From contig JAFVDI010000020.1 of the NCBI GenBank assembly GCA_017478485.1, forward strand, positions 62,001 through 126,000: a DNA stretch of 64,000 nucleotides. The letters are read 5' to 3'. Each line of letters opens with the position of its first letter. Positions within the stretch are counted from its first letter, which is position 1. The notes under the pieces were generated by a model. It was not told where the DNA came from and ran no database searches. It was given only the letters and a program-made list of their open reading frames with translations. This DNA is from Clostridiales bacterium (lineage in GTDB: Bacteria; Bacillota; Clostridia; Saccharofermentanales; Saccharofermentanaceae). The position numbers were made by a program, and so were the translations under genes. Below, piece by piece: positions 1 through 64,000 of this stretch.

Positions 1-819
1 CAGACATTTGATGAGGAAAGAGCGCTTTACGGGAGCGTTGACGTTACGGCAGTAAGGTGCCGTTTTGACGGTCCGGCGGACGGCGAGAGCGCGTTCAAGG
101 AGAGCCGTGACATCACCGCGAAGGATTGTTATTTCAATCTGAGATATCCGTTCTGGCACGACATAAACCTTCATGTCGACAAGTGCGAAATGACTGAGCT
201 CTGCCGCGCGGCGATCTGGTATTCGACCAATGTGGAGGTCACCAATACAAAGATGCACGGCATCAAAGCGCTTCGTGAGTGCAGCGATGTGAAGATCACG
301 GATTGCGACATCGTATCGCCCGAGTTCGGCTGGTCGGTGAGTGACCTTACGGTCAAGGATTCCAGCGTTGAGAGTGAGTATGCTTTCATGCGGTCGGACC
401 ATCTGTTTTTCGACCACATGAAGCTCAAGGGAAAATATTCTTTCCAGTACATTTCCGATTCTGTTTTCACCAACTGCGAGTTCGATACGAAGGACGCGTT
501 CTGGCACGCGAAAAACGTTGTTGTCAGGGACAGCGTGGTCAAGGGCGAGTACCTTGCGTGGTACTGTGAGAATGTTGTTTTCGAGAACTGTAAGATTACA
601 GGCACTCAGCCGCTCTGCTACTGCAAGGACTTAAAGCTCATCAACTGCAGGATGGAGGGCTGCGACCTCTCGTTCGAAAAGTCGGACGTTGAGGCGGAGG
701 TCAAGTCAGCCGTAGACAGCATAAAGAACCCCCGGAGCGGAAAGATCGTCTGCGAGGGCGTTGGCGAGATAATCATGAACGATCCGGAAGCAAAGGGCGA
801 GATCGTTATCAGGAAATAA
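1..819 (+). CDS. DUF3737 family protein, right-handed beta-helix (5' partial)
   Basis: The reading frame is open from the first base, so the start lies upstream of the window; about 272 C-terminal residues are present. The sequence is a run of short strand-turn units (NCEFDTKDAFWHAKNVVVRD, then similar rungs) typical of a parallel beta-helix. The blocks FDEERALYGS, FDGPADGES and NLRYPFWHD are characteristic of the DUF3737 family, whose biochemical role is unknown. No signal peptide can be judged because the N-terminus is missing. The gene ends 8 bases before the convergent phosphatase gene. Family assignment is firm; function is not. Confidence 0.85.
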   Translation, partial: QTFDEERALYGSVDVTAVRCRFDGPADGESAFKESRDITAKDCYFNLRYPFWHDINLHVDKCEMTELCRAAIWYSTNVEVTNTKMHGIKALRECSDVKITDCDIVSPEFGWSVSDLTVKDSSVESEYAFMRSDHLFFDHMKLKGKYSFQYISDSVFTNCEFDTKDAFWHAKNVVVRDSVVKGEYLAWYCENVVFENCKITGTQPLCYCKDLKLINCRMEGCDLSFEKSDVEAEVKSAVDSIKNPRSGKIVCEGVGEIIMNDPEAKGEIVIRK

Positions 820-827
820 CTGTTTTT

Positions 828-1640
828 TTACGCTGCCTGTTCCAGCATTTTGGCGCGGAAGGCTTCTATGTCTTTGATGTCGATCCCGAGATCGGTCAAA
901 AGGTTTGTGCACTTCTCTTCAAACGTATCGCCTTCGAATCCATTTTCGATATATAAGATGAGTTCCTTGAATTTTTTGCCGTCCGTGCCTTTGCCGTATC
1001 TCCGTTCGCCAATGGGCGAATAGGAAGTCAGTTCGTAATCTTGTATCACCTGATCTTTAGTAACGCCCAGTGCGCCTTCTAACAGAGCGATAACGGTTCC
1101 GGTGCGGTCGGCACCGCCCCAGCAGTGAACATAAACGGGCTTGTCTTCAAGGACGCTTGTGATGATCTTTGACAGAGCCTCCTTGTACAGCGCTTTGTTT
1201 TCTTTGACGCCCATGTAGGAAGCTATCGAATACCGGTTGTATTCGGCGAAACCCTTTATCGGATAGTCTGCATTGGCAACTTCGCTTGAGCCGCGCAGAT
1301 CCACTTCGGTCTTTATGCTTTCGGACTTGAGCTGCTTTATTCCCTTGGCTGTGATATGTGTTGAATGGATGCCGTCGAGCTCGCCGCCCCTGATGATCAG
1401 GCCATATCTGACACGTTTGCCGTCTGTGGTCGTCCAGCCGCCGATATCCCTGACATTGTTGACTCCGCTGATCTTGAGGATCCTGATCTGTCTGCCCGAA
1501 TATGCCTCACGGGGAATGTCTGCCACGCGTGACGGCCTGCCGAGATACAAAACATAGAGGAAGGCCGAGCATGCGAAAAGAAAGACTGCCAGAAGCAGAA
1601 TGATCCTTAAGTTCTTTTTGCCGGTTTTATCGTGTGACAT
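828..1640 (-). CDS. membrane-anchored tyrosine/dual-specificity protein phosphatase
   Basis: A 270-residue protein with an N-terminal membrane anchor (about residues 11-32) followed by a phosphatase domain. The phosphatase P-loop HCWGGADRTG supplies the catalytic Cys and Arg of the CX5R signature, and the upstream NNVRDIGGW block is typical of the bacterial Y_phosphatase3/DSP-like family. The domain should lie outside the membrane, as in secreted tyrosine phosphatases of Gram-positive bacteria. It is transcribed away from the GT39-like gene at 1756 and converges on the DUF3737 gene. The substrate cannot be told; phosphotyrosine or a phospholipid/phosphoinositide are both possible for this family. 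Confidence 0.85.
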   Translation of the reverse strand: MSHDKTGKKNLRIILLLAVFLFACSAFLYVLYLGRPSRVADIPREAYSGRQIRILKISGVNNVRDIGGWTTTDGKRVRYGLIIRGGELDGIHSTHITAKGIKQLKSESIKTEVDLRGSSEVANADYPIKGFAEYNRYSIASYMGVKENKALYKEALSKIITSVLEDKPVYVHCWGGADRTGTVIALLEGALGVTKDQVIQDYELTSYSPIGERRYGKGTDGKKFKELILYIENGFEGDTFEEKCTNLLTDLGIDIKDIEAFRAKMLEQAA

Positions 1641-1755
1641 GAGATATATTTAGCAAACTGTATGCTGCAAGTCAATGAAAGGCAACCCCTGATTAAACTG
1701 GTACGATAACTCCTTAAATGTTATAAATAAAGAACAAAAATAAGGAGATCCGGGA

Positions 1756-3324
1756 GTGACACTTAAGCAGGACAAGATCACAGACGTTTTATACAAGCAT
1801 CCGTTCAGCATTTCGGCGATGCTCGTGTTTGTCGTGCTCATCTGCACGGGAATGCAGATAGACAACAACTACGCGTGTTGTGCGGTCATGGTACTCGGAT
1901 ATTTGCTCGTTTCCGGATACGGGATTTATTTAAGACAGACCAAAAAGCTTACGGATGAGGCATTGATCGTTCTGATCTTTGCGCTGGGTTTTGTCTTAAG
2001 GCTGGGTTATGTGCTTTACACGGGACTTTATGTGAGGCAGCACGACTTAGGCGAATTCATCGAGGAAAAATACAACTTATGGCATTCCGGATACCTGCTT
2101 TATGTCAGGGATAACTTTAAGATCCCGGATGTCGATGTCAGGAATTTCGGCGAGTTCTACCATCCGCCGTTCCACTATTTTGTTAGTGCGGTCTTCTTAA
2201 GGATAGTCGATCTTTTTGTTCCGAGGGGAACCGGAAACTATGAGACGCTCCAGGCCGTATCGATGCTCTGGACGCACTTCACGTTGATCATGATCTATAA
2301 GACTGCCGTTCAGCTCGGCATCAGAAAAGAGAGCCGCGTGACGGCTGCCCTGATCGTTGCTGCATTCCCCGCGTTCACGCAGATGTCTGCATCAATAAAC
2401 AACGATATCCTTTCGATCCTGCTGTTCTTTACGGGATTTTATTTCGGCGTAAAGTGGTTTAAGGAAGGTGCCTGGAAGAACATGATCTTCGCAGGCCTGG
2501 CGGTCGGCTTCGGCATGATGACAAAGCTTTCCGTCGGCATGATCGCGTTCCCTGTGGGATTCCTTTTCATCGTGAAGCTCATCAGGGACCTCATGAACAA
2601 AGAGGACAAAAAGGCAGGGAAAAAGTCTTTCCTTCAGCTCGTAGTGTTCGGCATGATCTGTGCGCCTCTGGGGCTCTGGTTCCAGGTCAGGAATTTCATT
2701 TTGCACCGCGTGCCTTTTACGTATGTCTTAAGGTCTGACAACATCTATCAGGACGTCAGCAAATATACTCCGGTCCAGAGGATCTTCGGTTTTTACGGTT
2801 TTCCGATCGAAGACTTTTTCATCAATCTCGGGTCTGACGGCGAGCAGGATTACAACATCTTCATCGCGCAGGTCAAGACGGCGCTTTTCGATGCCGAGAA
2901 CTGCAGGGACGATTTCGCGATGAGCATGGCGGGCTATGCGCTGCTGATCGTTTTCCTGATTTTGATCGTTCTCTCGGTCGTGGGTTTTGTTTACACGCTC
3001 GTCACGCTCAAAAAGAGAAAGACGCTGTGGGAAGACTTGTCCATGGCCGTTCTTGCGGTCGTTCAGACTGTTTCGGTCATATCGTTTTCGCTGCAGTTCC
3101 CGCACATCTGCTCGCAGAATTTCAGATACAGCACGCCGTTTCTGCTCTGCGGCCTGGTCTTCTTTTTGAGGGCTGGAGAGATAAAGATCCCGGGCACCAA
3201 GGACGGCGCTTCCGCGAAGTTCGTCAGGGGCCTGGCAGTGGCTTTCATGATATTTGCAATTCTTTTCTATACGATACTTTGGACATATGTTAAGGGCGAA
3301 GTAACGGTCATTGAGCCCACTTGA
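1756..3324 (+). CDS. polytopic membrane protein, GT39/ArnT-like glycosyltransferase family
   Basis: A 522-residue protein with about 11-12 hydrophobic segments. The start is a GTG with AAGGAG 8 bases upstream (1742-1747). An acidic external loop after the second to third helix (QHDLGEFIEEKYN) and the block EFYHPPFHYFVSAVF resemble the first loop of dolichyl- or undecaprenyl-phosphate-sugar mannosyltransferases of the GT39 group, which move a sugar from a lipid carrier to an acceptor outside the membrane. A clear paralogue lies at 49943-51688 with the matching block QLYHPPLHHALCAIF. The gene is followed after 26 bases by the EAL gene. The acceptor is unknown. Confidence 0.65.
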   Translation: MTLKQDKITDVLYKHPFSISAMLVFVVLICTGMQIDNNYACCAVMVLGYLLVSGYGIYLRQTKKLTDEALIVLIFALGFVLRLGYVLYTGLYVRQHDLGEFIEEKYNLWHSGYLLYVRDNFKIPDVDVRNFGEFYHPPFHYFVSAVFLRIVDLFVPRGTGNYETLQAVSMLWTHFTLIMIYKTAVQLGIRKESRVTAALIVAAFPAFTQMSASINNDILSILLFFTGFYFGVKWFKEGAWKNMIFAGLAVGFGMMTKLSVGMIAFPVGFLFIVKLIRDLMNKEDKKAGKKSFLQLVVFGMICAPLGLWFQVRNFILHRVPFTYVLRSDNIYQDVSKYTPVQRIFGFYGFPIEDFFINLGSDGEQDYNIFIAQVKTALFDAENCRDDFAMSMAGYALLIVFLILIVLSVVGFVYTLVTLKKRKTLWEDLSMAVLAVVQTVSVISFSLQFPHICSQNFRYSTPFLLCGLVFFLRAGEIKIPGTKDGASAKFVRGLAVAFMIFAILFYTILWTYVKGEVTVIEPT

Positions 3325-3350
3325 CAGCGGAATGAGAAGGGGGACAGATC

Positions 3351-5552
3351 ATGGCGAAGATCAGGAATAAAAGGAACAGGAAGAGACTTAAGCTTTTTAA
3401 GAAGGTCAGGCACAACAGTTCGTGGGGAACGCTCGGCATCCTTCTGTTTGTCAATCTGCTCTTCTTGAGTTTCGTTATTATCTTCGCAGGTTTTTTCTGC
3501 CAGTACCTGATCGAAACGAAGGTTGATGCTGATTATGCCGGATTACTCGCTGAGGCGCGCATGTATGAGGCCGCCAATGAGACTAACGGCTATTTGGAAT
3601 ATCTGGAAAAAAGCGACCGCGAATTCATAGTAAAAGACAGTTCGGGCAATGTCATCTACGAAAAGGGCAGGAACACATGCAGCAAAGAAGGCGGCATCGT
3701 CGATTTTTCAAACGGATCGGAATCGAGGAAGATCTATAAAGATACCGAGTTCGGTTTATTCGAAGCCGATCCCCAAACCCGTCAGATCTCATTTGATTTT
3801 GTAAGTGCATTCAGGCTTGCGTTTGACAAAAATTCCGAAAGTCTTCAGCAAGACAACACCGTAAAGCTTCCGCTCTGGATAGGCATACGAATAAACGGCG
3901 GAAACCAGGAGTTTGTCGGCAAGGCGTATTTCACTTTTAATACCTTAAAGGAAGTCACGCTCGTCGGAGAATTGCTGTTGTTCTTTATAAGCGTGATACT
4001 TATAGCTTTTGTGGTCCTGATCGTTTTCATGATCCGAAGCATCATCAATTTCAACAGAGTCGTCAGGCTGTTCTATGCCGACCCGATCACGGGCGGCCAT
4101 AACTGGATGTGGTATGTAATGAACGGCGACGAGCTTTTGCAGAGCAGGAAGTACAAAAAGCAGAGCCTTGCAGTTGTAAACATCACTTTCGTCAATTACA
4201 GAAATTACTGCCTGTGCCACTCTATTGCCGAAGGCGAGGAGATCCTCGTCAAGCTTAACAGATCGCTCGCTGCCCAGGTAAGAGGCTGGGAGATGTGCGC
4301 TCACACCACAATGGAAAGCTTTGCGCTCCTGCTTTATTTCGACAGCGAGGAAAACATCATCAGGAGACTTCAGACCATGATGGACGTGCTCCAGAATACC
4401 GACAAGGATCACAACTTCATCTTTGAAGCGGGCGTTGACATAATAAGGCCTGAGGAAAACAACGGCGTTATAGTCAGGCGCACTGAATGCAGCATCGAAA
4501 AGGCATACAATAACGCCTGTACCGCCATCACGGCCCAGGGTGAGACTGATCCCGGCGGAGTATTCATCTTTGACGATAAGCTCCTTGAAGAACAGCGCTG
4601 GTTCGACATCGTTCAGGAGCATCAGATGAAGGCTATCGTGAATCATGAATTCGAAGTATATTACCAGCCGAAATACGACCCCAAGACGCTGGAGCTCGGA
4701 GGCGCAGAAGCGCTCATCAGATGGAACTCCCCCGAGTACGGATTTGTTTCACCCGGAAGGTTTATCCCCATTTTCGAAAAGAACGGTTTTATCACCGAGA
4801 TCGACCATTTCATGATCAGCAACGTTGCTGCAAACCAGAGGATGTGGCTCGACATGGGTTACAAAGTCGGCTGCGTTTCGGTCAACGTTTCGAGAGCCCA
4901 CTTCGCCGAAAAGGACCTCGCCCTGCAGATCAGGGATATGGTCGATGCCGCCGGATGCCCGCATAACCTGCTCGAGATCGAGCTCACCGAAAGTGCTTTT
5001 TTCGATGACCAGAATGCCATGATCGAAACCATCAAAGCCCTTAAATCATTCGGTTTCAAGGTTTCCATGGATGACTTCGGCGCAGGCTATTCATCCCTCA
5101 ATTCGCTCAAGGACATGCCGCTTGACGTCCTCAAGCTCGACGCCGGATTCTTCAGAGGCGATAAAGCAGGCGACCGCGGTCAGATCGTCGTTTCAGAGAC
5201 CATCAAGCTTGCCAAGAACCTTAAGATGAAGACTGTTGCTGAAGGCGTTGACGAGAAGGAGCAGGTTGAGTTCCTTGCAAGCCAGGGCTGCGACCTGATC
5301 CAGGGTTATTACTTTGCAAAGCCGATGCCCAAGGCTGAATATGCAGCAAAACTCACGAAGGCGTCGGTTCAGCAGGTTCCGATTCAGCAGCAGGCTCAGC
5401 CGCCTGTGCAGCCCACGCCTGTCCATCAGCCTGTGCAGCAACCTGTTCAGCCTGCACCTGTCCAAGCGGCGCCGGTTCAGCCTGCACCTATTCCGCCTGC
5501 ACCGGCAAATCCTCAGCCTGAACAGCCGAAGACCGGCCAGTCGCAGCAGTAA
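3351..5552 (+). CDS. membrane sensor with degenerate GGDEF and intact EAL phosphodiesterase domain
   Basis: A 733-residue c-di-GMP signalling protein. Two membrane helices (about residues 25-50 and 205-232) bracket an external sensor region; a GGDEF-like domain follows (about 245-395), then an EAL domain (about 415-665). The GGDEF site is lost (TTMESF at the motif position), while the EAL site looks complete: EALIRW (E453), VNVS, ELTES, DDFGAGYSS, KLD and AEGVDEKEQ. Hydrolysis of c-di-GMP to pGpG is therefore likely, with the GGDEF part regulatory. The last 60 residues are a Pro/Gln-rich tail (repeated PVQP units). It begins 26 bases after the GT39-like gene and may be co-transcribed with it. 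Confidence 0.85.
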   Translation: MAKIRNKRNRKRLKLFKKVRHNSSWGTLGILLFVNLLFLSFVIIFAGFFCQYLIETKVDADYAGLLAEARMYEAANETNGYLEYLEKSDREFIVKDSSGNVIYEKGRNTCSKEGGIVDFSNGSESRKIYKDTEFGLFEADPQTRQISFDFVSAFRLAFDKNSESLQQDNTVKLPLWIGIRINGGNQEFVGKAYFTFNTLKEVTLVGELLLFFISVILIAFVVLIVFMIRSIINFNRVVRLFYADPITGGHNWMWYVMNGDELLQSRKYKKQSLAVVNITFVNYRNYCLCHSIAEGEEILVKLNRSLAAQVRGWEMCAHTTMESFALLLYFDSEENIIRRLQTMMDVLQNTDKDHNFIFEAGVDIIRPEENNGVIVRRTECSIEKAYNNACTAITAQGETDPGGVFIFDDKLLEEQRWFDIVQEHQMKAIVNHEFEVYYQPKYDPKTLELGGAEALIRWNSPEYGFVSPGRFIPIFEKNGFITEIDHFMISNVAANQRMWLDMGYKVGCVSVNVSRAHFAEKDLALQIRDMVDAAGCPHNLLEIELTESAFFDDQNAMIETIKALKSFGFKVSMDDFGAGYSSLNSLKDMPLDVLKLDAGFFRGDKAGDRGQIVVSETIKLAKNLKMKTVAEGVDEKEQVEFLASQGCDLIQGYYFAKPMPKAEYAAKLTKASVQQVPIQQQAQPPVQPTPVHQPVQQPVQPAPVQAAPVQPAPIPPAPANPQPEQPKTGQSQQ

Positions 5553-5880
5553 AAAAGTCATTTACCTATAAAAATCGGGAATTTTCGGATTTATAGGTAA
5601 ATTTTCGCCTTAAAACCGGTCTTTGCCAGGTGATTTACCTATAAGAAACGGATTTATCCATTTTTATAGGTAAAATCGTTCCCGAAAACAGATTTTTGAC
5701 ATGAAATTTACCTATAAGAATCAAAAAAACGAATTTTTATAGGTAAATCAGGATTTTAAGAACTGAAAACGCCAAAAAATACCCATAAGAAATCGAAAAA
5801 CGGATCCTTATGGGTAAAACGGCTCTTAATGAGCGAATAAGTGAATAGATGAATGAGTGAAGGAGAATCGAAGCAAAGGA
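5553..5880. repeat. gene-free convergent interval with four tandem hairpin repeats
   Basis: This 328-base gap lies between the 3' ends of two convergent genes. It holds four inverted repeats of one family: 5560-5602, 5634-5674, 5706-5748 and 5780-5816, spaced about 72-74 bases apart. Arms follow TTTACCTATAAnAA / TTnTTATAGGTAAA with AT-rich loops of about 9-15 bases. In the fourth copy both arms change together (TACCCATAAG / CTTATGGGTA), so pairing is preserved. The third copy has a 16-bp stem with one G-T pair. No reading frame is plausible here. The remainder (5817-5880) holds nothing I recognise. Confidence 0.85.
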
Positions 5881-6708
5881 TCAGACCAGCCCCTGCTTGA
5901 AGACAGTCATCATTTCGTTGGTGAGGCTGAACTGGTCGGGCTGGAGCTCGACATCGGCACGGGCGCGCCACTCGGCGACCTTGAGTTCTGACTCGTCCAT
6001 CTTTATCGTGTCGTCGCCGTCGACTTCGCAGAAGAAGCCAACGAGGAGATCGCAGACGATGCCCCAGGGCTGGGACTTGTAATAGCGGATATTCTTGACT
6101 TTGAGGCCGGTCTCCTCCATGACTTCGCGGGCAACCGTTTCTTCGAGTGTTTCGCCGATCTCGGTGAAGCCTGCGACGAGCGCGAAATGACCGTAGCCGG
6201 TCCTGTATTTCGTGACGAGGATCTTGTCGCCGTTGGTTACGCCTACGATTATGGCGGGGGCGATCACGGGGTAGATGACGTTCCCGCAGTCGCAGCGGAG
6301 AGCACGTTCTTTGTCATCTAAGCGGGTCGGTTTTCCGCACTTTCCGCAGAACCTGAAATTTCCGTACCAGTGTGAAAGATGAAGGCCGGTGTAGATCGCA
6401 AGCGGCATGTATCTTTCGGCAAAGCCCTTGCCGCGCAGGGTCCTGACATTGATGTATTCATATCCTTCCGGGGTGTTTTCGGGAGCGATAACATCGCGCA
6501 GCAGGAAGAAATCCTTGTCGTCATCGACGGTGAAAAGGAAGACCAGATTGCCGGGATCGATGCCTTTAAGATCGGAAAGGCGCGGAAGTGTCTCGTCTTT
6601 TATCAGCAGATCGAGGCCGCTGTATGATAGGATGAGGCTGTTTTCACCGGGGTGCTTTGAAGGGTCAAAATGGTTGTTTAATACGTGAGGGTATATGTCC
6701 TGGATCAT
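5881..6708 (-). CDS. nudC: NADH pyrophosphatase NudC-like Nudix hydrolase
   Basis: A 275-residue protein with the NudC domain order: an N-terminal domain, a zinc ribbon (FCGKCGKPTR ... LRCDCG, about residues 115-135) and a Nudix domain. The Nudix box fits GX5EX7REUXEEXGU exactly (GFTEIGETLEETVAREVM, then EETGL). Downstream, YYKSQPWGI corresponds to the SQPW motif that marks the NAD(H)-specific branch, although the following PFP is not kept. It would cleave NAD(H) to NMN(H) and AMP, or remove NAD caps from RNA. It overlaps the end of the PEP-utilising enzyme gene by 4 bases (ATGA), so translational coupling is likely. Confidence 0.85.
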   Translation of the reverse strand: MIQDIYPHVLNNHFDPSKHPGENSLILSYSGLDLLIKDETLPRLSDLKGIDPGNLVFLFTVDDDKDFFLLRDVIAPENTPEGYEYINVRTLRGKGFAERYMPLAIYTGLHLSHWYGNFRFCGKCGKPTRLDDKERALRCDCGNVIYPVIAPAIIVGVTNGDKILVTKYRTGYGHFALVAGFTEIGETLEETVAREVMEETGLKVKNIRYYKSQPWGIVCDLLVGFFCEVDGDDTIKMDESELKVAEWRARADVELQPDQFSLTNEMMTVFKQGLV

Positions 6709-9011
6709 TTGATCACCACCGTTCCGTTAAGTCCGTCCACCTCGACGGTGTCGCCCGTCTTGAGGACTGTCGTCGCGTTGCCGCAGCCCACGACCGCGGG
6801 GATTCCGAACTCCCTTGCAACGATCGCTGCGTGCGAAAGAGGCGCGCCGATATCAGTAATTATAGCGGAAACTTTGGGGAATACTCTCGTCCATCCGATA
6901 TTTGTTGCACTTGTTACGAGGATCTCGCCCGGCTCGACCGTGTCGATCAGATCGATGCTTTCTATTACGCGGACTTTGCCGGTGACTCTGCCTGCCGCGC
7001 CGGGGAAACCTTTCACGTCGGAAGAAACGGTGACAGCACTGCCGCTGCAGCAAAAATCGTTCCTGCGGGCAGGATCTTTTATCCACTCATCGGGGTCGAA
7101 TCTTCCGATGATTATGTTCGGGAAAGCGGGGCGCGAAAGGTATCTTTCGTAGTTTGCTTTTCTAGCGGGGATAGCTGCGGTCACTGAAGGATCACCGCCT
7201 GCAAGAGCAACTGCTTCTCTGATGTAGAGCATGAAAACGTCGTCGCCGAGGTTGTTCACGCGGCCCAGCGCAAGGAACCATTCTCGGAGGATGCACATGC
7301 ACCAGACGCCCTTTGCGCGGATCTCCTCCCGAAAAGAATTCGCAAGGCGGAAGTCATTGATCATCTTGCGGACGCGTTTTGCTTTGCCGGGGTTTTCGCT
7401 GCAGAACGAATCAAGCGATTCCTCAAATTCGCGCTCGCTCTTTGCCTTCAGGTCATGCGCGCTGATGCCCTGCGTCTTGTAGTCTTCGATTGCTTTTGAA
7501 AGGTAGCCGGGATCTTCAAATGGGTGCTTTTCGCTCAGTTCCATCTCGTTGACGGAGCGCTGGCCGCATGTATTCATGAATTCTTCGGTCGTGGTCTTTC
7601 CGTCGATCACGTCTTCCAAGAGAAGCAGCGGCTTCATGCTTTCGATGATGCCGAGACATCCGCCGAGTAGGGCTTTGGCGGTTTCTTCGCCGGCGAGTTT
7701 TGAAAGCTTTCCGCGCGTTTTGAAAAGAGGGACCATCTTCATTCCGCTTGATGCCATGATCGCGGTCAGTCCGTCCACGAGTTTGGGGATGAGGACGTCA
7801 CCGCCGTATCTGTAGATCTTTTCGTTTGTATCGAGCTGCCTGATCTCGCCGATGAGCTTTCTTGAGATCTCGGGGAGATCTCTTACCATCTGAAGTTTTT
7901 CGGCCTTGCTCATGCGCCTTTTGTAATTCTTTGCATGGCCGCCGGTCAGGAGCTTCCAAAGGTTCTTTTTGAACTTTTTCCCGTCGAAAGGAAAGATCGG
8001 AACGGTCTTGCCTGAGGGGAGATTTCCGACCAGGTCTTTGACCGCGCCGTATGCTTTTTCCTCTTTCATTCCCATGGAGATGAGCATGGAGCAGAGGACG
8101 CTGACGTTCATGTATGCCTGGCCGTCAACGGCGTCGAGCCAGCAGGGGAGGCAGAGCACGTTGTTGATCTCTTCGAGAACGCTGAACGTCGCGGGAGTCA
8201 GAGGCTTCATGAAGATCTCGCCGACATTTGTCTTGGTGAGAAGGAAGTCGCCTGACTTGCTGCCGTTGATCTTATAATCAGTGGGATCGAAACGCTTGAG
8301 TGTGGTGATCGGACGCGCCTGGAGAATGTAGAGCCTGCCTTCAGATACGGCCCATTCAATGTCAACTTCCAGGCCGTATTCAGCTCTGATCCTGTTTGCG
8401 TATCTGTAAAGACTGCGGGCGTGTTTCTTCATCGCGATGCTTCCGGAATACGCATATTTGACCGCGTTTATCCTGAATTCGGATGCGTTCTTCTGACCGG
8501 ATACGAGAGCCTCTCCTTCGCCTTCGACGAAGTTGCCGACCATTTCGCGGCTGCTTCCGGTTACCGCATCGGCGGTGAAAAGAACGCCTGCATATTCAGG
8601 TTTTACGAAACGCTGTATGACCACAGCGATGTCGCTTGCGGCTGTGTTTGTATTTGTAAGGTATTCTTTTACGTGTGAATTCCCGGCAGAACCGGCAACG
8701 GTCCTGACCGCATCAGGCAGATCCTTTTTTGCCACATCCGTAACTGTCTCATACTGGCCCGCGAAAGAGTTGTCTGAACCATCTTCGTTAAGGGCAGATG
8801 AGCGTACTGCATAGGTGCAGCTGTCTGACAAAGAAGCGAGGGTATCGCTTATCTCTTTTTGCGCTTCAGCGGAAGATGCGTCTGCGAGAATGACCATGCC
8901 TTCGGGAACGGGAAGACCCATCCTCGTCATTCGGATCAGCGATGCGCCTTTACCTCCGCAGCGCGGAAGGACTGCATCCGGCGTGTTGTCGAACCTGTAA
9001 ACAAAACCCAT
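6705..9011 (-). CDS. PEP synthase/rifampin phosphotransferase-like PEP-utilising enzyme
   Basis: A protein of about 768 residues with an N-terminal PPDK-type ATP-grasp domain (GGKGASLIRMTRMGLPVPEG near the start; VDIEWAVSEGRLYILQARP near residue 235) and a C-terminal phosphohistidine domain (GAPLSHAAIVAREFGIP, catalytic His). There is no PEP/pyruvate TIM barrel after the His domain. That order (ATP domain, middle domain, terminal His domain) is that of rifampin phosphotransferases and related small-molecule dikinases, not PpsA. I prefer the ATG at 9011 (MGFVYRF) over the one at 9026: it follows the TetR stop (TGATATG) and has GAGGG just upstream. The substrate is unknown; rifamycin resistance should not be assumed. 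Confidence 0.8.
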   Translation of the reverse strand: MGFVYRFDNTPDAVLPRCGGKGASLIRMTRMGLPVPEGMVILADASSAEAQKEISDTLASLSDSCTYAVRSSALNEDGSDNSFAGQYETVTDVAKKDLPDAVRTVAGSAGNSHVKEYLTNTNTAASDIAVVIQRFVKPEYAGVLFTADAVTGSSREMVGNFVEGEGEALVSGQKNASEFRINAVKYAYSGSIAMKKHARSLYRYANRIRAEYGLEVDIEWAVSEGRLYILQARPITTLKRFDPTDYKINGSKSGDFLLTKTNVGEIFMKPLTPATFSVLEEINNVLCLPCWLDAVDGQAYMNVSVLCSMLISMGMKEEKAYGAVKDLVGNLPSGKTVPIFPFDGKKFKKNLWKLLTGGHAKNYKRRMSKAEKLQMVRDLPEISRKLIGEIRQLDTNEKIYRYGGDVLIPKLVDGLTAIMASSGMKMVPLFKTRGKLSKLAGEETAKALLGGCLGIIESMKPLLLLEDVIDGKTTTEEFMNTCGQRSVNEMELSEKHPFEDPGYLSKAIEDYKTQGISAHDLKAKSEREFEESLDSFCSENPGKAKRVRKMINDFRLANSFREEIRAKGVWCMCILREWFLALGRVNNLGDDVFMLYIREAVALAGGDPSVTAAIPARKANYERYLSRPAFPNIIIGRFDPDEWIKDPARRNDFCCSGSAVTVSSDVKGFPGAAGRVTGKVRVIESIDLIDTVEPGEILVTSATNIGWTRVFPKVSAIITDIGAPLSHAAIVAREFGIPAVVGCGNATTVLKTGDTVEVDGLNGTVVIK

Positions 9012-9012
9012 A

Positions 9013-9600
9013 TCAGCCCTCAACATCCGGCAGCAGCAGATCGATCCTTAAGTCGATGTAATGCTTTAACTGCTTGTCTTTGGAAAGATCGATGCCCATG
9101 TCTCTCGCGATATCGTCCTTGCGGTATATGATCAGCTGCATCATGGTGGACATCTCGTATGCGATCAGGCGGCACTCCTTGTCGGTCTTCGTGCCTTTGA
9201 AGTGCTCTTTTACATAGCCGTAACTGAAGGACTCTTCAGACAGGTCTCGCCCGAAAACGACCAGGTTCGTGATGGCTTTGGTCAGCTTGTAATTCTCGAC
9301 AAGGAACTTGGCGACGAGATAGTGGAGCTTCTTGAGCTTGTCCTTCGGGGAAATGTCTGAATTTATGATCTTTGCTATCAGTTCGTCGCGAAGGGATTCC
9401 TTGTATTTTCTGTGGTAGACCTCGTAGATCAGGCTCTCGCGTGAGCCGAAGCAGTAGTTGATCATGGCGGCCTGCATGCCGGATTCTTCGGCTATCTGCC
9501 TCGACGTGACCTTGAACGGGTCATCGCATCCGTCGATCAGCTTTGATGCCGCGGCGATAAGTTTCTCTTTTGTTATCTCTGTCTTAACTTCTTTTTGCAT
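9013..9600 (-). CDS. TetR/AcrR family transcriptional regulator
   Basis: A 195-residue regulator with an N-terminal helix-turn-helix of the TetR type (KEKLIAAASKLIDGCDDPFKVTSRQIAEE... with AAMINYCFGSRESLIYEVYHRK, about residues 8-60) and a helical ligand domain without recognisable specificity. It is the first gene of the unit that continues with the PEP-utilising enzyme and NudC. A perfect 20-bp palindrome sits 15 bases upstream of its start, over the presumed transcription start, so it probably represses its own operon and is released by a small molecule. Confidence 0.88.
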   Translation of the reverse strand: MQKEVKTEITKEKLIAAASKLIDGCDDPFKVTSRQIAEESGMQAAMINYCFGSRESLIYEVYHRKYKESLRDELIAKIINSDISPKDKLKKLHYLVAKFLVENYKLTKAITNLVVFGRDLSEESFSYGYVKEHFKGTKTDKECRLIAYEMSTMMQLIIYRKDDIARDMGIDLSKDKQLKHYIDLRIDLLLPDVEG

Positions 9601-9615
9601 GGGTGTCCGCCTTGA

Positions 9616-9635
9616 TTATTAAACATGTTTAATAA
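9616..9635. promoter_or_regulatory. perfect palindromic operator, probably for the adjacent TetR regulator
   Basis: TTATTAAACATGTTTAATAA is an uninterrupted 20-bp palindrome. On the minus strand it lies directly after a candidate promoter (TTGACA at 9664-9659, 17-base spacer, TACCCT at 9641-9636), i.e. over the transcription start of the TetR gene. Length and symmetry fit a TetR-family dimer site; assignment to this regulator is by position. Confidence 0.75.
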
Positions 9636-9742
9636 AGGGTAACACCCTGCATCCGGTGTGTCAATGTTCACATAAAAAAGTCATTCCACAGAATATTCCA
9701 CGTTTCTGCGAAAAGATGGAAGGGATCGTGAAATGAGAGGTG

Positions 9743-10567
9743 TCAGCAACCCATTTCTTTGAGTTCTTTTACGACGCCGACATAGAATGGCACGATGTCG
9801 CTGACTTCGTTGTCGGAAGCGGGAGCTTTCCCGGTGAATCTCCTGCGTCTTATGTCGACGACATCCGCATGGGAGATGCCGCGCTTTCTGGTGGAAGTGC
9901 GGACGCCCCTGAAGTTTGCCCAGTGCATGGAATCAGTGGAGACCAGACCGTCATTGTCGCCGTCAAATCTTCTGACGATGGGATGCGTGATGCAGAACAT
10001 CGAGTCCGAGAACGCGCCTTTTACCTTGAATCCGTAGCTCTGGCAAAGGATGTCCGGAGGCGCGGGGTTTTCGATGTTGAACTGCTCGGCGGTCTTAGTC
10101 GTGAGTATGTCGAAACATGCGTAGCAGTCGGGGTGTTTGTCGCCCAGGATCCGCATCCAGATGTCTGTGCCCTTGGCGGCGGCTTTTACCATCCACTTGG
10201 GAGCTCTCATGAGAAAATCCACGGTCTTTGAACCGTGATGCGGTGTATCGATCGTCGTGATCGAGGCGATCTTGTCTGCGTAACCGTGGCTTGCGAGCCA
10301 CCTTGATTCAAGTCCGCCCTTGGAATGTGCGAGTATGTTGACTTTGGGGGCACCGGTGAGCCTGAGGACTTCATCGAGGCTCTTTGCGACGGTCATGGCA
10401 TTGCCTTCGACAGAGCCGACCGCGTCCTGATGTCCGAAATATACGTCTGCACCGCGGGACTCAAGCGCTTTGGGGATCCTGCCCCAGTAGCACAGGTGTT
10501 TTCTGTCACGGAAGCCCATTCCGTGAACCATTAATAACGGATACTTTAAACAGCAATCGTCGTTCAT
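9743..10567 (-). CDS. alpha/beta-hydrolase, triacylglycerol lipase-like
   Basis: A 274-residue protein without a signal peptide. It shows the bacterial lipase pattern YPLLMVHGMG (oxyanion loop, residues 9-18), the nucleophile elbow AHSKGG (Ser82) and the block TIDTPHHGS found in true lipases of the Pseudomonas/Burkholderia type. A catalytic Asp and His must lie in the C-terminal half (candidates FDGDNDGLV and the SHADVVD segment). It would hydrolyse acyl esters; a cytoplasmic location is implied. It lies just upstream of the TetR unit on the same strand, but the spacing (142 bases, with the TetR promoter between) suggests separate transcription. Confidence 0.78.
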   Translation of the reverse strand: MNDDCCLKYPLLMVHGMGFRDRKHLCYWGRIPKALESRGADVYFGHQDAVGSVEGNAMTVAKSLDEVLRLTGAPKVNILAHSKGGLESRWLASHGYADKIASITTIDTPHHGSKTVDFLMRAPKWMVKAAAKGTDIWMRILGDKHPDCYACFDILTTKTAEQFNIENPAPPDILCQSYGFKVKGAFSDSMFCITHPIVRRFDGDNDGLVSTDSMHWANFRGVRTSTRKRGISHADVVDIRRRRFTGKAPASDNEVSDIVPFYVGVVKELKEMGC

Positions 10568-10645
10568 ATTAATCTCTCCCTTAGGTTTCCGGCCTATACG
10601 GGGAGAATAGCACGGTATTGTATAATGTTCAATACTGAATTTTGA

Positions 10646-11848
10646 TTAAGAGCGCTTTTCCGCAGATTTGCCCAAAACTTTCAGTGCAAAGAACGCGATC
10701 ACGAGGCCGGCAGCGGTTACCGCGAGGCTCACGATGAGCATGAAATGCGGTCCTCTGATGTCCAAAAGGCGCCCGCAGACGAGGCTTGAGAAAACGCCGC
10801 CCAGCGTGATCGAGCAGTTGATATATGCCTGGCCTTTGACCTGGTCGAATCTGGCCATCGTCTGGTTTACGAAATATGCGCCTGCAGGGATGAAGACCGC
10901 GTAGGCGAACATCTGCATCGCCTGGCTGACATAGACGACCGCCATGTTGGGCGCGACCAGCATCAGCAAAGTTTTGACGAGGAATGCGGCGGCGGAGATG
11001 AGCAGAAGGTTCTTAACGGAGATCTTTTTCATGATCTTATCGATAAGAGCCATGGTGGGGAGCTCGAGGAGAGCTGCGATAAAGACCGCAGTGCCCATGG
11101 ATGCTTCGGTTCCGCCGAGCGGAGTGATTATCTGGATCATGTAGTCGTTGATCGCGTTATGGGCGAAAAAGAAGCACACTCCCGCGACAACGAAAAGCAT
11201 GAAGGAAGGATATGTCTTCGTGAACACGATCAGGTTGTTGTGCGCGACTCCGGTCTCAGAGGTCTTATCAGAAGAAGGAGCTGTGACCGGCTTCTTGAAA
11301 AAGTAGAGAACGACGAGTGCGACCGAGAGGAATATGATGTCCAGGATCATGAGGATGTTTACGCCGAACCTGCCGATCGCCATTCCGGTGAATACCGAAA
11401 CGACCGCAAAACCGCAGGATCCCAGGCCCCTTGCGAGGCCGTAGTAGATGCGGCAGCCGGCGGCTTCATACTCGAAATACATCGCGGTGATGATCGGCTG
11501 ATAGACCATCTGCACCATGTAGATCAGCGCAAAGATGATGAATATGATGACGACCCCGCTCTTTATAAGGAGCAAAAGGATGGAGCCTATCAGCAGGAGT
11601 GCCGTCGAGGCCATGGAGACATTGCGGTTCGTGAGCTTTCCCTGCTTGTCGATGAGGCCTGCGACGAACGGCTGGAATATGACGGATAAGATATTCGCGA
11701 GTGCGAGCGTGATGCCGATAAGAGTGTTGGTAAAGCCCTTTTCGAGCAGGAAAACGGACGCGTAAGCGTGGATCCCGCTGTACACGGCGAAGTAGGTCGC
11801 ATTTATTATGATGTATCTGAGAGTCCAGAATCTTCTTTTGTCGGTCAT
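10646..11848 (-). CDS. MFS transporter
   Basis: A 400-residue protein with about 12 hydrophobic helices and an MFS-type loop between helices 2 and 3 (AGLIDKQGKLTNRN). The N-terminal helix pattern (YIIINATYFAVYSGIHAYASVFLLEKGFTNTLIG) resembles the MFS_1-like/LacY-NupG branch, which moves sugars or nucleosides by proton symport. A candidate minus-strand promoter lies at 11893-11864 (TTGCAA, 18-base spacer, TAGTAT). It stands alone, divergent from the LoaP-like gene. Substrate unknown. Confidence 0.8.
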   Translation of the reverse strand: MTDKRRFWTLRYIIINATYFAVYSGIHAYASVFLLEKGFTNTLIGITLALANILSVIFQPFVAGLIDKQGKLTNRNVSMASTALLLIGSILLLLIKSGVVIIFIIFALIYMVQMVYQPIITAMYFEYEAAGCRIYYGLARGLGSCGFAVVSVFTGMAIGRFGVNILMILDIIFLSVALVVLYFFKKPVTAPSSDKTSETGVAHNNLIVFTKTYPSFMLFVVAGVCFFFAHNAINDYMIQIITPLGGTEASMGTAVFIAALLELPTMALIDKIMKKISVKNLLLISAAAFLVKTLLMLVAPNMAVVYVSQAMQMFAYAVFIPAGAYFVNQTMARFDQVKGQAYINCSITLGGVFSSLVCGRLLDIRGPHFMLIVSLAVTAAGLVIAFFALKVLGKSAEKRS

Positions 11849-11940
11849 TGGCTGATTATACTATGACGGAAGCCGGAAGTGTTGCAAAAAGACCTTAAAA
11901 ATATGCAGTTTCCGATGTCCCGTGTTAAAATCAGATCAGT

Positions 11941-12480
11941 ATGGTTCAGGCGGATAATGAACAGGTATGGGTGGTTGCCCAGGTCAGCGTCGGCAAAGAG
12001 GACGAGATCAAGGAGTCATGCTCTGACATGATCTCCAAGGACGTCCTTGAAGATATTTTCGTGCCCAAACATGTCAGGCTCAAGAAGTATAAGGGTGAGT
12101 GGAGAAGGGAGACAAGGCCCCTTTATTCAGGTTATGTCTTCATGGTCACTAAAGACCCGAAGGCGCTCGAAAAGGCCCTTATCAAGGTGCCAGGCAGGCA
12201 CAGTCTTCTCAAGGCTGATGACATCATACTGACCGTCAGCGATGAGGAAAAAGCGTTCATCAACAGGATCGCCGGACGTGACAACATAGTCGATATCTCA
12301 TTGGGTTACAAGGAAGGCGACAAGATAAAGATAGTGTCCGGGCCGATGCTGGGCCTTGAGGGAGATATAGTTCACGTTGACCGCCACAAACGGCTGGTCA
12401 CGATAAACATGTCGCTTTTCGGGAGATCCGTTAAGACCACACTGGGTCTGGAGTTAACCTACAAACAGCCTGAAGAATAG
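11941..12480 (+). CDS. loaP: NusG-family specialised antitermination factor, LoaP-like
   Basis: A 179-residue protein with an N-terminal NGN domain (VWVVAQVSVGKEDEIKESC ... RPLYSGYVFM) and a C-terminal KOW domain (GPMLGLEGDIVHVDRHKR). The KOW segment with DRHKR and the following VTINMSLFGRSVK is typical of LoaP, the NusG paralogue of Bacillota that helps RNA polymerase read through terminators in long polysaccharide or secondary-metabolite operons. It is too divergent to be housekeeping NusG and is not beside secE or rplK. Its likely client is the long envelope/phosphonate cluster starting at 16.6 kb, but four genes lie between, so this is inference. Confidence 0.8.
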   Translation: MVQADNEQVWVVAQVSVGKEDEIKESCSDMISKDVLEDIFVPKHVRLKKYKGEWRRETRPLYSGYVFMVTKDPKALEKALIKVPGRHSLLKADDIILTVSDEEKAFINRIAGRDNIVDISLGYKEGDKIKIVSGPMLGLEGDIVHVDRHKRLVTINMSLFGRSVKTTLGLELTYKQPEE

Positions 12481-12551
12481 CTTTTCAGTATATATACATG
12501 TCATATTAAGGATTCTGAAATGACATATTCGATAACGTATACTGATGGCAT

Positions 12552-14093
12552 ATGGAGAAGCGTTTCACTGCAAAGACAGACGATAACAGCATTTCAGAGG
12601 CCCCTGACAGGAAGACGAGGCTTATCCTTGTCATAGTCTCGGGCGTGATCGTTCTGGGCATTGGAATAGCAGCCGCCATCGCGGTTTCGGTGAGGAAAAA
12701 AGAGCAGCCTGTTCCTTCCGTGACATCTGAGACCACGCAGCAGACAAGCACTCCTGAATCAACTGACGCTCCCGTCACCGGATTCGATGAAAGATTCCCC
12801 GAGGGCATGGTCCCGGCTGACTGCATGTCGCTGAAATGGGGGATGCTGCCGACAGAGATAAAGTTCAAATATCCTGACGTGTCATATGAAGCTGCTTCAA
12901 CCATATCCGATGAGTTAAACACACTAAATCTGACATACTCGCGCAAGGCCAATATCGGAGGGTTTGATTATTCGCAGGTAATGATCAGCGCCGACAGATA
13001 CGACGGACTCTATGCCTTCAGTTATTTTCTTGACAGGGAGAAATATCAGGACGTGCTCTCGGCTCTGACGGAAAAATACGGAAGGCCTGTCTATAAGAGC
13101 GGCGATTCGGTTTACTGGGAGGTAGAAGACCAGGTGCTCCTTAACCTGACCGTGAGGATGTCAGACCTGGACAGAAAAGTATATTCTTTCCTCCAGTACA
13201 TTAACATGAAGGAAGCCAAAGTCACCGTAAAGCCTGACATGTCGCCGGACATCAGGCTCGGCATGACCACCGATGACGCGCGCAAAAAGATCTCAATGCA
13301 GAAGACTTCGACTTCGGTTGACGGCACCGAGACCTACATGTCAATGAAAAGATATGATTTCTCATCCGACAGCAATCTCGGAAAATTCGCAGTGGCCAAC
13401 GCTTCGGCGGTCATACTGAATTTCGATCCAAGGGCAGATCTGACTTCGTATTCCTTCGTCATGAAGGGCGATCATCTTTACGAGATCCGCGAAAAGCTGA
13501 CCAACGAATACGGGAACCCCTCGCGCAACCGCGATTACAGTTCAGAGTGGAATGTCTGGGAAGGCAATGCCATGATCACGGTCACATACGGCAAGATGTC
13601 CGGAAGCGGAAGGGGCTTTGCGACTGAGATCAGATACAGCATCTCGCCTGAAGGCTATAAGGCGCAGGAGATGGTGAAGGCTGTCGGAAGGGCTACGCGC
13701 AAGGGCACGAAATATGCCGAGCTGAAAGATGAACTCGGAAAATACAATCTTGCGGACAAGGTCTCGAAAGGCAATGGAACGGTCACGTTCATCAACAGTG
13801 ACTATGCAGACATCGTTGTTTTCGGAATGAAGATAAGATCCGTGGAGATCGAGTTCAAGAAGAATGTCGTAACTGATGTTTACTACTATTTTGACGGAAA
13901 TGCCTATGAGCAGATCAAAAAGAACATAGAGTCAAATTACGGCCTGGGCGAGACCAAGAACAATTACAAGAACCGCGTCCACCGCGTGCAGTGGAAACCC
14001 AAGTTAACGGAGAACAATAAGTTTTCCAAGATCATGCTTGATTATGTAAATCTGAAAGTCAATCCCAAGGCAAGGGTGCACTATTACGATTAA
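12552..14093 (+). CDS. single-pass membrane protein with three repeated external modules, function unknown
   Basis: A 513-residue protein with a short charged N-terminus, one membrane helix (about residues 25-47) and a large external part. The external part reads as three related modules of about 130 residues. Each opens with a GM/WGM turn (LKWGMLPTEIKF; IRLGMTTDDARKK; RKGTKYAELKDEL) and closes with an amphipathic helix ending in a YG motif (LTEKYGRPV; LTNEYGNPS; ESNYGLG). I do not recognise a named family. It follows the LoaP-like gene after 71 bases on the same strand. An inverted repeat ATGTCAT...ATGACAT (12498-12526) lies between the two. Confidence 0.7.
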   Translation: MEKRFTAKTDDNSISEAPDRKTRLILVIVSGVIVLGIGIAAAIAVSVRKKEQPVPSVTSETTQQTSTPESTDAPVTGFDERFPEGMVPADCMSLKWGMLPTEIKFKYPDVSYEAASTISDELNTLNLTYSRKANIGGFDYSQVMISADRYDGLYAFSYFLDREKYQDVLSALTEKYGRPVYKSGDSVYWEVEDQVLLNLTVRMSDLDRKVYSFLQYINMKEAKVTVKPDMSPDIRLGMTTDDARKKISMQKTSTSVDGTETYMSMKRYDFSSDSNLGKFAVANASAVILNFDPRADLTSYSFVMKGDHLYEIREKLTNEYGNPSRNRDYSSEWNVWEGNAMITVTYGKMSGSGRGFATEIRYSISPEGYKAQEMVKAVGRATRKGTKYAELKDELGKYNLADKVSKGNGTVTFINSDYADIVVFGMKIRSVEIEFKKNVVTDVYYYFDGNAYEQIKKNIESNYGLGETKNNYKNRVHRVQWKPKLTENNKFSKIMLDYVNLKVNPKARVHYYD

Positions 14094-14106
14094 GCCTGTA
14101 ACACTG

Positions 14107-14847
14107 TTACGAATGCATTCCGATCACTGCCCTTAATACCAGGGTGATTATCAATGCCCAGAGCGGAACGGCAAATATCGTGACTATCCTGAGCGATGTG
14201 AGGGCATCGCGGTAGTGATGGCTCTTGGGATAGATCTCAAGCGATTCCTTCATGTGTTTATGGACTATGGGTATGAGGAGCGGGAAAAGAACGCACATCG
14301 CGATCGAAAGATCCTCGAGGCGCTTTTCGCCGGAAGTGAGCTGTTCCACGACTTCGCGGGATCCTTTTCCTGCGGGTTTTGCGCCGGCGTCCTGTTCTTC
14401 ATATAAAGATCTTCTGTTTTCACCGTGAACCACAAACGGCGTCTTGGTGAAGTCTTCGTAGGAAGAATCCGCGGAACTGCCGTAAGAACCTGAAGGATAA
14501 TCGGGATCGTTGTGATACTGCTGCTTTTTAACCGATGCGTTCGCCGCTGCTGCCGCTGCAGCGGCCGCGGCTGCGGCTGCTTCCCTGCGTGATTGCTCCT
14601 CCTGCTTTGCGCGGAGCTGGGAACGTTTTCTGGAAAGAGCGTCATCGTATTTCCACTTCTTTGCCGGATCGGAAAGTACGGTATATGCCTCATTGATCTC
14701 TGCCATGCGCTTCTCGGCCGACATGTCATCGGGGTGAAGATCCGGGTGCCAAAGCTTTACCAGCCGGCGGTATGCCTGCTTTATCTCTTCAGGGCTGGCG
14801 TTTTCGGGCACCCTTAATACGCTGTAAAGTGTAGTCTCGTGAGCCAT
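14107..14847 (-). CDS. J-domain (DnaJ-like) membrane protein
   Basis: A 246-residue protein with an N-terminal J domain (residues 5-70) carrying the HPD motif ([10 protein letters not shown]) needed to stimulate DnaK ATPase. The zinc-finger and substrate domains of DnaJ are absent. After the J domain comes a Gln/Arg-rich helix and an uninterrupted alanine run (about 13 Ala, 14540-14585), then a linker and two C-terminal membrane helices. It is therefore a membrane-tethered Hsp70 co-chaperone. It converges on the repeat-protein gene, leaving 13 bases between stop codons. Confidence 0.82.
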
Positions 14848-14898
14848 ATCGTCAGTATACAGTGCTTACCTTAAGCAAAACTTAAAATCGGATCAGGA

Positions 14899-16458
14899 TT
14901 AAGGATTCTGCTGACCCTGCTGTGCATTCGGATTGGTTGTTTCTGCCGGTTTCGGAGTCGCCTTCTTCTTGGGCTTCTTGGTAGGCTTCTTAGTCGGTTT
15001 CTTTGTCGGCTTCTTAGTCGGCTTCTTGACTGTTGCGGGCTTGCTCGTCGGGGCAGCCGTAGGCTTGGTCGTCTCGCCGCTGATGTTGAGAGTGTGGCCG
15101 TTGAGATTTACGTTCTCGATGTTTCCGGAGAAAGATGTAATGAACGTGTCATCGGTAAGAGTCCATGTTGCGCCTGTTCCGAGGTTTACGTGGATGATGC
15201 CGGGTTCTGACGAAACCGGTTTGCCGTCAGCATCCTTAAAGTCGCCCTTGAATGAACCGGTAAAGACGGTTCCGGTGGAGAAGTTGGCATTGAGCTTGCC
15301 TTCCTTTGCGACAAGGATGTCACCGTTAATTGCCGTATTTGTGGCGTTGAGGATCGCAACGTTGTTGCCTCCGGTCCAGCCGTCGGGACCTACGTAAAGG
15401 AAAACATTTTCCTTGGCCTCGTTTACGATCTTCACATTGCTCAGATTGACAACACCCTTTGTGTTGGTGATGTGGAAGATATGGCCGGCTTTGTTTGTCA
15501 GGGTTCCGTTCGACATCGAAAAGACGGCCATGGTGTTGTTGTCGAAATAGTTTACGGGAACTTTCTGATAGAGCAGGACTCCGTACTGGAATCTCGCCTT
15601 TTCGCCTCTGGCCGTATTGTTGCAGGTGAGGTTGGAATCAGCAAGTGATACCGTGCTGTTCTCGTCTACGACAACACCTTCAGAGTTATTTGCAATGAGA
15701 TTTGAGCTCTTTACGGTGACGGTTCCCGTTCCGTAGACTGCCGGAGAACCTGTGCCGTTGGTTGTGTATGTACCCTTGGTGATGGTTACGTTTCCGCCGT
15801 TCTTGCCGAGTGAAATGGCAGGGGAATTCTTGCCGCTCGTCTGTACCGTAAGGTTCGTGATGCCGAAGGTAGCGCCGTATGATGTTGCGATGCCTGCGGA
15901 ATTGTCGCCTGATGTCGTGATCTTTGCATCGCTCAAAGTTACGCGGGTACCGTCGCCCGTGATGCCGGCAACGTTGCCGTAACCTGCGTAGCCGAAGACT
16001 CCTGCTGCACCGTTTGCTTCAGTGGTGATGCTTCCGCCTGCGATGTAGAGTCTGGAGTTGCCCATGGCAAGGACAGCTGAATTGACGCCGAAGATCGCGC
16101 TGTTGTCAGCATTTGAGGTATCACCGGCCTTCTTGATGTCAGGGGCGGAAAGATTGATCTTCTTCTTTTCGCCGGTCGCAATGATAACGCACTCGTCAGC
16201 GTTTTTGCTCTGATATGCTTTTTTCTTCTCCGTTGTCTCTACGGAGATCTTTTTCGAAGCTTTGAAATCGATCTGGGACTTGTCAGGTTCAGTCTCGGTC
16301 GAAGTTGTCTCTTCCGTGGTTGGTTCCGTGGAAATGGAAGACGAAGAAGCTTCAGAAGAATTGGTGATTCGTCCGCCCATGTTGCAGGACGAAAAGCCGA
16401 AAACAACCGAAGCGGCTGTGGTGATTGCTAAAACTCTGATCAACATTTGTTTGTTCAT
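14899..16458 (-). CDS. beta-helix lipoprotein with a Lys-Pro-Thr-rich C-terminal tail
   Basis: A 519-residue secreted protein. The signal peptide ends in a lipobox-like FSSC (Cys25), followed by a Ser/Thr/Glu-rich linker. Residues about 100-440 are short strand-turn repeats rich in Gly, Asn, Thr and Val, as in a right-handed beta-helix. The tail repeats KPTKKPTKKPTKK and ends in a Gln/Asn-rich segment; such a basic tail could bind anionic wall polymer or peptidoglycan. The minus-strand ribosome site GGGGGA lies a few bases before the start. It is divergent from the envelope cluster at 16691. Function unknown; adhesion or surface-layer role is a guess. Confidence 0.7.
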   Translation of the reverse strand: MNKQMLIRVLAITTAASVVFGFSSCNMGGRITNSSEASSSSISTEPTTEETTSTETEPDKSQIDFKASKKISVETTEKKKAYQSKNADECVIIATGEKKKINLSAPDIKKAGDTSNADNSAIFGVNSAVLAMGNSRLYIAGGSITTEANGAAGVFGYAGYGNVAGITGDGTRVTLSDAKITTSGDNSAGIATSYGATFGITNLTVQTSGKNSPAISLGKNGGNVTITKGTYTTNGTGSPAVYGTGTVTVKSSNLIANNSEGVVVDENSTVSLADSNLTCNNTARGEKARFQYGVLLYQKVPVNYFDNNTMAVFSMSNGTLTNKAGHIFHITNTKGVVNLSNVKIVNEAKENVFLYVGPDGWTGGNNVAILNATNTAINGDILVAKEGKLNANFSTGTVFTGSFKGDFKDADGKPVSSEPGIIHVNLGTGATWTLTDDTFITSFSGNIENVNLNGHTLNISGETTKPTAAPTSKPATVKKPTKKPTKKPTKKPTKKPKKKATPKPAETTNPNAQQGQQNP

Positions 16459-16622
16459 AAATATCCCCCTGGATTACCAACCACTAACTTTACCATGAAG
16501 GCCATGAGTTTGAGAAGTGCCATAATAGGCAATATTTGGTTATAAATCGCTTGTTATTCTGTATTTTACGCACGATAAAGTTCTTATCCCGGAGTTTTGC
16601 CTTATATAAAAAAATAATTAGG

Positions 16623-16651
16623 TTGAAACACCGGTTTTATGGGTGTAGAAT
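16623..16651 (+). promoter_or_regulatory. candidate promoter of the phosphonate/envelope cluster
   Basis: TTGAAA (16623-16628), a 17-base spacer and TAGAAT (16646-16651) lie about 40 bases before the first gene of the cluster. The same TAGAAT -10 with a 17-base spacer recurs at the two internal promoters of the cluster. Predicted by eye only. The rest of the 16459-16690 gap is AT-rich with no gene seen. Confidence 0.6.
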
Positions 16652-16690
16652 AAGCGAGCCTTAAAAATCGGCATTTTCGAGAGTTAGCGG

Positions 16691-17989
16691 ATGATAGATC
16701 TTTATATAGATCCCGGAACGGGAAGCATGTTGTTTACGATAGTCATCAGTGCGATAAGCGCTGTTGTCTATCTCATACGCATTCTCATCATTAAGGCCAA
16801 GAACATGGCAGGCATCAAGAGCCAGAATGAGAGAAACGCCAAAAAGCTCCCGATAGTCATCTTTTCAGACAACAAGAGATACTGGTCGACATTCAGACCG
16901 ATCTGCGAAGAACTCGAAAAGCGCGGCCAGAAAGCCGTTTACATGACGGCATCTCCTGACGATCCCGCACTCGAATCCAAGTTCAAGCACATCAAATGCG
17001 AGTTTATAGGCGAAGGCAACAAGGCTTTTGCCAAGATGAACATGCTCAACGCAGGCATTGTCCTTTCGACCACGCCCTCCCTTGACGTCTTCCAGTGGAA
17101 GCGCTCCAAGACCGTTGACTGTTATGTGCACATTCTTCACGCCTGCGGAGACATCTCGCTTTACAGGCTTTACGGCCTCGATTATTACGATGTTCTCCTT
17201 TTGTCGGGAGATTTCCAGGAAAAGCAGGTCAGGGAGCTCGAAAGGCAGAGAAACCTTCCTGCCAAGGAGATCAGGATGGTCGGCATCCCTTATCTCGACA
17301 CGATGCTCATGCATGCGAAAAACTATCAGAAGCCGAAGACAAACACCACCACCGTACTTCTTTCACCTTCGTGGGGCGCGAGCTCGCTTCTCGTAAAATA
17401 CGGCGAGACCCTTATCGACGGGCTCGTTGCGACCGGTTATGACATAATCATCCGCCCGCATCCACAGTCTTTTACGGCCGACAAGGAGACCATCGACCGC
17501 CTTATGTCGAAGTATCCCGAGACAAACAAACTTCACTGGAACAGGGACAACAACAACTTCGACGTCCTTGCAAGATCAGACATCATGATCTCCGACTACT
17601 CGGGCATCATGTACGATTTCGCATTCATATTCAATAAGCCCGTTATCTACACGAACGCGCAGTTCAGGAAGGACCCTTACGATGCGTGGTGCATCGAAGG
17701 CGAGACATGGATGCTCTCGACGATCCGCAAGATCGGCAGGGAATTAAGCAGCGAGAATGTCGGCCGGGTCAAGGAACTCATCGATTCGTGCATAAGGGAC
17801 AGCAAGCAGACATCGGCCATCGAGGATGCCAGGAATGAGACCTGGTGCAATATCGGAAAGAGCGCTGAGCTTACTGCCGACTATCTGGTAGAAAAGCTTG
17901 CCGAGCTCGAAAACAAGGACAAATCTGAAACGGCAAAGACTGACAATAAGACTGACAAGAAGGCCGAAAAGAAGGAGGCAACTGCATGA
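16691..17989 (+). CDS. CDP-glycerol glycerophosphotransferase (TagF/TagB-like) family protein, copy 1
   Basis: A 432-residue protein opening with a membrane segment bearing YIDPGTGSMLF, then a GT-B-type transferase domain. Family motifs are present: the acceptor/CDP-binding blocks VGIPYLD, LLSPSWG, IIRPHPQSF and SDIMISDYSGIMYDFAFIF, which match the teichoic acid glycerophosphotransferase family. Family members transfer polyol-phosphate from a CDP donor onto a lipid-linked or polymeric acceptor at the inner membrane face. Here the neighbours make CMP-phosphonates, so a CMP-phosphonate donor is possible. The tail is Lys/Glu/Ala-rich. It overlaps the next gene by 4 bases (ATGA), so the two are translationally coupled. 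A close paralogue is at 34763. Confidence 0.85.
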   Translation: MIDLYIDPGTGSMLFTIVISAISAVVYLIRILIIKAKNMAGIKSQNERNAKKLPIVIFSDNKRYWSTFRPICEELEKRGQKAVYMTASPDDPALESKFKHIKCEFIGEGNKAFAKMNMLNAGIVLSTTPSLDVFQWKRSKTVDCYVHILHACGDISLYRLYGLDYYDVLLLSGDFQEKQVRELERQRNLPAKEIRMVGIPYLDTMLMHAKNYQKPKTNTTTVLLSPSWGASSLLVKYGETLIDGLVATGYDIIIRPHPQSFTADKETIDRLMSKYPETNKLHWNRDNNNFDVLARSDIMISDYSGIMYDFAFIFNKPVIYTNAQFRKDPYDAWCIEGETWMLSTIRKIGRELSSENVGRVKELIDSCIRDSKQTSAIEDARNETWCNIGKSAELTADYLVEKLAELENKDKSETAKTDNKTDKKAEKKEATA

Positions 17990-20604
17990 GTTTCCTGCAT
18001 TTCCTCTATCTCCTGGCTCTTTACCCGATCGAGTATCTCCTTGAGATGATCTTTTCGATCATCACTAAGATGTCGGGAAACACCATCCTTTCGATAATCA
18101 TCCTGAGCCTTGTGGTAAACATCATCGTCCTGCCGCTCTATAACCGCGCGGACAAGATCCAGGAAGAGGCCAAGGACAAGGAAAACGCGATCGCCCCGAT
18201 GGTAAAGCACATCAAGCAGACCTTCAGCGGCGACGAGAGGTTCATGCTTCTGCAGACCTGCTACAGGCAGAATAACTACAGCCCTTTGAACGTAATGAAG
18301 AGCTCCGTTTCAATCCTTCTGCAGGTACCGTTCTTCATGGGCGCGTACAACATGCTCTCAGGAAACAAGCTCCTCGCAGGCGTAAGCCTCGGCCCCATAG
18401 CAAATCTTTCCGATCCTGACGCGCTCCTCACCGTCGGAGGCATCACGCTGAACATACTGCCGATAATAATGACGCTGATAAACGTCGTATCGAGCTTTAT
18501 CTACGCAAAGGGATTTCCGCTCAAGACCAAGATCCAGATGTACGGTCTTGCCGCCGTATTCCTCGTGCTGCTTTACCAGTCTCCTTCGGGACTCGTCCTT
18601 TACTGGATCTGCAACAATCTTTTCTCTCTCGGAAAGAACATCGTAAACAAGATCATCAGCAAGAGAAGAAAGGCTCCGGCCGTAAAGCACCTTACCAAGG
18701 CTCCCGAAAAGGCAGACAAGAGATACAAGGCGGTCTTCTGCTTCTCATGCCTTACGCTCGCAGTCTATACCGGCTTCTACATCCCCGTTCTGACGGTTGC
18801 GGCTGCTCCTGAGGAATTCGTAAACCTCTATAACATGGCAAACCCCATGATAGACATCCTTGACTCCACCGCCAAGGGATTCGGCCTTTTCATGCTCTGG
18901 CCGGTGATCTTCTTTGCGCTCGCTTCCGAAAAGGGCAGGAAGATCATGTCATATGTCATGTTCATGCTCGCTGCTTCAGCAATACTGAATTCGAAGCTCT
19001 TCAGCAACGATTTCGGAGACATCTCAAACTACCTCGAATATAAGGACAGCCCGTCGTTCACGACGAAGGCCATCCTCTTGAGCCTTGCCGTCACGGCAGG
19101 AGGTATCCTGGTATGCTTCCTGATCAACCGTTTCGGAAAGTTTGTCGCTCCCGTCATCTGCCTGTCCGCGGCGATCGGTTTTGCCGCACTCGGCCTGACA
19201 AATGTCGGCAAGATCAGTGCGGGCTACAAAGAGGCGGAAAAATCCGCCACGTCCAAGGCTGAATTCACCCTTTCCAGGAACGGAAAGAACGTAATAGTCA
19301 TGATGGTGGACAGAGCGGTCGGACCGATGGTTCCTTACATCTTCAAGGAGAAGCCCGATCTTGCAAAGACATTTGACGGCTTCGTTTATTACCACAACGC
19401 GGCATCTTTCGGAACGCACACCAATTCAGCCGTTCCCGCGCTCCTCGGAGGCTATGAATACACGCCTGAGGCGATGAACGCAAGATCAGACAAGCGTCTG
19501 CCCGACAAGTATGACGAGGCCCTCAAGCTCATGCCTTCCATCTTTACGAAGAACGGCTTTGATGCGACCATGGTCAACCCGACATACGCAGGATACAAGT
19601 GGTATCCGGATCTTTCCGTATTTGACGGAATGGAGAACGTAAAGGCATACAGCACCAAGTATTCCTACCTCCCGGATGAGACGAAGGAGATATATGAGAG
19701 CGAGCACAGTGAGGTCTTCAGACACAATCTGTTCTGCTATTCGATCTTCCAGTCCGCACCCGTCGCGCTCCAGAAATCACTCTATGACGGCGGCAACTAC
19801 AACGACACAAGAAGCGTCGATCCTTCGCGCATGATCTCTCAGAAGAGAAAAGGCAACTCCGTGGCTTACGGTCACGAGCAGACCTTCATGTGGGAGTATT
19901 ACACGGTCAAGAATCTCGACCAGATGACGAAGGTCACGGACGGTGAAGGAAAGCATTTCGTATACTTTGCAACGGACATCGCCCATGACGTCGAGATGCT
20001 GCAGGAACCTGAATATGAGCCCAGCAACAATGTCGACAACAGAAAGTACGACAAGAACCACGCCAACAGGTTCATGCGCAGGGGCGAATTCATGTGGATG
20101 CGTGATGCCAAGGACTACAAGCACTACCAGTGCGACGTTCTTGCTTACACCCTCATCGGCAGATGGCTCGATTACCTCAAGGATGAAGGCGTTTACGACA
20201 ACACCAGGATCATCATCGTTGCCGACCACGGATACTATCTCGAGAACTTCCCTGAAATGCTCATGCATGACGAAATAGGCACTAAGCTCGACGGCGAGGC
20301 TTTCGCTCCACTCCTTATGGTCAAGGACTTCGGCAGCCGGGGCGACCTCAAGACATCTGAGGAATTCATGACGAATGCCGATACGCCCTATCTCGCCACG
20401 AAGGATCTCGTAAACGATCCCGTCAATCCTTTTACCGGAAAACCGATAACGGATCAGGGAAAGAAGGGTACAATAACGGTATTTCATTCTAACAACTGGA
20501 ACATCAGGAACAACAACGGATATGTCTACCAGCCGGGTGACTGGTTCAGTCTGAAGGACAGCATCTGGAAGAAGGAAAACTGGGGATATCTGGGAAATCA
20601 TTAA
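17986..20604 (+). CDS. YidC/Oxa1-like insertase domain fused to sulfatase-superfamily phosphotransferase, copy 1
   Basis: An 872-residue protein. Residues 1-235 are a YidC/Oxa1 domain (LPLYNRADKIQEEAK; CYRQNNYSPL; LLQVPFFMGAY; SPSGLVLYWICNNL). Residues about 245-430 add further membrane helices, and about 435-872 form an external alkaline-phosphatase-superfamily domain: VIVMMVDRAVGP (metal ligand D442), FGTHTNSAVPALLGG (putative nucleophile T479) and IIIVADHGYYL (D747, H748). The last domain is LTA-synthase/sulfatase-like. The YidC groove Arg is replaced by Asn45. The gene is coupled to the TagF-like gene by ATGA and precedes pntC. Neither half alone explains the job; transfer of a phosphonate or phospho-polyol across or at the membrane is inferred. 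Confidence 0.85.
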   Translation: MSFLHFLYLLALYPIEYLLEMIFSIITKMSGNTILSIIILSLVVNIIVLPLYNRADKIQEEAKDKENAIAPMVKHIKQTFSGDERFMLLQTCYRQNNYSPLNVMKSSVSILLQVPFFMGAYNMLSGNKLLAGVSLGPIANLSDPDALLTVGGITLNILPIIMTLINVVSSFIYAKGFPLKTKIQMYGLAAVFLVLLYQSPSGLVLYWICNNLFSLGKNIVNKIISKRRKAPAVKHLTKAPEKADKRYKAVFCFSCLTLAVYTGFYIPVLTVAAAPEEFVNLYNMANPMIDILDSTAKGFGLFMLWPVIFFALASEKGRKIMSYVMFMLAASAILNSKLFSNDFGDISNYLEYKDSPSFTTKAILLSLAVTAGGILVCFLINRFGKFVAPVICLSAAIGFAALGLTNVGKISAGYKEAEKSATSKAEFTLSRNGKNVIVMMVDRAVGPMVPYIFKEKPDLAKTFDGFVYYHNAASFGTHTNSAVPALLGGYEYTPEAMNARSDKRLPDKYDEALKLMPSIFTKNGFDATMVNPTYAGYKWYPDLSVFDGMENVKAYSTKYSYLPDETKEIYESEHSEVFRHNLFCYSIFQSAPVALQKSLYDGGNYNDTRSVDPSRMISQKRKGNSVAYGHEQTFMWEYYTVKNLDQMTKVTDGEGKHFVYFATDIAHDVEMLQEPEYEPSNNVDNRKYDKNHANRFMRRGEFMWMRDAKDYKHYQCDVLAYTLIGRWLDYLKDEGVYDNTRIIIVADHGYYLENFPEMLMHDEIGTKLDGEAFAPLLMVKDFGSRGDLKTSEEFMTNADTPYLATKDLVNDPVNPFTGKPITDQGKKGTITVFHSNNWNIRNNNGYVYQPGDWFSLKDSIWKKENWGYLGNH

Positions 20605-20628
20605 GATCAACATTACGAGGTGTGATAT

Positions 20629-22431
20629 ATGCAGGCACTGATACTTGCGGCAGGAATGGGCAAAAGGCTCAAGGAACTGACACAGAACAATACCAAGTGT
20701 ATGGTCAAGGTCGGCGGGGTAACGCTCATTGACCGCATGCTCCACCAGATAGAGAAACAGGCAGTCTCCAGGATCGTAATAGTCGTAGGATACGAGGGCC
20801 GGAAGCTCATCGACTACATTGCAACTCTTGATATCAAGACACCGGTCGTGTATGTCGAGAACCCGATCTACGACCAGACCAACAACATCTATTCGCTCGC
20901 TCTCGCAAAGGACTGGCTCTGCAAAGAGGACACTCTTCTTTTCGAGTCCGACCTGATCTTCGAGGATTCCGTCCTTGACCTTCTCATAAACGACCCCAGG
21001 GACACACTGGCGCTCGTCGACAAGTTCGAGAGCTGGATGGACGGCACATGCGTTAAGCTTTCCAAGGACGACAGGATCACTTCCTTCGTCTCGAAAAAGG
21101 AATTCCGTTTCGAGGACAAGGACGAGTATTTCAAGACGGTCAACATCAGCAAGTTCAGCAGGGACTTCTCCGAAAAGTACTATATTCCTTTCCTTGAAGC
21201 CTACCAAAAGGCGCTTGGCTATAACAAGTATTACGAGGAAGTGCTCAAGGTCATCACCATCCTCGACGTTCCGAGGATCAGGGCAAGGCGCCTTGAAGGA
21301 CAGCTGTGGTATGAGATCGATGATGCCCAGGACTTGGACATCGCAGAGTCGCTTTTCGCCGGCACGCCCGACGAGCAGGCTGCGCTTATCCAGGGAAGAT
21401 ACGGCGGATACTGGAGATATCCCAAGATGAAGGATTTCTGCTATCTGGTAAACCCTTATTTCCCGCCCAGGAAGATGCTTGATGAGATCAAGGCCAACTT
21501 TGACATCCTGATCTCGCAGTATCCGTCCGGAATGCGCGTCAATTCGCTTCTTGCGGCCAAGAACTTCAACGTGCACACGGAGAACATCATCGTCGGCAAC
21601 GGCGCCGCAGAGCTCATCAAGTCTTTAATGTCGCAGTTCTACGGCAAGACCGGCTTTATCAGGCCGACTTTCGAGGAATATCCCCACAGATACAACGAAC
21701 CCGATACGGTAAGCCTCGTTCCGGGCAATCCTGATTTCTCATATACTGCGGACGACATCATGACCTTCTTTGAAGGCAAGGGCGTATCACAGATCGTAAT
21801 AGTCAATCCGGACAACCCTTCAGGCAACTATATCCCGAAGCAGGACCTTTTAAGGCTCGTTGACTGGACCGGGGAAAAGGGCATCAAGCTCGTCATCGAC
21901 GAGTCTTTCGTCGATTTCGCGGATGAAGCGGATTCAACGCTCATCGACCGCGAGCTCCTCGACAACAACCCGCATCTTTATGTCATGAAGAGTATTTCCA
22001 AGTCCTACGGCGTTCCGGGCTTAAGGCTCGGAGTCCTCGCATCGGGCGACATCGCCACGATCGCAAGGATGAAGAAGGACGTTTCGATCTGGAACATCAA
22101 TTCGTTCGCGGAATTCTACATGCAGATCGAGGAGAAGTACAACAGCTGTTATGCTGAGGCACTTGTAAAGATCAGGGCCGAAAGGGCGAGATTCGCTGAA
22201 GAACTCGGCAAGATCGAGGGCATTCGCGTCATTCCTTCACAGGCGAACTTCATCATGGTCGAGCTCAGGAACGCATCACCGAGAGAACTGCTCAAAGCCC
22301 TTCTTTTCAAGCATCAGCTCCTGGTCAAGGACCTTTCTTCCAAGACCGGCGGCAAATACTTAAGGATCGCGGTAAGGAACACCGAAGACAACGACATGCT
22401 CCTCGAAGCGCTTAAAGAAGAACTCAAGTGA
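20629..22431 (+). CDS. pntC: PntC-type 2-aminoethylphosphonate cytidylyltransferase fused to AEP transaminase
   Basis: A 600-residue two-domain enzyme. Residues 1-235 are a LicC/GlmU-like nucleotidyltransferase (LILAAGMGKRL; VVYVENPIYDQTNNIYSL). Residues about 255-600 are a class I/II PLP aminotransferase with SISKSYGVPGLRLG (PLP Lys458) and NPDNPSGNY. This domain order is that of PntC, which converts phosphonoacetaldehyde to 2-aminoethylphosphonate (AEP) and activates it to CMP-AEP. The enzymes supplying phosphonoacetaldehyde are in the same cluster. A ribosome site GAGGTG lies 6 bases before the start, 24 bases after the first YidC fusion. Specificity for AEP rather than phosphocholine is inferred from context. 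Confidence 0.85.
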   Translation: MQALILAAGMGKRLKELTQNNTKCMVKVGGVTLIDRMLHQIEKQAVSRIVIVVGYEGRKLIDYIATLDIKTPVVYVENPIYDQTNNIYSLALAKDWLCKEDTLLFESDLIFEDSVLDLLINDPRDTLALVDKFESWMDGTCVKLSKDDRITSFVSKKEFRFEDKDEYFKTVNISKFSRDFSEKYYIPFLEAYQKALGYNKYYEEVLKVITILDVPRIRARRLEGQLWYEIDDAQDLDIAESLFAGTPDEQAALIQGRYGGYWRYPKMKDFCYLVNPYFPPRKMLDEIKANFDILISQYPSGMRVNSLLAAKNFNVHTENIIVGNGAAELIKSLMSQFYGKTGFIRPTFEEYPHRYNEPDTVSLVPGNPDFSYTADDIMTFFEGKGVSQIVIVNPDNPSGNYIPKQDLLRLVDWTGEKGIKLVIDESFVDFADEADSTLIDRELLDNNPHLYVMKSISKSYGVPGLRLGVLASGDIATIARMKKDVSIWNINSFAEFYMQIEEKYNSCYAEALVKIRAERARFAEELGKIEGIRVIPSQANFIMVELRNASPRELLKALLFKHQLLVKDLSSKTGGKYLRIAVRNTEDNDMLLEALKEELK

Positions 22432-22441
22432 TTTTTATTAT

Positions 22442-22492
22442 TTGGTGATAAAAAACAAGAGTGTTAGAATTTAACGGTTAATTCCAAGGGAG
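22442..22492 (+). promoter_or_regulatory. internal promoter with inverted repeat, before YidC-fusion copy 2
   Basis: TTGGTG (22442-22447), 17-base spacer, TAGAAT (22465-22470), then GAATTTAACGGTTAATTC (22467-22484), a near-perfect inverted repeat with one bulged T overlapping the -10 and start point, then AAGGGAG (22486-22492). The same array occurs at 27829-27878 before copy 4, which makes chance unlikely. Confidence 0.7.
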
Positions 22493-22505
22493 ACAACTAA
22501 ACGGC

Positions 22506-25133
22506 ATGCTGTTTTTTCAATATCTTTATGCGCTGGTAATCGGACCTCTTGAACTGGTCTTCAAGATCATCTTTTCGATACTGAACAAGTACATTCCGTT
22601 CACCGGAGTGAACATATTGCTGCTCAGCCTTGCTTTCAGCCTTCTGGTACTGCCTTTGTACATGAGGGCGGACAAGATCCAGGAAGAAGCAAGGGAACAG
22701 GAGGATAAGCTCGGTCCGACGATCAAGCACATCAAGCAGTACTTCAAGGGCGACGAGCGCTTCATGATACTGCAGACGTTCTACCGTCAGAACAACTACA
22801 GTCCTCTTGGCGTATTGAGAAGCACGGTTTCGCTCATCCTGCAGATCCCGTTCTTCCTTGCGGCATACAGGATGCTCCACAACAACACATTCCTTCAGGG
22901 AAAAGGCTTTGGCCCCATCGCCGACCTCAACAGCCCTGACGCTCTCCTTAACATCGGCGGCATTGCGATCAACGTTCTCCCGTTCGTAATGACGGCCATC
23001 AACCTGATCTCAGCGCAGATCTATGCGGACAAGATGCCCATGAAATCCAAGTTCCAGCTCTGGATAATGGCATTCCTGTTCCTCGCGCTGCTCTATAACT
23101 CGCCTTCGGGCATGGTCCTTTACTGGACGTGCAACAACCTGTTCTCGCTCGTAAAGAACATCATCAACAAGATCATTGCGTCAAAGAAGAAGGCGAAGGC
23201 GGAAAAGCCCGAAAAGGCGAAGAAGACACTCAAGAACGAGCCCGCATACAAGGGCGTATTCATCTTCTCCTGCCTCACATGCGCTGTCTACATGGGTTTC
23301 TATCTGCCCATGATCACGGTTGCTTCCGCACCTGAGGAATTCGTAAACCTCTATACGATGGCACATCCGATCCTGGATATCCTGGAAGCGACCTGCAAGG
23401 GCTTCGGTCTCTTCCTTCTCTGGCCGTCGATCTTCTACGCGATGTCTTCAAAGGCAGGAAAGAAGATCCTGTCTTACGTCATGTTTGCCATCGCTATCTC
23501 ATCGATACTGAACTCCAAGCTCTTCAGCAGCGGTTCCGGCGACATGTCGAACACGCTCATCTACAAGGACACTTCGCTTAAGATCAACATGCAGAACATC
23601 CTTTTGAGCCTCGGCGTAACACTTGGCGCAGTTGTTGCCGCTTTCCTGCTCACCCGTTTCGGCAGGAACATAACGCCGGTCATCTGCTTCTCAGCAGCCC
23701 TGGTCTTCGCGGTGCTCGGCCTGACCGAGATCGGAAGGATCAACGAGGGTTATGCGGAAGACTTAAGATCTGAAACATCCAAGGCGGAGATCCCGCTTTC
23801 AAAAGACGGAAAGAACGTCGTGGTCATCATGACGGACAGGGCGATCGGTCCCATGCTTCCTTATATCTTCAACGAAAAGAAGGAATTAAGGACCGTTTAC
23901 GACGGTTTCACCTACTATCACAACACCGCATCTTTCGGAACACACACGAACTTCGGCGTTCCTTCGCTCCTCGGAGGATATGAATATACTCCGGCTGAGA
24001 TGAACAAGCGCTCCGACAAGCTCCTCGGCGATGATCATATGGAAGCACTGAAGCTCATGCCCAAGATCTTCACGCAGGCAGGCTTTAAGGCAACGGTCAT
24101 CAACCCGAAATACGCCGGCTACCAGTGGTATCCGGACCTTTCCGTATTTAACGATATCGATAATCTGAAGGCTTACAGCACGAAGTATTCCTATCTGCCC
24201 GATGAGATGAGGGAAGGATACAAGGAGGAGCAGACCACCGCATTCAGGTTTAATCTGTTCGGCTATTCGCTCTTCAGATCGGCTCCCGTAGTCCTCCACA
24301 AGACCCTTTATGATGAAGGAAACTACAACGAGACGAGAGTCATCGATCCTTCACGACTCATGGACCAGAGAAGGTCCGGCAACTCAAAGGCAACAGGCCA
24401 CGAGCAGGTCTTCATGTGGGATTACCACACGCTGAAGGCAATGAGCAGCATGACGAAGATCGAGAACGGCGAAACAGGCAATTTCGTATACATCGGATTC
24501 GATACATGCCATGACTCGGAGTTCCTCCAGGAACCCGATTATGAGCCTGCCGACGTAGTCGACAACACAAAGTTCGACAAGTCCCAGAAGGGCCAGTCAA
24601 GGTTCCTTCTCAAGGGCGAGATGATGTGGATGAGAGATGCAAAGGACTTCAGAAACTACCAGTGCAATCTCGCAACCTTAAGGGAGCTCGGAAAGTGGCT
24701 CGACCATCTCAAAGAGATCGGATGCTATGACAACACGAGGATCATCATCGTTGCCGACCACGGATATTACATTGAAAACTTCCCGAACCTTCTGATGTAT
24801 GACATCGGAGCAAAGCTCGACGGAGAAGCTTTTGCGCCTCTCCTGATGGTCAAGGACTTTAACAGCCGCGGCAAGCTTAAGACATCCGAAGAGTTCATGA
24901 CAAATGCTGATACTCCTTATCTTGCGACAAAAGACATCATCAGCAACCCGGTAAATCCTTTCACGGGCAATCCGATAACGGACGAGGGAAAGAAGAACGG
25001 AATCACCGTATTCCATTCCGAATTCTGGAAAGTCCACTATAACAACGGCACACAGTACAAGCCCGGTGACTGGTACACAGTCAAGGACAGCATTTGGAAG
25101 ACCGAGAACTGGAGTTATCTCGGACACTATTGA
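22506..25133 (+). CDS. YidC/Oxa1-like insertase domain fused to sulfatase-superfamily phosphotransferase, copy 2
   Basis: An 875-residue paralogue of the protein at 17986, with the same three-part layout: YidC domain 1-235, extra helices to about 430, catalytic domain to the end. Key residues: groove Arg replaced by Ser45; metal ligand D444 in VVVIMTDRAIGP; putative nucleophile T481 in FGTHTNFGVPSLLGG; D751/H752 in VADHGYYIENF. It starts a sub-operon with its own promoter. The only SD-like run (AAGGGAG) ends 13 bases before the ATG, a long spacing shared with copies 3 and 4. Copy 3 follows 21 bases later. Confidence 0.85.
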   Translation: MLFFQYLYALVIGPLELVFKIIFSILNKYIPFTGVNILLLSLAFSLLVLPLYMRADKIQEEAREQEDKLGPTIKHIKQYFKGDERFMILQTFYRQNNYSPLGVLRSTVSLILQIPFFLAAYRMLHNNTFLQGKGFGPIADLNSPDALLNIGGIAINVLPFVMTAINLISAQIYADKMPMKSKFQLWIMAFLFLALLYNSPSGMVLYWTCNNLFSLVKNIINKIIASKKKAKAEKPEKAKKTLKNEPAYKGVFIFSCLTCAVYMGFYLPMITVASAPEEFVNLYTMAHPILDILEATCKGFGLFLLWPSIFYAMSSKAGKKILSYVMFAIAISSILNSKLFSSGSGDMSNTLIYKDTSLKINMQNILLSLGVTLGAVVAAFLLTRFGRNITPVICFSAALVFAVLGLTEIGRINEGYAEDLRSETSKAEIPLSKDGKNVVVIMTDRAIGPMLPYIFNEKKELRTVYDGFTYYHNTASFGTHTNFGVPSLLGGYEYTPAEMNKRSDKLLGDDHMEALKLMPKIFTQAGFKATVINPKYAGYQWYPDLSVFNDIDNLKAYSTKYSYLPDEMREGYKEEQTTAFRFNLFGYSLFRSAPVVLHKTLYDEGNYNETRVIDPSRLMDQRRSGNSKATGHEQVFMWDYHTLKAMSSMTKIENGETGNFVYIGFDTCHDSEFLQEPDYEPADVVDNTKFDKSQKGQSRFLLKGEMMWMRDAKDFRNYQCNLATLRELGKWLDHLKEIGCYDNTRIIIVADHGYYIENFPNLLMYDIGAKLDGEAFAPLLMVKDFNSRGKLKTSEEFMTNADTPYLATKDIISNPVNPFTGNPITDEGKKNGITVFHSEFWKVHYNNGTQYKPGDWYTVKDSIWKTENWSYLGHY

Positions 25134-25154
25134 TAAGGAGAACACCAGAACGTC

Positions 25155-27779
25155 ATGCAGATACTTTCGTGGCTATACCAGCTGATAATCGGACCGATAC
25201 AGCTCTTATTCGGAATTATTTTTTCGGTATTAAATAAATATATCCATATTCCCGGCGTGAATATCATGCTGCTGAGCCTCGTGTTCAGCCTTATCGTTCT
25301 CCCGCTGTACATGCGCGCAGACAAGATCCAGGAGGAAGCCAGGGAAGACGAGGAGCGCTTAGGACCCGTCATCAAGCACATCAAGCAGTACTTCAAGGGC
25401 GACGAGCGTTTCATGATACTGCAGACCTACTACAGACAGAACAACTACAGTCCTCTGGGCGTGCTGAGGAGCTCGGTATCACTGCTCCTGCAGGTTCCGT
25501 TCTTCCTCGCGGCATACAGGATGCTCCACGACAACATCTATCTCGCAGGCGCATCATTCGGACCGATCAAGGACCTGGGAAGCCCTGACGCGCTTCTCAA
25601 TGTCGGCGCGGTAACCATAAACATCCTTCCTTTCGTCATGACTGCGATCAACCTGATCTCGGCTGCGGTCTATGCAAACAAGATGCCGCTGAAGTCCAAG
25701 TTCCAGCTCCTTGCTATGGCTGCGGTATTCCTCGTATTGCTCTACAATTCCCCTTCGGGAATGGTCCTCTACTGGACATGCAACAACCTGTTCTCGCTCG
25801 TAAAGAACATCATCAACAGGATCGTTTCATCGAAGAAGAAGGCCAAGGCTGAAAAGCCTGCAAAGGAAGGGAAGACCCTCAAGAGCGCTCCCGCTTACAA
25901 GGCAGTGTTCATCTTCGCGTGCCTCACTTGCGCAGTCTACATGGGCCTGTATCTGCCTATGATGACGGTCGCTGCAGCACCTGAAGAATTCGTCAACCTC
26001 TATACTTACCAGCACCCCATGCATGACGTTTTGGATTCTGTTGCGAAAGGTTTCGGACTCTTCCTGCTTTGGCCTTCGATCTTCTATGCGATGGCTTCAA
26101 AGGGCGGCAGGAGGATCATGGCTTATGTCATGCCGATGCTCGCAGTTTCGTCCATCCTTAACTCAAAGCTCTTCAGCAACAACTTCGGAAACATGTCGAA
26201 GCACCTCGTTTATAACGGCGATCCCGAGTTCACGGTGACGAACATCCTTATCAGCCTTGCCGTTACGGCAGCCGGCTGCATTGTGATCTTCCTTGCCGTA
26301 CGTTTCGGAAGGATGGCCACACCGATGATCTTCTTCTCGGCGGCACTTGTTTTCGCGATACTCGGACTGACCAATATCGGAAAGATCGACGACGGATACA
26401 AGAAGTCTGCAAGATCGACCACTTCCAAGGCTGAAATGACCCTTTCCAAGAACGGAAAGAACGTCGTGGTAATCATGGCGGACAGAGCCGTTGGACCTTT
26501 CATCCCGTTCCTCTTCAATGAGAAAAAAGAGCTCAGGACACAGTTTGACGGCTTTACCTATTACCACAACACGGCTTCTTACAGCGCGCATACGAACTCC
26601 GCTGCTCCGGGCCTTCTCGGAGGATATGAATATACTCCTACCGAGATGAACAAGCGCGACAACAAACTGATGCCCGAGAAGTTCGATGAAGCTTTGAAGG
26701 TCATGCCGCTCATCTTTACGAAGGCAGGCTATGACGCGACTCTGATCAATCCTAAATTTGCAGGCTATCAGTGGTACCCTGACGTCAGCGTATTTGACGG
26801 CATGGAGAACGTTAAGGCATACAGCACGAAGTACTCTTATCTGCCCGAAGACCTTAAGGAAGGTTACAAGCAGGAGAATACGGAATGCTTCAGACTGCAC
26901 CTGTTCTGCTATTCGCTCTTCAAAGCGGCTCCCGTAGCGCTCCAGTCCACGCTCTACGATGACGGCAACTACAACGACGTAAGGAATGTTCCGGCCTCAA
27001 GGCTCATCGACCAGCACAGGCACGGAAACTATCAGGCTAAGGGCCACGAGCAGCCTTTCATCTGGGATTACTACACGATGAAGGCGATCAACTCGTTCAC
27101 CAACGTTGAAGACAACGACAAGAATCACTTTATCTATTTCGGAACCGACATGACTCATGACACGCAGCTCCTTTCAGAGCCTTCTTATGAGCCTGCTGAT
27201 ACCATTGACAACACAAAGTTTGCCAAGTCACCCAAGGGCCAGTCCAGGTTCCTTAACAAGGGCCAGATGGCATGGGTCAAGGACTCGATGGATTTCAGGC
27301 ATTACCAGTGCGACATGGCTGCGCTCCTCGGCATCGGCAAATGGCTTGATTACCTGAAAGAGCAGGGAGTCTATGACAACACGAGGATCATCATCGTTTC
27401 CGATCACGGATTCCACCTTGAGAACTTCCCTGAAATGATGGAACAGAACCTCGGCAGGAATCTCGACGGCGAGTCTTATGCTCCGCTTCTTATGGTCAAG
27501 GATTTTGACAGCCACGGAAGCCTTGTTACAAACAACGATTTCATGACGAATGCCGATACTCCTTATCTTGCGACAAAGGGCATCATTGACAATCCCGTCA
27601 ACCCTTATACAGGCAATCCCATAACCGATCAGGGCAAGAAGGACGGCGTCATGATCTACCGTTCCGACCACTGGAACCCCAAGAACAACATGGGTTACAC
27701 CTATTCTGAAGGCGACTGGTTCTTCGTCAACAACGACATCTGGAAGATCGAAAACTGGAAATATCTGGGCACACGCTGA
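25155..27779 (+). CDS. YidC/Oxa1-like insertase domain fused to sulfatase-superfamily phosphotransferase, copy 3
   Basis: An 874-residue paralogue, closest by eye to copy 2 in the YidC part (GDERFMILQTYYRQNNYSPL is shared with copy 4 as well). Groove position is Ser45. Catalytic residues: D443 in VVVIMADRAVGP, T480 in YSAHTNSAAPGLLGG, D750 in VSDHGFHLENF. The second Thr of the THT motif in copies 1 and 2 is the one retained here, which supports it as the nucleophile. AAGGAG lies 14 bases before the ATG. No promoter is visible between copies 2 and 3, so they are probably co-transcribed. Confidence 0.85.
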   Translation: MQILSWLYQLIIGPIQLLFGIIFSVLNKYIHIPGVNIMLLSLVFSLIVLPLYMRADKIQEEAREDEERLGPVIKHIKQYFKGDERFMILQTYYRQNNYSPLGVLRSSVSLLLQVPFFLAAYRMLHDNIYLAGASFGPIKDLGSPDALLNVGAVTINILPFVMTAINLISAAVYANKMPLKSKFQLLAMAAVFLVLLYNSPSGMVLYWTCNNLFSLVKNIINRIVSSKKKAKAEKPAKEGKTLKSAPAYKAVFIFACLTCAVYMGLYLPMMTVAAAPEEFVNLYTYQHPMHDVLDSVAKGFGLFLLWPSIFYAMASKGGRRIMAYVMPMLAVSSILNSKLFSNNFGNMSKHLVYNGDPEFTVTNILISLAVTAAGCIVIFLAVRFGRMATPMIFFSAALVFAILGLTNIGKIDDGYKKSARSTTSKAEMTLSKNGKNVVVIMADRAVGPFIPFLFNEKKELRTQFDGFTYYHNTASYSAHTNSAAPGLLGGYEYTPTEMNKRDNKLMPEKFDEALKVMPLIFTKAGYDATLINPKFAGYQWYPDVSVFDGMENVKAYSTKYSYLPEDLKEGYKQENTECFRLHLFCYSLFKAAPVALQSTLYDDGNYNDVRNVPASRLIDQHRHGNYQAKGHEQPFIWDYYTMKAINSFTNVEDNDKNHFIYFGTDMTHDTQLLSEPSYEPADTIDNTKFAKSPKGQSRFLNKGQMAWVKDSMDFRHYQCDMAALLGIGKWLDYLKEQGVYDNTRIIIVSDHGFHLENFPEMMEQNLGRNLDGESYAPLLMVKDFDSHGSLVTNNDFMTNADTPYLATKGIIDNPVNPYTGNPITDQGKKDGVMIYRSDHWNPKNNMGYTYSEGDWFFVNNDIWKIENWKYLGTR

Positions 27780-27828
27780 GTTTTTCGGCAAATTGACCGC
27801 GAATTTTCTTTAATATATATATTATAAT

Positions 27829-27880
27829 TTGCTTTATATAGCAGAGAGTAATAGAATTAAACGATTAATTCCTAGGGAGA
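27829..27880 (+). promoter_or_regulatory. internal promoter with perfect inverted repeat, before YidC-fusion copy 4
   Basis: TTGCTT (27829-27834), 17-base spacer, TAGAAT (27852-27857), overlapped by GAATTAA-ACGA-TTAATTC (27854-27871), then AGGGAGA. A second possible promoter (TTGACC, 17-base spacer, TATATA) lies just upstream. The repeat matches the one at 22467-22484 in position and sequence and could be an operator or the first hairpin of the mRNA. Confidence 0.7.
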
Positions 27881-27895
27881 AAGTTTAAAAGCGGC

Positions 27896-30493
27896 ATGCA
27901 ATTCTTTTCGGAGCTTTACGCGCTGATAATCGGACCGATAGAACTGGTATTCGAGATCATATTCTCGGTGCTTAACAGGCACATCCATATTTCCGGTGTT
28001 AATATCATGCTCCTGAGCCTTGTGTTCAGCCTTATCGTTCTGCCTTTATATATGCGCGCGGATAAGATACAGGAAGAAGCAAGGGACGCGGAAGAGCGCC
28101 TCGGACCCGTTATCAAGCACATCAAGCAGTACTTCAAGGGCGACGAGCGCTTCATGATCCTGCAGACTTACTACAGGCAGAACAACTACAGCCCGCTCTC
28201 CGTCCTCAAGAGCTCAGTATCCCTGATGCTCCAGATCCCGTTCTTCCTTGCCGCATACAGGATGCTCAGCGGCAACATGTATCTTGTCGGAGCTTCATTC
28301 GGTCCCATCAGTGATCTCGGAAGCCCTGACGCGATCTTCGCAATCGGTTCCGTTACGATCAACGTTCTCCCGTTCGTAATGACGGCCATCAACCTTCTTT
28401 CCGCTGCCGTTTATGCCAACAAGATGCCCATGAAGTCAAAGGTACAGCTTTTCATCATGGCGGCACTCTTCCTGGTACTCCTCTACAATTCACCTTCCGG
28501 AATGGTTCTTTACTGGACATGCAACAACCTGTTCTCACTCGTAAAGAACATCGTGATGAAGATCATCTCCGCGAAAAAGAAGCCCGCCAAGGCTGCAGAA
28601 GTTAAGAAGGCAGCCGGAGACACAAAGGGCTACAATGGTCTTTTCGTTTTCTCCTGCATCGCATGCGCTGCGCTGGCAGGTATCTACCTCCCGATGTCGG
28701 TCCTCGCTGCTTCACCCGAAGAGTTCGTCGACATGCAGACTCTGGCTCACCCCATGGTATATGTGCTCCGTTCTGCAGTAATGGCAACGGGCCTTTTCCT
28801 TATCTGGCCCTCGGTCTTCCGCGCCATGGCATCTGAGAAGGGAAAGAAGATCATCTCCTTCGTCATGTTCGCTCTGGCCGCATGCATCGTGGTTAACAGC
28901 CATCTTTTCAGCAACGGCTACGGCATGATGTCCAACGTGCTCGTTTATGACGTCTTCCCGGTCTTTGAGACAAAGGCCAAGCTCTTAAGCCTTGCTGCCA
29001 CTGTTGGCGCTGCTGCAGTTGCCATAGTGATCGCAAAGTTCGGCAGGAATGTTGCGACCGTCATAGCTCTTTCCATGGCTCTTGTTTTCGCGGGCCTCGG
29101 CATATCAAAGACAGGTGCTGTCAACCGCGGCTACAATGACGCAAGGAAGGCAGTCACCGACAACGATCCCGAGTTCACTCTTTCAAAAAACGGAAAGAAT
29201 GTCGTTGTCCTCATGCTCGACCGCGCTCTGGGTCCCATGATCCCTTACCTCTTCAACGAGAACAAATCCTTAGGCGAGTCCTTTGACGGATTCACCTACT
29301 ATCACAACACCATGTCTTACGGTGCATATACAAACTTTGCAACACCTGCTCTTTACGGCGGATACGAATACACTCCCGAGAGGGTCAACGAGCGTTCTTC
29401 CGAGCGTCTTGTGGACAAGCAGAACGAGGCGCTCAAGGTCATGCCCGTCATGTTTTCCAAGGCAGGCTACAACGCGACAATCGTCAATCCTTCTTATGCG
29501 GGTTACAAGTGGAATTCGGACCTGACGGTTTTTGACGGACTCGAGAGGGTAAGCGCATACAACACGCTCTTCCGCTACGTACCGGTCAACTACGGCGATG
29601 CCTATCAGGCAACCGTAAGGCGCAACCTTTTCTGCTACTCGCTCTACAAAGGCGCACCCGTTGTTCTTCAGCCTTATCTGTACGACAACGGAACTTATAA
29701 CGAGACTTCGGTCACCGACTGGTCCACGGCGCCCCAGGTACAGCGCGGCAGCACGGTCGCAAGCGGACACAACAAAGAGTTCGAAGCTGAATACTGGGCT
29801 GTTAACTCACTCGACAAGATGACCAAGATCGATGAGGGATCGAGCAACAATTACCTGTTCTTCAATTCACGCGTTGCCCATGAGGAACAGCTCCTCCAGG
29901 AGCCTGAGTACGCGCCTGCCGATCATGTAAACAACACAAAGTATGATCAGGAGAACAAGAGCAGGTTCAAGGTCAACGGCAAGCTGATGCTCATGATCGA
30001 CAGCGTTGACTACCAGCACTACCAGGTAAACATGGCAGGTCTCAAGGCAGTTGCAAAATGGCTTGACTATCTTAAGGCAAATGACTGTTATGATAATACA
30101 AGGATCATCATCGTTTCGGATCACGGCTTCGGCCTTTCGAACTTCTCCGATCTCCTGATCACGGGCACGCACCAGATCGATGCGGAATGGTTTACGCCCC
30201 TGCTCATGGTCAAGGATTTCGGCAGCCGCGGCGAGATGGTCCAGTCTGAAGAGTTCATGACGAACGCCGACACTCCGTTCCTTGCTTCAAAGGGAGTTAT
30301 CGAGAATCCCGTCAATCCGTTTACGGGAAAGGCGATAACGAACGACGCCAAGAACGGTGAACAGAAGATCTTATACTCCGGCGAATGGGGCGTAGATAAG
30401 AATAACGGAAACACTTTCAAGCCGGGACAGTGGTATTCCGTAAAAGACAACATCTGGAAAAAAGGAAACTGGAAATATCTGGGAGGTTATTGA
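27896..30493 (+). CDS. YidC/Oxa1-like insertase domain fused to sulfatase-superfamily phosphotransferase, copy 4
   Basis: An 865-residue paralogue with the same layout. Groove position is Ser45. Catalytic residues: D442 in VVVLMLDRALGP, T479 in YGAYTNFATPALYGG, D742 in VSDHGFGLSNF. It is the most divergent copy in the catalytic half (GG after the nucleophile is kept, but LLGG becomes LYGG and the ENF after the DHG becomes SNF), so it may act on a different acceptor or donor. AGGGAG ends about 16 bases before the ATG. Its TGA overlaps the ATG of the PEP mutase fusion (TGATG), tying it directly to phosphonate synthesis. Confidence 0.85.
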   Translation: MQFFSELYALIIGPIELVFEIIFSVLNRHIHISGVNIMLLSLVFSLIVLPLYMRADKIQEEARDAEERLGPVIKHIKQYFKGDERFMILQTYYRQNNYSPLSVLKSSVSLMLQIPFFLAAYRMLSGNMYLVGASFGPISDLGSPDAIFAIGSVTINVLPFVMTAINLLSAAVYANKMPMKSKVQLFIMAALFLVLLYNSPSGMVLYWTCNNLFSLVKNIVMKIISAKKKPAKAAEVKKAAGDTKGYNGLFVFSCIACAALAGIYLPMSVLAASPEEFVDMQTLAHPMVYVLRSAVMATGLFLIWPSVFRAMASEKGKKIISFVMFALAACIVVNSHLFSNGYGMMSNVLVYDVFPVFETKAKLLSLAATVGAAAVAIVIAKFGRNVATVIALSMALVFAGLGISKTGAVNRGYNDARKAVTDNDPEFTLSKNGKNVVVLMLDRALGPMIPYLFNENKSLGESFDGFTYYHNTMSYGAYTNFATPALYGGYEYTPERVNERSSERLVDKQNEALKVMPVMFSKAGYNATIVNPSYAGYKWNSDLTVFDGLERVSAYNTLFRYVPVNYGDAYQATVRRNLFCYSLYKGAPVVLQPYLYDNGTYNETSVTDWSTAPQVQRGSTVASGHNKEFEAEYWAVNSLDKMTKIDEGSSNNYLFFNSRVAHEEQLLQEPEYAPADHVNNTKYDQENKSRFKVNGKLMLMIDSVDYQHYQVNMAGLKAVAKWLDYLKANDCYDNTRIIIVSDHGFGLSNFSDLLITGTHQIDAEWFTPLLMVKDFGSRGEMVQSEEFMTNADTPFLASKGVIENPVNPFTGKAITNDAKNGEQKILYSGEWGVDKNNGNTFKPGQWYSVKDNIWKKGNWKYLGGY

Positions 30494-32505
30494 TGAAAGC
30501 ATTAATTCTTAATTCAGGACTCGGAAAGAGAATGGGAACCCTTACGAGTGAGCACCCCAAGTGCATGACGGAGCTCTCTGTCGGAGAGACCATCGTCAGC
30601 CGCCAGCTCAAGCAGCTCGCTGAAGCCGGCATCACCGACATCGTAATGACCACGGGACCCTTCGTGGACGTTCTTGAGGGTTACATCAAGTCATTGAACC
30701 TCGATCTTGACATCAAGTTCGTAAACAACCCGATCTATGACAAGACGAACTACATTTATTCGATCTACATGGCAAGGGAGCTCCTCAAGGGTGACGACCT
30801 CATCCTCATGCACGGCGATCTTGTTTTCGAGAATGCAGTATTAGACGGCATCCTCGCACAGCAGTCCGCAATGACCGTATCTTCAACCCTCCCGCTTCCC
30901 GAAAAGGATTTCAAGGCTGTCATCGCTGACGGCGAGATCAAGAAGGTCGGCATTGAATTCTTCGATGACGCTCTCGCTGCACAGCCCCTCTACAGATTCA
31001 CAAAAGAAGACTGGGAGACATGGCTCGCTTCCATCGTCAAGTTCTGCGAAGAGGGCACGACAGGCTGCTATGCCGAGAACGCTCTCAACGTCGTTACCTA
31101 CAATACGCACATCATCCCTTACGACGTTAAGGATGCTCTCTGCGGTGAAGTCGACAATCCCGATGACCTCGCCGTTATGAGCGCCAAGCTCGAAGAAGTT
31201 AAGTCCAGAAAAGTCTATGTCTGCTTCTCTACGGACATTCTTCACTCCGGCCACCTCAACATCTTAAGAAGAGCTGCAAGGCTCGGCCATCTCATCGTAG
31301 GCGTTATGACCGATGAGGCAGTTGCTTCCTACAAGAGATTCCCTCTCGTCCCCTGTGAGGAGAGGAAGGCCATGTTCAAGTCCATCAAGGGCGTATGGCA
31401 GGTAGTAGAGCAGGATACACTGAGCTACAAGGACGTTATCGAAAAGTATCACCCCGACATCATCGTTCACGGCGACAACTGGAAGGAAGGCTTCCAGAAG
31501 CCGATCAGGGACGAGGTCATCGAGCTCCTCGGAGCATACGGCGGACAGCTCGTAGAGTTCCCTTATTCGTCAGATCCCAAGTACAAGGAAGTTGACGCAA
31601 GGAGCAGACTCGAGCTCTCACTCCCTGACAACAGAAGAGGCAGGCTCAGAAAGCTCATCGCAATGAAGGGCCTCGTAACCATGATGGAAGCTCACGACGG
31701 TATCTCCGGACTCATCGTTGAGAACACTGTCGTTCACGATGAGACAGGCGCTTCATACCAGTTCGACGGCATGTGGGTATCTTCACTCTGCGACTCCACA
31801 GCAAAGGGTAAGCCTGACATCGAACTCGTTGACATGACATCAAGATTCAGAACGATCGACGATATTACCGAAGTCACCACCAAGCCGATCATCTTCGACG
31901 GCGATACCGGCGGACTTACAGAGCACTTCGTTTACACTGTACGTTCACTCGAGAAGCTCGGCGTATCCGCAGTCATCATCGAGGACAAGAAGGGTCTCAA
32001 GAAGAATTCGCTTTTCGGCACAGAGGTCAAGCAGACACAGGCAACCATCGAGGAGATGAGCGAGAAGATCGCTGCAGGCAAGAGAGCACAGAAGTCAGCT
32101 GACTTCATGATCATCGCACGCATCGAGTCCCTCATCCTCGAGCAGGGCATGGACGACGCCCTCACAAGAGCATTCGCATTCGTCAAGGCAGGAGCTGACG
32201 GCATCATGATCCACTCACGCCGCACAGAACCTGATGAGATCATCGAGTTCATCAACAAGTTCAGGGAGCAGGATAAGATCACTCCTATCGTCATCGTTCC
32301 CACATCATTCCACTCCGTGAAGGAAGAGGAATGGAAGAAGATCGGCGTTAACGTTGTCATCTATGCCAACCAGCTCATGAGAGCAGAGGTTCCCGCAATG
32401 CAGCAGACCGCCGAGGAGATCTTAAAGAACCACAGAGCCCAGGAAGCAGACGAGCATCTCATGGGTTTCAAGCAGATCATCAGACTCATCCCTGACGAGA
32501 TCTAA
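30493..32505 (+). CDS. aepX: trifunctional fusion: NTP-transferase, TagD-like cytidylyltransferase and PEP mutase
   Basis: A 670-residue protein; start chosen at the ATG overlapping the preceding stop (TGATG). Domain 1 (1-225) is a LicC-like nucleotidyltransferase (LILNSGLGKRMG; FVNNPIYDKTNYIYSI). Domain 2 (about 236-370) is a TagD/ECT-like cytidylyltransferase with HSGH (251-254) and VMTDEA. Domain 3 (about 380-670) is PEP mutase with the diagnostic EDKKGLKKNS (497-506) and FDGDTGG, which isomerises PEP to phosphonopyruvate. PEP mutase with one cytidylyltransferase is known; two activation domains on one chain are unusual. They may activate a phosphonate made by the next two enzymes. Nucleotide specificity is inferred. 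Confidence 0.88.
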   Translation: MKALILNSGLGKRMGTLTSEHPKCMTELSVGETIVSRQLKQLAEAGITDIVMTTGPFVDVLEGYIKSLNLDLDIKFVNNPIYDKTNYIYSIYMARELLKGDDLILMHGDLVFENAVLDGILAQQSAMTVSSTLPLPEKDFKAVIADGEIKKVGIEFFDDALAAQPLYRFTKEDWETWLASIVKFCEEGTTGCYAENALNVVTYNTHIIPYDVKDALCGEVDNPDDLAVMSAKLEEVKSRKVYVCFSTDILHSGHLNILRRAARLGHLIVGVMTDEAVASYKRFPLVPCEERKAMFKSIKGVWQVVEQDTLSYKDVIEKYHPDIIVHGDNWKEGFQKPIRDEVIELLGAYGGQLVEFPYSSDPKYKEVDARSRLELSLPDNRRGRLRKLIAMKGLVTMMEAHDGISGLIVENTVVHDETGASYQFDGMWVSSLCDSTAKGKPDIELVDMTSRFRTIDDITEVTTKPIIFDGDTGGLTEHFVYTVRSLEKLGVSAVIIEDKKGLKKNSLFGTEVKQTQATIEEMSEKIAAGKRAQKSADFMIIARIESLILEQGMDDALTRAFAFVKAGADGIMIHSRRTEPDEIIEFINKFREQDKITPIVIVPTSFHSVKEEEWKKIGVNVVIYANQLMRAEVPAMQQTAEEILKNHRAQEADEHLMGFKQIIRLIPDEI

Positions 32506-32515
32506 AGGAAGAAAA

Positions 32516-33625
32516 ATGGAACAGTTAGTATTAAGCAGTGAAAACGGTTACGCCGAACTGAACGGATATCTTGCGGATAACAATATCTGCAACATTTTCC
32601 TGGTCTGCGACAGCGCTTTCGGATTCCTCAAGATCAAGGATTATTTTGATTCTCTTGAGGAAGACGGCATAGAGATCACAAGGTTCGACGATTTCCAGCC
32701 GAATCCGCTCTACGAATCAGTCGTTGAAGGCGTAAGGCTTTTCAAGGAATCCGGCGCAAAGATCATCGTCGCGGTAGGCGGGGGCTCTGCAATGGACGTT
32801 GCAAAGTGCATCAAGCTCTACAGCAACATGGATCCTTCGAAGAACTACCTTGAGCAGGAGATCGTACCTAACGATGTCGTTCTTCTCGCGGTCCCCACGA
32901 CTGCGGGCACCGGCTCGGAGGCTACGAGATATGCGGTAATCTACTACGAGGGAAAGAAGCAGAGCGTTGCTGACTATTCGATCATTCCCTCTGTCGTGCT
33001 TTTCGATGATTCGGCATTAGAAACACTTCCTCTCTATCAGAAGAAGGCAACAATGCTTGATGCGTTCTGCCATGCCATCGAATCCTACTGGTCCGTCAAC
33101 AGCAACGACGAGAGCAAGGAATATTCCAGAAAGGCCGTCAGCGGTATACTTGCAAATCTTGACGCTTATCTCGCAAATGACAAGCAGGCGAACCGCGAGA
33201 TGATGACCGCCGCACACTACGCAGGCAAGGCCATCAACATCACACAGACGACTGCAGGCCACGCAATGTGCTACAAGCTCACGAGCCTTTACGGCGTAGC
33301 TCACGGACATGCAGCTGCACTCGTTGATACCAAGCTTTTCCCTTACATGGTCTCTCATACGGAAGGCTGCGTTGATCCGAGAGGCGAGGATTATCTGAAG
33401 AAGACATTTGGCGAGATTGCTTCAATGCTCGGATGCGGCAGCACTGACGAAGCATGCGCAAAGCTCCAGTCGGTCTTTGATTCGCTCGAACTCAAGGTTC
33501 CTGAAGCAAAGGAAGAGGATTATGCCGAGCTCAAGACATCGGTAAATCCGGTAAGACTTAAGAACAATCCGGTAAAGCTGACCGAAGAAAGCATTGAGTC
33601 ACTTTATCGTATAATACTGAAATAA
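32516..33625 (+). CDS. iron-containing alcohol dehydrogenase, probable phosphonoacetaldehyde reductase
   Basis: A 369-residue group III (iron-dependent) alcohol dehydrogenase. Visible motifs: the nucleotide-binding GGGSAMDVAK, TAGTGSEATRYAV, and metal-binding residues in MLDAFCHAIESYW and VAHGHAAALV. Homologues in phosphonate clusters (PhpC type) reduce phosphonoacetaldehyde to 2-hydroxyethylphosphonate (HEP). Its place between PEP mutase (10 bases upstream) and the phosphonopyruvate decarboxylase (20 bases downstream) strongly supports that role. It competes with the transaminase half of PntC for the same aldehyde, so the cell could make both HEP and AEP. Confidence 0.85.
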   Translation: MEQLVLSSENGYAELNGYLADNNICNIFLVCDSAFGFLKIKDYFDSLEEDGIEITRFDDFQPNPLYESVVEGVRLFKESGAKIIVAVGGGSAMDVAKCIKLYSNMDPSKNYLEQEIVPNDVVLLAVPTTAGTGSEATRYAVIYYEGKKQSVADYSIIPSVVLFDDSALETLPLYQKKATMLDAFCHAIESYWSVNSNDESKEYSRKAVSGILANLDAYLANDKQANREMMTAAHYAGKAINITQTTAGHAMCYKLTSLYGVAHGHAAALVDTKLFPYMVSHTEGCVDPRGEDYLKKTFGEIASMLGCGSTDEACAKLQSVFDSLELKVPEAKEEDYAELKTSVNPVRLKNNPVKLTEESIESLYRIILK

Positions 33626-33645
33626 AAGGCAAAGGAAGACGTTTT

Positions 33646-34770
33646 ATGAAAGTTGAAAGCCTGATCGAAATCTTAGGTGCGGACTTCTACACGGGAGTTC
33701 CGGATTCCCAGCTCAAAGCTCTCTGCAATTTCCTGATGAGCAAGTACGGGATCGACAGCAAGCATCACATGATCGCTGCAAATGAGGGCAACTGCGCGGC
33801 TCTGGCTGCAGGTTACCACATGGCGACCGGAAAGATTCCCGTTGTTTACATGCAGAACTCCGGCGAGGGCAACATCATCAACCCTCTTGCATCCCTCGTA
33901 AACGACAAGGTCTATGCGATCCCCACGATCTACATTGTCGGCTGGAGAGGCGAGCCCGGCACGAAGGACGAGCCCCAGCACATCTATCAGGGAATCGTCA
34001 CCAGAACGCTCCTTGACGACATGGACGTTAAGAATTACGTCATCACAAAGGAGACCACAGAGGACGATCTCAAGGCTGCGATGGCTGAGTTTGCTCCGAT
34101 CCTTGCTTCAGGCAAGCAGGTTGCTTTCGTAGTATCCAAGGGCGCTCTTTCATTCGACGGCAAGGTCGATTACAAGAATTCATACAGCCTCAACCGCGAG
34201 GAAGTAATAGGCCATATCGCAAAGGCTGCAGGCGAGGATCCCATCGTTTCGACGACAGGCAAGATCTCCCGCGAGCTTTTCGAATACAGAACAAATAACG
34301 GCATGAGCCACAAGTACGATTTCCTTACCGTCGGCTCGATGGGGCACTGCTCATCCATCGCACTCGGAATCGCGATCAACAAACCCGATCTCAAGATCTG
34401 GTGCATCGACGGTGACGGCGCTGTCCTGATGCACATGGGCGCAATGGCTGTCATCGGTTCCAACAAGCCTTCCAACATGATCCACGTCGTCATCAACAAC
34501 GGCGCTCACGAGACTGTCGGAGGCATGCCTACAGTCGCATCCGATTCATCAGTCAACCTTCCCGCAGTAGCAGCTGCATGCGGATATCCTTATACCGTAT
34601 CGGTAGATAATTTCGAAGACTTAGACAGAGAGCTCGAGGCCGCCAAGACCAGAGGAGCGCTCTCGTTGATAGAAGTTAAATGTCAGGTAGGAGCAAGAGA
34701 TGACTTGGGCAGGCCGACAACGACCGCGCTCGAGAACAAGAATAATTTCATGGAGTACATCAATGGTTAA
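33646..34770 (+). CDS. aepY: phosphonopyruvate decarboxylase
   Basis: A 374-residue thiamine-diphosphate enzyme. The N-terminal pyrimidine-binding part shows FYTGVPDSQLK and AANEGNCAALAAGYH (the Glu that activates TPP). The C-terminal part has the Mg/TPP motif GDGAVLMHMGAMAVIGS followed by NNGAHETVGGMPT, characteristic of phosphonopyruvate decarboxylase. It makes the PEP mutase equilibrium effectively irreversible by forming phosphonoacetaldehyde and CO2. The 3' end overlaps the start of the second TagF-like gene by 8 bases, so the pathway and the transferase are coupled. Confidence 0.92.
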   Translation: MKVESLIEILGADFYTGVPDSQLKALCNFLMSKYGIDSKHHMIAANEGNCAALAAGYHMATGKIPVVYMQNSGEGNIINPLASLVNDKVYAIPTIYIVGWRGEPGTKDEPQHIYQGIVTRTLLDDMDVKNYVITKETTEDDLKAAMAEFAPILASGKQVAFVVSKGALSFDGKVDYKNSYSLNREEVIGHIAKAAGEDPIVSTTGKISRELFEYRTNNGMSHKYDFLTVGSMGHCSSIALGIAINKPDLKIWCIDGDGAVLMHMGAMAVIGSNKPSNMIHVVINNGAHETVGGMPTVASDSSVNLPAVAAACGYPYTVSVDNFEDLDRELEAAKTRGALSLIEVKCQVGARDDLGRPTTTALENKNNFMEYING

Positions 34771-36064
34771 TCTTAATCTTTACATCGACCCGGGCACGGG
34801 AAGCATGCTTTTCACAGTACTTATCGGTGTTTTGAGCGCCGCCGTTTACGGTGCAAGAACGCTGTTCATCAAGCTCCGCACGGGTGCCGGAAGAAAGGCT
34901 GACAAGAACAAGATCCCGCTCGTTATCTACTCGGATAACAAGAGATACTGGAACACGTTCGAGCCTATCTGCGACGAGCTCGAAAAGCGCGGACAGGATG
35001 CGGTCTTCATGACGGCTTCCCCCGACGACCCGGCTCTCAAGAAAGAGTACAAGCACATCAAGACCGAGTTCATCGGCGAGGGCAACAAGTCTTTCACAAG
35101 ACTCAACATGCTCAACGCAAGGCTCGTGTTCTGCACGACTCCCGGACTTGATGTTCTTCAGTGGAAGAGATCCAGATCAGTCGAGTATTATACACACATC
35201 ATGCATGCTCCGAGAGATGCTGCTTCCTACAGAATGTTCGAGCTCGACTACTTCGATTCGATCCTTTTCTCAGGCCAGGTCCAGATCGACCAGATCAGAG
35301 AGCTTGAGGAACTGAGAGGCCTTCCTGCAAAGGAACTCACACTCGTCGGCATTCCTTACATGGATGAGATGATGAAGCGTGCACAGGCTCTGCCTCCCGC
35401 GCCCAAGTCAGACAAGACGACAGTCCTTCTTGCACCTTCATGGGGCAAATCATCACTTCTCGTTAAGTACGGTTCCAACTTCATCTCCAGTCTTTTGAAG
35501 ACCGGCTATCACGTCATCATCAGACCTCACCCCCAGTCATTCACGGCTGACAAGGAAGTCATCGAGAAGCTCATGGCAGAGTTCCCGAACAGCGATGACC
35601 TCGAGTGGAACAGAGACAACGACAACTTCGACGTATTGAACCGTTCAGACATCATGATCTCCGACTTCTCCGGCGTCATGCTCGACTTCGCGTTCATCTT
35701 CAACAAGCCCGTCATCTATGCAGACATCAATTTCGACAAGGGTCAGTACGACTACTACTTCCTCAAGGAAGAGCCCTGGTCACTCACGATGCTCCCCAAG
35801 ATCGGCATGGCTCTCACAATGGAGAACGTAGAGAACGTTAAGGACATCATCGAGGAGTGCCTTACGAACCCGAAGTTCAAGGAGACCCGCGAGCAGGCAA
35901 GAGACGAGATCTGGCAGCACAGGGGCGAAGGCGCTGTCCGCGTAGCCGACTATCTCTGCAATAAGCTCAAGGAGCTTGAGGAGAAGGAAGCAGCTGAGAT
36001 CAAGGCAGCCGAGAAGAAGTCTTCCAAGAAGGCTAAGGTTAAGAAGGCTGAAGCAAAGGCCTGA
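34763..36064 (+). CDS. CDP-glycerol glycerophosphotransferase (TagF/TagB-like) family protein, copy 2
   Basis: A 433-residue paralogue of the protein at 16691. The ATG at 34763 (MVNLNLYIDPGTGS) is chosen because the alignment with copy 1 begins there; an earlier in-frame ATG would lie deep in aepY. Motifs: YIDPGTGSMLF membrane segment, VGIPYMD, LLAPSWG, IIRPHPQSF and SDIMISDFSGVMLDFAFIF. The C-terminal tail is Lys/Glu/Ala-rich. Its overlap with aepY suggests that this copy uses the activated phosphonate made by this half of the cluster, while copy 1 sits near pntC. Donor identity needs biochemistry. Confidence 0.85.
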   Translation: MVNLNLYIDPGTGSMLFTVLIGVLSAAVYGARTLFIKLRTGAGRKADKNKIPLVIYSDNKRYWNTFEPICDELEKRGQDAVFMTASPDDPALKKEYKHIKTEFIGEGNKSFTRLNMLNARLVFCTTPGLDVLQWKRSRSVEYYTHIMHAPRDAASYRMFELDYFDSILFSGQVQIDQIRELEELRGLPAKELTLVGIPYMDEMMKRAQALPPAPKSDKTTVLLAPSWGKSSLLVKYGSNFISSLLKTGYHVIIRPHPQSFTADKEVIEKLMAEFPNSDDLEWNRDNDNFDVLNRSDIMISDFSGVMLDFAFIFNKPVIYADINFDKGQYDYYFLKEEPWSLTMLPKIGMALTMENVENVKDIIEECLTNPKFKETREQARDEIWQHRGEGAVRVADYLCNKLKELEEKEAAEIKAAEKKSSKKAKVKKAEAKA

Positions 36065-36079
36065 GATAACGGTTCGATA

Positions 36080-36889
36080 ATGGAAGATAACAATGTTAAA
36101 GTAACCGGAAAGCAGAGGGTGACAGGCATCATCCTCTGCATTCTCATCTTTGCGGCAGTAGGTGTGATCTCATATTTCATATGCAAGCCGATGCTCGAAA
36201 TGAGCAAGGACCCGGCAGCTTTCCGCGCGTATATCGACGAGCAGGGAGTAAAAGGCTACCTGATGCTCATGGCTGCAATGTTCCTGCAGGTCGTCGCGGC
36301 GGTAATCCCGGGAGGACCTTTCGAGATCGCCGCAGGCTATGCTTTCGGCATCTGGAAGGGTGCGCTTGTTGCCGATGTCGCAATGACATTGGGAAGTCTT
36401 TTCGTATTCCTGATGGTAAGAAGATTCGGCGTTAAGTTCGCCTGCCTTTTCATCTCGAAAAAGAAACTTGATTCGGTCAAGTTCTTCCACCACTCATCTA
36501 GAAGGGACCTTCTGGCGTTCATCTTCTTCCTGATACCCGGTACCCCGAAGGACATCTTCACCTACGTCATGGGCTTTACCGACATGAAGATCCCCGTCTG
36601 GATCTTCATCACCTTCGTAGGAAGATTCCCCGCGATCCTGCTGTCCGCGATGAGCGGCAATGCGATCGGAGAGAAGAACTACACGACGTTCATAATAATG
36701 ATCATCCTCATAATCGTTGTCTGCATCGCAGGCAGTATCTTCTACACCCTCTGGAAGAAGAAGCACGATGCCAAAGAGGCCGCTGAAGCAGCCGCCGTTA
36801 CCGGTTCCGCCGGCGGTGCGATAGAGGGTGCTGAAGCCGTGAAGGCTGAAACAGGGGATAAGTCCTCTGAATCCGTTACTGATACCTGA
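36080..36889 (+). CDS. VTT domain (TVP38/TMEM64, DedA-related) membrane protein
   Basis: A 269-residue protein with about six membrane segments and the VTT core: GGPFEIAAGYAFG, then FLIPGTPKDIFTYVMGFTDM and FVGRFPAILLSAMSG with the family Gly/Pro pattern. Relatives of this superfamily act as lipid scramblases or return undecaprenyl phosphate to the inner face. In this cluster it could recycle the lipid carrier of the envelope polymer. The C-terminus is a long Ala/Gly/Glu-rich tail. It starts 15 bases after the TagF-like gene. Confidence 0.8.
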   Translation: MEDNNVKVTGKQRVTGIILCILIFAAVGVISYFICKPMLEMSKDPAAFRAYIDEQGVKGYLMLMAAMFLQVVAAVIPGGPFEIAAGYAFGIWKGALVADVAMTLGSLFVFLMVRRFGVKFACLFISKKKLDSVKFFHHSSRRDLLAFIFFLIPGTPKDIFTYVMGFTDMKIPVWIFITFVGRFPAILLSAMSGNAIGEKNYTTFIIMIILIIVVCIAGSIFYTLWKKKHDAKEAAEAAAVTGSAGGAIEGAEAVKAETGDKSSESVTDT

Positions 36890-36939
36890 GGCAACGCGGA
36901 ATGATAAATGATATCCTATAGTTGTTAGGGAGGTGCTTT

Positions 36940-37539
36940 ATGGACGCAAAGACATCAAAGATCATCAGCATAGGAAGATCGTTTGGCGCAGGCGGAAAGA
37001 CCATCGGAAAACTGGTCGCAGACAGCCTTAACATTCCCTATTACGATTCGGAGCTCCTTAAAGAGACTGCTAAGAACAGTGGTCTTTCCGAGAAATATCT
37101 TGAAAGCGTTGACGAAAAAGACATCACCGATGCGGCACTCTATATGTCGGTCGGCTTCATGACACCTTCATACACATCGATCCGTCAGATAGCGGCTAAT
37201 GCCCAGAGCGAAGTCATCGAAAAGATCGCATCTGAAGGTCCCTGCGTCATCGTCGGACGCCGCGCGAATGAGATCCTGAAAGACAGGAAAAACGTTGTCA
37301 GCATTTTTGTTACTGCATCAGTTGAATACAGGACAAAGAGGATAATGGAACGTGAAGGCATAGACGAAAAGGCTGCGCGGAAAAAAGTCCTCAGAGTCGA
37401 TAAGGAAAGAGCCGCTTACTATAACCAGTTCGGCGGCGACAACTGGGGATACGCTTCAACTTACGATCTCTGCATAAATACCGAGACCTTCGGTGATGAG
37501 AAGGCTGCAGAAATGATCGTGAAACTGGTTATGAACTGA
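36940..37539 (+). CDS. cytidylate kinase-like family protein
   Basis: A 199-residue P-loop kinase. The ATG at 36940 has GGGAGG 6 bases upstream and is preferred over a TTG at 36922. The N-terminus IISIGRSFGAGGKTIGKL is the Walker A region of the cytidylate-kinase-like family (smaller and more variable than Cmk), followed by DSELLKE and the Arg-rich lid (GIDEKAARKKVLRVDKERAAYY). Family substrates are not well known. At the end of a cluster that would release CMP at each transfer step, CMP re-phosphorylation is an attractive role but only an inference. It converges on the EAL gene with 3 bases between. Confidence 0.75.
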   Translation: MDAKTSKIISIGRSFGAGGKTIGKLVADSLNIPYYDSELLKETAKNSGLSEKYLESVDEKDITDAALYMSVGFMTPSYTSIRQIAANAQSEVIEKIASEGPCVIVGRRANEILKDRKNVVSIFVTASVEYRTKRIMEREGIDEKAARKKVLRVDKERAAYYNQFGGDNWGYASTYDLCINTETFGDEKAAEMIVKLVMN

Positions 37540-37542
37540 TCC

Positions 37543-39345
37543 TTATTTCTTTAAGAATTCTTCAATAGCATCGGCACGCATTACGCTGCCCAGGTATTTG
37601 CCCTGGAATGCATCGCAGCCGTAGCCTGAAAGGATCTCGAACTGTTCTTCCTCACCTACGCCCGTGGCGCATACCTTGATATCAGTGTCGTGCATGAGAT
37701 CTATTGCCGATGCGGTGAGGATCCTGACGTCTGAATTATTTGCAATATCGGAAGTGAAATTGCCGTCGAGCTTGAGTACCGATACCGGCAGGAGCGGGAT
37801 CGCGTTGAACGATGAATATCCGCGGCCGAAGTTGTCGAGCGATATCCTGACGCCTGTTCCTGCGAGTTCCTCGATAACGGAACGTATGCTTGAAAGCTCG
37901 GTAATAAGGCTTTCTTCCGGAAGATCCAATATGATGTTCTTTATGTCGCAGTCAGCTGCGGCAACGGTGCTCATGAATGAACGGACGAAGTTCTCTTCCT
38001 TGAGCTGGTTGGCGGAAATGTTGACTGCCATGGAAAGCTTCGGGTTGATCTTATTTATCACGGACAGCATGTTCAGCGCTTCGAGCATCGAGAACTTGCC
38101 GATGCGGCGCATATAACCCGTGTTCTCAGCTGCGGCGATGAATACCTGCGGACTTACGAAAATGTCATCCTTTTCGAATCTCATGAATGCCTCAAAGCCG
38201 ACAAGTTCACGCTCTGAGGAATAGCTAGGCTGGTAGACCATGTAGATGTCGCCGTTCCTGATAGCGTTGTCGAAAACAGCTGTAATGTCTTCCTTCGTCA
38301 TGCCGTCAAAGATGTTATCTCCGCTGAGCATTCTTTCGGATGCTCTTTTCGAGGTGCCGCGCATTGCTTCTTCAGCCTTCGAAATAAGTTCACTTGCGTT
38401 TCTGCTGTCCTGAGGATACATCGCGAAGCCGTATGAGATGTGCACGTTCATGGAATCCGAACCTGCCTCGAAAGCCCTGGAAGCTTCTCTCATGAGCTTG
38501 TCGGCATATATCGTAAGATCCTTTTGCGGAAGCTTTCTTCTCTCAAGGATGAGGAAATCGGCAGCGATGATCCTGGCGACCATGTCTGAAGGATCGGCTG
38601 CCTCGCGGATCTTGTGTGCCATATTCTGGATGAAGAGATCCATTGAATTGTGGCCGATCCTGCGGCTGATTATCTCTGAATTGTCGAGCGAGAGATATAT
38701 GATCGTGAACGGACAGGATTCGTTGTCGGGGATCCTGGCTTCACGCTGCTTGTTGATGTCTTCGGCGATGAGGCGCGATATCCTGTCGGTGATCATGTCC
38801 CTGCCGGGGAGAGTTGTCAGCGGGTCGAGCGATGATGCGATGTTGAGACCGATGGCCTCACTGATCTCGCTGCTCGAGCCTGACTTCTCATGGCTGACGA
38901 TGAGGCTTGTACGCTTGAACATCTCTTCTTCGAGTTCTTTGTTGATGCGCCTGCCGCGTTCTTCGCGCTGCTCTTTTGCGATCCTGGTGATCTTGGCTGC
39001 GATCCTCGTGATGTAATACTGCATCAGCAGATTGATCATCATGGTGGTGAAAGCAATAGCGCCGAGGAAAGCCGCATTCTGATTGCCTAACTTCAGGTAC
39101 TCATATGTGTATATGAGGCACTGCATCAGGTTGAGAACGAAGGAAATGTAGAAACCGAATTTCCCGAGGAAGACGCTGATCATGATCGAAAGCAGCATGA
39201 GCGATATCCCGAGGAAGAATCTGGTGAGAGTGCTGGACATTATCTGAAGAGCGCAGAGAGCGAAGAAGAGCAGCACGCCCGCGATGAGCACGGTCATGTA
39301 AGCTGCGCCGGATTTGAAAAAGATCCTGTCAGTTCTTCTGTCCAT
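37543..39345 (-). CDS. membrane protein with degenerate GGDEF and degenerate EAL domains
   Basis: A 600-residue protein: about five N-terminal membrane helices (residues 10-125), a coiled linker, a GGDEF-like domain (about 175-330) and an EAL-like domain (about 345-600). Both active sites are damaged. The GGDEF signature reads IIAADF. In the EAL part the motif is EAF (about residue 384), ELTES reads DLPEES, DDFG reads DNFG, and the AEGVE region reads ATGVGEEEQ, losing a catalytic Glu. It is probably a c-di-GMP binding or protein-interaction module, not an enzyme. The unit stands alone on the minus strand with its start about 64 bases from the lipoprotein gene. Confidence 0.82.
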   Translation of the reverse strand: MDRRTDRIFFKSGAAYMTVLIAGVLLFFALCALQIMSSTLTRFFLGISLMLLSIMISVFLGKFGFYISFVLNLMQCLIYTYEYLKLGNQNAAFLGAIAFTTMMINLLMQYYITRIAAKITRIAKEQREERGRRINKELEEEMFKRTSLIVSHEKSGSSSEISEAIGLNIASSLDPLTTLPGRDMITDRISRLIAEDINKQREARIPDNESCPFTIIYLSLDNSEIISRRIGHNSMDLFIQNMAHKIREAADPSDMVARIIAADFLILERRKLPQKDLTIYADKLMREASRAFEAGSDSMNVHISYGFAMYPQDSRNASELISKAEEAMRGTSKRASERMLSGDNIFDGMTKEDITAVFDNAIRNGDIYMVYQPSYSSERELVGFEAFMRFEKDDIFVSPQVFIAAAENTGYMRRIGKFSMLEALNMLSVINKINPKLSMAVNISANQLKEENFVRSFMSTVAAADCDIKNIILDLPEESLITELSSIRSVIEELAGTGVRISLDNFGRGYSSFNAIPLLPVSVLKLDGNFTSDIANNSDVRILTASAIDLMHDTDIKVCATGVGEEEQFEILSGYGCDAFQGKYLGSVMRADAIEEFLKK

Positions 39346-39409
39346 ATAAAATATTATGCAAGGAACACTCTAATTATGTATTAAAAATAAGTTAAATTTC
39401 TGGGACATT

Positions 39410-40045
39410 CTATGCGTCATCCGCAACGTCGTCCGGTTCCTCCTCGAAATCCGTTATGCCGGGTCCTTCGTCATAGTCGTCATCGATGTCTTCCTCGTCA
39501 GGGTCGACAGTCTCCGCAGGGCTTTGTTTTGAAGGCATTCCGGCAGGTTCCGGATTGAGCGAAAAGTGTGAAAGATCGACCGCAGGCTTCCCGTCTTTTA
39601 TCGAGAGAGGCCATGAAGCCATGACGTATCCGGAATTGTCCGTATCACAAAGGACCATTGTGTAACTGCCGTCTTCGAGACCTTCATATGTTACCTTAAA
39701 AACATAAGGATCGCTTTCGGAATCGCGCTCCTCATAGAAATCGTATGTAAGACCCGCATTGTCCGCGTCATCTTCGTAAACATAGTTTCCGTCCGGGCAG
39801 ATGCCGATCCAGCCGTCAGTTTCGAGTTTGATGCTGCCGCTTAACGTGAATATGATGTCTCCGTTTTCGATGGTGAAACTTATCAGCTTCGCGCCCGCGG
39901 TATTATCATCTCCGGAGCCTGCTCTGCCGGACACGGCAGGATTGCCGTTCCCCGGTGTATTACTCATGGCAGGATCTTTTTTCCCGCATGACGCGAGTGA
40001 AAAAAGCATCGCCAAAGACAACGCTGTTGCAAGTATCTTCTTCAT
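39410..40045 (-). CDS. acidic lipoprotein, function unknown
   Basis: A 211-residue protein with a clear lipoprotein signal (LFSLASC, Cys20). A central globular part of about 110 residues (GAKLISFTIENGDIIFTLSG through YVMASWPLSI) looks like a beta-sandwich. The C-terminal 50 residues are rich in Asp/Glu/Pro (DEEDIDDDYDEG, EEEPDDVADDA). I do not recognise a family. It is divergent from the ECF sigma operon, whose promoter lies in the shared 127-base gap. Confidence 0.7.
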   Translation of the reverse strand: MKKILATALSLAMLFSLASCGKKDPAMSNTPGNGNPAVSGRAGSGDDNTAGAKLISFTIENGDIIFTLSGSIKLETDGWIGICPDGNYVYEDDADNAGLTYDFYEERDSESDPYVFKVTYEGLEDGSYTMVLCDTDNSGYVMASWPLSIKDGKPAVDLSHFSLNPEPAGMPSKQSPAETVDPDEEDIDDDYDEGPGITDFEEEPDDVADDA

Positions 40046-40113
40046 GTTAGAGACGATTTTATCATCTATTTCAATTTTTGTTGATATAATATCTTCGCAA
40101 GTTAATTTTTCGC

Positions 40114-40141
40114 TGCAACATTATTGACCGCTCATCTGTAT
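40114..40141 (+). promoter_or_regulatory. ECF-type promoter of the sigma/anti-sigma operon
   Basis: TGCAAC (40114-40119), 16 bases, CTGTAT (40136-40141), 31 bases before the sigma gene. The identical hexamers at identical spacing precede the serpin (42739) and DUF4349 (62047) genes. AAC in the -35 and a CGT/TGTA-like -10 are usual for ECF promoters; autoregulation is implied. Confidence 0.8.
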
Positions 40142-40172
40142 TTAGGACAGAAGCGGAAAAACGGGAGACTTT

Positions 40173-40835
40173 ATGGCATTCGGTTTATCTTTGAGATTTC
40201 CGCTTTGGACATTCTTCTCTGCGCTTTTTGCGCGGGGCGGTAATGCCGGAAATACAGACAGAGGACCGGGTTCGGCAGTTCTCGAAGGCGATGCGCCTTG
40301 CGAAGAGCCGGTAACCTCAGGCGCAAAGATGTCTCCTGACGAGATATCCGCAATGGCCGAGGAAGTGCTGAACACAATGGGAGACGCGATCTTAAGGCTC
40401 GCTTTCTCATATCTGCATAACAGGGAGGATGCTGAAGACATCCTTCAGGAGACGATGATAAAACTCGTCACGCAGACTCCGGTTTTCGAGAATGAGAAAC
40501 ACCGCAAGGCGTGGCTCATGACCGTTGCAGCGAACCTGTCCAAGAACAGGATCGAATACAACAAAGTACGTGACACCGCTGAGCTTAACGAAGAGCTCGC
40601 CGGTGCCGAGGAAGAAGACAGGAATGTGAGCGATGACCTGTCTGCAATATGGAAAGCTGTCGAGCAGCTGCCCGTCAACCAGCGTGAAGCGATCCACCTG
40701 TTCTATCAGGAAGGATACAAGACTGCTGAGATCGCAGAGATCACGGGACGCCCGGAAGCAACTGTACGCTCCGACCTTAAGCGCGGACGCGACAAGCTCA
40801 AATCTATACTGAAGGAGGCAGACGACTTTGAGTAA
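40173..40835 (+). CDS. ECF-family RNA polymerase sigma factor
   Basis: A 220-residue sigma factor. GGGAG lies 7 bases before the ATG at 40173. Region 2 is visible at about residues 75-100 (RLAFSYLHNREDAEDILQET) and region 4 at about 168-211 (LPVNQREAIHLFYQEGYKTA ... TVRSDLKRGRDKL). About 60 residues precede region 2, more than in typical ECF factors; this extension starts with a hydrophobic stretch (LSLRFPLWTFFSALFA). An internal start at the Met before SPDEI (about residue 53) would give a standard-size protein. The stop overlaps the anti-sigma start. It should direct transcription from the shared TGCAAC-N16-CTGTAT promoters. Confidence 0.88.
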   Translation: MAFGLSLRFPLWTFFSALFARGGNAGNTDRGPGSAVLEGDAPCEEPVTSGAKMSPDEISAMAEEVLNTMGDAILRLAFSYLHNREDAEDILQETMIKLVTQTPVFENEKHRKAWLMTVAANLSKNRIEYNKVRDTAELNEELAGAEEEDRNVSDDLSAIWKAVEQLPVNQREAIHLFYQEGYKTAEIAEITGRPEATVRSDLKRGRDKLKSILKEADDFE

Positions 40836-41739
40836 GTATAACGACTTTATGAGTCACATCAGAGTTGACGATGCGATGCACCGCCGTATCATGGACGCTG
40901 TCTCCGGGGCTATAGAGCAGGGTGCTGAGATCACTCCGCTGAACAGTAAAGAAGAGGACAGGGTAAAGACACCTATCAAGCGCAAGGCGAAGGTGTCTGT
41001 CATAAAGATCATTTCGATCGCAGCTGCAGCTATCCTCGTGGCAGGCGGCGCGGTAATGCTGTCAACCACGATGATGAGCTCATCTACCAAGCAGATGAAT
41101 ACAGTTGCACAGGAAGAAAAGACTGATCAGTTGGATTCGGCTTTGGCTGTCAGCAACGGCAACAGGACCTTTGCGGGCAATAAGAAATCCGGCAGTCATT
41201 ATGGTGATGCACCTGACGGAGCCAGTGACAGAAATAAAGTTACGGTAAAAGGGGCCGTAGGCAGCACAAAGAACGCCGCAGCCAACGATAAGACCGTTGA
41301 AAGCATAGAAGGCATAACAGGCAAAGAAAACGAAGATGAGGAGACCCAAGCTGCTGCTCCCGGTGAGGGCAAGGGTGACATAAAGGACCGCCTGCCTTTT
41401 AAGGTCAAGGCAGTCGGCTCGGGTTCATTGAAAGACAATATCGGCATGACGGTCTATACCGGAGAAGACGGTGAGAAGATGATCCTCTTCACCGCGAAAG
41501 AAGGAACCGATATCGTAAAGGCATATTATCCTGATTTCGAGGGCGTTCCCGCACTGCTCCAGACTGAGGCAGGTCAGGTTTTCAAGGCAGTCGACACATC
41601 AGCCGGAAGAAATGTGGTGGTTAAAAATGCCGGACCTTTCGATGCCGTAACATGGACAAAAGACGGAACAAGCTACATGCTGGCATTCAGCAGCAAAAAG
41701 GATACAAATGTATTTATCTCCCTCATGGAGATAATCTGA
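40828..41739 (+). CDS. probable anti-sigma factor, single-pass membrane protein
   Basis: A 303-residue protein starting with TTG at 40828, supported by AAGGAGG 9 bases upstream and an 8-base overlap with the sigma gene; an ATG at 40849 is the alternative. A cytoplasmic N-terminus of about 55 residues (VDDAMHRRIMDAV), one membrane helix (about 58-78) and an external part follow. The external part has a disordered Gly/Ser/Asn/Glu-rich stretch, then a folded domain (about 190-303, ending SYMLAFSSKKDTNVFISLMEII) resembling DUF4367-type sensory domains. No zinc HxxxCxxC motif is seen. The operon position identifies it as the regulator of the sigma factor. Confidence 0.8.
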   Translation: MSKYNDFMSHIRVDDAMHRRIMDAVSGAIEQGAEITPLNSKEEDRVKTPIKRKAKVSVIKIISIAAAAILVAGGAVMLSTTMMSSSTKQMNTVAQEEKTDQLDSALAVSNGNRTFAGNKKSGSHYGDAPDGASDRNKVTVKGAVGSTKNAAANDKTVESIEGITGKENEDEETQAAAPGEGKGDIKDRLPFKVKAVGSGSLKDNIGMTVYTGEDGEKMILFTAKEGTDIVKAYYPDFEGVPALLQTEAGQVFKAVDTSAGRNVVVKNAGPFDAVTWTKDGTSYMLAFSSKKDTNVFISLMEII

Positions 41740-41831
41740 ACTTTATTTGATTAAATCCGACCCTTATAGTGTATAATCTGCTTAATACTAGCCGGGTGCC
41801 CGCAAGCTCCCGCAGAAAGGCAGAGTAATGT

Positions 41832-42674
41832 ATGTTTTGTCCCATTTGTGGTAAAGAAAATCCCGAAGGTTCAACCTTCTGCGCCGGTTGCGGAAAGCCG
41901 CTCTCGGCTCCGACAGCACCCGCACCTGCAGCAGCTCCTGTAATCCCTCAGCAGCCTGCACCCGCACCCCAGCAGTATGCACCCCAGCCTCAGCCGCAGT
42001 ATGCAGCTCCCCAGGCTCCCGTTGCACCTGCAAAGAAGTCTCCGATCCTTCCTTTCGGTGATTTCTTCAAGTCACTTTTCACAGCTGCACTGAAGCCTGT
42101 AACAGGCGCTTCTGATGAAGCTAAGAAGTATGACAACATCGGAAATTCCCTCATCCTTTCCGCAATCGTTGTCGGCATCCTCACGATCGCAAACTTCCTG
42201 CTCTACATGCTCAGAACAACTCTCTACCAGAGCTGGCCGAGGAATTTCGGTGATGCATTCGTAAGAGTTCTCAGAAACTTCTTCGGTTCGTTCTTTGATT
42301 ATGCCCTCATGACATTCGGCTTTGCTGCCGTAGTACTCGTTATCGGCATGATCTTCAAGGAGAAGTGGTCTTTCTCAAGACTTCTCGCGATCTGCAGCAT
42401 GGCAGTTTTCCCTTCTGAGGCTGTCAGGATCCTGATCATCAGATTCTTCACAAGTGTTCCGAGCAATGCTGATACTTCCTGGTATTACACAATGCTCAGA
42501 TACTTCCCGATCTCATCAGTTCTTTCCGCAGCTGCTACGATCTATGCGTTCATCCTTCTTTACGAGGGCATCACACGCGAGACAAAGCTCGAAGGCAACA
42601 AGAAGGGATTCATTTTCGCGATCGCCTGGGTTGCACTTGAATTCGTATCACACTACATCGGACTTATCTACTGA
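41832..42674 (+). CDS. zinc-ribbon multi-pass membrane protein
   Basis: A 280-residue protein with an N-terminal zinc ribbon (CPICGKENPEGSTFCAGCGK, Cys pairs), a Pro/Ala/Gln-rich linker of about 50 residues, and about five membrane helices from residue 100 on. The membrane part resembles Yip1-like or YckC-like families found behind zinc ribbons in Bacillota; function unknown. The terminator at 42695 follows. A candidate -10 (TATAAT, 41772-41777) lies upstream, so it is probably monocistronic and not part of the sigma operon. Confidence 0.78.
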   Translation: MFCPICGKENPEGSTFCAGCGKPLSAPTAPAPAAAPVIPQQPAPAPQQYAPQPQPQYAAPQAPVAPAKKSPILPFGDFFKSLFTAALKPVTGASDEAKKYDNIGNSLILSAIVVGILTIANFLLYMLRTTLYQSWPRNFGDAFVRVLRNFFGSFFDYALMTFGFAAVVLVIGMIFKEKWSFSRLLAICSMAVFPSEAVRILIIRFFTSVPSNADTSWYYTMLRYFPISSVLSAAATIYAFILLYEGITRETKLEGNKKGFIFAIAWVALEFVSHYIGLIY

Positions 42675-42694
42675 TAAAACCCGGACACTGTTTC

Positions 42695-42728
42695 AAGGGA
42701 CTGCAGAAATGCAGTCCCTTTATTTTGT
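42695..42728 (+). terminator. intrinsic terminator after the zinc-ribbon gene
   Basis: A perfect 10-bp stem AAGGGACTGC / GCAGTCCCTT with a 6-base loop, followed by TATTTTGT. It lies 20 bases after the stop and separates the gene from the serpin promoter. Confidence 0.88.
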
Positions 42729-42738
42729 CTGAGGCAGG

Positions 42739-42766
42739 TGCAACATTTCCGTTTCACATTCTGTAT
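42739..42766 (+). promoter_or_regulatory. ECF-type promoter of the serpin gene
   Basis: TGCAAC (42739-42744), 16 bases, CTGTAT (42761-42766), 34 bases before the ATG. Identical to the promoter of the sigma operon at 40114 and of the DUF4349 gene at 62047; outside the hexamers, only short pieces (ATT after the -35, ATA after the -10) are shared. Confidence 0.8.
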
Positions 42767-42800
42767 ATATGGTATGAAACACATCCGGAGGAATCAGGAA

Positions 42801-44099
42801 ATGAATTCGAGTATCAGAAAAAAGACCATGGCGGCAGGCCTTAGCGCGCTGCTCTTAATGACAGGCTGTGCAGGCAGGACCGGCGGCAATACCGTTCCTT
42901 TGAAAAACGATCCTGCGATAAAAGCGGAACTTGATCTGGACAAGGTAAATGATCAGAAATACGATGAGAAAAAGCTTAACGACGAATACGGAAGATACAG
43001 TTTTGATCTGATGAAGCAGATCGCATCCGGCGCCGAAAAGAACTGCAACATCATGGTATCTCCCGCATCGATCATGATGGCTCTCGACATGTGCGCTGCA
43101 GGCGCAAAGGGCGAGACATTGAAGCAGCTTTCAGATCTTTTCGCTAAAGATGTAGATCCGCTCCAGCAGCAGGCTTTTGCATCCGAAATGATGAAGAGGA
43201 TCAACAATTCGCAGAAGATCCGGTTCGATTGCGCAAACGCCGTCTGGAGCAATGACAGCTACCTGAACGGTAAGGTCAATGCGACATATACGGACTACAT
43301 CAGAAAGACTTTTGGCGCAGAATTCAACGCGGCAAAATTCACTTCGGGCACTCACGAAGAGATCAACAAATGGGTCGACGGCAAGACGAATCACATGATC
43401 CCGAAGCTGCTCGACGATCCGCTCGATCCGCTGACCGTAATGGTGCTCGTCAATGCGATCCGCTTTGAGGCACAGTGGGCGAAAGGCTATCAGGACAGTC
43501 AGGTCAGAAAGATGAAGTTCAAGGGCACCAACGGGGAAAAAGATGCAGACATGCTGACAGGCACTGAAGATGCATATTTCGAATCGGACAAGGCTACAGG
43601 ATTCATCAAGTACTATGAAGGTGAAGAGTATGCTTTCGTCGTCATCCTTCCCAAGGATGAAAAAGCTGAAGCAAATGATTTCATGAAGAACTTCTCTTAT
43701 GATGATTACAGTAAATTCATCTCAAGCCGCAGTGATACCAGCGTCAGGACAGTCATGCCGGAGTTCAAGGCTGATTACGGACAGCTGGTAAACGACACCG
43801 TAAGAAAACTCGGCGTTACCGATGCGTTTATCAAAGAGAAGGCTGATTTTTCCGGAATAGCCGATACGAGCAACGGAAACTTCTATATCTCAAAGATCAT
43901 CCACAAGACCCACATCGAAGTTGACCGCAAAGGAACCAAGGCTGCAGCGGCAACGGCTGTCACAGTCAAGACCGAAAGCATTGCGGAGCCGGTCCGGGAA
44001 TACAAAGAAGTCGTCTGCGACAGGCCTTACTGCTATGCGATAGTGGACACCGTTTCCATGAACCCGATATTCATCGGTACGGTGAACAATGTTGTTTAA
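42801..44099 (+). CDS. serpin-family protease inhibitor lipoprotein
   Basis: A 432-residue protein; the ATG at 42801 has CGGAGGA upstream, and earlier in-frame ATGs would place coding sequence in the ECF promoter. A lipoprotein signal ends LLMTGC (Cys23). The rest is a full-length serpin: NIMVSPASIMMALDMCAAGAKGET near the start, FDCANAVWSN, FIGTVNNVV at the end, and a reactive-centre loop hinge GTKAAAATAVTV (378-389). Counting P15 from the hinge Gly places P1-P1' at Glu392-Ser393. The Ala-rich hinge implies a working inhibitory serpin displayed on the cell surface. It is under the ECF promoter, so envelope or protease stress probably induces it. Confidence 0.9.
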   Translation: MNSSIRKKTMAAGLSALLLMTGCAGRTGGNTVPLKNDPAIKAELDLDKVNDQKYDEKKLNDEYGRYSFDLMKQIASGAEKNCNIMVSPASIMMALDMCAAGAKGETLKQLSDLFAKDVDPLQQQAFASEMMKRINNSQKIRFDCANAVWSNDSYLNGKVNATYTDYIRKTFGAEFNAAKFTSGTHEEINKWVDGKTNHMIPKLLDDPLDPLTVMVLVNAIRFEAQWAKGYQDSQVRKMKFKGTNGEKDADMLTGTEDAYFESDKATGFIKYYEGEEYAFVVILPKDEKAEANDFMKNFSYDDYSKFISSRSDTSVRTVMPEFKADYGQLVNDTVRKLGVTDAFIKEKADFSGIADTSNGNFYISKIIHKTHIEVDRKGTKAAAATAVTVKTESIAEPVREYKEVVCDRPYCYAIVDTVSMNPIFIGTVNNVV

Positions 44100-44104
44100 C
44101 CTAT

Positions 44105-44132
44105 AAGGAGGGGGGTAAATCCCCCCTTTTTT
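44105..44132 (+). terminator. intrinsic terminator after the serpin gene
   Basis: GGGGGG-TAAAT-CCCCCC with flanking A/G-T pairs and a run of six T (44127-44132), beginning about 5 bases after the stop codon. Confidence 0.92.
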
Positions 44133-44252
44133 AATTGACCCAAATTGGTTAATTACCGCTAATATGCCTTTACTATCTATGTTTTTATTTTTCTGTTATT
44201 AGGCTATAATATCAACGATATTTCAAATTGGTGGAACGGGTCTTAATTAACA

Positions 44253-45281
44253 ATGAAAATATTGAGTGTCGCTATACCCTGTTACAATTCTCAGGATTAT
44301 ATGGGCAACGCAATCGAATCGCTGCTTGGATCAGGCGATGATATAGACATTATTATTGTTGACGACGGTTCAACAGACGACACAGCTCTTATCGCAGATA
44401 AATACGCAGAGAAATATCCCGACATTGTACGTGTCGTTCATAAGCCGAACGGCGGACACGGTTCTGCCGTAAACGCAGGAATCGATAATGCGAAGGGACT
44501 GTATTTCAAAGTGCTGGACAGCGATGACAGGCTTGATCCGGAAGTCCTTTCCGAAGTCATGGATACTTTAAAGTTCTATTCAAAGGAAGAAGAGCCTTTG
44601 GATATGCTCGTCACTAATTTCGTTTACGATAAGCTTGGCGTACCCGACTGCAAAAAGAAGGTCATGAGCTATCCCGGTGTACTTCCCGAGAAGTTTGTTT
44701 TTTCCTGGGAACTCGCGAAATTCGGCAAGGGTGACTACCTGCTGATGCATTCCGTCATCTTCAGAACTCAGCTTCTTAAGGATTGTGGATTAAGGCTTCC
44801 CGAGCACACATTCTATGTTGATAACATTTATGTTTTCGAGCCGCTTCTTAAGGTCAAGCGTATCTATTACATGAATGCCAACCTTTACTATTATTTCATC
44901 GGACGTGAAGACCAGTCAGTCAACGAGGCGGTCATGGTCAAGCGTGTTGACCAGCAGCTCAAGGTCAATTATCTGATGATCGACTATTATGTCGAGAACC
45001 GAAAGTATTTCAGGGAAAACAAAAACTGCGGACAGTATATGTACAGTTATCTGGAGATAATCACTACGGTATCCGCGATCCTTCTGATCCTCGACGGAAG
45101 TCCCGAAGCACTTGCAAAGCGCAAGGAGCTTTTGGAATACATTTCCAAAAAGAGCAAGAGACTCTACATAAGATTCAAATACGGAGTTTTGGGTTCAGTC
45201 GTTACGCTTCCCGGCAAGACCGGCAGACTTGCTGCCTTGGAGGCATACAAGCTTTTCCAGAAGTTCTACGGCTTCAACTGA
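44253..45281 (+). CDS. glycosyltransferase family 2 protein
   Basis: A 342-residue enzyme with a GT-A fold N-terminal half: SVAIPCYNSQDYMGNAIESL, the nucleotide-binding IIIVDDGSTDDT, KPNGGHGSAVNAGI and a DXD-like LDSDDRLDP. The C-terminal part is helical without clear membrane segments. Enzymes of this type add a sugar from a nucleotide donor to lipid-linked or surface polymer precursors. It stands alone after a strong terminator, with a candidate -10 TATAAT at 44205-44210, and ends at a bidirectional terminator. Substrate unknown. Confidence 0.87.
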   Translation: MKILSVAIPCYNSQDYMGNAIESLLGSGDDIDIIIVDDGSTDDTALIADKYAEKYPDIVRVVHKPNGGHGSAVNAGIDNAKGLYFKVLDSDDRLDPEVLSEVMDTLKFYSKEEEPLDMLVTNFVYDKLGVPDCKKKVMSYPGVLPEKFVFSWELAKFGKGDYLLMHSVIFRTQLLKDCGLRLPEHTFYVDNIYVFEPLLKVKRIYYMNANLYYYFIGREDQSVNEAVMVKRVDQQLKVNYLMIDYYVENRKYFRENKNCGQYMYSYLEIITTVSAILLILDGSPEALAKRKELLEYISKKSKRLYIRFKYGVLGSVVTLPGKTGRLAALEAYKLFQKFYGFN

Positions 45282-45299
45282 TATCAAAAAAGGAAATAA

Positions 45300-45338
45300 A
45301 AAACTTCCGTCCATACGGGCGGAAGTTTTGTTTTGGCT
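45300..45338. terminator. bidirectional intrinsic terminator
   Basis: AAAACTTCCG-TCC / GGG-CGGAAGTTTT with a 4-base loop, flanked by A-run on the left and T-rich sequence on the right, between the convergent GT2 and pntB genes. It can serve both strands. Confidence 0.88.
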
Positions 45339-45350
45339 GTTTTGGGCTTA

Positions 45351-46781
45351 TCAGTCGTTCTCGTACTCGACAACGAGCTGGGATACGGTCTGCTTTGCGT
45401 CGCCGTAGATCATTACGGTGTTGTCCATTGTGAACAGCGGGTTCTCGATGCCGGAGAAGCCTGTACCCTGACCTCTCTTGAGGACGAATACCGTGCGTGC
45501 CTCGTAAGCGTTTACGATAGGCATTCCGTAGAGAGGAGAAGACTCATCGTTGATAGCCGCAGGGTTAACGACGTCGTTTGCGCCGATGACGATGGCAACG
45601 TCGACATTGCTCATCTGAGGGTTCATTTCGTCGGAGGTCTTAAGCTGCTCGTAGGGAACGTTAGCTTCAGCGAGGAGAACGTTCATATGACCGGGCATAC
45701 GACCTGCAACAGGGTGGATCGCGAAATTGACTTCGCATCCGTTTTCCATGAGAACGTCAGTGAGCTCCTTGACGGCGTGCTGAGCCTGGGCAACAGCCAT
45801 ACCGTAACCGGGGATGATGACAACGTTCTTTGCAGCCTCAAGGATGAGATAAGCATCCTCGACGGACATTGACTTGGGTTCCTTGTGCTCGCCTGCAACT
45901 GCCGCGGACTTCTTCTTTGTTGTCTTGAAAAGGAGTGCTGCGAAAGTCTTGTTCATGGCCTTGCACATGATGAGCGTGAGGATGACGCCGGAAGCGCCTA
46001 CAAGGCATCCTGAAACGATGAGGACCGTATTGCCGATAGGGAATCCTGCGAATGCCGCAGCGAGACCTGAGAGTGCGTTGAGGAATGAGATGATGACAGG
46101 CATGTCGCCGCCGCCGATGGTGATAACGAGTGTAACACCGAGGACGAGTGAAGCGATCGTTGTGATGAGGATGCCGGCAAGTCCTAAGCCACCGTCAGGT
46201 GCAATCGTATAAAGAACGATGCCGAGGACTGCGATAACGAGGATGATGGCATTGATCACGTTCTTGCCGGGAATGCTGATGTTCTTCTTGAACATCTTAA
46301 GGCCTGCGAGCTTAGCCCATGCGATGAGCGAGCCTGTGAAGGCGACCGCACCGATGACGATCGTGAGACCAAGTGTGATCGATGTGAACGCGTCGGTGCT
46401 GATCCTGTCGGAGCCGCCGCGGAGAGCGCAGTACTGGGAGATGGCAACGAGCATTGAGGAAAGGCCGCCGAAGCCGTTGAAGAGGGCAACGAGCTGGGGC
46501 ATGCCGGTCATCTCGACTTTCTTTGCCCAGATGAAACCTACGATCGTACCTGCGATGACTGCAGCTGCGATGATGCCGTAGCCGACGATACCGCCGTCGA
46601 TTACGTCCTGCGAAATGAGAACGGAGATGACTGCGACTGCCATACCGACAGATGAATAAAGGTTACCCTTTCTTGCCGTGTCTGCTTTTCCGAGCTTCTT
46701 GATGCCCATGATGAAGAGCACGGCGGAGATCATGTAGAGGATGATGCAGATAAAATTATCCTTGATAGAGAGGAAATCCAT
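45351..46781 (-). CDS. pntB: NAD(P) transhydrogenase subunit beta
   Basis: A 476-residue membrane protein with about nine helices (residues 10-290) and a C-terminal NADP(H)-binding domain (GYGMAVAQAQHAVKEL; HPVAGRMPGHMNVLLAEA; VIGANDVVNPAA). With PntAA and PntAB it couples hydride transfer from NADH to NADP+ to proton entry, supplying NADPH. Its ATG overlaps the pntAB stop by one base (TAATG). The three genes form one minus-strand operon ending at the bidirectional terminator. Confidence 0.95.
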   Translation of the reverse strand: MDFLSIKDNFICIILYMISAVLFIMGIKKLGKADTARKGNLYSSVGMAVAVISVLISQDVIDGGIVGYGIIAAAVIAGTIVGFIWAKKVEMTGMPQLVALFNGFGGLSSMLVAISQYCALRGGSDRISTDAFTSITLGLTIVIGAVAFTGSLIAWAKLAGLKMFKKNISIPGKNVINAIILVIAVLGIVLYTIAPDGGLGLAGILITTIASLVLGVTLVITIGGGDMPVIISFLNALSGLAAAFAGFPIGNTVLIVSGCLVGASGVILTLIMCKAMNKTFAALLFKTTKKKSAAVAGEHKEPKSMSVEDAYLILEAAKNVVIIPGYGMAVAQAQHAVKELTDVLMENGCEVNFAIHPVAGRMPGHMNVLLAEANVPYEQLKTSDEMNPQMSNVDVAIVIGANDVVNPAAINDESSPLYGMPIVNAYEARTVFVLKRGQGTGFSGIENPLFTMDNTVMIYGDAKQTVSQLVVEYEND

Positions 46782-47086
46782 TATTTCTTCTTACCCTCCT
46801 TTTTCTTGAACATCGCGAGCATTCTGTCGGTTACGAAATAACCGCCGATAACGTTGATCGTTGCGAAAAAGATCGCGATGCCGCCTAAGATCATTCCGAG
46901 GATATGGTTGTCAACGCAGATGGCGCATGCAGCGATGGCACCTACGATGGTGATACCTGAAATAGCGTTCGTACCGCTCATGAGCGGAGTGTGGAGCTGT
47001 GAAGGAACCTTTGAGATGAGTTCGACTCCGAGGTATGCCGATATGATGAAAACGAATATCAGCAGCATTATGGTCTTGGAATCCAT
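46781..47086 (-). CDS. pntAB: NAD(P) transhydrogenase subunit alpha, membrane part
   Basis: A 101-residue protein with three membrane helices (FVFIISAYLGVELIS; SGITIVGAIAACAI; FFATINVIGGYFVTDRM) matching the membrane part of the alpha subunit, here a separate gene as in Rhodospirillum. The ATG at 47086 is chosen because it follows GGAGGG and just clears the pntAA stop; a longer frame to 47143 would overlap pntAA widely. Confidence 0.93.
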   Translation of the reverse strand: MDSKTIMLLIFVFIISAYLGVELISKVPSQLHTPLMSGTNAISGITIVGAIAACAICVDNHILGMILGGIAIFFATINVIGGYFVTDRMLAMFKKKEGKKK

Positions 47087-47088
47087 TA

Positions 47089-48216
47089 TTAACCCTCCTT
47101 GAATCTTTCGTGGATGATGGCGCCGTCCTTTGTGAGGAGGCACCCCTTCATGATCTCGTCACCTAAGTTGACCTCGAATTCCTTGCTCTCCTTGTTGTAG
47201 AAGTGAGTGAGGAATGCGGAGATGTTGCCGGAGAGCATCTTGGATGCATCCCACGGTACCTGACGCTGGAGCTCGTCACCCGGAAGGATGATTACGCCGT
47301 TGTCGGTGATGACTTCCTTTGCAGGATCAGAACCTTCGACGTTGCCGCCGGTGGAAACAGCCATGTCGACAACGATCGTGCCGGGCTGCATGCGGTCGAG
47401 GACGTCCTTCTTGATGAGGACGGGAGCCTTGCGGCCGAAGACCTTTGCGGTCGTGATGACGATGTTGGACTTTTCGCAGACCTTAGCCTGAGCTTCCTGC
47501 TGCTTTGCGATCTGTTCGGGTGTGAGTTCCTTGGCGTAACCCTGAGCTGTCTGGCCCATTTCGCCGAGGTCGATCTTTACGAAGTTTGCGCCGAGGGACT
47601 TAACCTGCTCTTCAACTACCGGACGTGTATCGAAAGCATCGACTCTTGCGCCCAAGCGCTTTGCGGTAGCGATAGCCTGAAGGCCTGCAACACCGACACC
47701 GATGACGAAGACTCTTGCGGGGTTGATCGTACCTGCAGGGGTGACCATCATGGGGAGGATCTTAGGCATCTTTGCTGCTGCATTGAGAACTGCAACGTAA
47801 CCTGCGAGTGATGTCTGGGAAGACTGAACGTCCATCTTTTGGGCGAGAGTCGTTCTCGGGATCATCTCGAGAGAAACTGCCTGGATATTGTTTTCTGCGA
47901 ATTCATGGAGAAGGGCTTTCTCGTTGAAGGGGTCGAGGAAGCTGACATGGAGGGCACCGGCTTTAAGGCCTTTTGCTGTCTCCGGCTTAAGGATCCTGAC
48001 AACGATCTCGGCATCGTCCAAAGCTTCCGCTTCGCTCTTAACGATCTTTGCTCCGACAGCCTCGTATGCCGCGTCGTCAAATCCGCTCTTAGATCCCGCA
48101 CCGCTTACGACCGTGAACTCAAATCCCATTCCGGTAAGTTTCTTGATGTCATCCGGAATGAGGGCCACACGCGTCTCGGCAGGCAGGGTTTCCTTGCACA
48201 CCAAAACTTTCTTCAT
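47089..48216 (-). CDS. pntAA: NAD(P) transhydrogenase subunit alpha, NAD-binding part
   Basis: A 375-residue soluble subunit related to alanine dehydrogenase: TRVALIPDDIKKL at the N-terminus, the Rossmann motif VIGVGVAGLQAIATAKRLGARVD (quoted in part: GVGVAGLQA) and DTRPVVEEQVKSLGA, which binds NAD(H). First gene of the pntAA-pntAB-pntB operon, preceded by GAGGGG. The promoter region contains a 32-bp inverted repeat (48282-48313). Confidence 0.95.
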   Translation of the reverse strand: MKKVLVCKETLPAETRVALIPDDIKKLTGMGFEFTVVSGAGSKSGFDDAAYEAVGAKIVKSEAEALDDAEIVVRILKPETAKGLKAGALHVSFLDPFNEKALLHEFAENNIQAVSLEMIPRTTLAQKMDVQSSQTSLAGYVAVLNAAAKMPKILPMMVTPAGTINPARVFVIGVGVAGLQAIATAKRLGARVDAFDTRPVVEEQVKSLGANFVKIDLGEMGQTAQGYAKELTPEQIAKQQEAQAKVCEKSNIVITTAKVFGRKAPVLIKKDVLDRMQPGTIVVDMAVSTGGNVEGSDPAKEVITDNGVIILPGDELQRQVPWDASKMLSGNISAFLTHFYNKESKEFEVNLGDEIMKGCLLTKDGAIIHERFKEG

Positions 48217-48275
48217 TTGATTACCCCTCTTGAAATAGAAATGTGCCCTAAAAATGTAACTCTTTAGGCGAATAA

Positions 48276-48313
48276 ATTATAAAACATCACCCTGCAATTG
48301 CAAAGTGATGTTT
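48276..48313 (-). promoter_or_regulatory. pntAA promoter region with a 32-bp inverted repeat (operator and/or terminator)
   Basis: On the minus strand TTGCAA (48303-48298), 16 bases, TATAAT (48281-48276). The inverted repeat AAACATCAC-cc-TGCAATTGCA-aa-GTGATGTTT (48282-48313) covers the -35 and spacer. As RNA from the upstream same-strand gene (ends 48342) it would form a hairpin followed by TATAATTT, a weak terminator; as DNA it is a symmetric operator candidate. Both readings are possible. Confidence 0.6.
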
Positions 48314-48341
48314 ATTAGGTCTTTATATTTTTACTGTTGTT

Positions 48342-49835
48342 TTATTTCTTGAACCAGGTATCCCTGATGTCTTTGTAAGCGTTTTTCGCATCTTCCCTGA
48401 AAGCCTTGTAGTCGCTGTAGGACATCTTGGTTATTTCGGTATACCTTGAAGGGTTGAACGCCCTGTCGACGCTGTCAAAAACAACGGTCAGCCTGTAATC
48501 TGCGACAGGTGAAGTGAACTTGTCTGAGATCTTCTTAAACTTTCCGGTGGCCTCAAGGTTCTCGAAAGACAGAACATAGGTGCCGCCCTTTCTAAGGAGT
48601 TTACCCTCGACGCTGATGATGTCGCCGTTTGAATCTCCCGTCAGGGTGTATCCGCCGGCTTTCTTGTCCCACTTGAAGTACAGGCTGTCAGATGTCTTCT
48701 TTCCGCCGCTGCGGGTAAAATCATACGCAAAGCCGAAAGAAGCCTTGTAAGCTGTCTTGTCGTTCTGTCTGACGGAGTAGGAGATATCGATGCTGTCGCC
48801 CTCGGAAGACTTGAATCCGAAGGAGATCTCCTCGGCCGTCTTGACGTTCTTGCCGAGCTCGAGGCTGATATCATAAGCAACCCTGATGCCGCGGCTGTTT
48901 CTTCCGTCGGTGTCGACATCGATCCTTGCGACGCGCTTGCCTGACTTTGTGATGTAGATCCAGACCGTCATGTCGCCGTCGTAATCTTTGACGGAGCGCT
49001 TGAAAGAATCAAGCCTGTCATAGAAATCGTCGACCATGTCGTCTGCATCCTTGATGCCGTAATCGGTGTTGGAGAAGCTCTTGAGAAGGAATGATTCGAG
49101 ATCCCTGTCATGCTTTGCGGCGGTTACGAACTGTGACGCTGCTTCTGCCAGTGACTTTCTGTCGAAATCGAGTGTTACGACGGTGCAGCTGATCTGCTGT
49201 CCGCCTGCCATGATGCGGTCATTTGAAGTGGAGACGCGGGCATTGTCCATGAGGGATGTGACAAGGAGTCTCTGATAGGTCCTGGCAAGTTTGGCGTACT
49301 CTTTCGAAAGATCCTTGTTGCCTGCGACAGTTTTGTCGAGCCTCAGGAGATACTCGTAGAGGTTCTTGTCCATCTCGACCTTTTCGTCAGGATTCTCGGG
49401 ATCGAATATCGATCCGGGAAGGTTCTTCTGGATCTTTCTGACCGAAACGCCGTAGGGCTTGCTGCCGATCCGGGGTGATTCGAAACTGAAGTCGTTTCCG
49501 TTGAATGCACCCTTGAAACTTGCTACGGTATCCCTGCCTTCCTTAATCTTTCCTGAAGCTGCAAATCTCATGCGCGAAAAGTCGGTATATACCTTCAGTT
49601 CGGCATCGGCGTCTTTATCTGAAAGAGGCGCGAGATTGCCGCTTAAAGTTATTGAACCGCCGTTGAGGAGGTTTCTTATGTAGCTGACGGATTCGATCCC
49701 GGAAATATCCCTTGCGGTGTTGGCCAAAGCGCCTTCGGCAAGGCTCCTGGGATTGTTTGATGCATTAACGCAGATGATGATCAACAGCAGGATGATCAGG
49801 GCGGCTGCTCCTGCCAGAATACCTTTCTTTTTCAT
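48342..49835 (-). CDS. membrane-anchored external protein, function unknown
   Basis: A 497-residue protein; the ATG at 49835 (MKKKGILAGAAALIILLLIIIC) is preferred because GGGGGAG lies 7 bases upstream. One N-terminal membrane helix anchors a large external part rich in beta strands with Lys/Asp/Ser. Segments such as GGSITLSGNLAPLSDKDADA and DGDMTVWIYITKSGKRVARI look like lipoprotein-carrier-like half-barrels repeated about twice, similar to DUF6583-type proteins, but I cannot name the family with confidence. It ends at the inverted repeat upstream of pntAA. Confidence 0.65.
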   Translation of the reverse strand: MKKKGILAGAAALIILLLIIICVNASNNPRSLAEGALANTARDISGIESVSYIRNLLNGGSITLSGNLAPLSDKDADAELKVYTDFSRMRFAASGKIKEGRDTVASFKGAFNGNDFSFESPRIGSKPYGVSVRKIQKNLPGSIFDPENPDEKVEMDKNLYEYLLRLDKTVAGNKDLSKEYAKLARTYQRLLVTSLMDNARVSTSNDRIMAGGQQISCTVVTLDFDRKSLAEAASQFVTAAKHDRDLESFLLKSFSNTDYGIKDADDMVDDFYDRLDSFKRSVKDYDGDMTVWIYITKSGKRVARIDVDTDGRNSRGIRVAYDISLELGKNVKTAEEISFGFKSSEGDSIDISYSVRQNDKTAYKASFGFAYDFTRSGGKKTSDSLYFKWDKKAGGYTLTGDSNGDIISVEGKLLRKGGTYVLSFENLEATGKFKKISDKFTSPVADYRLTVVFDSVDRAFNPSRYTEITKMSYSDYKAFREDAKNAYKDIRDTWFKK

Positions 49836-49942
49836 CGTATATCTCCCCCGGAATATGCTGAAAATCAAGAAAATTATAACAGATTTGGAAGGTCCTTTGG
49901 GGCGTATTGAAAACAGGCGTCTTCAAGTCTATTATTTTTGAT

Positions 49943-51688
49943 ATGGTCACAAAGAAAAAAGAAATCACAAGTTTAGGACCGTCGTTCCTTTTAGTTACGG
50001 CAGCGGTCCTTTTCATTTATTTCGTCACCTTCATGACCGCATCGAACCTGAGAGCGGGGAAGACTGCTCTTCTGTTCGGCGTGTTCGTTTCTTTCTGCGG
50101 TTTTTATACGGTGAGCCGGATCAAGGACATGAAGACGGGACTGCTCGGCTTTGCTGCGGGAATTCCCTGCGGGACCGTGTCGTACTTTGCTCTTAAAGCG
50201 GCTTTTGATTCGGTCAACAGAATGACCATCGAATGCTTCGGGATCATGATGAGATTCCTTCTCTGGGGCGGCATCGGCTCTGTTGTCCTGATGTGCGTAC
50301 TGCTTATCTGCGCGAAAAAGTTTAAGACCGAAGATGCCGTAACTGCCGTGCTCCTGGCAGGTTTCGTCCTCCGTACGGTAATGGTCGTCTTCACACCCAT
50401 GAATTATTTCCAGCATGACGTATCCGGATTCGGAGGCGGATTCGAGGGCTTCCATGACGATTACATCATGTACATCTACGAGCACTGGTCGCTTCCGGTC
50501 AATGACGTAAGAGATCTGGGTCAGCTCTACCATCCGCCGCTCCATCACGCACTGTGTGCCATTTTCTTAAAGCTTCACTCGTTCCTTTTCCCGGCTTTCG
50601 AAGGTGAGATCAACGTTCTTAAAACGCTCCCGTTCCTTTATACAAGCTGGCTCGTATTGTTCAGCCATAGGATACTTAAGCATTTTAAGATCGGCGGCGC
50701 TCCGCTGGCCATCTCACTTGCGTTTATCAGCTTCCATCCGCAGCTTGTCTTCCTCGCTATCCAGATCAACAACGATGCGCTGATGAACATGCTGTTCGTC
50801 GCATCGATATATCTTGCGCTCAAATGGCACGAGAAGCCCGAGCTTACGACGATACTCTTTACCGCGCTCACGATCGGCTGCGCCATGATGGCCAAGATCT
50901 CAGGCGGCCTTGTCGCGATACCTGTTGCACTCCTGTTCCTTTGCAAATTGATCGCGGCAATAAGGAAGAAGGCCGGCATCAAGACGGGAGAACTGGTAAA
51001 GCAGTTCGTGTTCTTCGGATTTCTTGTATTTCCGCTTGGACTGTGGTTCCCTCTGAAGAATTACATTATGCACGGCGTTCCGTTTACATATGTTTTCCGG
51101 ATCGAGTCCACCGCGCATCAGGATCTTTGGATGTTTCCGGCGTGGCAGCGTCTTTTCGCGCCATCCGCAGAGTCTCTGAAGACGCCTTTCATGGTGATGA
51201 ACAATACGGATCCCGCGGTTGATTACAATATCTTCGTTTCTCTGATCAAGACATCGCTTTTCGACGAGAGGCACTTTGAGGACGGATATCTCATCAATAC
51301 GGGACGCGTAATGGTGGCGCTTGCAGCTGCCGTTGCCCTGGCATGCATCTGCTGTGCCGTTTTCGTCATCATAAGACTGATCAGGCAGAAGAAGATGACG
51401 GTTCCTTTCGCATCGATCCTGATACTGTGCGTGACCATGTGCATAAGCTACATGAACTACTGTCTCGGATATCAGATCACGAGCACGGAGAGCCTCAGGT
51501 TCATCATCCCGGTGCTCCTGCCGGCAGGCCTCTTCTTCGGAATGACACTACAGGAACTGAAGAAAAAGAATCCGGCCAAAGTCATCATCGCGGTCGTCAT
51601 AGTGCTTTTCATCTACGGAGTATTTGCATTCTACGGTTCTTATGCCGAATACAGGCCCGTATGGGAAGCATTCATAAAGCCCGCATAA
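49943..51688 (+). CDS. polytopic membrane protein, GT39/ArnT-like, paralogue of the 1756 gene
   Basis: About 581 residues from the ATG at 49943 (MVTKKKEITSLGPS); a TTG at 49907 is an alternative and neither has a convincing ribosome site. About 12 membrane helices. The block DFHDDY...LYHPPLHHALCAIF and later NNDALMNMLFVASIYLALKW and KNYIMHGVPFTYVFR match the 1756 protein (YHPPFHYFVSAVF; NNDILSILLFF; RNFILHRVPFTYVLR). These are lipid-phosphate-sugar transferases by family resemblance. It is divergent from the membrane-anchored gene at 49835. Acceptor unknown. Confidence 0.68.
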   Translation: MVTKKKEITSLGPSFLLVTAAVLFIYFVTFMTASNLRAGKTALLFGVFVSFCGFYTVSRIKDMKTGLLGFAAGIPCGTVSYFALKAAFDSVNRMTIECFGIMMRFLLWGGIGSVVLMCVLLICAKKFKTEDAVTAVLLAGFVLRTVMVVFTPMNYFQHDVSGFGGGFEGFHDDYIMYIYEHWSLPVNDVRDLGQLYHPPLHHALCAIFLKLHSFLFPAFEGEINVLKTLPFLYTSWLVLFSHRILKHFKIGGAPLAISLAFISFHPQLVFLAIQINNDALMNMLFVASIYLALKWHEKPELTTILFTALTIGCAMMAKISGGLVAIPVALLFLCKLIAAIRKKAGIKTGELVKQFVFFGFLVFPLGLWFPLKNYIMHGVPFTYVFRIESTAHQDLWMFPAWQRLFAPSAESLKTPFMVMNNTDPAVDYNIFVSLIKTSLFDERHFEDGYLINTGRVMVALAAAVALACICCAVFVIIRLIRQKKMTVPFASILILCVTMCISYMNYCLGYQITSTESLRFIIPVLLPAGLFFGMTLQELKKKNPAKVIIAVVIVLFIYGVFAFYGSYAEYRPVWEAFIKPA

Positions 51689-51767
51689 AAGCCGCATCTT
51701 AAATTTTTATTATTAGTGCCGTCATGCTATAATCCTTTCTGTAAAAAATTCAAAGGGGACCTTTTTA

Positions 51768-53180
51768 ATGGCACTTTTCGGAAAGAAAAAGCAGGACGAG
51801 AATAATTCCGAGGACAAGAAGCTCGAAGCGGCACAGAAGTCCAAGGAGATGGATATAATCCTCCAGGCACGTCAGGAGGAAGAGGAAGCGCGTCAGGCCA
51901 GGATCGCAGAGCGCGAGGCTGAGCAGGAGAAGTTTAAGAGCGAGCTCCAGGCTGATATCGAAAAAGCCGCTGATGCCGCAAAAGAAGTCATCGGCATGTA
52001 TCCTGCAAGAGCAGGCGAAGAGCGTTTCTTCATGCTCGTTGAGACACATGTTTATACCGACATGGCCGATCCCGAAGATGAGATCGTAAAGGGAATCCTG
52101 CGTGGAAAAGTCAGGAAGGGACAGGAGATCCTCGTTCTTTCCGGACTCGATTCAATGAACAAGGTTACGGTAAATGCTATCCGCAACGACGACCGCGAAA
52201 TGCTCGAAGAAGCATGTAACGAGATCGTTGAACTCGAGCTCTCAAAGGGTGATTTCAAGGACCCCGATTCCCCGGATGAGCAGAACGAATCCAGGATCAT
52301 GACATATGCGGTCCTTACGAACCTTCCCGAGGAAGAAGGGATCTCGGAAGGCGTCCGTCTTCCTGCAATGCTCTGCGAATTCTCAAGATTCCAGGGCGAC
52401 CAGGAGTATTTCGGCCAGCTTATGAATGCTGCAATGACATCCGAATTCGCAGTTCCCGCAAAGGTCTCCGGCGGCAGCACGAGCCAGAGGAAAGTTTCTT
52501 TTGCCGGCATGCGCAGCGAGAACTCCGACGGTAAGCCCATGCTCCCCGCATTTACTTCCGTCAAGGCATTTGAGAAGCACAAGGACATGCTCGCAAAGGC
52601 AGGCGGCTTCAACAGCGCGCTCAAGCTCGATTATTCACAGCTTTGCGGCGTTGCAAGAGACGACAACCACGGCGGCGCGGTCATCGATCCGCTCGGCCCC
52701 GTTATCTTTGCGCTCCCCAAGGAAGTGCTCGACACTTCAGTAAAGACCGTTCAGTTCCATGCGCTTTTCGGCCAGAACAAGATCGCCGAGAAGTTCGTAC
52801 CCGGAGAGGGCGAATCCGCATCTGAACCTGCAAGGCCCGCTCAGAGACTCAGGGAATACAGCGTAACCAATCCCGTTCCGGGCGGTGAATATACATTCAT
52901 CGAGGATGCCGTAAAGAAATACGCGGGTTCCCAGGCTGATATCGCAAAGCTCTGCATAGTCGTCATCATCGCACAGGATGACCCGTCAGACAGGGCTTAT
53001 GTCTGCATCATCGACTGTCCAAAAGAAAAGTTCAACATGCACTGCAAGGCGATCGAGTCCAAGGTAAGCCCTTTCCTTAAGGCGATCAGAAAGATCCAGT
53101 TCCGTCCTTATGAGAAGGAGAAGTTCAGCGGAGAGTTCTTCGAAAGATATCCCTGGACTTATAACAAACTCGGTTTCTGA
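51768..53180 (+). CDS. SseB-family protein
   Basis: A 470-residue cytoplasmic protein. Residues 1-75 are a charged helix rich in Glu/Lys/Gln (EEEEARQARIAEREAEQE), probably a coiled coil. An SseB-type domain follows in the middle (MLPAFTSVKAFEKHKDMLAK ... GAVIDPLGPVIFALP), and a C-terminal SseB-like domain (KLCIVVIIAQDDPSDRAYV to the end). SseB was named for enhanced serine sensitivity in E. coli; its molecular role is unclear. An extended -10 (TGCTATAAT, 51725-51733) lies upstream and GGGG 8 bases before the ATG. Monocistronic. Confidence 0.72.
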   Translation: MALFGKKKQDENNSEDKKLEAAQKSKEMDIILQARQEEEEARQARIAEREAEQEKFKSELQADIEKAADAAKEVIGMYPARAGEERFFMLVETHVYTDMADPEDEIVKGILRGKVRKGQEILVLSGLDSMNKVTVNAIRNDDREMLEEACNEIVELELSKGDFKDPDSPDEQNESRIMTYAVLTNLPEEEGISEGVRLPAMLCEFSRFQGDQEYFGQLMNAAMTSEFAVPAKVSGGSTSQRKVSFAGMRSENSDGKPMLPAFTSVKAFEKHKDMLAKAGGFNSALKLDYSQLCGVARDDNHGGAVIDPLGPVIFALPKEVLDTSVKTVQFHALFGQNKIAEKFVPGEGESASEPARPAQRLREYSVTNPVPGGEYTFIEDAVKKYAGSQADIAKLCIVVIIAQDDPSDRAYVCIIDCPKEKFNMHCKAIESKVSPFLKAIRKIQFRPYEKEKFSGEFFERYPWTYNKLGF

Positions 53181-53297
53181 AGCACGATTAACACAGATTC
53201 TTCGAAAAATTAACATCTTCTATAAACAAAATCCTGTTGCTGCGTGATAGAATCTCTCACGGGATAGATCCATTTAATCTTTTAAGGGAATAAGAAG

Positions 53298-56200
53298 ATG
53301 CTTCAAATCAAAGATATCCGTAAGGAATACAAGACTGGAAATCTTGTACAGAAGGCGCTTGACGGCGTTTCGTTAAATCTGCGCGACAATGAATTCGTGG
53401 CGATCCTGGGACCTTCGGGCTCCGGCAAGACCACGCTCTTAAACATCATCGGCGGTCTGGACCGCTACGATTCCGGCGACGTTATAATCAACGGCGTTTC
53501 AACGAAGAAATACAGGGACAGGGACTGGGATGCTTACCGCAACCACACGATAGGCTTTGTTTTCCAGAGCTACAACCTGATCCCTCACCAGACGGTCCTC
53601 GCAAATGTCGAGCTCGCGCTCACCATCTCCGGCATCAGCGGCAAACAGAGGCGCGAAAAGGCTTTGGCAGCGCTCGATAAGGTTGGTCTCAGGGAACAGG
53701 CCCACAAGAAGCCGAACCAGATGTCAGGCGGCCAGATGCAGCGTGTTGCCATCGCAAGAGCGCTGGTAAATGACCCCGATATCCTCCTGGCTGACGAACC
53801 GACAGGAGCGCTCGATTCGGATACCAGCGTACAGGTCATGGACCTTCTTAAGGAAGTCGCCAAGGACAGGCTCGTCGTCATGGTCACCCACAACCCCGAG
53901 CTCGCAATGGAATACGCGACCAGGATCGTAAGGGTAAAAGACGGCAAGATCATCGATGACAGCGATCCTTTCAAGGTTGAGGAATCCGTCCTCAAAGCTC
54001 CGGTACACAGACGTCTCGGCAAGGCATCGATGAACTTTTTCACGGCGCTCGCGCTGAGCTTCAACAACCTTCTTACCAAGAAGACCAGGACCATTCTGGT
54101 TGCTTTTGCAGGCTCGATCGGCATCATCGGCATCGCGCTGATCATGTCTCTTTCCAACGGCGTCAACAAGTATATCGATGACACTGAGAAGAAGACGCTG
54201 TCTCAGTATCCGATCCAGATCGAAAAGTCGTCGATCTCGCTGATGCAGCTCATGATGGTCAGCACTGACACGTGGAAGCCGGGCGAACCCGGAACGGTCA
54301 CCGAGATCCCGAGCGTCAGTCAGATCCTTTCGACCGTAAAGACAAACGACCTCATTTCGCTCAAGGATCATTTCGACACTAAGGCGCCCGAGATCTATGA
54401 TCTGACGAACGGCATTGAGTATAAATATTCCCTGCAGCCGCAGATCTTCGATTTCGACGGCAAGACAGGCGATTTCAGGCAGGTCAACCCGAACGAGGAC
54501 TTCGCTTCCATGGGCATGCAGTCTTCGAGCATGTTTACGAGCGCCTATTCGATGAATGTCTTTTTCGAACTTCCGGAAAAAGACGATCTCTACATCAACC
54601 AGTACGACATAAAGTGCGGAAGGTGGCCCGAGAATTCCAGCGAGGCGGTCCTCGTCCTCAACCAGAACGGAGCCGTAAGCGATTACATCATCTATGTTTT
54701 CGGCCTCAGGGACAGAAAAGAACTCGACCGTATGATCACCGACTTTTCGAACGGCAAGAAGGTATCTGCCGATCAGGAGCGCTACACATGGCAGTACGAG
54801 GCGTTCATGGGCAAGAGCTTCAAGGTCGTTCCGGCTTTTGAATTCTACAAGTACGACAGTACCCACGAGATATATTCCGACATGAGAAAAGACAAGGACT
54901 TCATGAAGCCAGTCCTGAACAAAGCGCGTGAACTCAAGATCGTGGGCATCATGCAGCCCAAGGACGGCGAGGACATCCAGATGCTGAATTCCGGCATCTA
55001 TTACGGAAAGAACCTCGTTGAAGAGCTCAGGGCCATGTCCGAGGATGCCGCAGTCGTAAAGGCGCAACTCAAGGACCGCAATGTCAATGTCCTCACCGGA
55101 GTCAGGTTCGATGAGGAGAATGAGGACTTCGACATGGGCGACATGTTCTCGGTCGATGAGAATAAGATGAAGGATGCATTCAAGTTCGATGAGAACAAGC
55201 TCAAGATCGACAAGAAAAAGCTTGGAAATCTCGGCAACCTCGATTTCGCAAAAGAGCTTTCGAATGCAATGCCCAAGATGTCATCCAAGGACATGACCTC
55301 ACTTCTCAAGAACATAAAGCTTGAAGTGAACCAGGAAGAGCTCGGAAAGCTCATGACCAACGTAATGAACGGCTATCTTGCTTATGCCTCCAAGGATCCG
55401 AAAACGAATTACGCCAACATGCCCGAGGCTTTCAGGACCTACATGAATTCCGCGGAAGGCAAGGCGCTTATCCGCGAGCAGATCATGAAGATCATCAAAG
55501 ACAGCGTCGGCGATGTCTCGCAAAAGGCCGTCAAAAAGGCTGAAACGGCGATCATGGACGGTTTTGCCGAGTATGCCGCAAAGCACGGCTGGGATCTTTC
55601 GACCGGCAACATTACGCAGTACATGTCGCAGTATCTGAGCTCCGACGAGGGCAGGAAACTCGCGCAGAAGCAGTTTAATTCAGTAACTGACGAGATAATC
55701 GGAAACGTAAAGATCTCCGACAAGCAGATGTCTGCTTTCGTAAAGGCACTGGTAAACGGCTACCAGAAGTATGCCGAGTCACATGACGCTCCGGATCCGA
55801 AGCGCCTGGCGAAGTCATTTGCCGCATACGCCCAGAGCAAGGAAGGTTCCAAGCTCATCACCAACGGTGCCAGAAAAGCCGTAAATTCCGACGCGATAAT
55901 GAAGCAGGTTACCAAGAACGTCAACGCGTATTCTGCATCCATGGGCAAACAGATGGCCAAGGCCATGGAGAACATCTTTAAGAAGATCGCTGCCCAGATC
56001 GGAAAGAACATCACTTCCGCAATGAAGAGCACGTTCTCGAATCTCGGAGACGCTTTCCTTATTGATAAAGACGCGATGGCCGCTGCTTTCTCGATGAATA
56101 TGGACGAGTCCCAGCTCGAGTCTTTCATGGCTGAGATGATGGGCGGCAAAACGACTTCTGCCGAATCAAACCTCTCTTCATTCGGTTACCGCGCAGCCGA

Positions 56201-56789
56201 CGATCTCTCCTCGATAACGATCTACCCGAAGGATTTCGAGAGCAAGGACCAGATCGTCAAGATAATCGAGGATTACAACAAATCTGTCGAGAATCAGAAG
56301 AATGAAGACGATGAGGACATGTCGATCACTTATACCGACATCGTCGGCGCTCTCATGAAGTCAGTCACAAAGATCGTCAACACGATCTCTTATGTCCTCA
56401 TAGCTTTCGTTGCGATCTCGCTCGTGGTCTCATCCATCATGATCGGCGTCATCACATACATAAGCGTTCTCGAGCGCCGCAAGGAGATAGGCATCCTGCG
56501 TGCCATGGGCGCATCGAAGATGAATGTCGCACAGGTATTCAACGCGGAGACCGTCATCACCGGATTCCTTGCAGGAATCCTGGGCGTCGGCATTTCTCTG
56601 ATACTCCTGATACCCGGAAACTATCTGATCCATACGATCGGCGATACTGAAGCGGTCAATGCCGCTCTGCCCCCGCTGGCTGCCTTTGCGCTGATCTTCC
56701 TGAGCATCATCCTGACGCTCATCGGAGGACTCATACCCTCAAGGACGGCTTCCAAACAGGATCCTGTTACCGCTTTGAGAAGCGAATGA
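53298..56789 (+). CDS. MacB/FtsX-type ABC transporter, ATPase and permease in one chain with a giant external domain
   Basis: A 1163-residue protein. Residues 1-235 are a LolD/MacB ATPase: Walker A GPSGSGKTT (38-46), signature MSGGQMQ, Walker B ILLADEPTG. A membrane helix at about 268-288 is followed by an external domain of about 700 residues, then three C-terminal helices with the FtsX signature (ERRKEIGILRAMGASKMNV). Within the external part, three repeats of about 65 residues start near 691, 754 and 820 (NGYLAYA.., DGFAEYAAKHG.., NGYQKYAESHD..), each holding a S-x-EG-x-x-L core. Such transporters act as mechanical pumps or peptide resistance/sensing modules rather than classical pores. 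Monocistronic. Confidence 0.88.
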   Translation: MLQIKDIRKEYKTGNLVQKALDGVSLNLRDNEFVAILGPSGSGKTTLLNIIGGLDRYDSGDVIINGVSTKKYRDRDWDAYRNHTIGFVFQSYNLIPHQTVLANVELALTISGISGKQRREKALAALDKVGLREQAHKKPNQMSGGQMQRVAIARALVNDPDILLADEPTGALDSDTSVQVMDLLKEVAKDRLVVMVTHNPELAMEYATRIVRVKDGKIIDDSDPFKVEESVLKAPVHRRLGKASMNFFTALALSFNNLLTKKTRTILVAFAGSIGIIGIALIMSLSNGVNKYIDDTEKKTLSQYPIQIEKSSISLMQLMMVSTDTWKPGEPGTVTEIPSVSQILSTVKTNDLISLKDHFDTKAPEIYDLTNGIEYKYSLQPQIFDFDGKTGDFRQVNPNEDFASMGMQSSSMFTSAYSMNVFFELPEKDDLYINQYDIKCGRWPENSSEAVLVLNQNGAVSDYIIYVFGLRDRKELDRMITDFSNGKKVSADQERYTWQYEAFMGKSFKVVPAFEFYKYDSTHEIYSDMRKDKDFMKPVLNKARELKIVGIMQPKDGEDIQMLNSGIYYGKNLVEELRAMSEDAAVVKAQLKDRNVNVLTGVRFDEENEDFDMGDMFSVDENKMKDAFKFDENKLKIDKKKLGNLGNLDFAKELSNAMPKMSSKDMTSLLKNIKLEVNQEELGKLMTNVMNGYLAYASKDPKTNYANMPEAFRTYMNSAEGKALIREQIMKIIKDSVGDVSQKAVKKAETAIMDGFAEYAAKHGWDLSTGNITQYMSQYLSSDEGRKLAQKQFNSVTDEIIGNVKISDKQMSAFVKALVNGYQKYAESHDAPDPKRLAKSFAAYAQSKEGSKLITNGARKAVNSDAIMKQVTKNVNAYSASMGKQMAKAMENIFKKIAAQIGKNITSAMKSTFSNLGDAFLIDKDAMAAAFSMNMDESQLESFMAEMMGGKTTSAESNLSSFGYRAADDLSSITIYPKDFESKDQIVKIIEDYNKSVENQKNEDDEDMSITYTDIVGALMKSVTKIVNTISYVLIAFVAISLVVSSIMIGVITYISVLERRKEIGILRAMGASKMNVAQVFNAETVITGFLAGILGVGISLILLIPGNYLIHTIGDTEAVNAALPPLAAFALIFLSIILTLIGGLIPSRTASKQDPVTALRSE

Positions 56790-56796
56790 GTAATTT

Positions 56797-56855
56797 CTGT
56801 TCTCCCCGCTTAAGTCCTCCGCGCTTCGCTTGTGCGGAAGTCGCCCGGATAACAG
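56797..56855. terminator. imperfect long hairpin between convergent genes
   Basis: CTGTTCTCC...GGATAACAG arms with an inner TCCGC...GCGGA pair make an imperfect 59-base hairpin between the ABC gene and the diguanylate cyclase gene. There is no T-run, so terminator function is tentative. Confidence 0.4.
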
Positions 56856-56890
56856 ATACTACTCTCTAACAATGTTACATTCCGGAAAAA

Positions 56891-58575
56891 TTACAGTCCG
56901 TGGCCTTCTTTGAGCTCGTTCTTGCGCTCGTACATGCGGTCATCGGCCAGGCGCTCTGCGACAACGAGGCTTGCACCGCTTCCGCTTTCGTAGACTGCCA
57001 TGCCGCAGGCAATAAGAAGAGGGATCTCAGGCTTTTCGACCGTGTTGTATTCGTTTATGTATTTCTCGAAAAGCTTTAAAGCCTCGTCGTAGTTCTTTCA
57101 ACTTCGGGTCCCGTCATGATGGCCATGAATTCATCGCCGCCGGTTCTGAAGCACCATGTGCCCGGGAAGGTGGCAAATGTCGTCTTGATCGCTTCGGCTG
57201 CGGTCAGGATGCGCCTGTCGCCTTCGAGATGACCGTATTTGTCGTTGACTTTCTTGAGGTCGTTCACGTCAAACTGGACGATGATGCACCTGCCGGATTC
57301 GCCGTTCTGGAGGACCTCTTCGCATTCGTTGAAAGCCAGACGGTTTGAAAGCCCCGTAAGGCCGTCGACTCTTGCGAGTCTTGCCTGGATGTCCGATTCC
57401 ATGCTCTTGCGGTTTGTTTCGATGATGGAAGTCGTCTCATAGATGAGGAGAACGATGAAGAATACCGTGAGGCCGATCCTCGTTGCGGCAGCCGTATCGT
57501 CCACCCAGCCGGGCATGTAGTAGCGGACCATGTCGATGATGCCGGTCAGGAACAGTATGCCGAAACCGAACAGCATGTAGCGGTACCGGTTGTCGCGTTC
57601 CTTGTCGAGCTTGAGTTCCCTAATGTACATGAAGATGATGAATCCTACGCAGATGCCGATTATGGCATGTGAGAGGATGAGAAGGTGATGGAAATCGGTT
57701 ATGCCGAAGATCATGACAAAAAGACAGACGACAAAGTTGCCCGTTACGAGCCACAGGATTATCTTTACCAGATGCGAGTTAAGGTTCTCGGTCATGGCGG
57801 CGAAATAGATCATCGCAGGCGCGGGCAGGAGTACGAGGCAGAAATGTTCCATGACTCTTATCATCGCCGGATTTCCAGTCACAAGGAACATTATGTGCGT
57901 CCCCGAATGCGTATAAAGCGCGAGTATTATCGTCATCGTTCCGAGCGCGATCGTCTCGATCATCTTGAGCGGCCGCTTGTTCTGGAACATGCCGAGGCCT
58001 ACCAGCATCAGGCCTAGGAACAGTGCCGAGAAGCTTAAGATGAACTTCCAGAAATTTCTGTGCAGGATATTCTTGATATATGCAGTGCCTTCCTCCGCGT
58101 GGATGCCGCGGAATGAAGTCCATTCGCCCTTCAGAAGTGATTCGTATTCGATCGTGATCGTGCGGAAACCTTCAAATTCCGGGATGTTAACGACATGGAT
58201 GTATTCGCCGTAGTACTTTCCGTAGATCCTCAGAAGCTTCGGATGGAAGTCGTAGATGAGCTCTTCGTCCAGGTAGATCTTAAAAGTAAGATTATTTGTG
58301 GTGAAGCAGAGATCGGCGCCGTTGAAGGTCGTCCAGTCGATCTTTCTGTACATGGATATGGAGTTGACCGGATCGAAAACGGGTTTCTCGGGATCGGCCG
58401 CCTCATCCTGCCTTACATTGCCGCTGGCGCCTCCGTTGTAAAGCCAGTCAGAGGTCAGGGGGCGTTTGGGCGTGATAACGTTGCCGTCGGGAATGCTGAA
58501 CGCGAAGATCAGCCCCAGCATGACTGCGGCAATAAGGACTATAGCAAGATTGACATAAGCAAATGATTTATTCAT
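56891..58575 (-). pseudogene. membrane diguanylate cyclase (GGDEF) with a single-base frameshift near the 3' end
   Basis: The uninterrupted frame runs from 58575 (ATG, MNKSFAYV) to 57076 and holds an external N-terminal domain, about seven membrane helices (7TMR-DISM-like layout) and a GGDEF domain with intact TGGDEFMAIM. It then stops early with ERTTTRL. The next frame continues the domain exactly where expected: NYDEALKLFEKYINEYN ... LLIACGMAVY ... VVAERLADDRMYERKNELKE, stopping at 56891. The break is at the T-triplet 57096-57098 (GAAAG on the coding strand, where GAAAAG would restore EKNYDEAL). About 66 residues including the domain's last helix are lost if the shift is real. A sequencing or assembly error is equally possible. 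Confidence 0.82.
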
Positions 58576-58655
58576 CGGCAATCCGTCGGATCGATGATCG
58601 ATAGTTTCCCTTAATTACTCATATAGTATAACACGCGTCTGATCAACATTCACAG

Positions 58656-58683
58656 TTGACAAACAGGATTATTCCTATAAAAT
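58656..58683 (+). promoter_or_regulatory. promoter of the metal-binding lipoprotein gene
   Basis: TTGACA (58656-58661), 16-base spacer, TAAAAT (58678-58683). The -10 overlaps the palindrome at 58680-58702, so a bound repressor would block polymerase. Confidence 0.65.
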
Positions 58684-58702
58684 TGAAAACGATTTTCAAT
58701 TT
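58680..58702. promoter_or_regulatory. Fur/Zur-type operator
   Basis: AAATTGAAAA-CGA-TTTTCAATTT: two perfect 10-bp arms around a 3-base centre. The core TGAAAACGATTTTCA resembles Fur-superfamily boxes, and the downstream gene is a zinc/manganese-type binding protein, so Zur (or Fur/MntR-like) control is likely. Confidence 0.75.
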
Positions 58703-58718
58703 CGAGTGAGGAAAAGTC

Positions 58719-59678
58719 ATGTTCAGGAAGTTATTTGCTGCCGTTACCATTCTGGTCCTGATCGTATCAGCTGCCGGATGTTCGAAAACACAGCAGGCAT
58801 CATCCAAGGGTATCAGCGTGGTCTGTGCGACTGCGCCTCTTTACGACTGGACGAGAAAGATAACTGAAGGAACAGACGGCACGGACCTTTCGCTCATCAT
58901 CGGAAACGGCATGGATCTTCATTCGTTCCAGCCGTCCGCGAAGGACATTATCTCGATCAAGAATGCAGACGTGCTGGTCTATGTGGGCGGCGAGTCTGAC
59001 GGATGGATAAGGGATGCCCTCAAAGATCCGGCAAATAAGAACAGGCAGGTCGTCTGCCTGATGGACGTCCTCAAGGATGCGATAGTCGAGGAAGAGATCG
59101 TAGAAGGCATGCAGGGTGAAGAAGAGGACGGTCATGAAGAACATGAAGAAGGTCCCGAGTACGATGAACACGTCTGGATGTCATTAAGGCTTACAAGAAG
59201 ATCCTGCAAGGCCATTGAAGAAGCGCTCGAAAAGGTCTCATCTTCGAACGCCGCAAAATACAAGGCTAATCTTGATGCATACGATAAAAAGCTTTCAGAA
59301 CTCGACAGGCAGTACGAAGAGATGGTGAAGGGCGCAAGGCTCGATACCATGGTGGTCTGTGACAGGTATCCTTTCAGATATCTTGCAGAGGACTACAAGC
59401 TCAAATACAGCGCTGCATTTGTCGGATGCTCCGCGGAGACCGAAGCGTCTTTCGAGACGGTAAAGTTCTTGGCAGACAAGGTTAAAGCGCTCGATTCCAA
59501 AGCAGTCCTCATCATAGATAATTCTGACGGAAAGCTCGCAAAGACCGTTCTTGAAACAGCCGGAAAGAGCAGCGTTAAGGTCGAGGTACTTGACTCGATG
59601 CAGTCATGCGGAGCAGATCTTGACTATATCAGGACCATGACCGAAAACCTCGAAAAACTCAAAACGGCGCTTTCATAA
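58719..59678 (+). CDS. zinc/manganese ABC transporter substrate-binding lipoprotein (ZnuA/AdcA family)
   Basis: A 319-residue lipoprotein (VSAAGC, Cys21) of the cluster A-I metal-binding family: NGMDLHSFQPSAKDI supplies the first metal His, EYDEHVWMSLR the second, and CDRYPFRYLAEDY the third region. A flexible acidic and His-containing loop (EEEDGHEEHEEG) precedes the second ligand, as in zinc-specific ZnuA/AdcA. No ATPase or permease gene follows, so those must be elsewhere. Expression is probably controlled through the palindrome overlapping its promoter. GTGAGGA lies before the ATG. Confidence 0.88.
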   Translation: MFRKLFAAVTILVLIVSAAGCSKTQQASSKGISVVCATAPLYDWTRKITEGTDGTDLSLIIGNGMDLHSFQPSAKDIISIKNADVLVYVGGESDGWIRDALKDPANKNRQVVCLMDVLKDAIVEEEIVEGMQGEEEDGHEEHEEGPEYDEHVWMSLRLTRRSCKAIEEALEKVSSSNAAKYKANLDAYDKKLSELDRQYEEMVKGARLDTMVVCDRYPFRYLAEDYKLKYSAAFVGCSAETEASFETVKFLADKVKALDSKAVLIIDNSDGKLAKTVLETAGKSSVKVEVLDSMQSCGADLDYIRTMTENLEKLKTALS

Positions 59679-59741
59679 TCTTGTTTATCAAAGGCACCTC
59701 ACTTTATAATTGATGTAACAACAAATTTGAGGAGGCCTGAC

Positions 59742-60356
59742 ATGAACAATAAAGCAATGTATAACCTCACCTACGGACTCTTTATCCTTACGGCCAGAGA
59801 CGGCGAAAAGGATAACGGATGCATCGTCAACACCGTATGTCAGGTCACTACCGAACCTAACCGCATTACCGTCTGCGTAAACAAGAACAACTATACCCAT
59901 GACATGATCATGAAGACCGGCGTGTTCAACGTCTCGATGCTCACGGAGAAGTCTCAGTTTGAGACATATAAGAACTGGGGTTTCCAGAGCGGCAGGGAAA
60001 GAGACAAGACATGGGACATAATTTACAGACGCGCTGATAACGGCGTCATCTACATCACGCATGAGACCAACGCTTTCCTGTCTGCAAAGGTCGTCTCATC
60101 GACCGATCTCGGCACGCACACGCTGTTCCTGGCTGACGTTACCGACGGTGAAGTACTCTCTCAGGATCCTTCAGTCACCTATGCTTTCTATCAGAAGAAT
60201 ATCAAGGTGAATCAGAAGCCTTCTTCAGGAACTTCCGAGAAAAAGGGCTGGATCTGCACAGTCTGCGGATATATCTATGAAGGCGAAGAGCTTCCCGCTG
60301 ATTTCGTCTGCCCGTGGTGCAACCACGACGCATCATATTTCGAAAAGCGCGGATGA
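59742..60356 (+). CDS. flavin reductase-like protein with C-terminal rubredoxin domain
   Basis: A 204-residue protein; ATG at 59742 follows GAGGAGG by 6 bases and is preferred over a TTG at 59727. The N-terminal 150 residues are an FMN-binding split-barrel of the flavin reductase family (MYNLTYGLFILTARDGEKDN; NKNNYTHDMI; GVFNVSML). The C-terminal 40 residues are a rubredoxin with both Cys pairs (CTVCGYIYEGEE and CPWCNHD). Such fusions pass electrons between NAD(P)H-linked flavin and an acceptor such as oxygen- or peroxide-reducing enzymes in anaerobes. Confidence 0.9.
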   Translation: MNNKAMYNLTYGLFILTARDGEKDNGCIVNTVCQVTTEPNRITVCVNKNNYTHDMIMKTGVFNVSMLTEKSQFETYKNWGFQSGRERDKTWDIIYRRADNGVIYITHETNAFLSAKVVSSTDLGTHTLFLADVTDGEVLSQDPSVTYAFYQKNIKVNQKPSSGTSEKKGWICTVCGYIYEGEELPADFVCPWCNHDASYFEKRG

Positions 60357-60369
60357 CATAAAAACTGAT

Positions 60370-60918
60370 TTACAGTTCTTTAAGGATGACGGAGTAATTT
60401 CCGTCATCTTTCATTTCCATCACCATATAAGTCTTGGCTGACCCGCCCCTGGGCAGGGAAATGCTGCCGGGATTTAACACCCTGATGCCTGCGGAAGCAT
60501 ACGGGTCAAGTTCTTTATACCTTCTGTCTGTATCCTTTACAGCATCACCCCAGCTGTCGTAAGGTACATGCGTGTGCCCGAAAAGCGCGATGTCGCATTC
60601 GTTGGTCGCCGCCTCAATGCAAAGCCCCGTGAGGTCGTAATTCACGTATTCATTGTGACCGTGGCAGCAGTAGAATCTGTGCCCTTTGAGAGGGAAGACC
60701 GCAACGTCCCTTAAGTCGCCCTGAACCGCATTATATTTGTCGCAGTTGCCTCTGATAAAGATGCACGGAGTCTTTGGTGAACCGGCCCATAAAGAGACCT
60801 TGGACGGATCATCCTCGATGTCGCCCAGATGGATGAGCATGTCAGGCTTTTCGCGGGTCAACGCGATCTTAATGTTGGCGCTCATGCGGTGCGAATCACT
60901 TACGATAAGTATCTTCAT
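60370..60918 (-). CDS. YfcE/MJ0936-family metallophosphoesterase
   Basis: A 182-residue calcineurin-like phosphodiesterase with all metal motifs: SDSHRMSANI (DxH), HLGDIEDD (GD), RGNCDKYNA (GNCD), CCHGHNEY (GH) and FGHTHVPYD (GHTH). YfcE-type enzymes hydrolyse phosphodiesters in vitro; the natural substrate is unknown. Its start overlaps the FkbM gene stop by 4 bases (ATGA), so the two are coupled. Confidence 0.9.
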   Translation of the reverse strand: MKILIVSDSHRMSANIKIALTREKPDMLIHLGDIEDDPSKVSLWAGSPKTPCIFIRGNCDKYNAVQGDLRDVAVFPLKGHRFYCCHGHNEYVNYDLTGLCIEAATNECDIALFGHTHVPYDSWGDAVKDTDRRYKELDPYASAGIRVLNPGSISLPRGGSAKTYMVMEMKDDGNYSVILKEL

Positions 60919-61985
60919 AAGAAATAGTAATCAACATCCCAGCCCGGAATACAAGGGGTATGGCGCATATAGATCTTGTAATCGTTCCTTATCGAGAAGA
61001 CTTTTTCCGGTATCCCGAAAAGATCCGCGCTCTTGTGGTAGCACGCGATCTTCATCTGGGGCTTCCTGTCTGAGATCGTCTTTTTTGCGCCTTCCAGCGC
61101 TTCCAGCTCGCTGCCCTCGACATCGAACTTTATGAAGCCCGCAGTCTTACTGTCGTCAAAAGAATCGACGGTGACTTTTGTGATCTCATGTCCCGTGCCC
61201 GGTTTTGCGGCTCTTGTTCCGCGGCCTCTTGAACCGGTCATCATGGCGGTCCCGCAGGTGTCTGATATCAATGCGTTTACGCAGTTGACCGGAATTGAAA
61301 GACCTTCCGCGCATTCAGTGAGTTTTTTGAAAGAATGACGTTCGGGTTCTACAGCGGTTGCCGATGAGAAGACCGGGAACATTTTCGTGAAGCGCAGAAG
61401 CGTGTCGCCTCTGTATGCTCCGAGATCTATGAAAGAACAGTTCTTTTCGAACGGCCCCAGGATGCTGTCGGCTTCATCAGGCGTGACCTCGCATGAACGC
61501 AGATACTCAAGCCGGCCCGAAAGCTTATAGTTCACAATGGCTCTGAAACATCTGCGGGAAACATCGTCTGCAAGTCTTGAATATACATCTGCGAGGCGCG
61601 TTTCATTTGCCCTTACGAATTCCATGTCAAACACTTCGCCGCCGCAGACCGGAACATCGGGCGCGTAGAGTTCATAGTTTTCTTCTATTGAATAAACATA
61701 TGAAAGAACATCGGGGAGAGGCGAACCGAACGCGACGAGAACGATGAAATCCTGAACCCGTGCGCACACCTCTTCAAAAGATTCGACTTTAAAACCTCTG
61801 AAAACGCGGCCTTCCCTTACGAATCCCGGGCTCGCGAAAATGCCTGAGATAATGCTTCCCAGAGAACGCTTTTCGAGCTCGTCGATGATCTTATCGGCAC
61901 CGTCGCCGGTCCCGTAGATAACGAGAGGTCTTTTCTCTTCTTTAAGATAAGACCACAGATCTTTTGTGATTTCGCAGAATTCCAT
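60915..61985 (-). CDS. FkbM-family methyltransferase with an N-terminal Rossmann-like domain
   Basis: A 356-residue protein. Residues 1-110 hold a nucleotide-binding-like fold (PLVIYGTGDGADKIIDELE). Residues about 180-356 are an FkbM SAM-dependent methyltransferase: FIDLGAYRGDTLLRF (SAM-binding motif I), AVEPERHSFKKL (motif II) and GFIKFDVEGSELEALEGA. FkbM enzymes methylate hydroxyl groups, often on sugars of surface polysaccharides. It is first in a two-gene minus-strand unit with the phosphoesterase. Confidence 0.87.
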   Translation of the reverse strand: MEFCEITKDLWSYLKEEKRPLVIYGTGDGADKIIDELEKRSLGSIISGIFASPGFVREGRVFRGFKVESFEEVCARVQDFIVLVAFGSPLPDVLSYVYSIEENYELYAPDVPVCGGEVFDMEFVRANETRLADVYSRLADDVSRRCFRAIVNYKLSGRLEYLRSCEVTPDEADSILGPFEKNCSFIDLGAYRGDTLLRFTKMFPVFSSATAVEPERHSFKKLTECAEGLSIPVNCVNALISDTCGTAMMTGSRGRGTRAAKPGTGHEITKVTVDSFDDSKTAGFIKFDVEGSELEALEGAKKTISDRKPQMKIACYHKSADLFGIPEKVFSIRNDYKIYMRHTPCIPGWDVDYYFL

Positions 61986-62046
61986 TGCATGAAATATACC
62001 ACATATAAAGGCTCATTAGAGTTTTTGAAAAATATTTGAGACCGGG

Positions 62047-62074
62047 TGCAACATTTTGCAAAACTGTTCTGTAT
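62047..62074 (+). promoter_or_regulatory. ECF-type promoter of the DUF4349 lipoprotein gene
   Basis: TGCAAC (62047-62052), 16 bases, CTGTAT (62069-62074), 35 bases before the ATG; identical in hexamers and spacing to the promoters at 40114 and 42739. Confidence 0.8.
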
Positions 62075-62109
62075 ATAGTGTGAAAGCCAATCAAACGGAG
62101 GAATTATAT

Positions 62110-63273
62110 ATGAAATCGAAAAAGATAGCTTTGATGATAATTGCAGCGTTTACATCACTTTCGCTGTTTGCAGGATGCTCATCTGCTCCGAAGGCAGCCC
62201 AGAATACGATGGCAGCCCGTGAAGCCGGTTATGCCGAAGAGTATTACGAAGAAGCTGACGGAGACTTAAATGCCGCGGTGGGCAGTACAAAGAATGCTAC
62301 CTTCTCAGGTAACCGTTCTTCCACTGCATCAGCAGCCGGCAAAAAGACCATTACCGCAGAAACAAATGCGGCTGCTCCTGTAGATTCCAACAATCCGGGT
62401 GCAAATCAGGGCCAGTCACAGACCAACGTCGATCCCACTAAAGGAAGGCTTCTTATCAGGAACGTTAATATCGCAGCTGAAACGAAGGAATTCGATACGG
62501 TCCGTCAGGCAGTCGAGGACAAGATCAGGGAACTCGGCGGCTATGTTGAGAATTCAGGTGTCAGCGGAACCGGCAAGGCGGGAAGCCTTCGAAGAGCGAA
62601 TTACGTGATCAGGGTTCCTGCAGATAAGCTTGACGCGCTTATCAACACTGTCGGTTCAAACTGCACCGTAACGAGCACCAACGAGAGAACGACCGATGTT
62701 ACTCTGAATTATGTTGATACAAAGGCCAGACTTGATTCTCTCAGAGTTGAGCAGGACCAGCTCACGGAGCTCCTCAAGCAGGCCAAGGACCTTGATTCCA
62801 TCATCGTTCTCCAGAACAGGCTCACTGAGATCAGATATCAGATCGAAAGCGCAGAATCCACACTCCGCGTTCTCGAGAACCAGGTCACTTATGCAACGCT
62901 TTCCCTCAGCATCAGGGAAGTAATGGAGATCAAGCCGCAGGAAGCACCTCATGTTGACACATATGGTGAGAGGGTCGCTAAAACATTCAGGAATTCTCTC
63001 CACAACATCGGCGAATTCTTCAAGAACCTCTTCCTCGTACTCGTAGCAGTATCACCCGTACTGGTTCCCATGATCGTGATCACCGTCATCGCTGTCATTA
63101 TCATTGTCACATCAGTCAAGAAGGGCAGAAAGAAGAGAGCTGCAGCTCTGGCAGCACAGCAGGCTCAGTATCAGGCACAGCTTAAAGCACAGGCTCCCGT
63201 TCAGGCACAGCCCAAGGCCGAAGAGAAGAAGACTGAAGAAAAGAAAGAAGAGAAACCGGCAGATAAGGAATAA
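62110..63273 (+). CDS. DUF4349 lipoprotein
   Basis: A 387-residue protein; the ATG at 62110 follows CGGAGGA and starts the lipoprotein signal (LSLFAGC, Cys23). A low-complexity linker leads to the DUF4349 domain (about residues 115-280: RLLIRNVNIAAETKEFDTVR, IRELGGYVENS, YVIRVPADKLDAL, VDTKARLDSLRVEQDQL with a coiled coil, NQVTYATLSLSIRE). A membrane helix (about 310-335) and a basic, Gln/Ala/Glu-rich cytoplasmic tail follow. DUF4349 proteins are common targets of ECF sigma factors in Bacillota; their role is unclear. The linker repeats AVGSTKNA found in the anti-sigma factor at 40828. Confidence 0.88.
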   Translation: MKSKKIALMIIAAFTSLSLFAGCSSAPKAAQNTMAAREAGYAEEYYEEADGDLNAAVGSTKNATFSGNRSSTASAAGKKTITAETNAAAPVDSNNPGANQGQSQTNVDPTKGRLLIRNVNIAAETKEFDTVRQAVEDKIRELGGYVENSGVSGTGKAGSLRRANYVIRVPADKLDALINTVGSNCTVTSTNERTTDVTLNYVDTKARLDSLRVEQDQLTELLKQAKDLDSIIVLQNRLTEIRYQIESAESTLRVLENQVTYATLSLSIREVMEIKPQEAPHVDTYGERVAKTFRNSLHNIGEFFKNLFLVLVAVSPVLVPMIVITVIAVIIIVTSVKKGRKKRAAALAAQQAQYQAQLKAQAPVQAQPKAEEKKTEEKKEEKPADKE

Positions 63274-63279
63274 GACTGT

Positions 63280-63972
63280 TCAGAATTCTCTTATTGAATA
63301 ATCACACTCGGCTGCGAAGCTCTCCCACTTTAAGGGATCTCCGCAGCCGATCTCATCATAGACCGCGCAGGTGAGAAAGCCGCCGTTTCTTGCGCCGTCC
63401 GCAGCTGCCGCGACGTCATCATAGACGAGCGACTGCAGAGGCGTTATAGAGTTTCCCATCGCATTAATGTAATTAAGAACTTTATTGAAGATGTCAGGTG
63501 ATGATTTGTCTATCTTCTTGCCGACGTCTTCGAGCGTAATGACCGCATCGAACATCTGAAGGATGTTGTTGCTGACAAGTCCGGATAGCGCGTTTGTCCT
63601 GGTGAGCGCGGTGGCAACGCCGAGTTTAAAGCCGAGCTGTTTTGCTTCCTCAAGATAAGCAATTACGCCGGGCTTGAGCCTAACTTCGTTCTTATAGAAT
63701 CCGCTGACCATTTTGTCCCATTCTGCGATTATTTCCGCAGGTGACAGCGGGATCTTGTATCTTTGCTGCGTGTAAAGAGCCGCGTCATCGATGGATGCGC
63801 GTTTTACGAAGTCGGTGTAATCAGGCGTAACCTCGTATCCGTAGCGTCCCAGGAAATCTATGTCGGCCTTGTTCCATACGTTCATGGAATCAAGGAGCGT
63901 TCCGTCGAGATCAAAGATCAGGAGCCTTACGCCTTTTGTTTTGAGTTCTTTCAGAGAAGGATAATCAGACAT
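63280..63972 (-). CDS. HAD-superfamily hydrolase
   Basis: A 230-residue HAD phosphatase with motif I FDLDGTLLDS (nucleophile Asp), a helical cap typical of the beta-phosphoglucomutase/Gph subfamily, motif II VATALTRTN and the Lys/Asp motifs (SSPDIFNKV; VYDDVAAAADGARNGG). It probably removes phosphate from a small metabolite. The start overlaps an upstream minus-strand stop (TGATG), so it is likely the second gene of an operon that extends beyond the window. Confidence 0.88.
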   Translation of the reverse strand: MSDYPSLKELKTKGVRLLIFDLDGTLLDSMNVWNKADIDFLGRYGYEVTPDYTDFVKRASIDDAALYTQQRYKIPLSPAEIIAEWDKMVSGFYKNEVRLKPGVIAYLEEAKQLGFKLGVATALTRTNALSGLVSNNILQMFDAVITLEDVGKKIDKSSPDIFNKVLNYINAMGNSITPLQSLVYDDVAAAADGARNGGFLTCAVYDEIGCGDPLKWESFAAECDYSIREF

Positions 63973-64000
63973 CAGTGCATGAAATCGAGCTTGCCCTTAA
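63972..64000 (-). CDS. C-terminal end of an unidentified gene (partial)
   Basis: On the minus strand the last nine codons before a TGA at 63974-63972 read KGKLDFMH (plus a partial first codon). The stop overlaps the HAD ATG in a TGATG arrangement like that at 30491. Too short to identify; called only because of the tight overlap. Confidence 0.4.

Follow-up and report, generated by a model that had tools for sequence, protein, structure and literature searches.

Purified E. coli YidC scrambles lipids, and lipid scrambling by YidC-family proteins has been observed in vitro and in simulation (PMC10491306, a preprint, in the part available to us). According to the available sections of PMC8920935, a positively charged residue of the groove is strictly conserved in YidC, and this charge can be dispensable if the groove remains hydrophilic, so that loss of the arginine is no proof of lost insertase function. 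LtaS, EptA, MCR-1 and PbgA carry an external catalytic domain of a common fold after five membrane helices, and the LtaS residues compared below are Glu263, Thr307, His422, Asp481 and His482 (PMC4192460, in part). In the Lic phosphocholine and Pnt phosphonyl-tailoring pathways, as far as the accessible text of PMC6697681 goes, activated head groups are prepared by sets of genes that partly recur in the loci described here, and the later steps by which bacteria tailor with phosphonates, past CTP activation, are described as enigmatic.

The stretch of 64,000 nucleotides analyzed here (the window) contains four genes that join a YidC core to an LtaS-like domain:
17986..20604, + strand, YidC–LtaS-like fusion A, 872 aa, 60KD_IMP at residues 34-220 and Sulfatase at 456-779, one of the 80 aligned rows, the five catalytic residues all present
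22506..25133, + strand, YidC–LtaS-like fusion B, 875 aa, both Pfam domains, the copy modelled with AF2
25155..27779, + strand, YidC–LtaS-like fusion C, 874 aa, 60KD_IMP at 34-220 and Sulfatase at 436-764
27896..30493, + strand, YidC–LtaS-like fusion D, 865 aa, 60KD_IMP at 34-222, Sulfatase 25.3 bits against a cut-off of 25

The preliminary description of this DNA had proposed that the genes starting at 17986, 22506, 25155 and 27896 each combine a YidC and a phosphatase/sulfatase-type domain in about 870 residues, and Pfam confirms this for products of 865–875 aa. All four match 60KD_IMP (E 1.1e-20 to 2.3e-23, 74.7–83.4 bits, cut-off 35 bits) and Sulfatase (E 1.1e-5 to 1.5e-11, 25.3–44.6 bits, cut-off 25 bits). 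Their pairwise identity is 53–67%, fusion D being the most divergent with 53–58% identity to A, B and C. Three further full-length copies and one stand-alone YidC are encoded outside the window in the same genome, and the fusion is found again with the same gene order in other assemblies (L013–L019). Among 7997 database proteins scored, 4962 match at E ≤ 0.001, and the best 120 of these contain PF02096 in 119 cases and PF00884 in 108. The preliminary description had found four tandem copies amid phosphonate genes strange; such runs of copies also occur outside this window, the contig of L083/L087 containing at least five full-length ones. No description of a YidC–LtaS-like fusion was found in literature searches, and the available part of PMC2706819 mentions neither "fusion" nor "sulfatase".

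The AF2 model of fusion B (m954563550a65; pLDDT 90.3, pTM 0.85) consists of the YidC core, five further helices and an LtaS/EptA/PbgA-like catalytic domain, which the positive-inside pattern places outside. Its fold neighbours are MCR-1, PbgA, EptA and LtaS, with low whole-model TM-scores of 0.2–0.3 by query. In agreement with the earlier assignment of the C-terminal part to the alkaline phosphatase superfamily, both the Pfam Sulfatase match and these fold neighbours belong there. Asp444, Thr481, His669, Asp751 and His752 are invariant in all 80 aligned fusions, and such a set, with a catalytic Thr and Glu/Asp, Asp and His as ligands, is common to the LtaS/EptA/MCR-1/PbgA group, as are the predicted five membrane helices followed by the external domain. 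The order of residue types is that of LtaS, save that the fusion has Asp for Glu, the two being matched by order and kind rather than by residue alignment. Unlike those enzymes, the fusion has a whole YidC core ahead of this part and an obligate-looking TagF-like partner gene. The C-terminal domain is thus predicted from the model to be an LtaS/EptA-like membrane transferase, which suggests that proteins named "YidC/Oxa1 family membrane protein insertase" in databases are likely to be enzymes.

The leading matches of the catalytic domain, by sequence and by fold, also include phosphonate monoester hydrolases and choline sulfatases, and the domain could accordingly be a hydrolase of that kind that strips the surface of head groups or phosphonate esters. 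In sulfatases and phosphonate monoester hydrolases, a Cys or Ser nucleophile precursor matures to formylglycine. The nucleophile position of the fusion, set by motif order, is Thr in 80/80 sequences and not the Cys/Ser of that motif, and the gene neighbours are biosynthetic, so that a hydrolase is very improbable; a formylglycine sulfatase or phosphonate monoester hydrolase was rejected on the same residue.

A profile of the N-terminal domain matches seven PDB sequences at E ≤ 0.001, all of them YidC, and together with the Pfam match this bears out the earlier view that the N-terminal part is of the YidC family. YidC is not among the 50 matches listed in either whole-model fold search; one domain fills such lists, and the assignment therefore rests on profiles. 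The fusion shares 60KD_IMP with the YidC/Oxa1 insertases, but it is joined to an enzyme, its genome has a separate YidC besides, and the groove arginine of true YidC is replaced in all 80 aligned fusions (N in 71, S in 9), whereas that separate YidC, a stand-alone protein, retains it. The lipid scrambling by purified E. coli YidC makes it plausible that the N-terminal half acts as a membrane conduit. The domain might instead still insert or fold a membrane protein, either its own catalytic half or the N-terminal helix of the partner, while the LtaS-like half works as an ordinary lipid-donor transferase and the groove is unused. The model and the profile indicate a complete core that retains the cytosolic hairpin, which fits such an insertase or chaperone, as does the possible dispensability of the groove charge in a hydrophilic groove (PMC8920935, in part). 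This explanation is nevertheless rather unlikely, since N or S stands in all 80 sequences at a position described as strictly conserved among YidC proteins, a stand-alone YidC with Arg is present in the genome, and up to several copies occur per genome, each joined to the same transferase domain.

Two genes of the window encode the TagF-like partner, called YIDPG protein here:
16691..17989, + strand, TagF-like "YIDPG" partner protein 1, 432 aa, PF04464 37.6 bits (cut-off 22.1), family alignment of 47 rows
34700..36064, + strand, TagF-like "YIDPG" partner protein 2, 454 aa, PF04464 46 bits (cut-off 22.1), AF2 pLDDT 88.9

The partner 1 gene and the fusion A gene overlap by 4 bp. This overlap, the second partner and the partner as mechanistic key were absent from the preliminary description. 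The best PDB match of partner 2 in a Foldseek search with the AF2 model is TagF (3l7k, E 1.2e-11), further structure matches being Cps3D (8qoy) and TarL (8va1). The partner shares with these polymerases PF04464 above cut-off, the GT-B fold, with TagF the best match, and two invariant histidines (His169 and His277, 47/47), and differs in its length of about 410–455 aa, its N-terminal "YIDPGTGSMLF" membrane helix and its position adjoining the fusion.

Neighbourhoods were compared by tblastn across the 76 fusion loci that scored highest out of at least 567 candidate stretches, because ORF-based counts miss genes in GC-rich contigs with longer antisense ORFs. The partner lies within 300 bp on the same strand in 60 of the 76 loci and anywhere in 62, compared with one of 40 controls, and that one is a fusion locus too; the controls were taken from the beginnings of contigs in genomes with the fusion, are arbitrary rather than random and many of them short, and total 544 kb against 1417 kb for 79 loci. 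Control L151 and L038 are one and the same locus. Eight of the 76 loci lack the partner despite at least 2.5 kb on each side (tblastn), and no partner stands beside the genome's own fusion copy on contig C3. By the ORF-based count, which takes in own-genome loci where the 76 do not, 67 of 117 fusion ORFs adjoin a partner ORF and 90 have one within four genes, the remainder being 16 undecided at contig ends and 11 without a partner. A link of the homologues to teichoic-acid-like genes, on which the preliminary description had staked its reading, is therefore found.

The head-group genes of the window, and two genes that lie downstream, are as follows:
20629..22431, + strand, fusion of NTP transferase and CobD-like class I/II PLP domain, NTP_transf_3 41.7 bits, Aminotran_1_2 108.3 bits
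30430..32505, + strand, NTP transferase–CTP_transf_like–PEP mutase triple fusion, PF12804 35.8, PF01467 62.6 and PF13714 196.4 bits
32516..33625, + strand, Fe-containing alcohol dehydrogenase, PF00465 126.3 bits, TIGR03405 129.4 bits, under the cut-off of 423.7
33646..34770, + strand, phosphonopyruvate decarboxylase, TIGR03297 449.5 bits, cut-off 312.5
36080..36889, + strand, VTT-domain membrane protein, PF09335 63.9 bits, cut-off 33.9
36922..37539, + strand, cytidylate-kinase-like protein, PF13189 186.2 bits, cut-off 28

The triple fusion overlaps fusion D and its start codon is uncertain; its PEP mutase part scores 394.3 bits with TIGR02320 (cut-off 319.55) and shows the EDKxxxxxNS motif as EDKKGLKKNS in translation. 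With PEP mutase and phosphonopyruvate decarboxylase over their TIGR cut-offs, plus the Fe-containing alcohol dehydrogenase, the phosphonate genes reported earlier are indeed present. The dehydrogenase is a putative phosphonoacetaldehyde reductase that would produce 2-hydroxyethylphosphonate. The product of 20629..22431 matches 6oux best in the PDB (157 bits; CobD 1lc5, 106 bits), its N-terminal half 6pd1 (60 bits) and LicC 1jyk (44.8 bits), and would thus make and CTP-activate a head group of the ethanolamine-phosphate type. A PntC–AEP transaminase fusion was rejected for this protein, the PLP half being Aminotran_1_2 and CobD-like, not a class V AEP transaminase. No PhnW over cut-off is present in the genome (best 128 bits against 360.8), which weakens AEP as the head group of the window, although the CobD-like half could still transaminate. 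The VTT-domain protein is a possible lipid translocase, and the cytidylate-kinase-like protein could recycle CMP; the former gene is also found in L015, L016, L017, L023, L027, L132 and L136, and the latter in the same loci except L017.

Phosphonate genes occur within about 10 kb in eight of the 76 fusion loci, a lower bound as some contigs end early, L081 being left out (9 to 8) since its PhnW label is a 66-bit, 23% match; pepM was looked for in 50 fusion-bearing genomes and found in 20. Therefore, the system is not phosphonate-specific, and a phosphonate-only function was rejected. The preliminary reading of a YidC fold serving an external phosphonate or phosphoglycerol transferase stands as to the YidC and phosphatase domains and the TagF-like neighbour, but not as to phosphonate specificity; likewise, of the co-occurrence with pepM and TagF-like genes that it had put forward for checking, only the latter holds broadly. 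In non-phosphonate loci, the pair stands with choline-kinase, LicC-like and EamA genes or with the nucleotidyltransferase–CobD-like fusion, and so phosphonate looks like one among several CTP-activated head groups. These choline-type and CobD-like contexts were absent from the preliminary description. Head-group genes are found in 34 of 76 loci, L081 included, compared with 3 of 40 controls (tblastn), and 42 loci have none among those searched for. Choline kinase, LicC/PntC-type nucleotidyltransferases, PEP mutase fused to nucleotidyltransferases and a permease are shared with the Lic and Pnt pathways (PMC6697681, in part), whereas the fusion and the YIDPG protein stand at the place expected for LicD; a LicD-type transferase is found by similarity in four of 76 loci.

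Phosphonate coupling has been gained or lost at least six times on the 138-row tree (seven with L081). No fusion lies within about 10 kb of eight of 20 pepM loci. In the genus sampling, whose 20 pepM loci were hand-picked from a listing (13 of genus g5, 7 of g1), the fusion is found in 13/13 sampled pepM loci of the sister genus, and none lies within about 10 kb in six of the seven of the window's own genus. The genus table (63/10/5/7) is a tally of two listings that ignores kinship between rows.

Both proteins resemble teichoic acid or capsule polymerases (TagF 3l7k, Cps3D 8qoy and TarL 8va1; LtaS/LtaP), and a GCT-like cytidylyltransferase gene adjoins the pair in L035, so they might build or extend a teichoic-acid-like polyol-phosphate polymer that the head-group genes decorate through other enzymes. 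GCT-like genes are found in two of 76 loci, one being a weak 56-bit match, and activation genes of the choline, phosphonate and CobD types occur more frequently, in many cases right next to the pair, which makes such a polymer unlikely.

We propose instead, with confidence evenly poised, that the fusion and its partner jointly bring head groups, phosphonates or phosphates activated with CTP, out of the cytosol and onto the cell surface. Cytosolic enzymes would make and CTP-activate the head group, here PepM, the decarboxylase and the Fe-containing dehydrogenase for putative 2-hydroxyethylphosphonate, and the nucleotidyltransferase–CobD-like fusion for a putative ethanolamine-phosphate-type product. 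The membrane-anchored YIDPG protein would shift it from CMP/CDP onto an inner-face lipid, the polar YidC groove without arginine would let the lipid head cross the membrane, and the external domain is predicted from its conserved residues to load the head group on Thr481 and then pass it to a surface acceptor. The paralogues may serve different head groups or acceptors.

This transport is proposed because the catalytic residues are invariant, with LtaS-like order, MCR-1/PbgA/EptA/LtaS folds and outside topology; because the partner is adjacent in 60/76 loci against 1/40, with a TagF fold and both histidines conserved; because of the excess of head-group genes, the repeated changes in phosphonate coupling and the sister genus; because the groove arginine is lost and YidC-family proteins scramble lipids; and because VTT-domain and cytidylate-kinase-like genes lie downstream. 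Counted against it are the partnerless loci and contig C3 copy, the 42 loci without a head-group gene, the pepM loci without a fusion, the compatibility of arginine loss with insertase function, the LtaS match by order and the low TM-scores.

More tentatively, and with the balance leaning against it, a YidC/Oxa1 fold may have become a lipid-head-group flippase inside a surface transferase, working with the TagF-like protein as a machine of two proteins that takes phosphonates, phosphocholine and similar groups, once activated with CTP, out to the cell surface and supplies the missing last steps of bacterial phosphonate tailoring. If so, there would be a physiological role for the scrambling of lipids that has been reported with purified proteins of the YidC family. 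The pair is a concrete candidate for the tailoring steps after CTP activation, with named residues for mutation, and is present in cultured records, namely Schwartzia succinivorans DSM 10502 and Butyrivibrio sp. MB2005. In the former, locus L045 combines the fusion and its partner with genes for PepM, the decarboxylase and PhnW. The fusion is encoded by rumen and gut bacteria.

Four fusion ORFs are present in the window, as the preliminary description had proposed, and at the coordinates given there; each carries a YidC domain (60KD_IMP) and a predicted LtaS/EptA-like domain (Sulfatase) above the Pfam cut-offs. Pairwise identity among the four is 53–67%, and the nearest relative of each is the copy at the same position in locus L013 (93–97% identity), which rules out recent amplification within this genome; judged by these comparisons, the four are kept paralogues. 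The genome (2.7 Mb, 42 contigs) encodes seven full-length fusions, two of which appeared as two pieces each in the genome search and as single ORFs on reading the loci, and one stand-alone YidC. The family search matched 4962 of 7997 scored candidates at E <= 0.001, and among the best 120 of these 4962 matches PF02096 is found in 119 and PF00884 in 108. Named records with the fusion include Saccharofermentans, Oscillospiraceae, Lachnospiraceae, Butyrivibrio, Solobacterium and Schwartzia, and the source annotation, where given, is YidC insertase. In the window's order, 124 of 188 genomes match the fusion at E <= 0.001, part of them weakly.

The preliminary description had asked whether the fusion always co-occurs with TagF-like and PEP mutase (pepM) genes. 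The TagF-like association largely held: tblastn finds a TagF-like protein starting near 'YIDPGTGSMLF' at 62 of 76 fusion loci and, among 40 control stretches drawn from fusion-bearing genomes, in one (Fisher p 7e-18); that sole control, L151, is itself a fusion locus, the same one as L038. By the same search, no more than 300 bp separate this partner from a fusion with the same orientation at 60 of the 76 loci, and in 55 of these 60 the partner is upstream; it is absent from eight loci despite at least 2.5 kb of sequence on each side, and the other six of the 14 loci lacking it are cut by contig ends. The partner and fusion genes overlap by 4 bp in the window pair and in pairs in L010 and L011. 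The best structural match of the partner's predicted fold is TagF (3l7k), its profile matches Cps3D and, weakly, TarL, and His169 and His277 are invariant (47/47). The genome's fusion copy on contig C3 has no partner across 20 kb. A partnerless fusion in L009, 10092-12761 (-), adjoins what we take from its sequence to be an alanine-racemase-like gene, an order shared by L021 and L022. L083 and L087, overlapping pieces of one contig, hold one TagF-like gene amid at least five full-length fusion ORFs and pieces. A TagF-like ORF of 577 aa (L079, 8271-10004) has a long additional N-terminus, possibly an overlong start call.

As a constant companion, pepM did not hold: of the 50 fusion genomes searched, 20 have it. 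In 12 of these 20 the distance from pepM to a fusion is about 10 kb or less (one, the genome of L018, assigned via matching coordinates); in the other eight no fusion is that close, and some of their pepM loci adjoin LicD-like genes instead. In the window's order, pepM occurs in 93 of 188 genomes at E <= 1e-60 (89 above the cut-off). A tally of the fusion and pepM listings for the 85 genomes of the window's genus gives 63 that combine a strong fusion match with pepM, 10 with the fusion only, 5 with pepM only and 7 with neither (Fisher p 0.002, treating genomes as independent and ignoring kinship). G001, G003, G004 and G005, all four from another family, match the fusion strongly and show no pepM among the matches listed. 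Among 20 pepM loci chosen by hand, a fusion is present at all 13 that come from the sister genus g5 and at one of the seven that come from the window's genus; a frequent g5 layout has HTH-nucleotidyltransferase, PhnW, PepM and decarboxylase genes facing fusion-partner-fusion. On a quick tree (138 rows), the phosphonate label requires at least six gains or losses on well-supported branches, indicating that phosphonate coupling arose or broke several times. In L199, a PEP mutase match (G090:C52:4228-5076) contains one internal TGA.

Searched head-group genes of any kind occur at 34 of 76 fusion loci, compared with 3 of 40 controls (one being L151), and none at the other 42. Phosphonate genes are found at eight of the 76 (L013-L017, L019, L027 and L045); this count is a minimum, because a number of contigs stop short. 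LicA-like genes occur at 13 of 76 and EamA-like genes at 10 of 76 loci; a set of choline-kinase, NTP-transferase and EamA-permease genes lies beside the fusion, for example, in L029, 'choline kinase' being a family-level name and choline a putative substrate. A nucleotidyltransferase-CobD-like fusion enzyme is encoded beside the fusions of the window, L064, L070 and L023. Since the pepM search of the 50 fusion genomes found none in the genomes of the latter three, the enzyme there is not tied to phosphonates. Its C-terminal half is nearest to 6oux, named threonine-phosphate-decarboxylase-like, which we take to be phosphoserine decarboxylase. Single proteins in L035 (12889-14718) and L036 (3428-5197) combine HTH, NTP transferase and choline-kinase domains.

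A single positive groove residue is kept in all YidC homologues, according to PMC8920935. The genome's stand-alone YidC has this Arg (TIIVRGLMIPL), and the fusions have Asn (71/80) or Ser (9/80) among 80 aligned members. The same paper shows that the charge can be dispensable provided that the groove remains hydrophilic, so that its absence would not prove loss of insertase function. According to the preprint PMC10491306, purified E. coli YidC scrambles lipids, as do all Oxa1-family insertases tested in simulation.

The observed domains, conserved residues, partner adjacency and gene contexts, together with the predicted topology and fold of the fusion, suggest a pathway in which the TagF-like partner would load a lipid, the lipid would be passed through the YidC groove, Thr481, the invariant predicted nucleophile of the external domain, would carry the head group, and an acceptor would receive it. 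The second TagF-like gene is followed immediately by two further genes:
36080-36889 (+), VTT-domain membrane protein
36922-37539 (+), cytidylate-kinase-like protein
These genes also occur in L015, L016, L023, L027, L132 and L136, a pairing seen only in this part of the fusion family, and are consistent with a CMP-releasing, lipid-moving pathway.

Text searches across 5.39 million open-access papers yielded no description of a YidC-LtaS-like fusion, subscription literature falling mostly outside the search, and the text of PMC6697681 mentions neither YidC nor sulfatase. The transferase half is of an already known kind and differs in being joined to a YidC core with a TagF-like partner, a union without precedent in the papers covered.

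Divergent to the first TagF-like gene, a predicted lipoprotein of 519 aa (14899-16458, -) has a Lys/Pro/Thr-rich C-terminus and a weak Beta_helix match below the cut-off; its type recurs at the same place in eight loci of the window's clade, and it is possibly a modification target.
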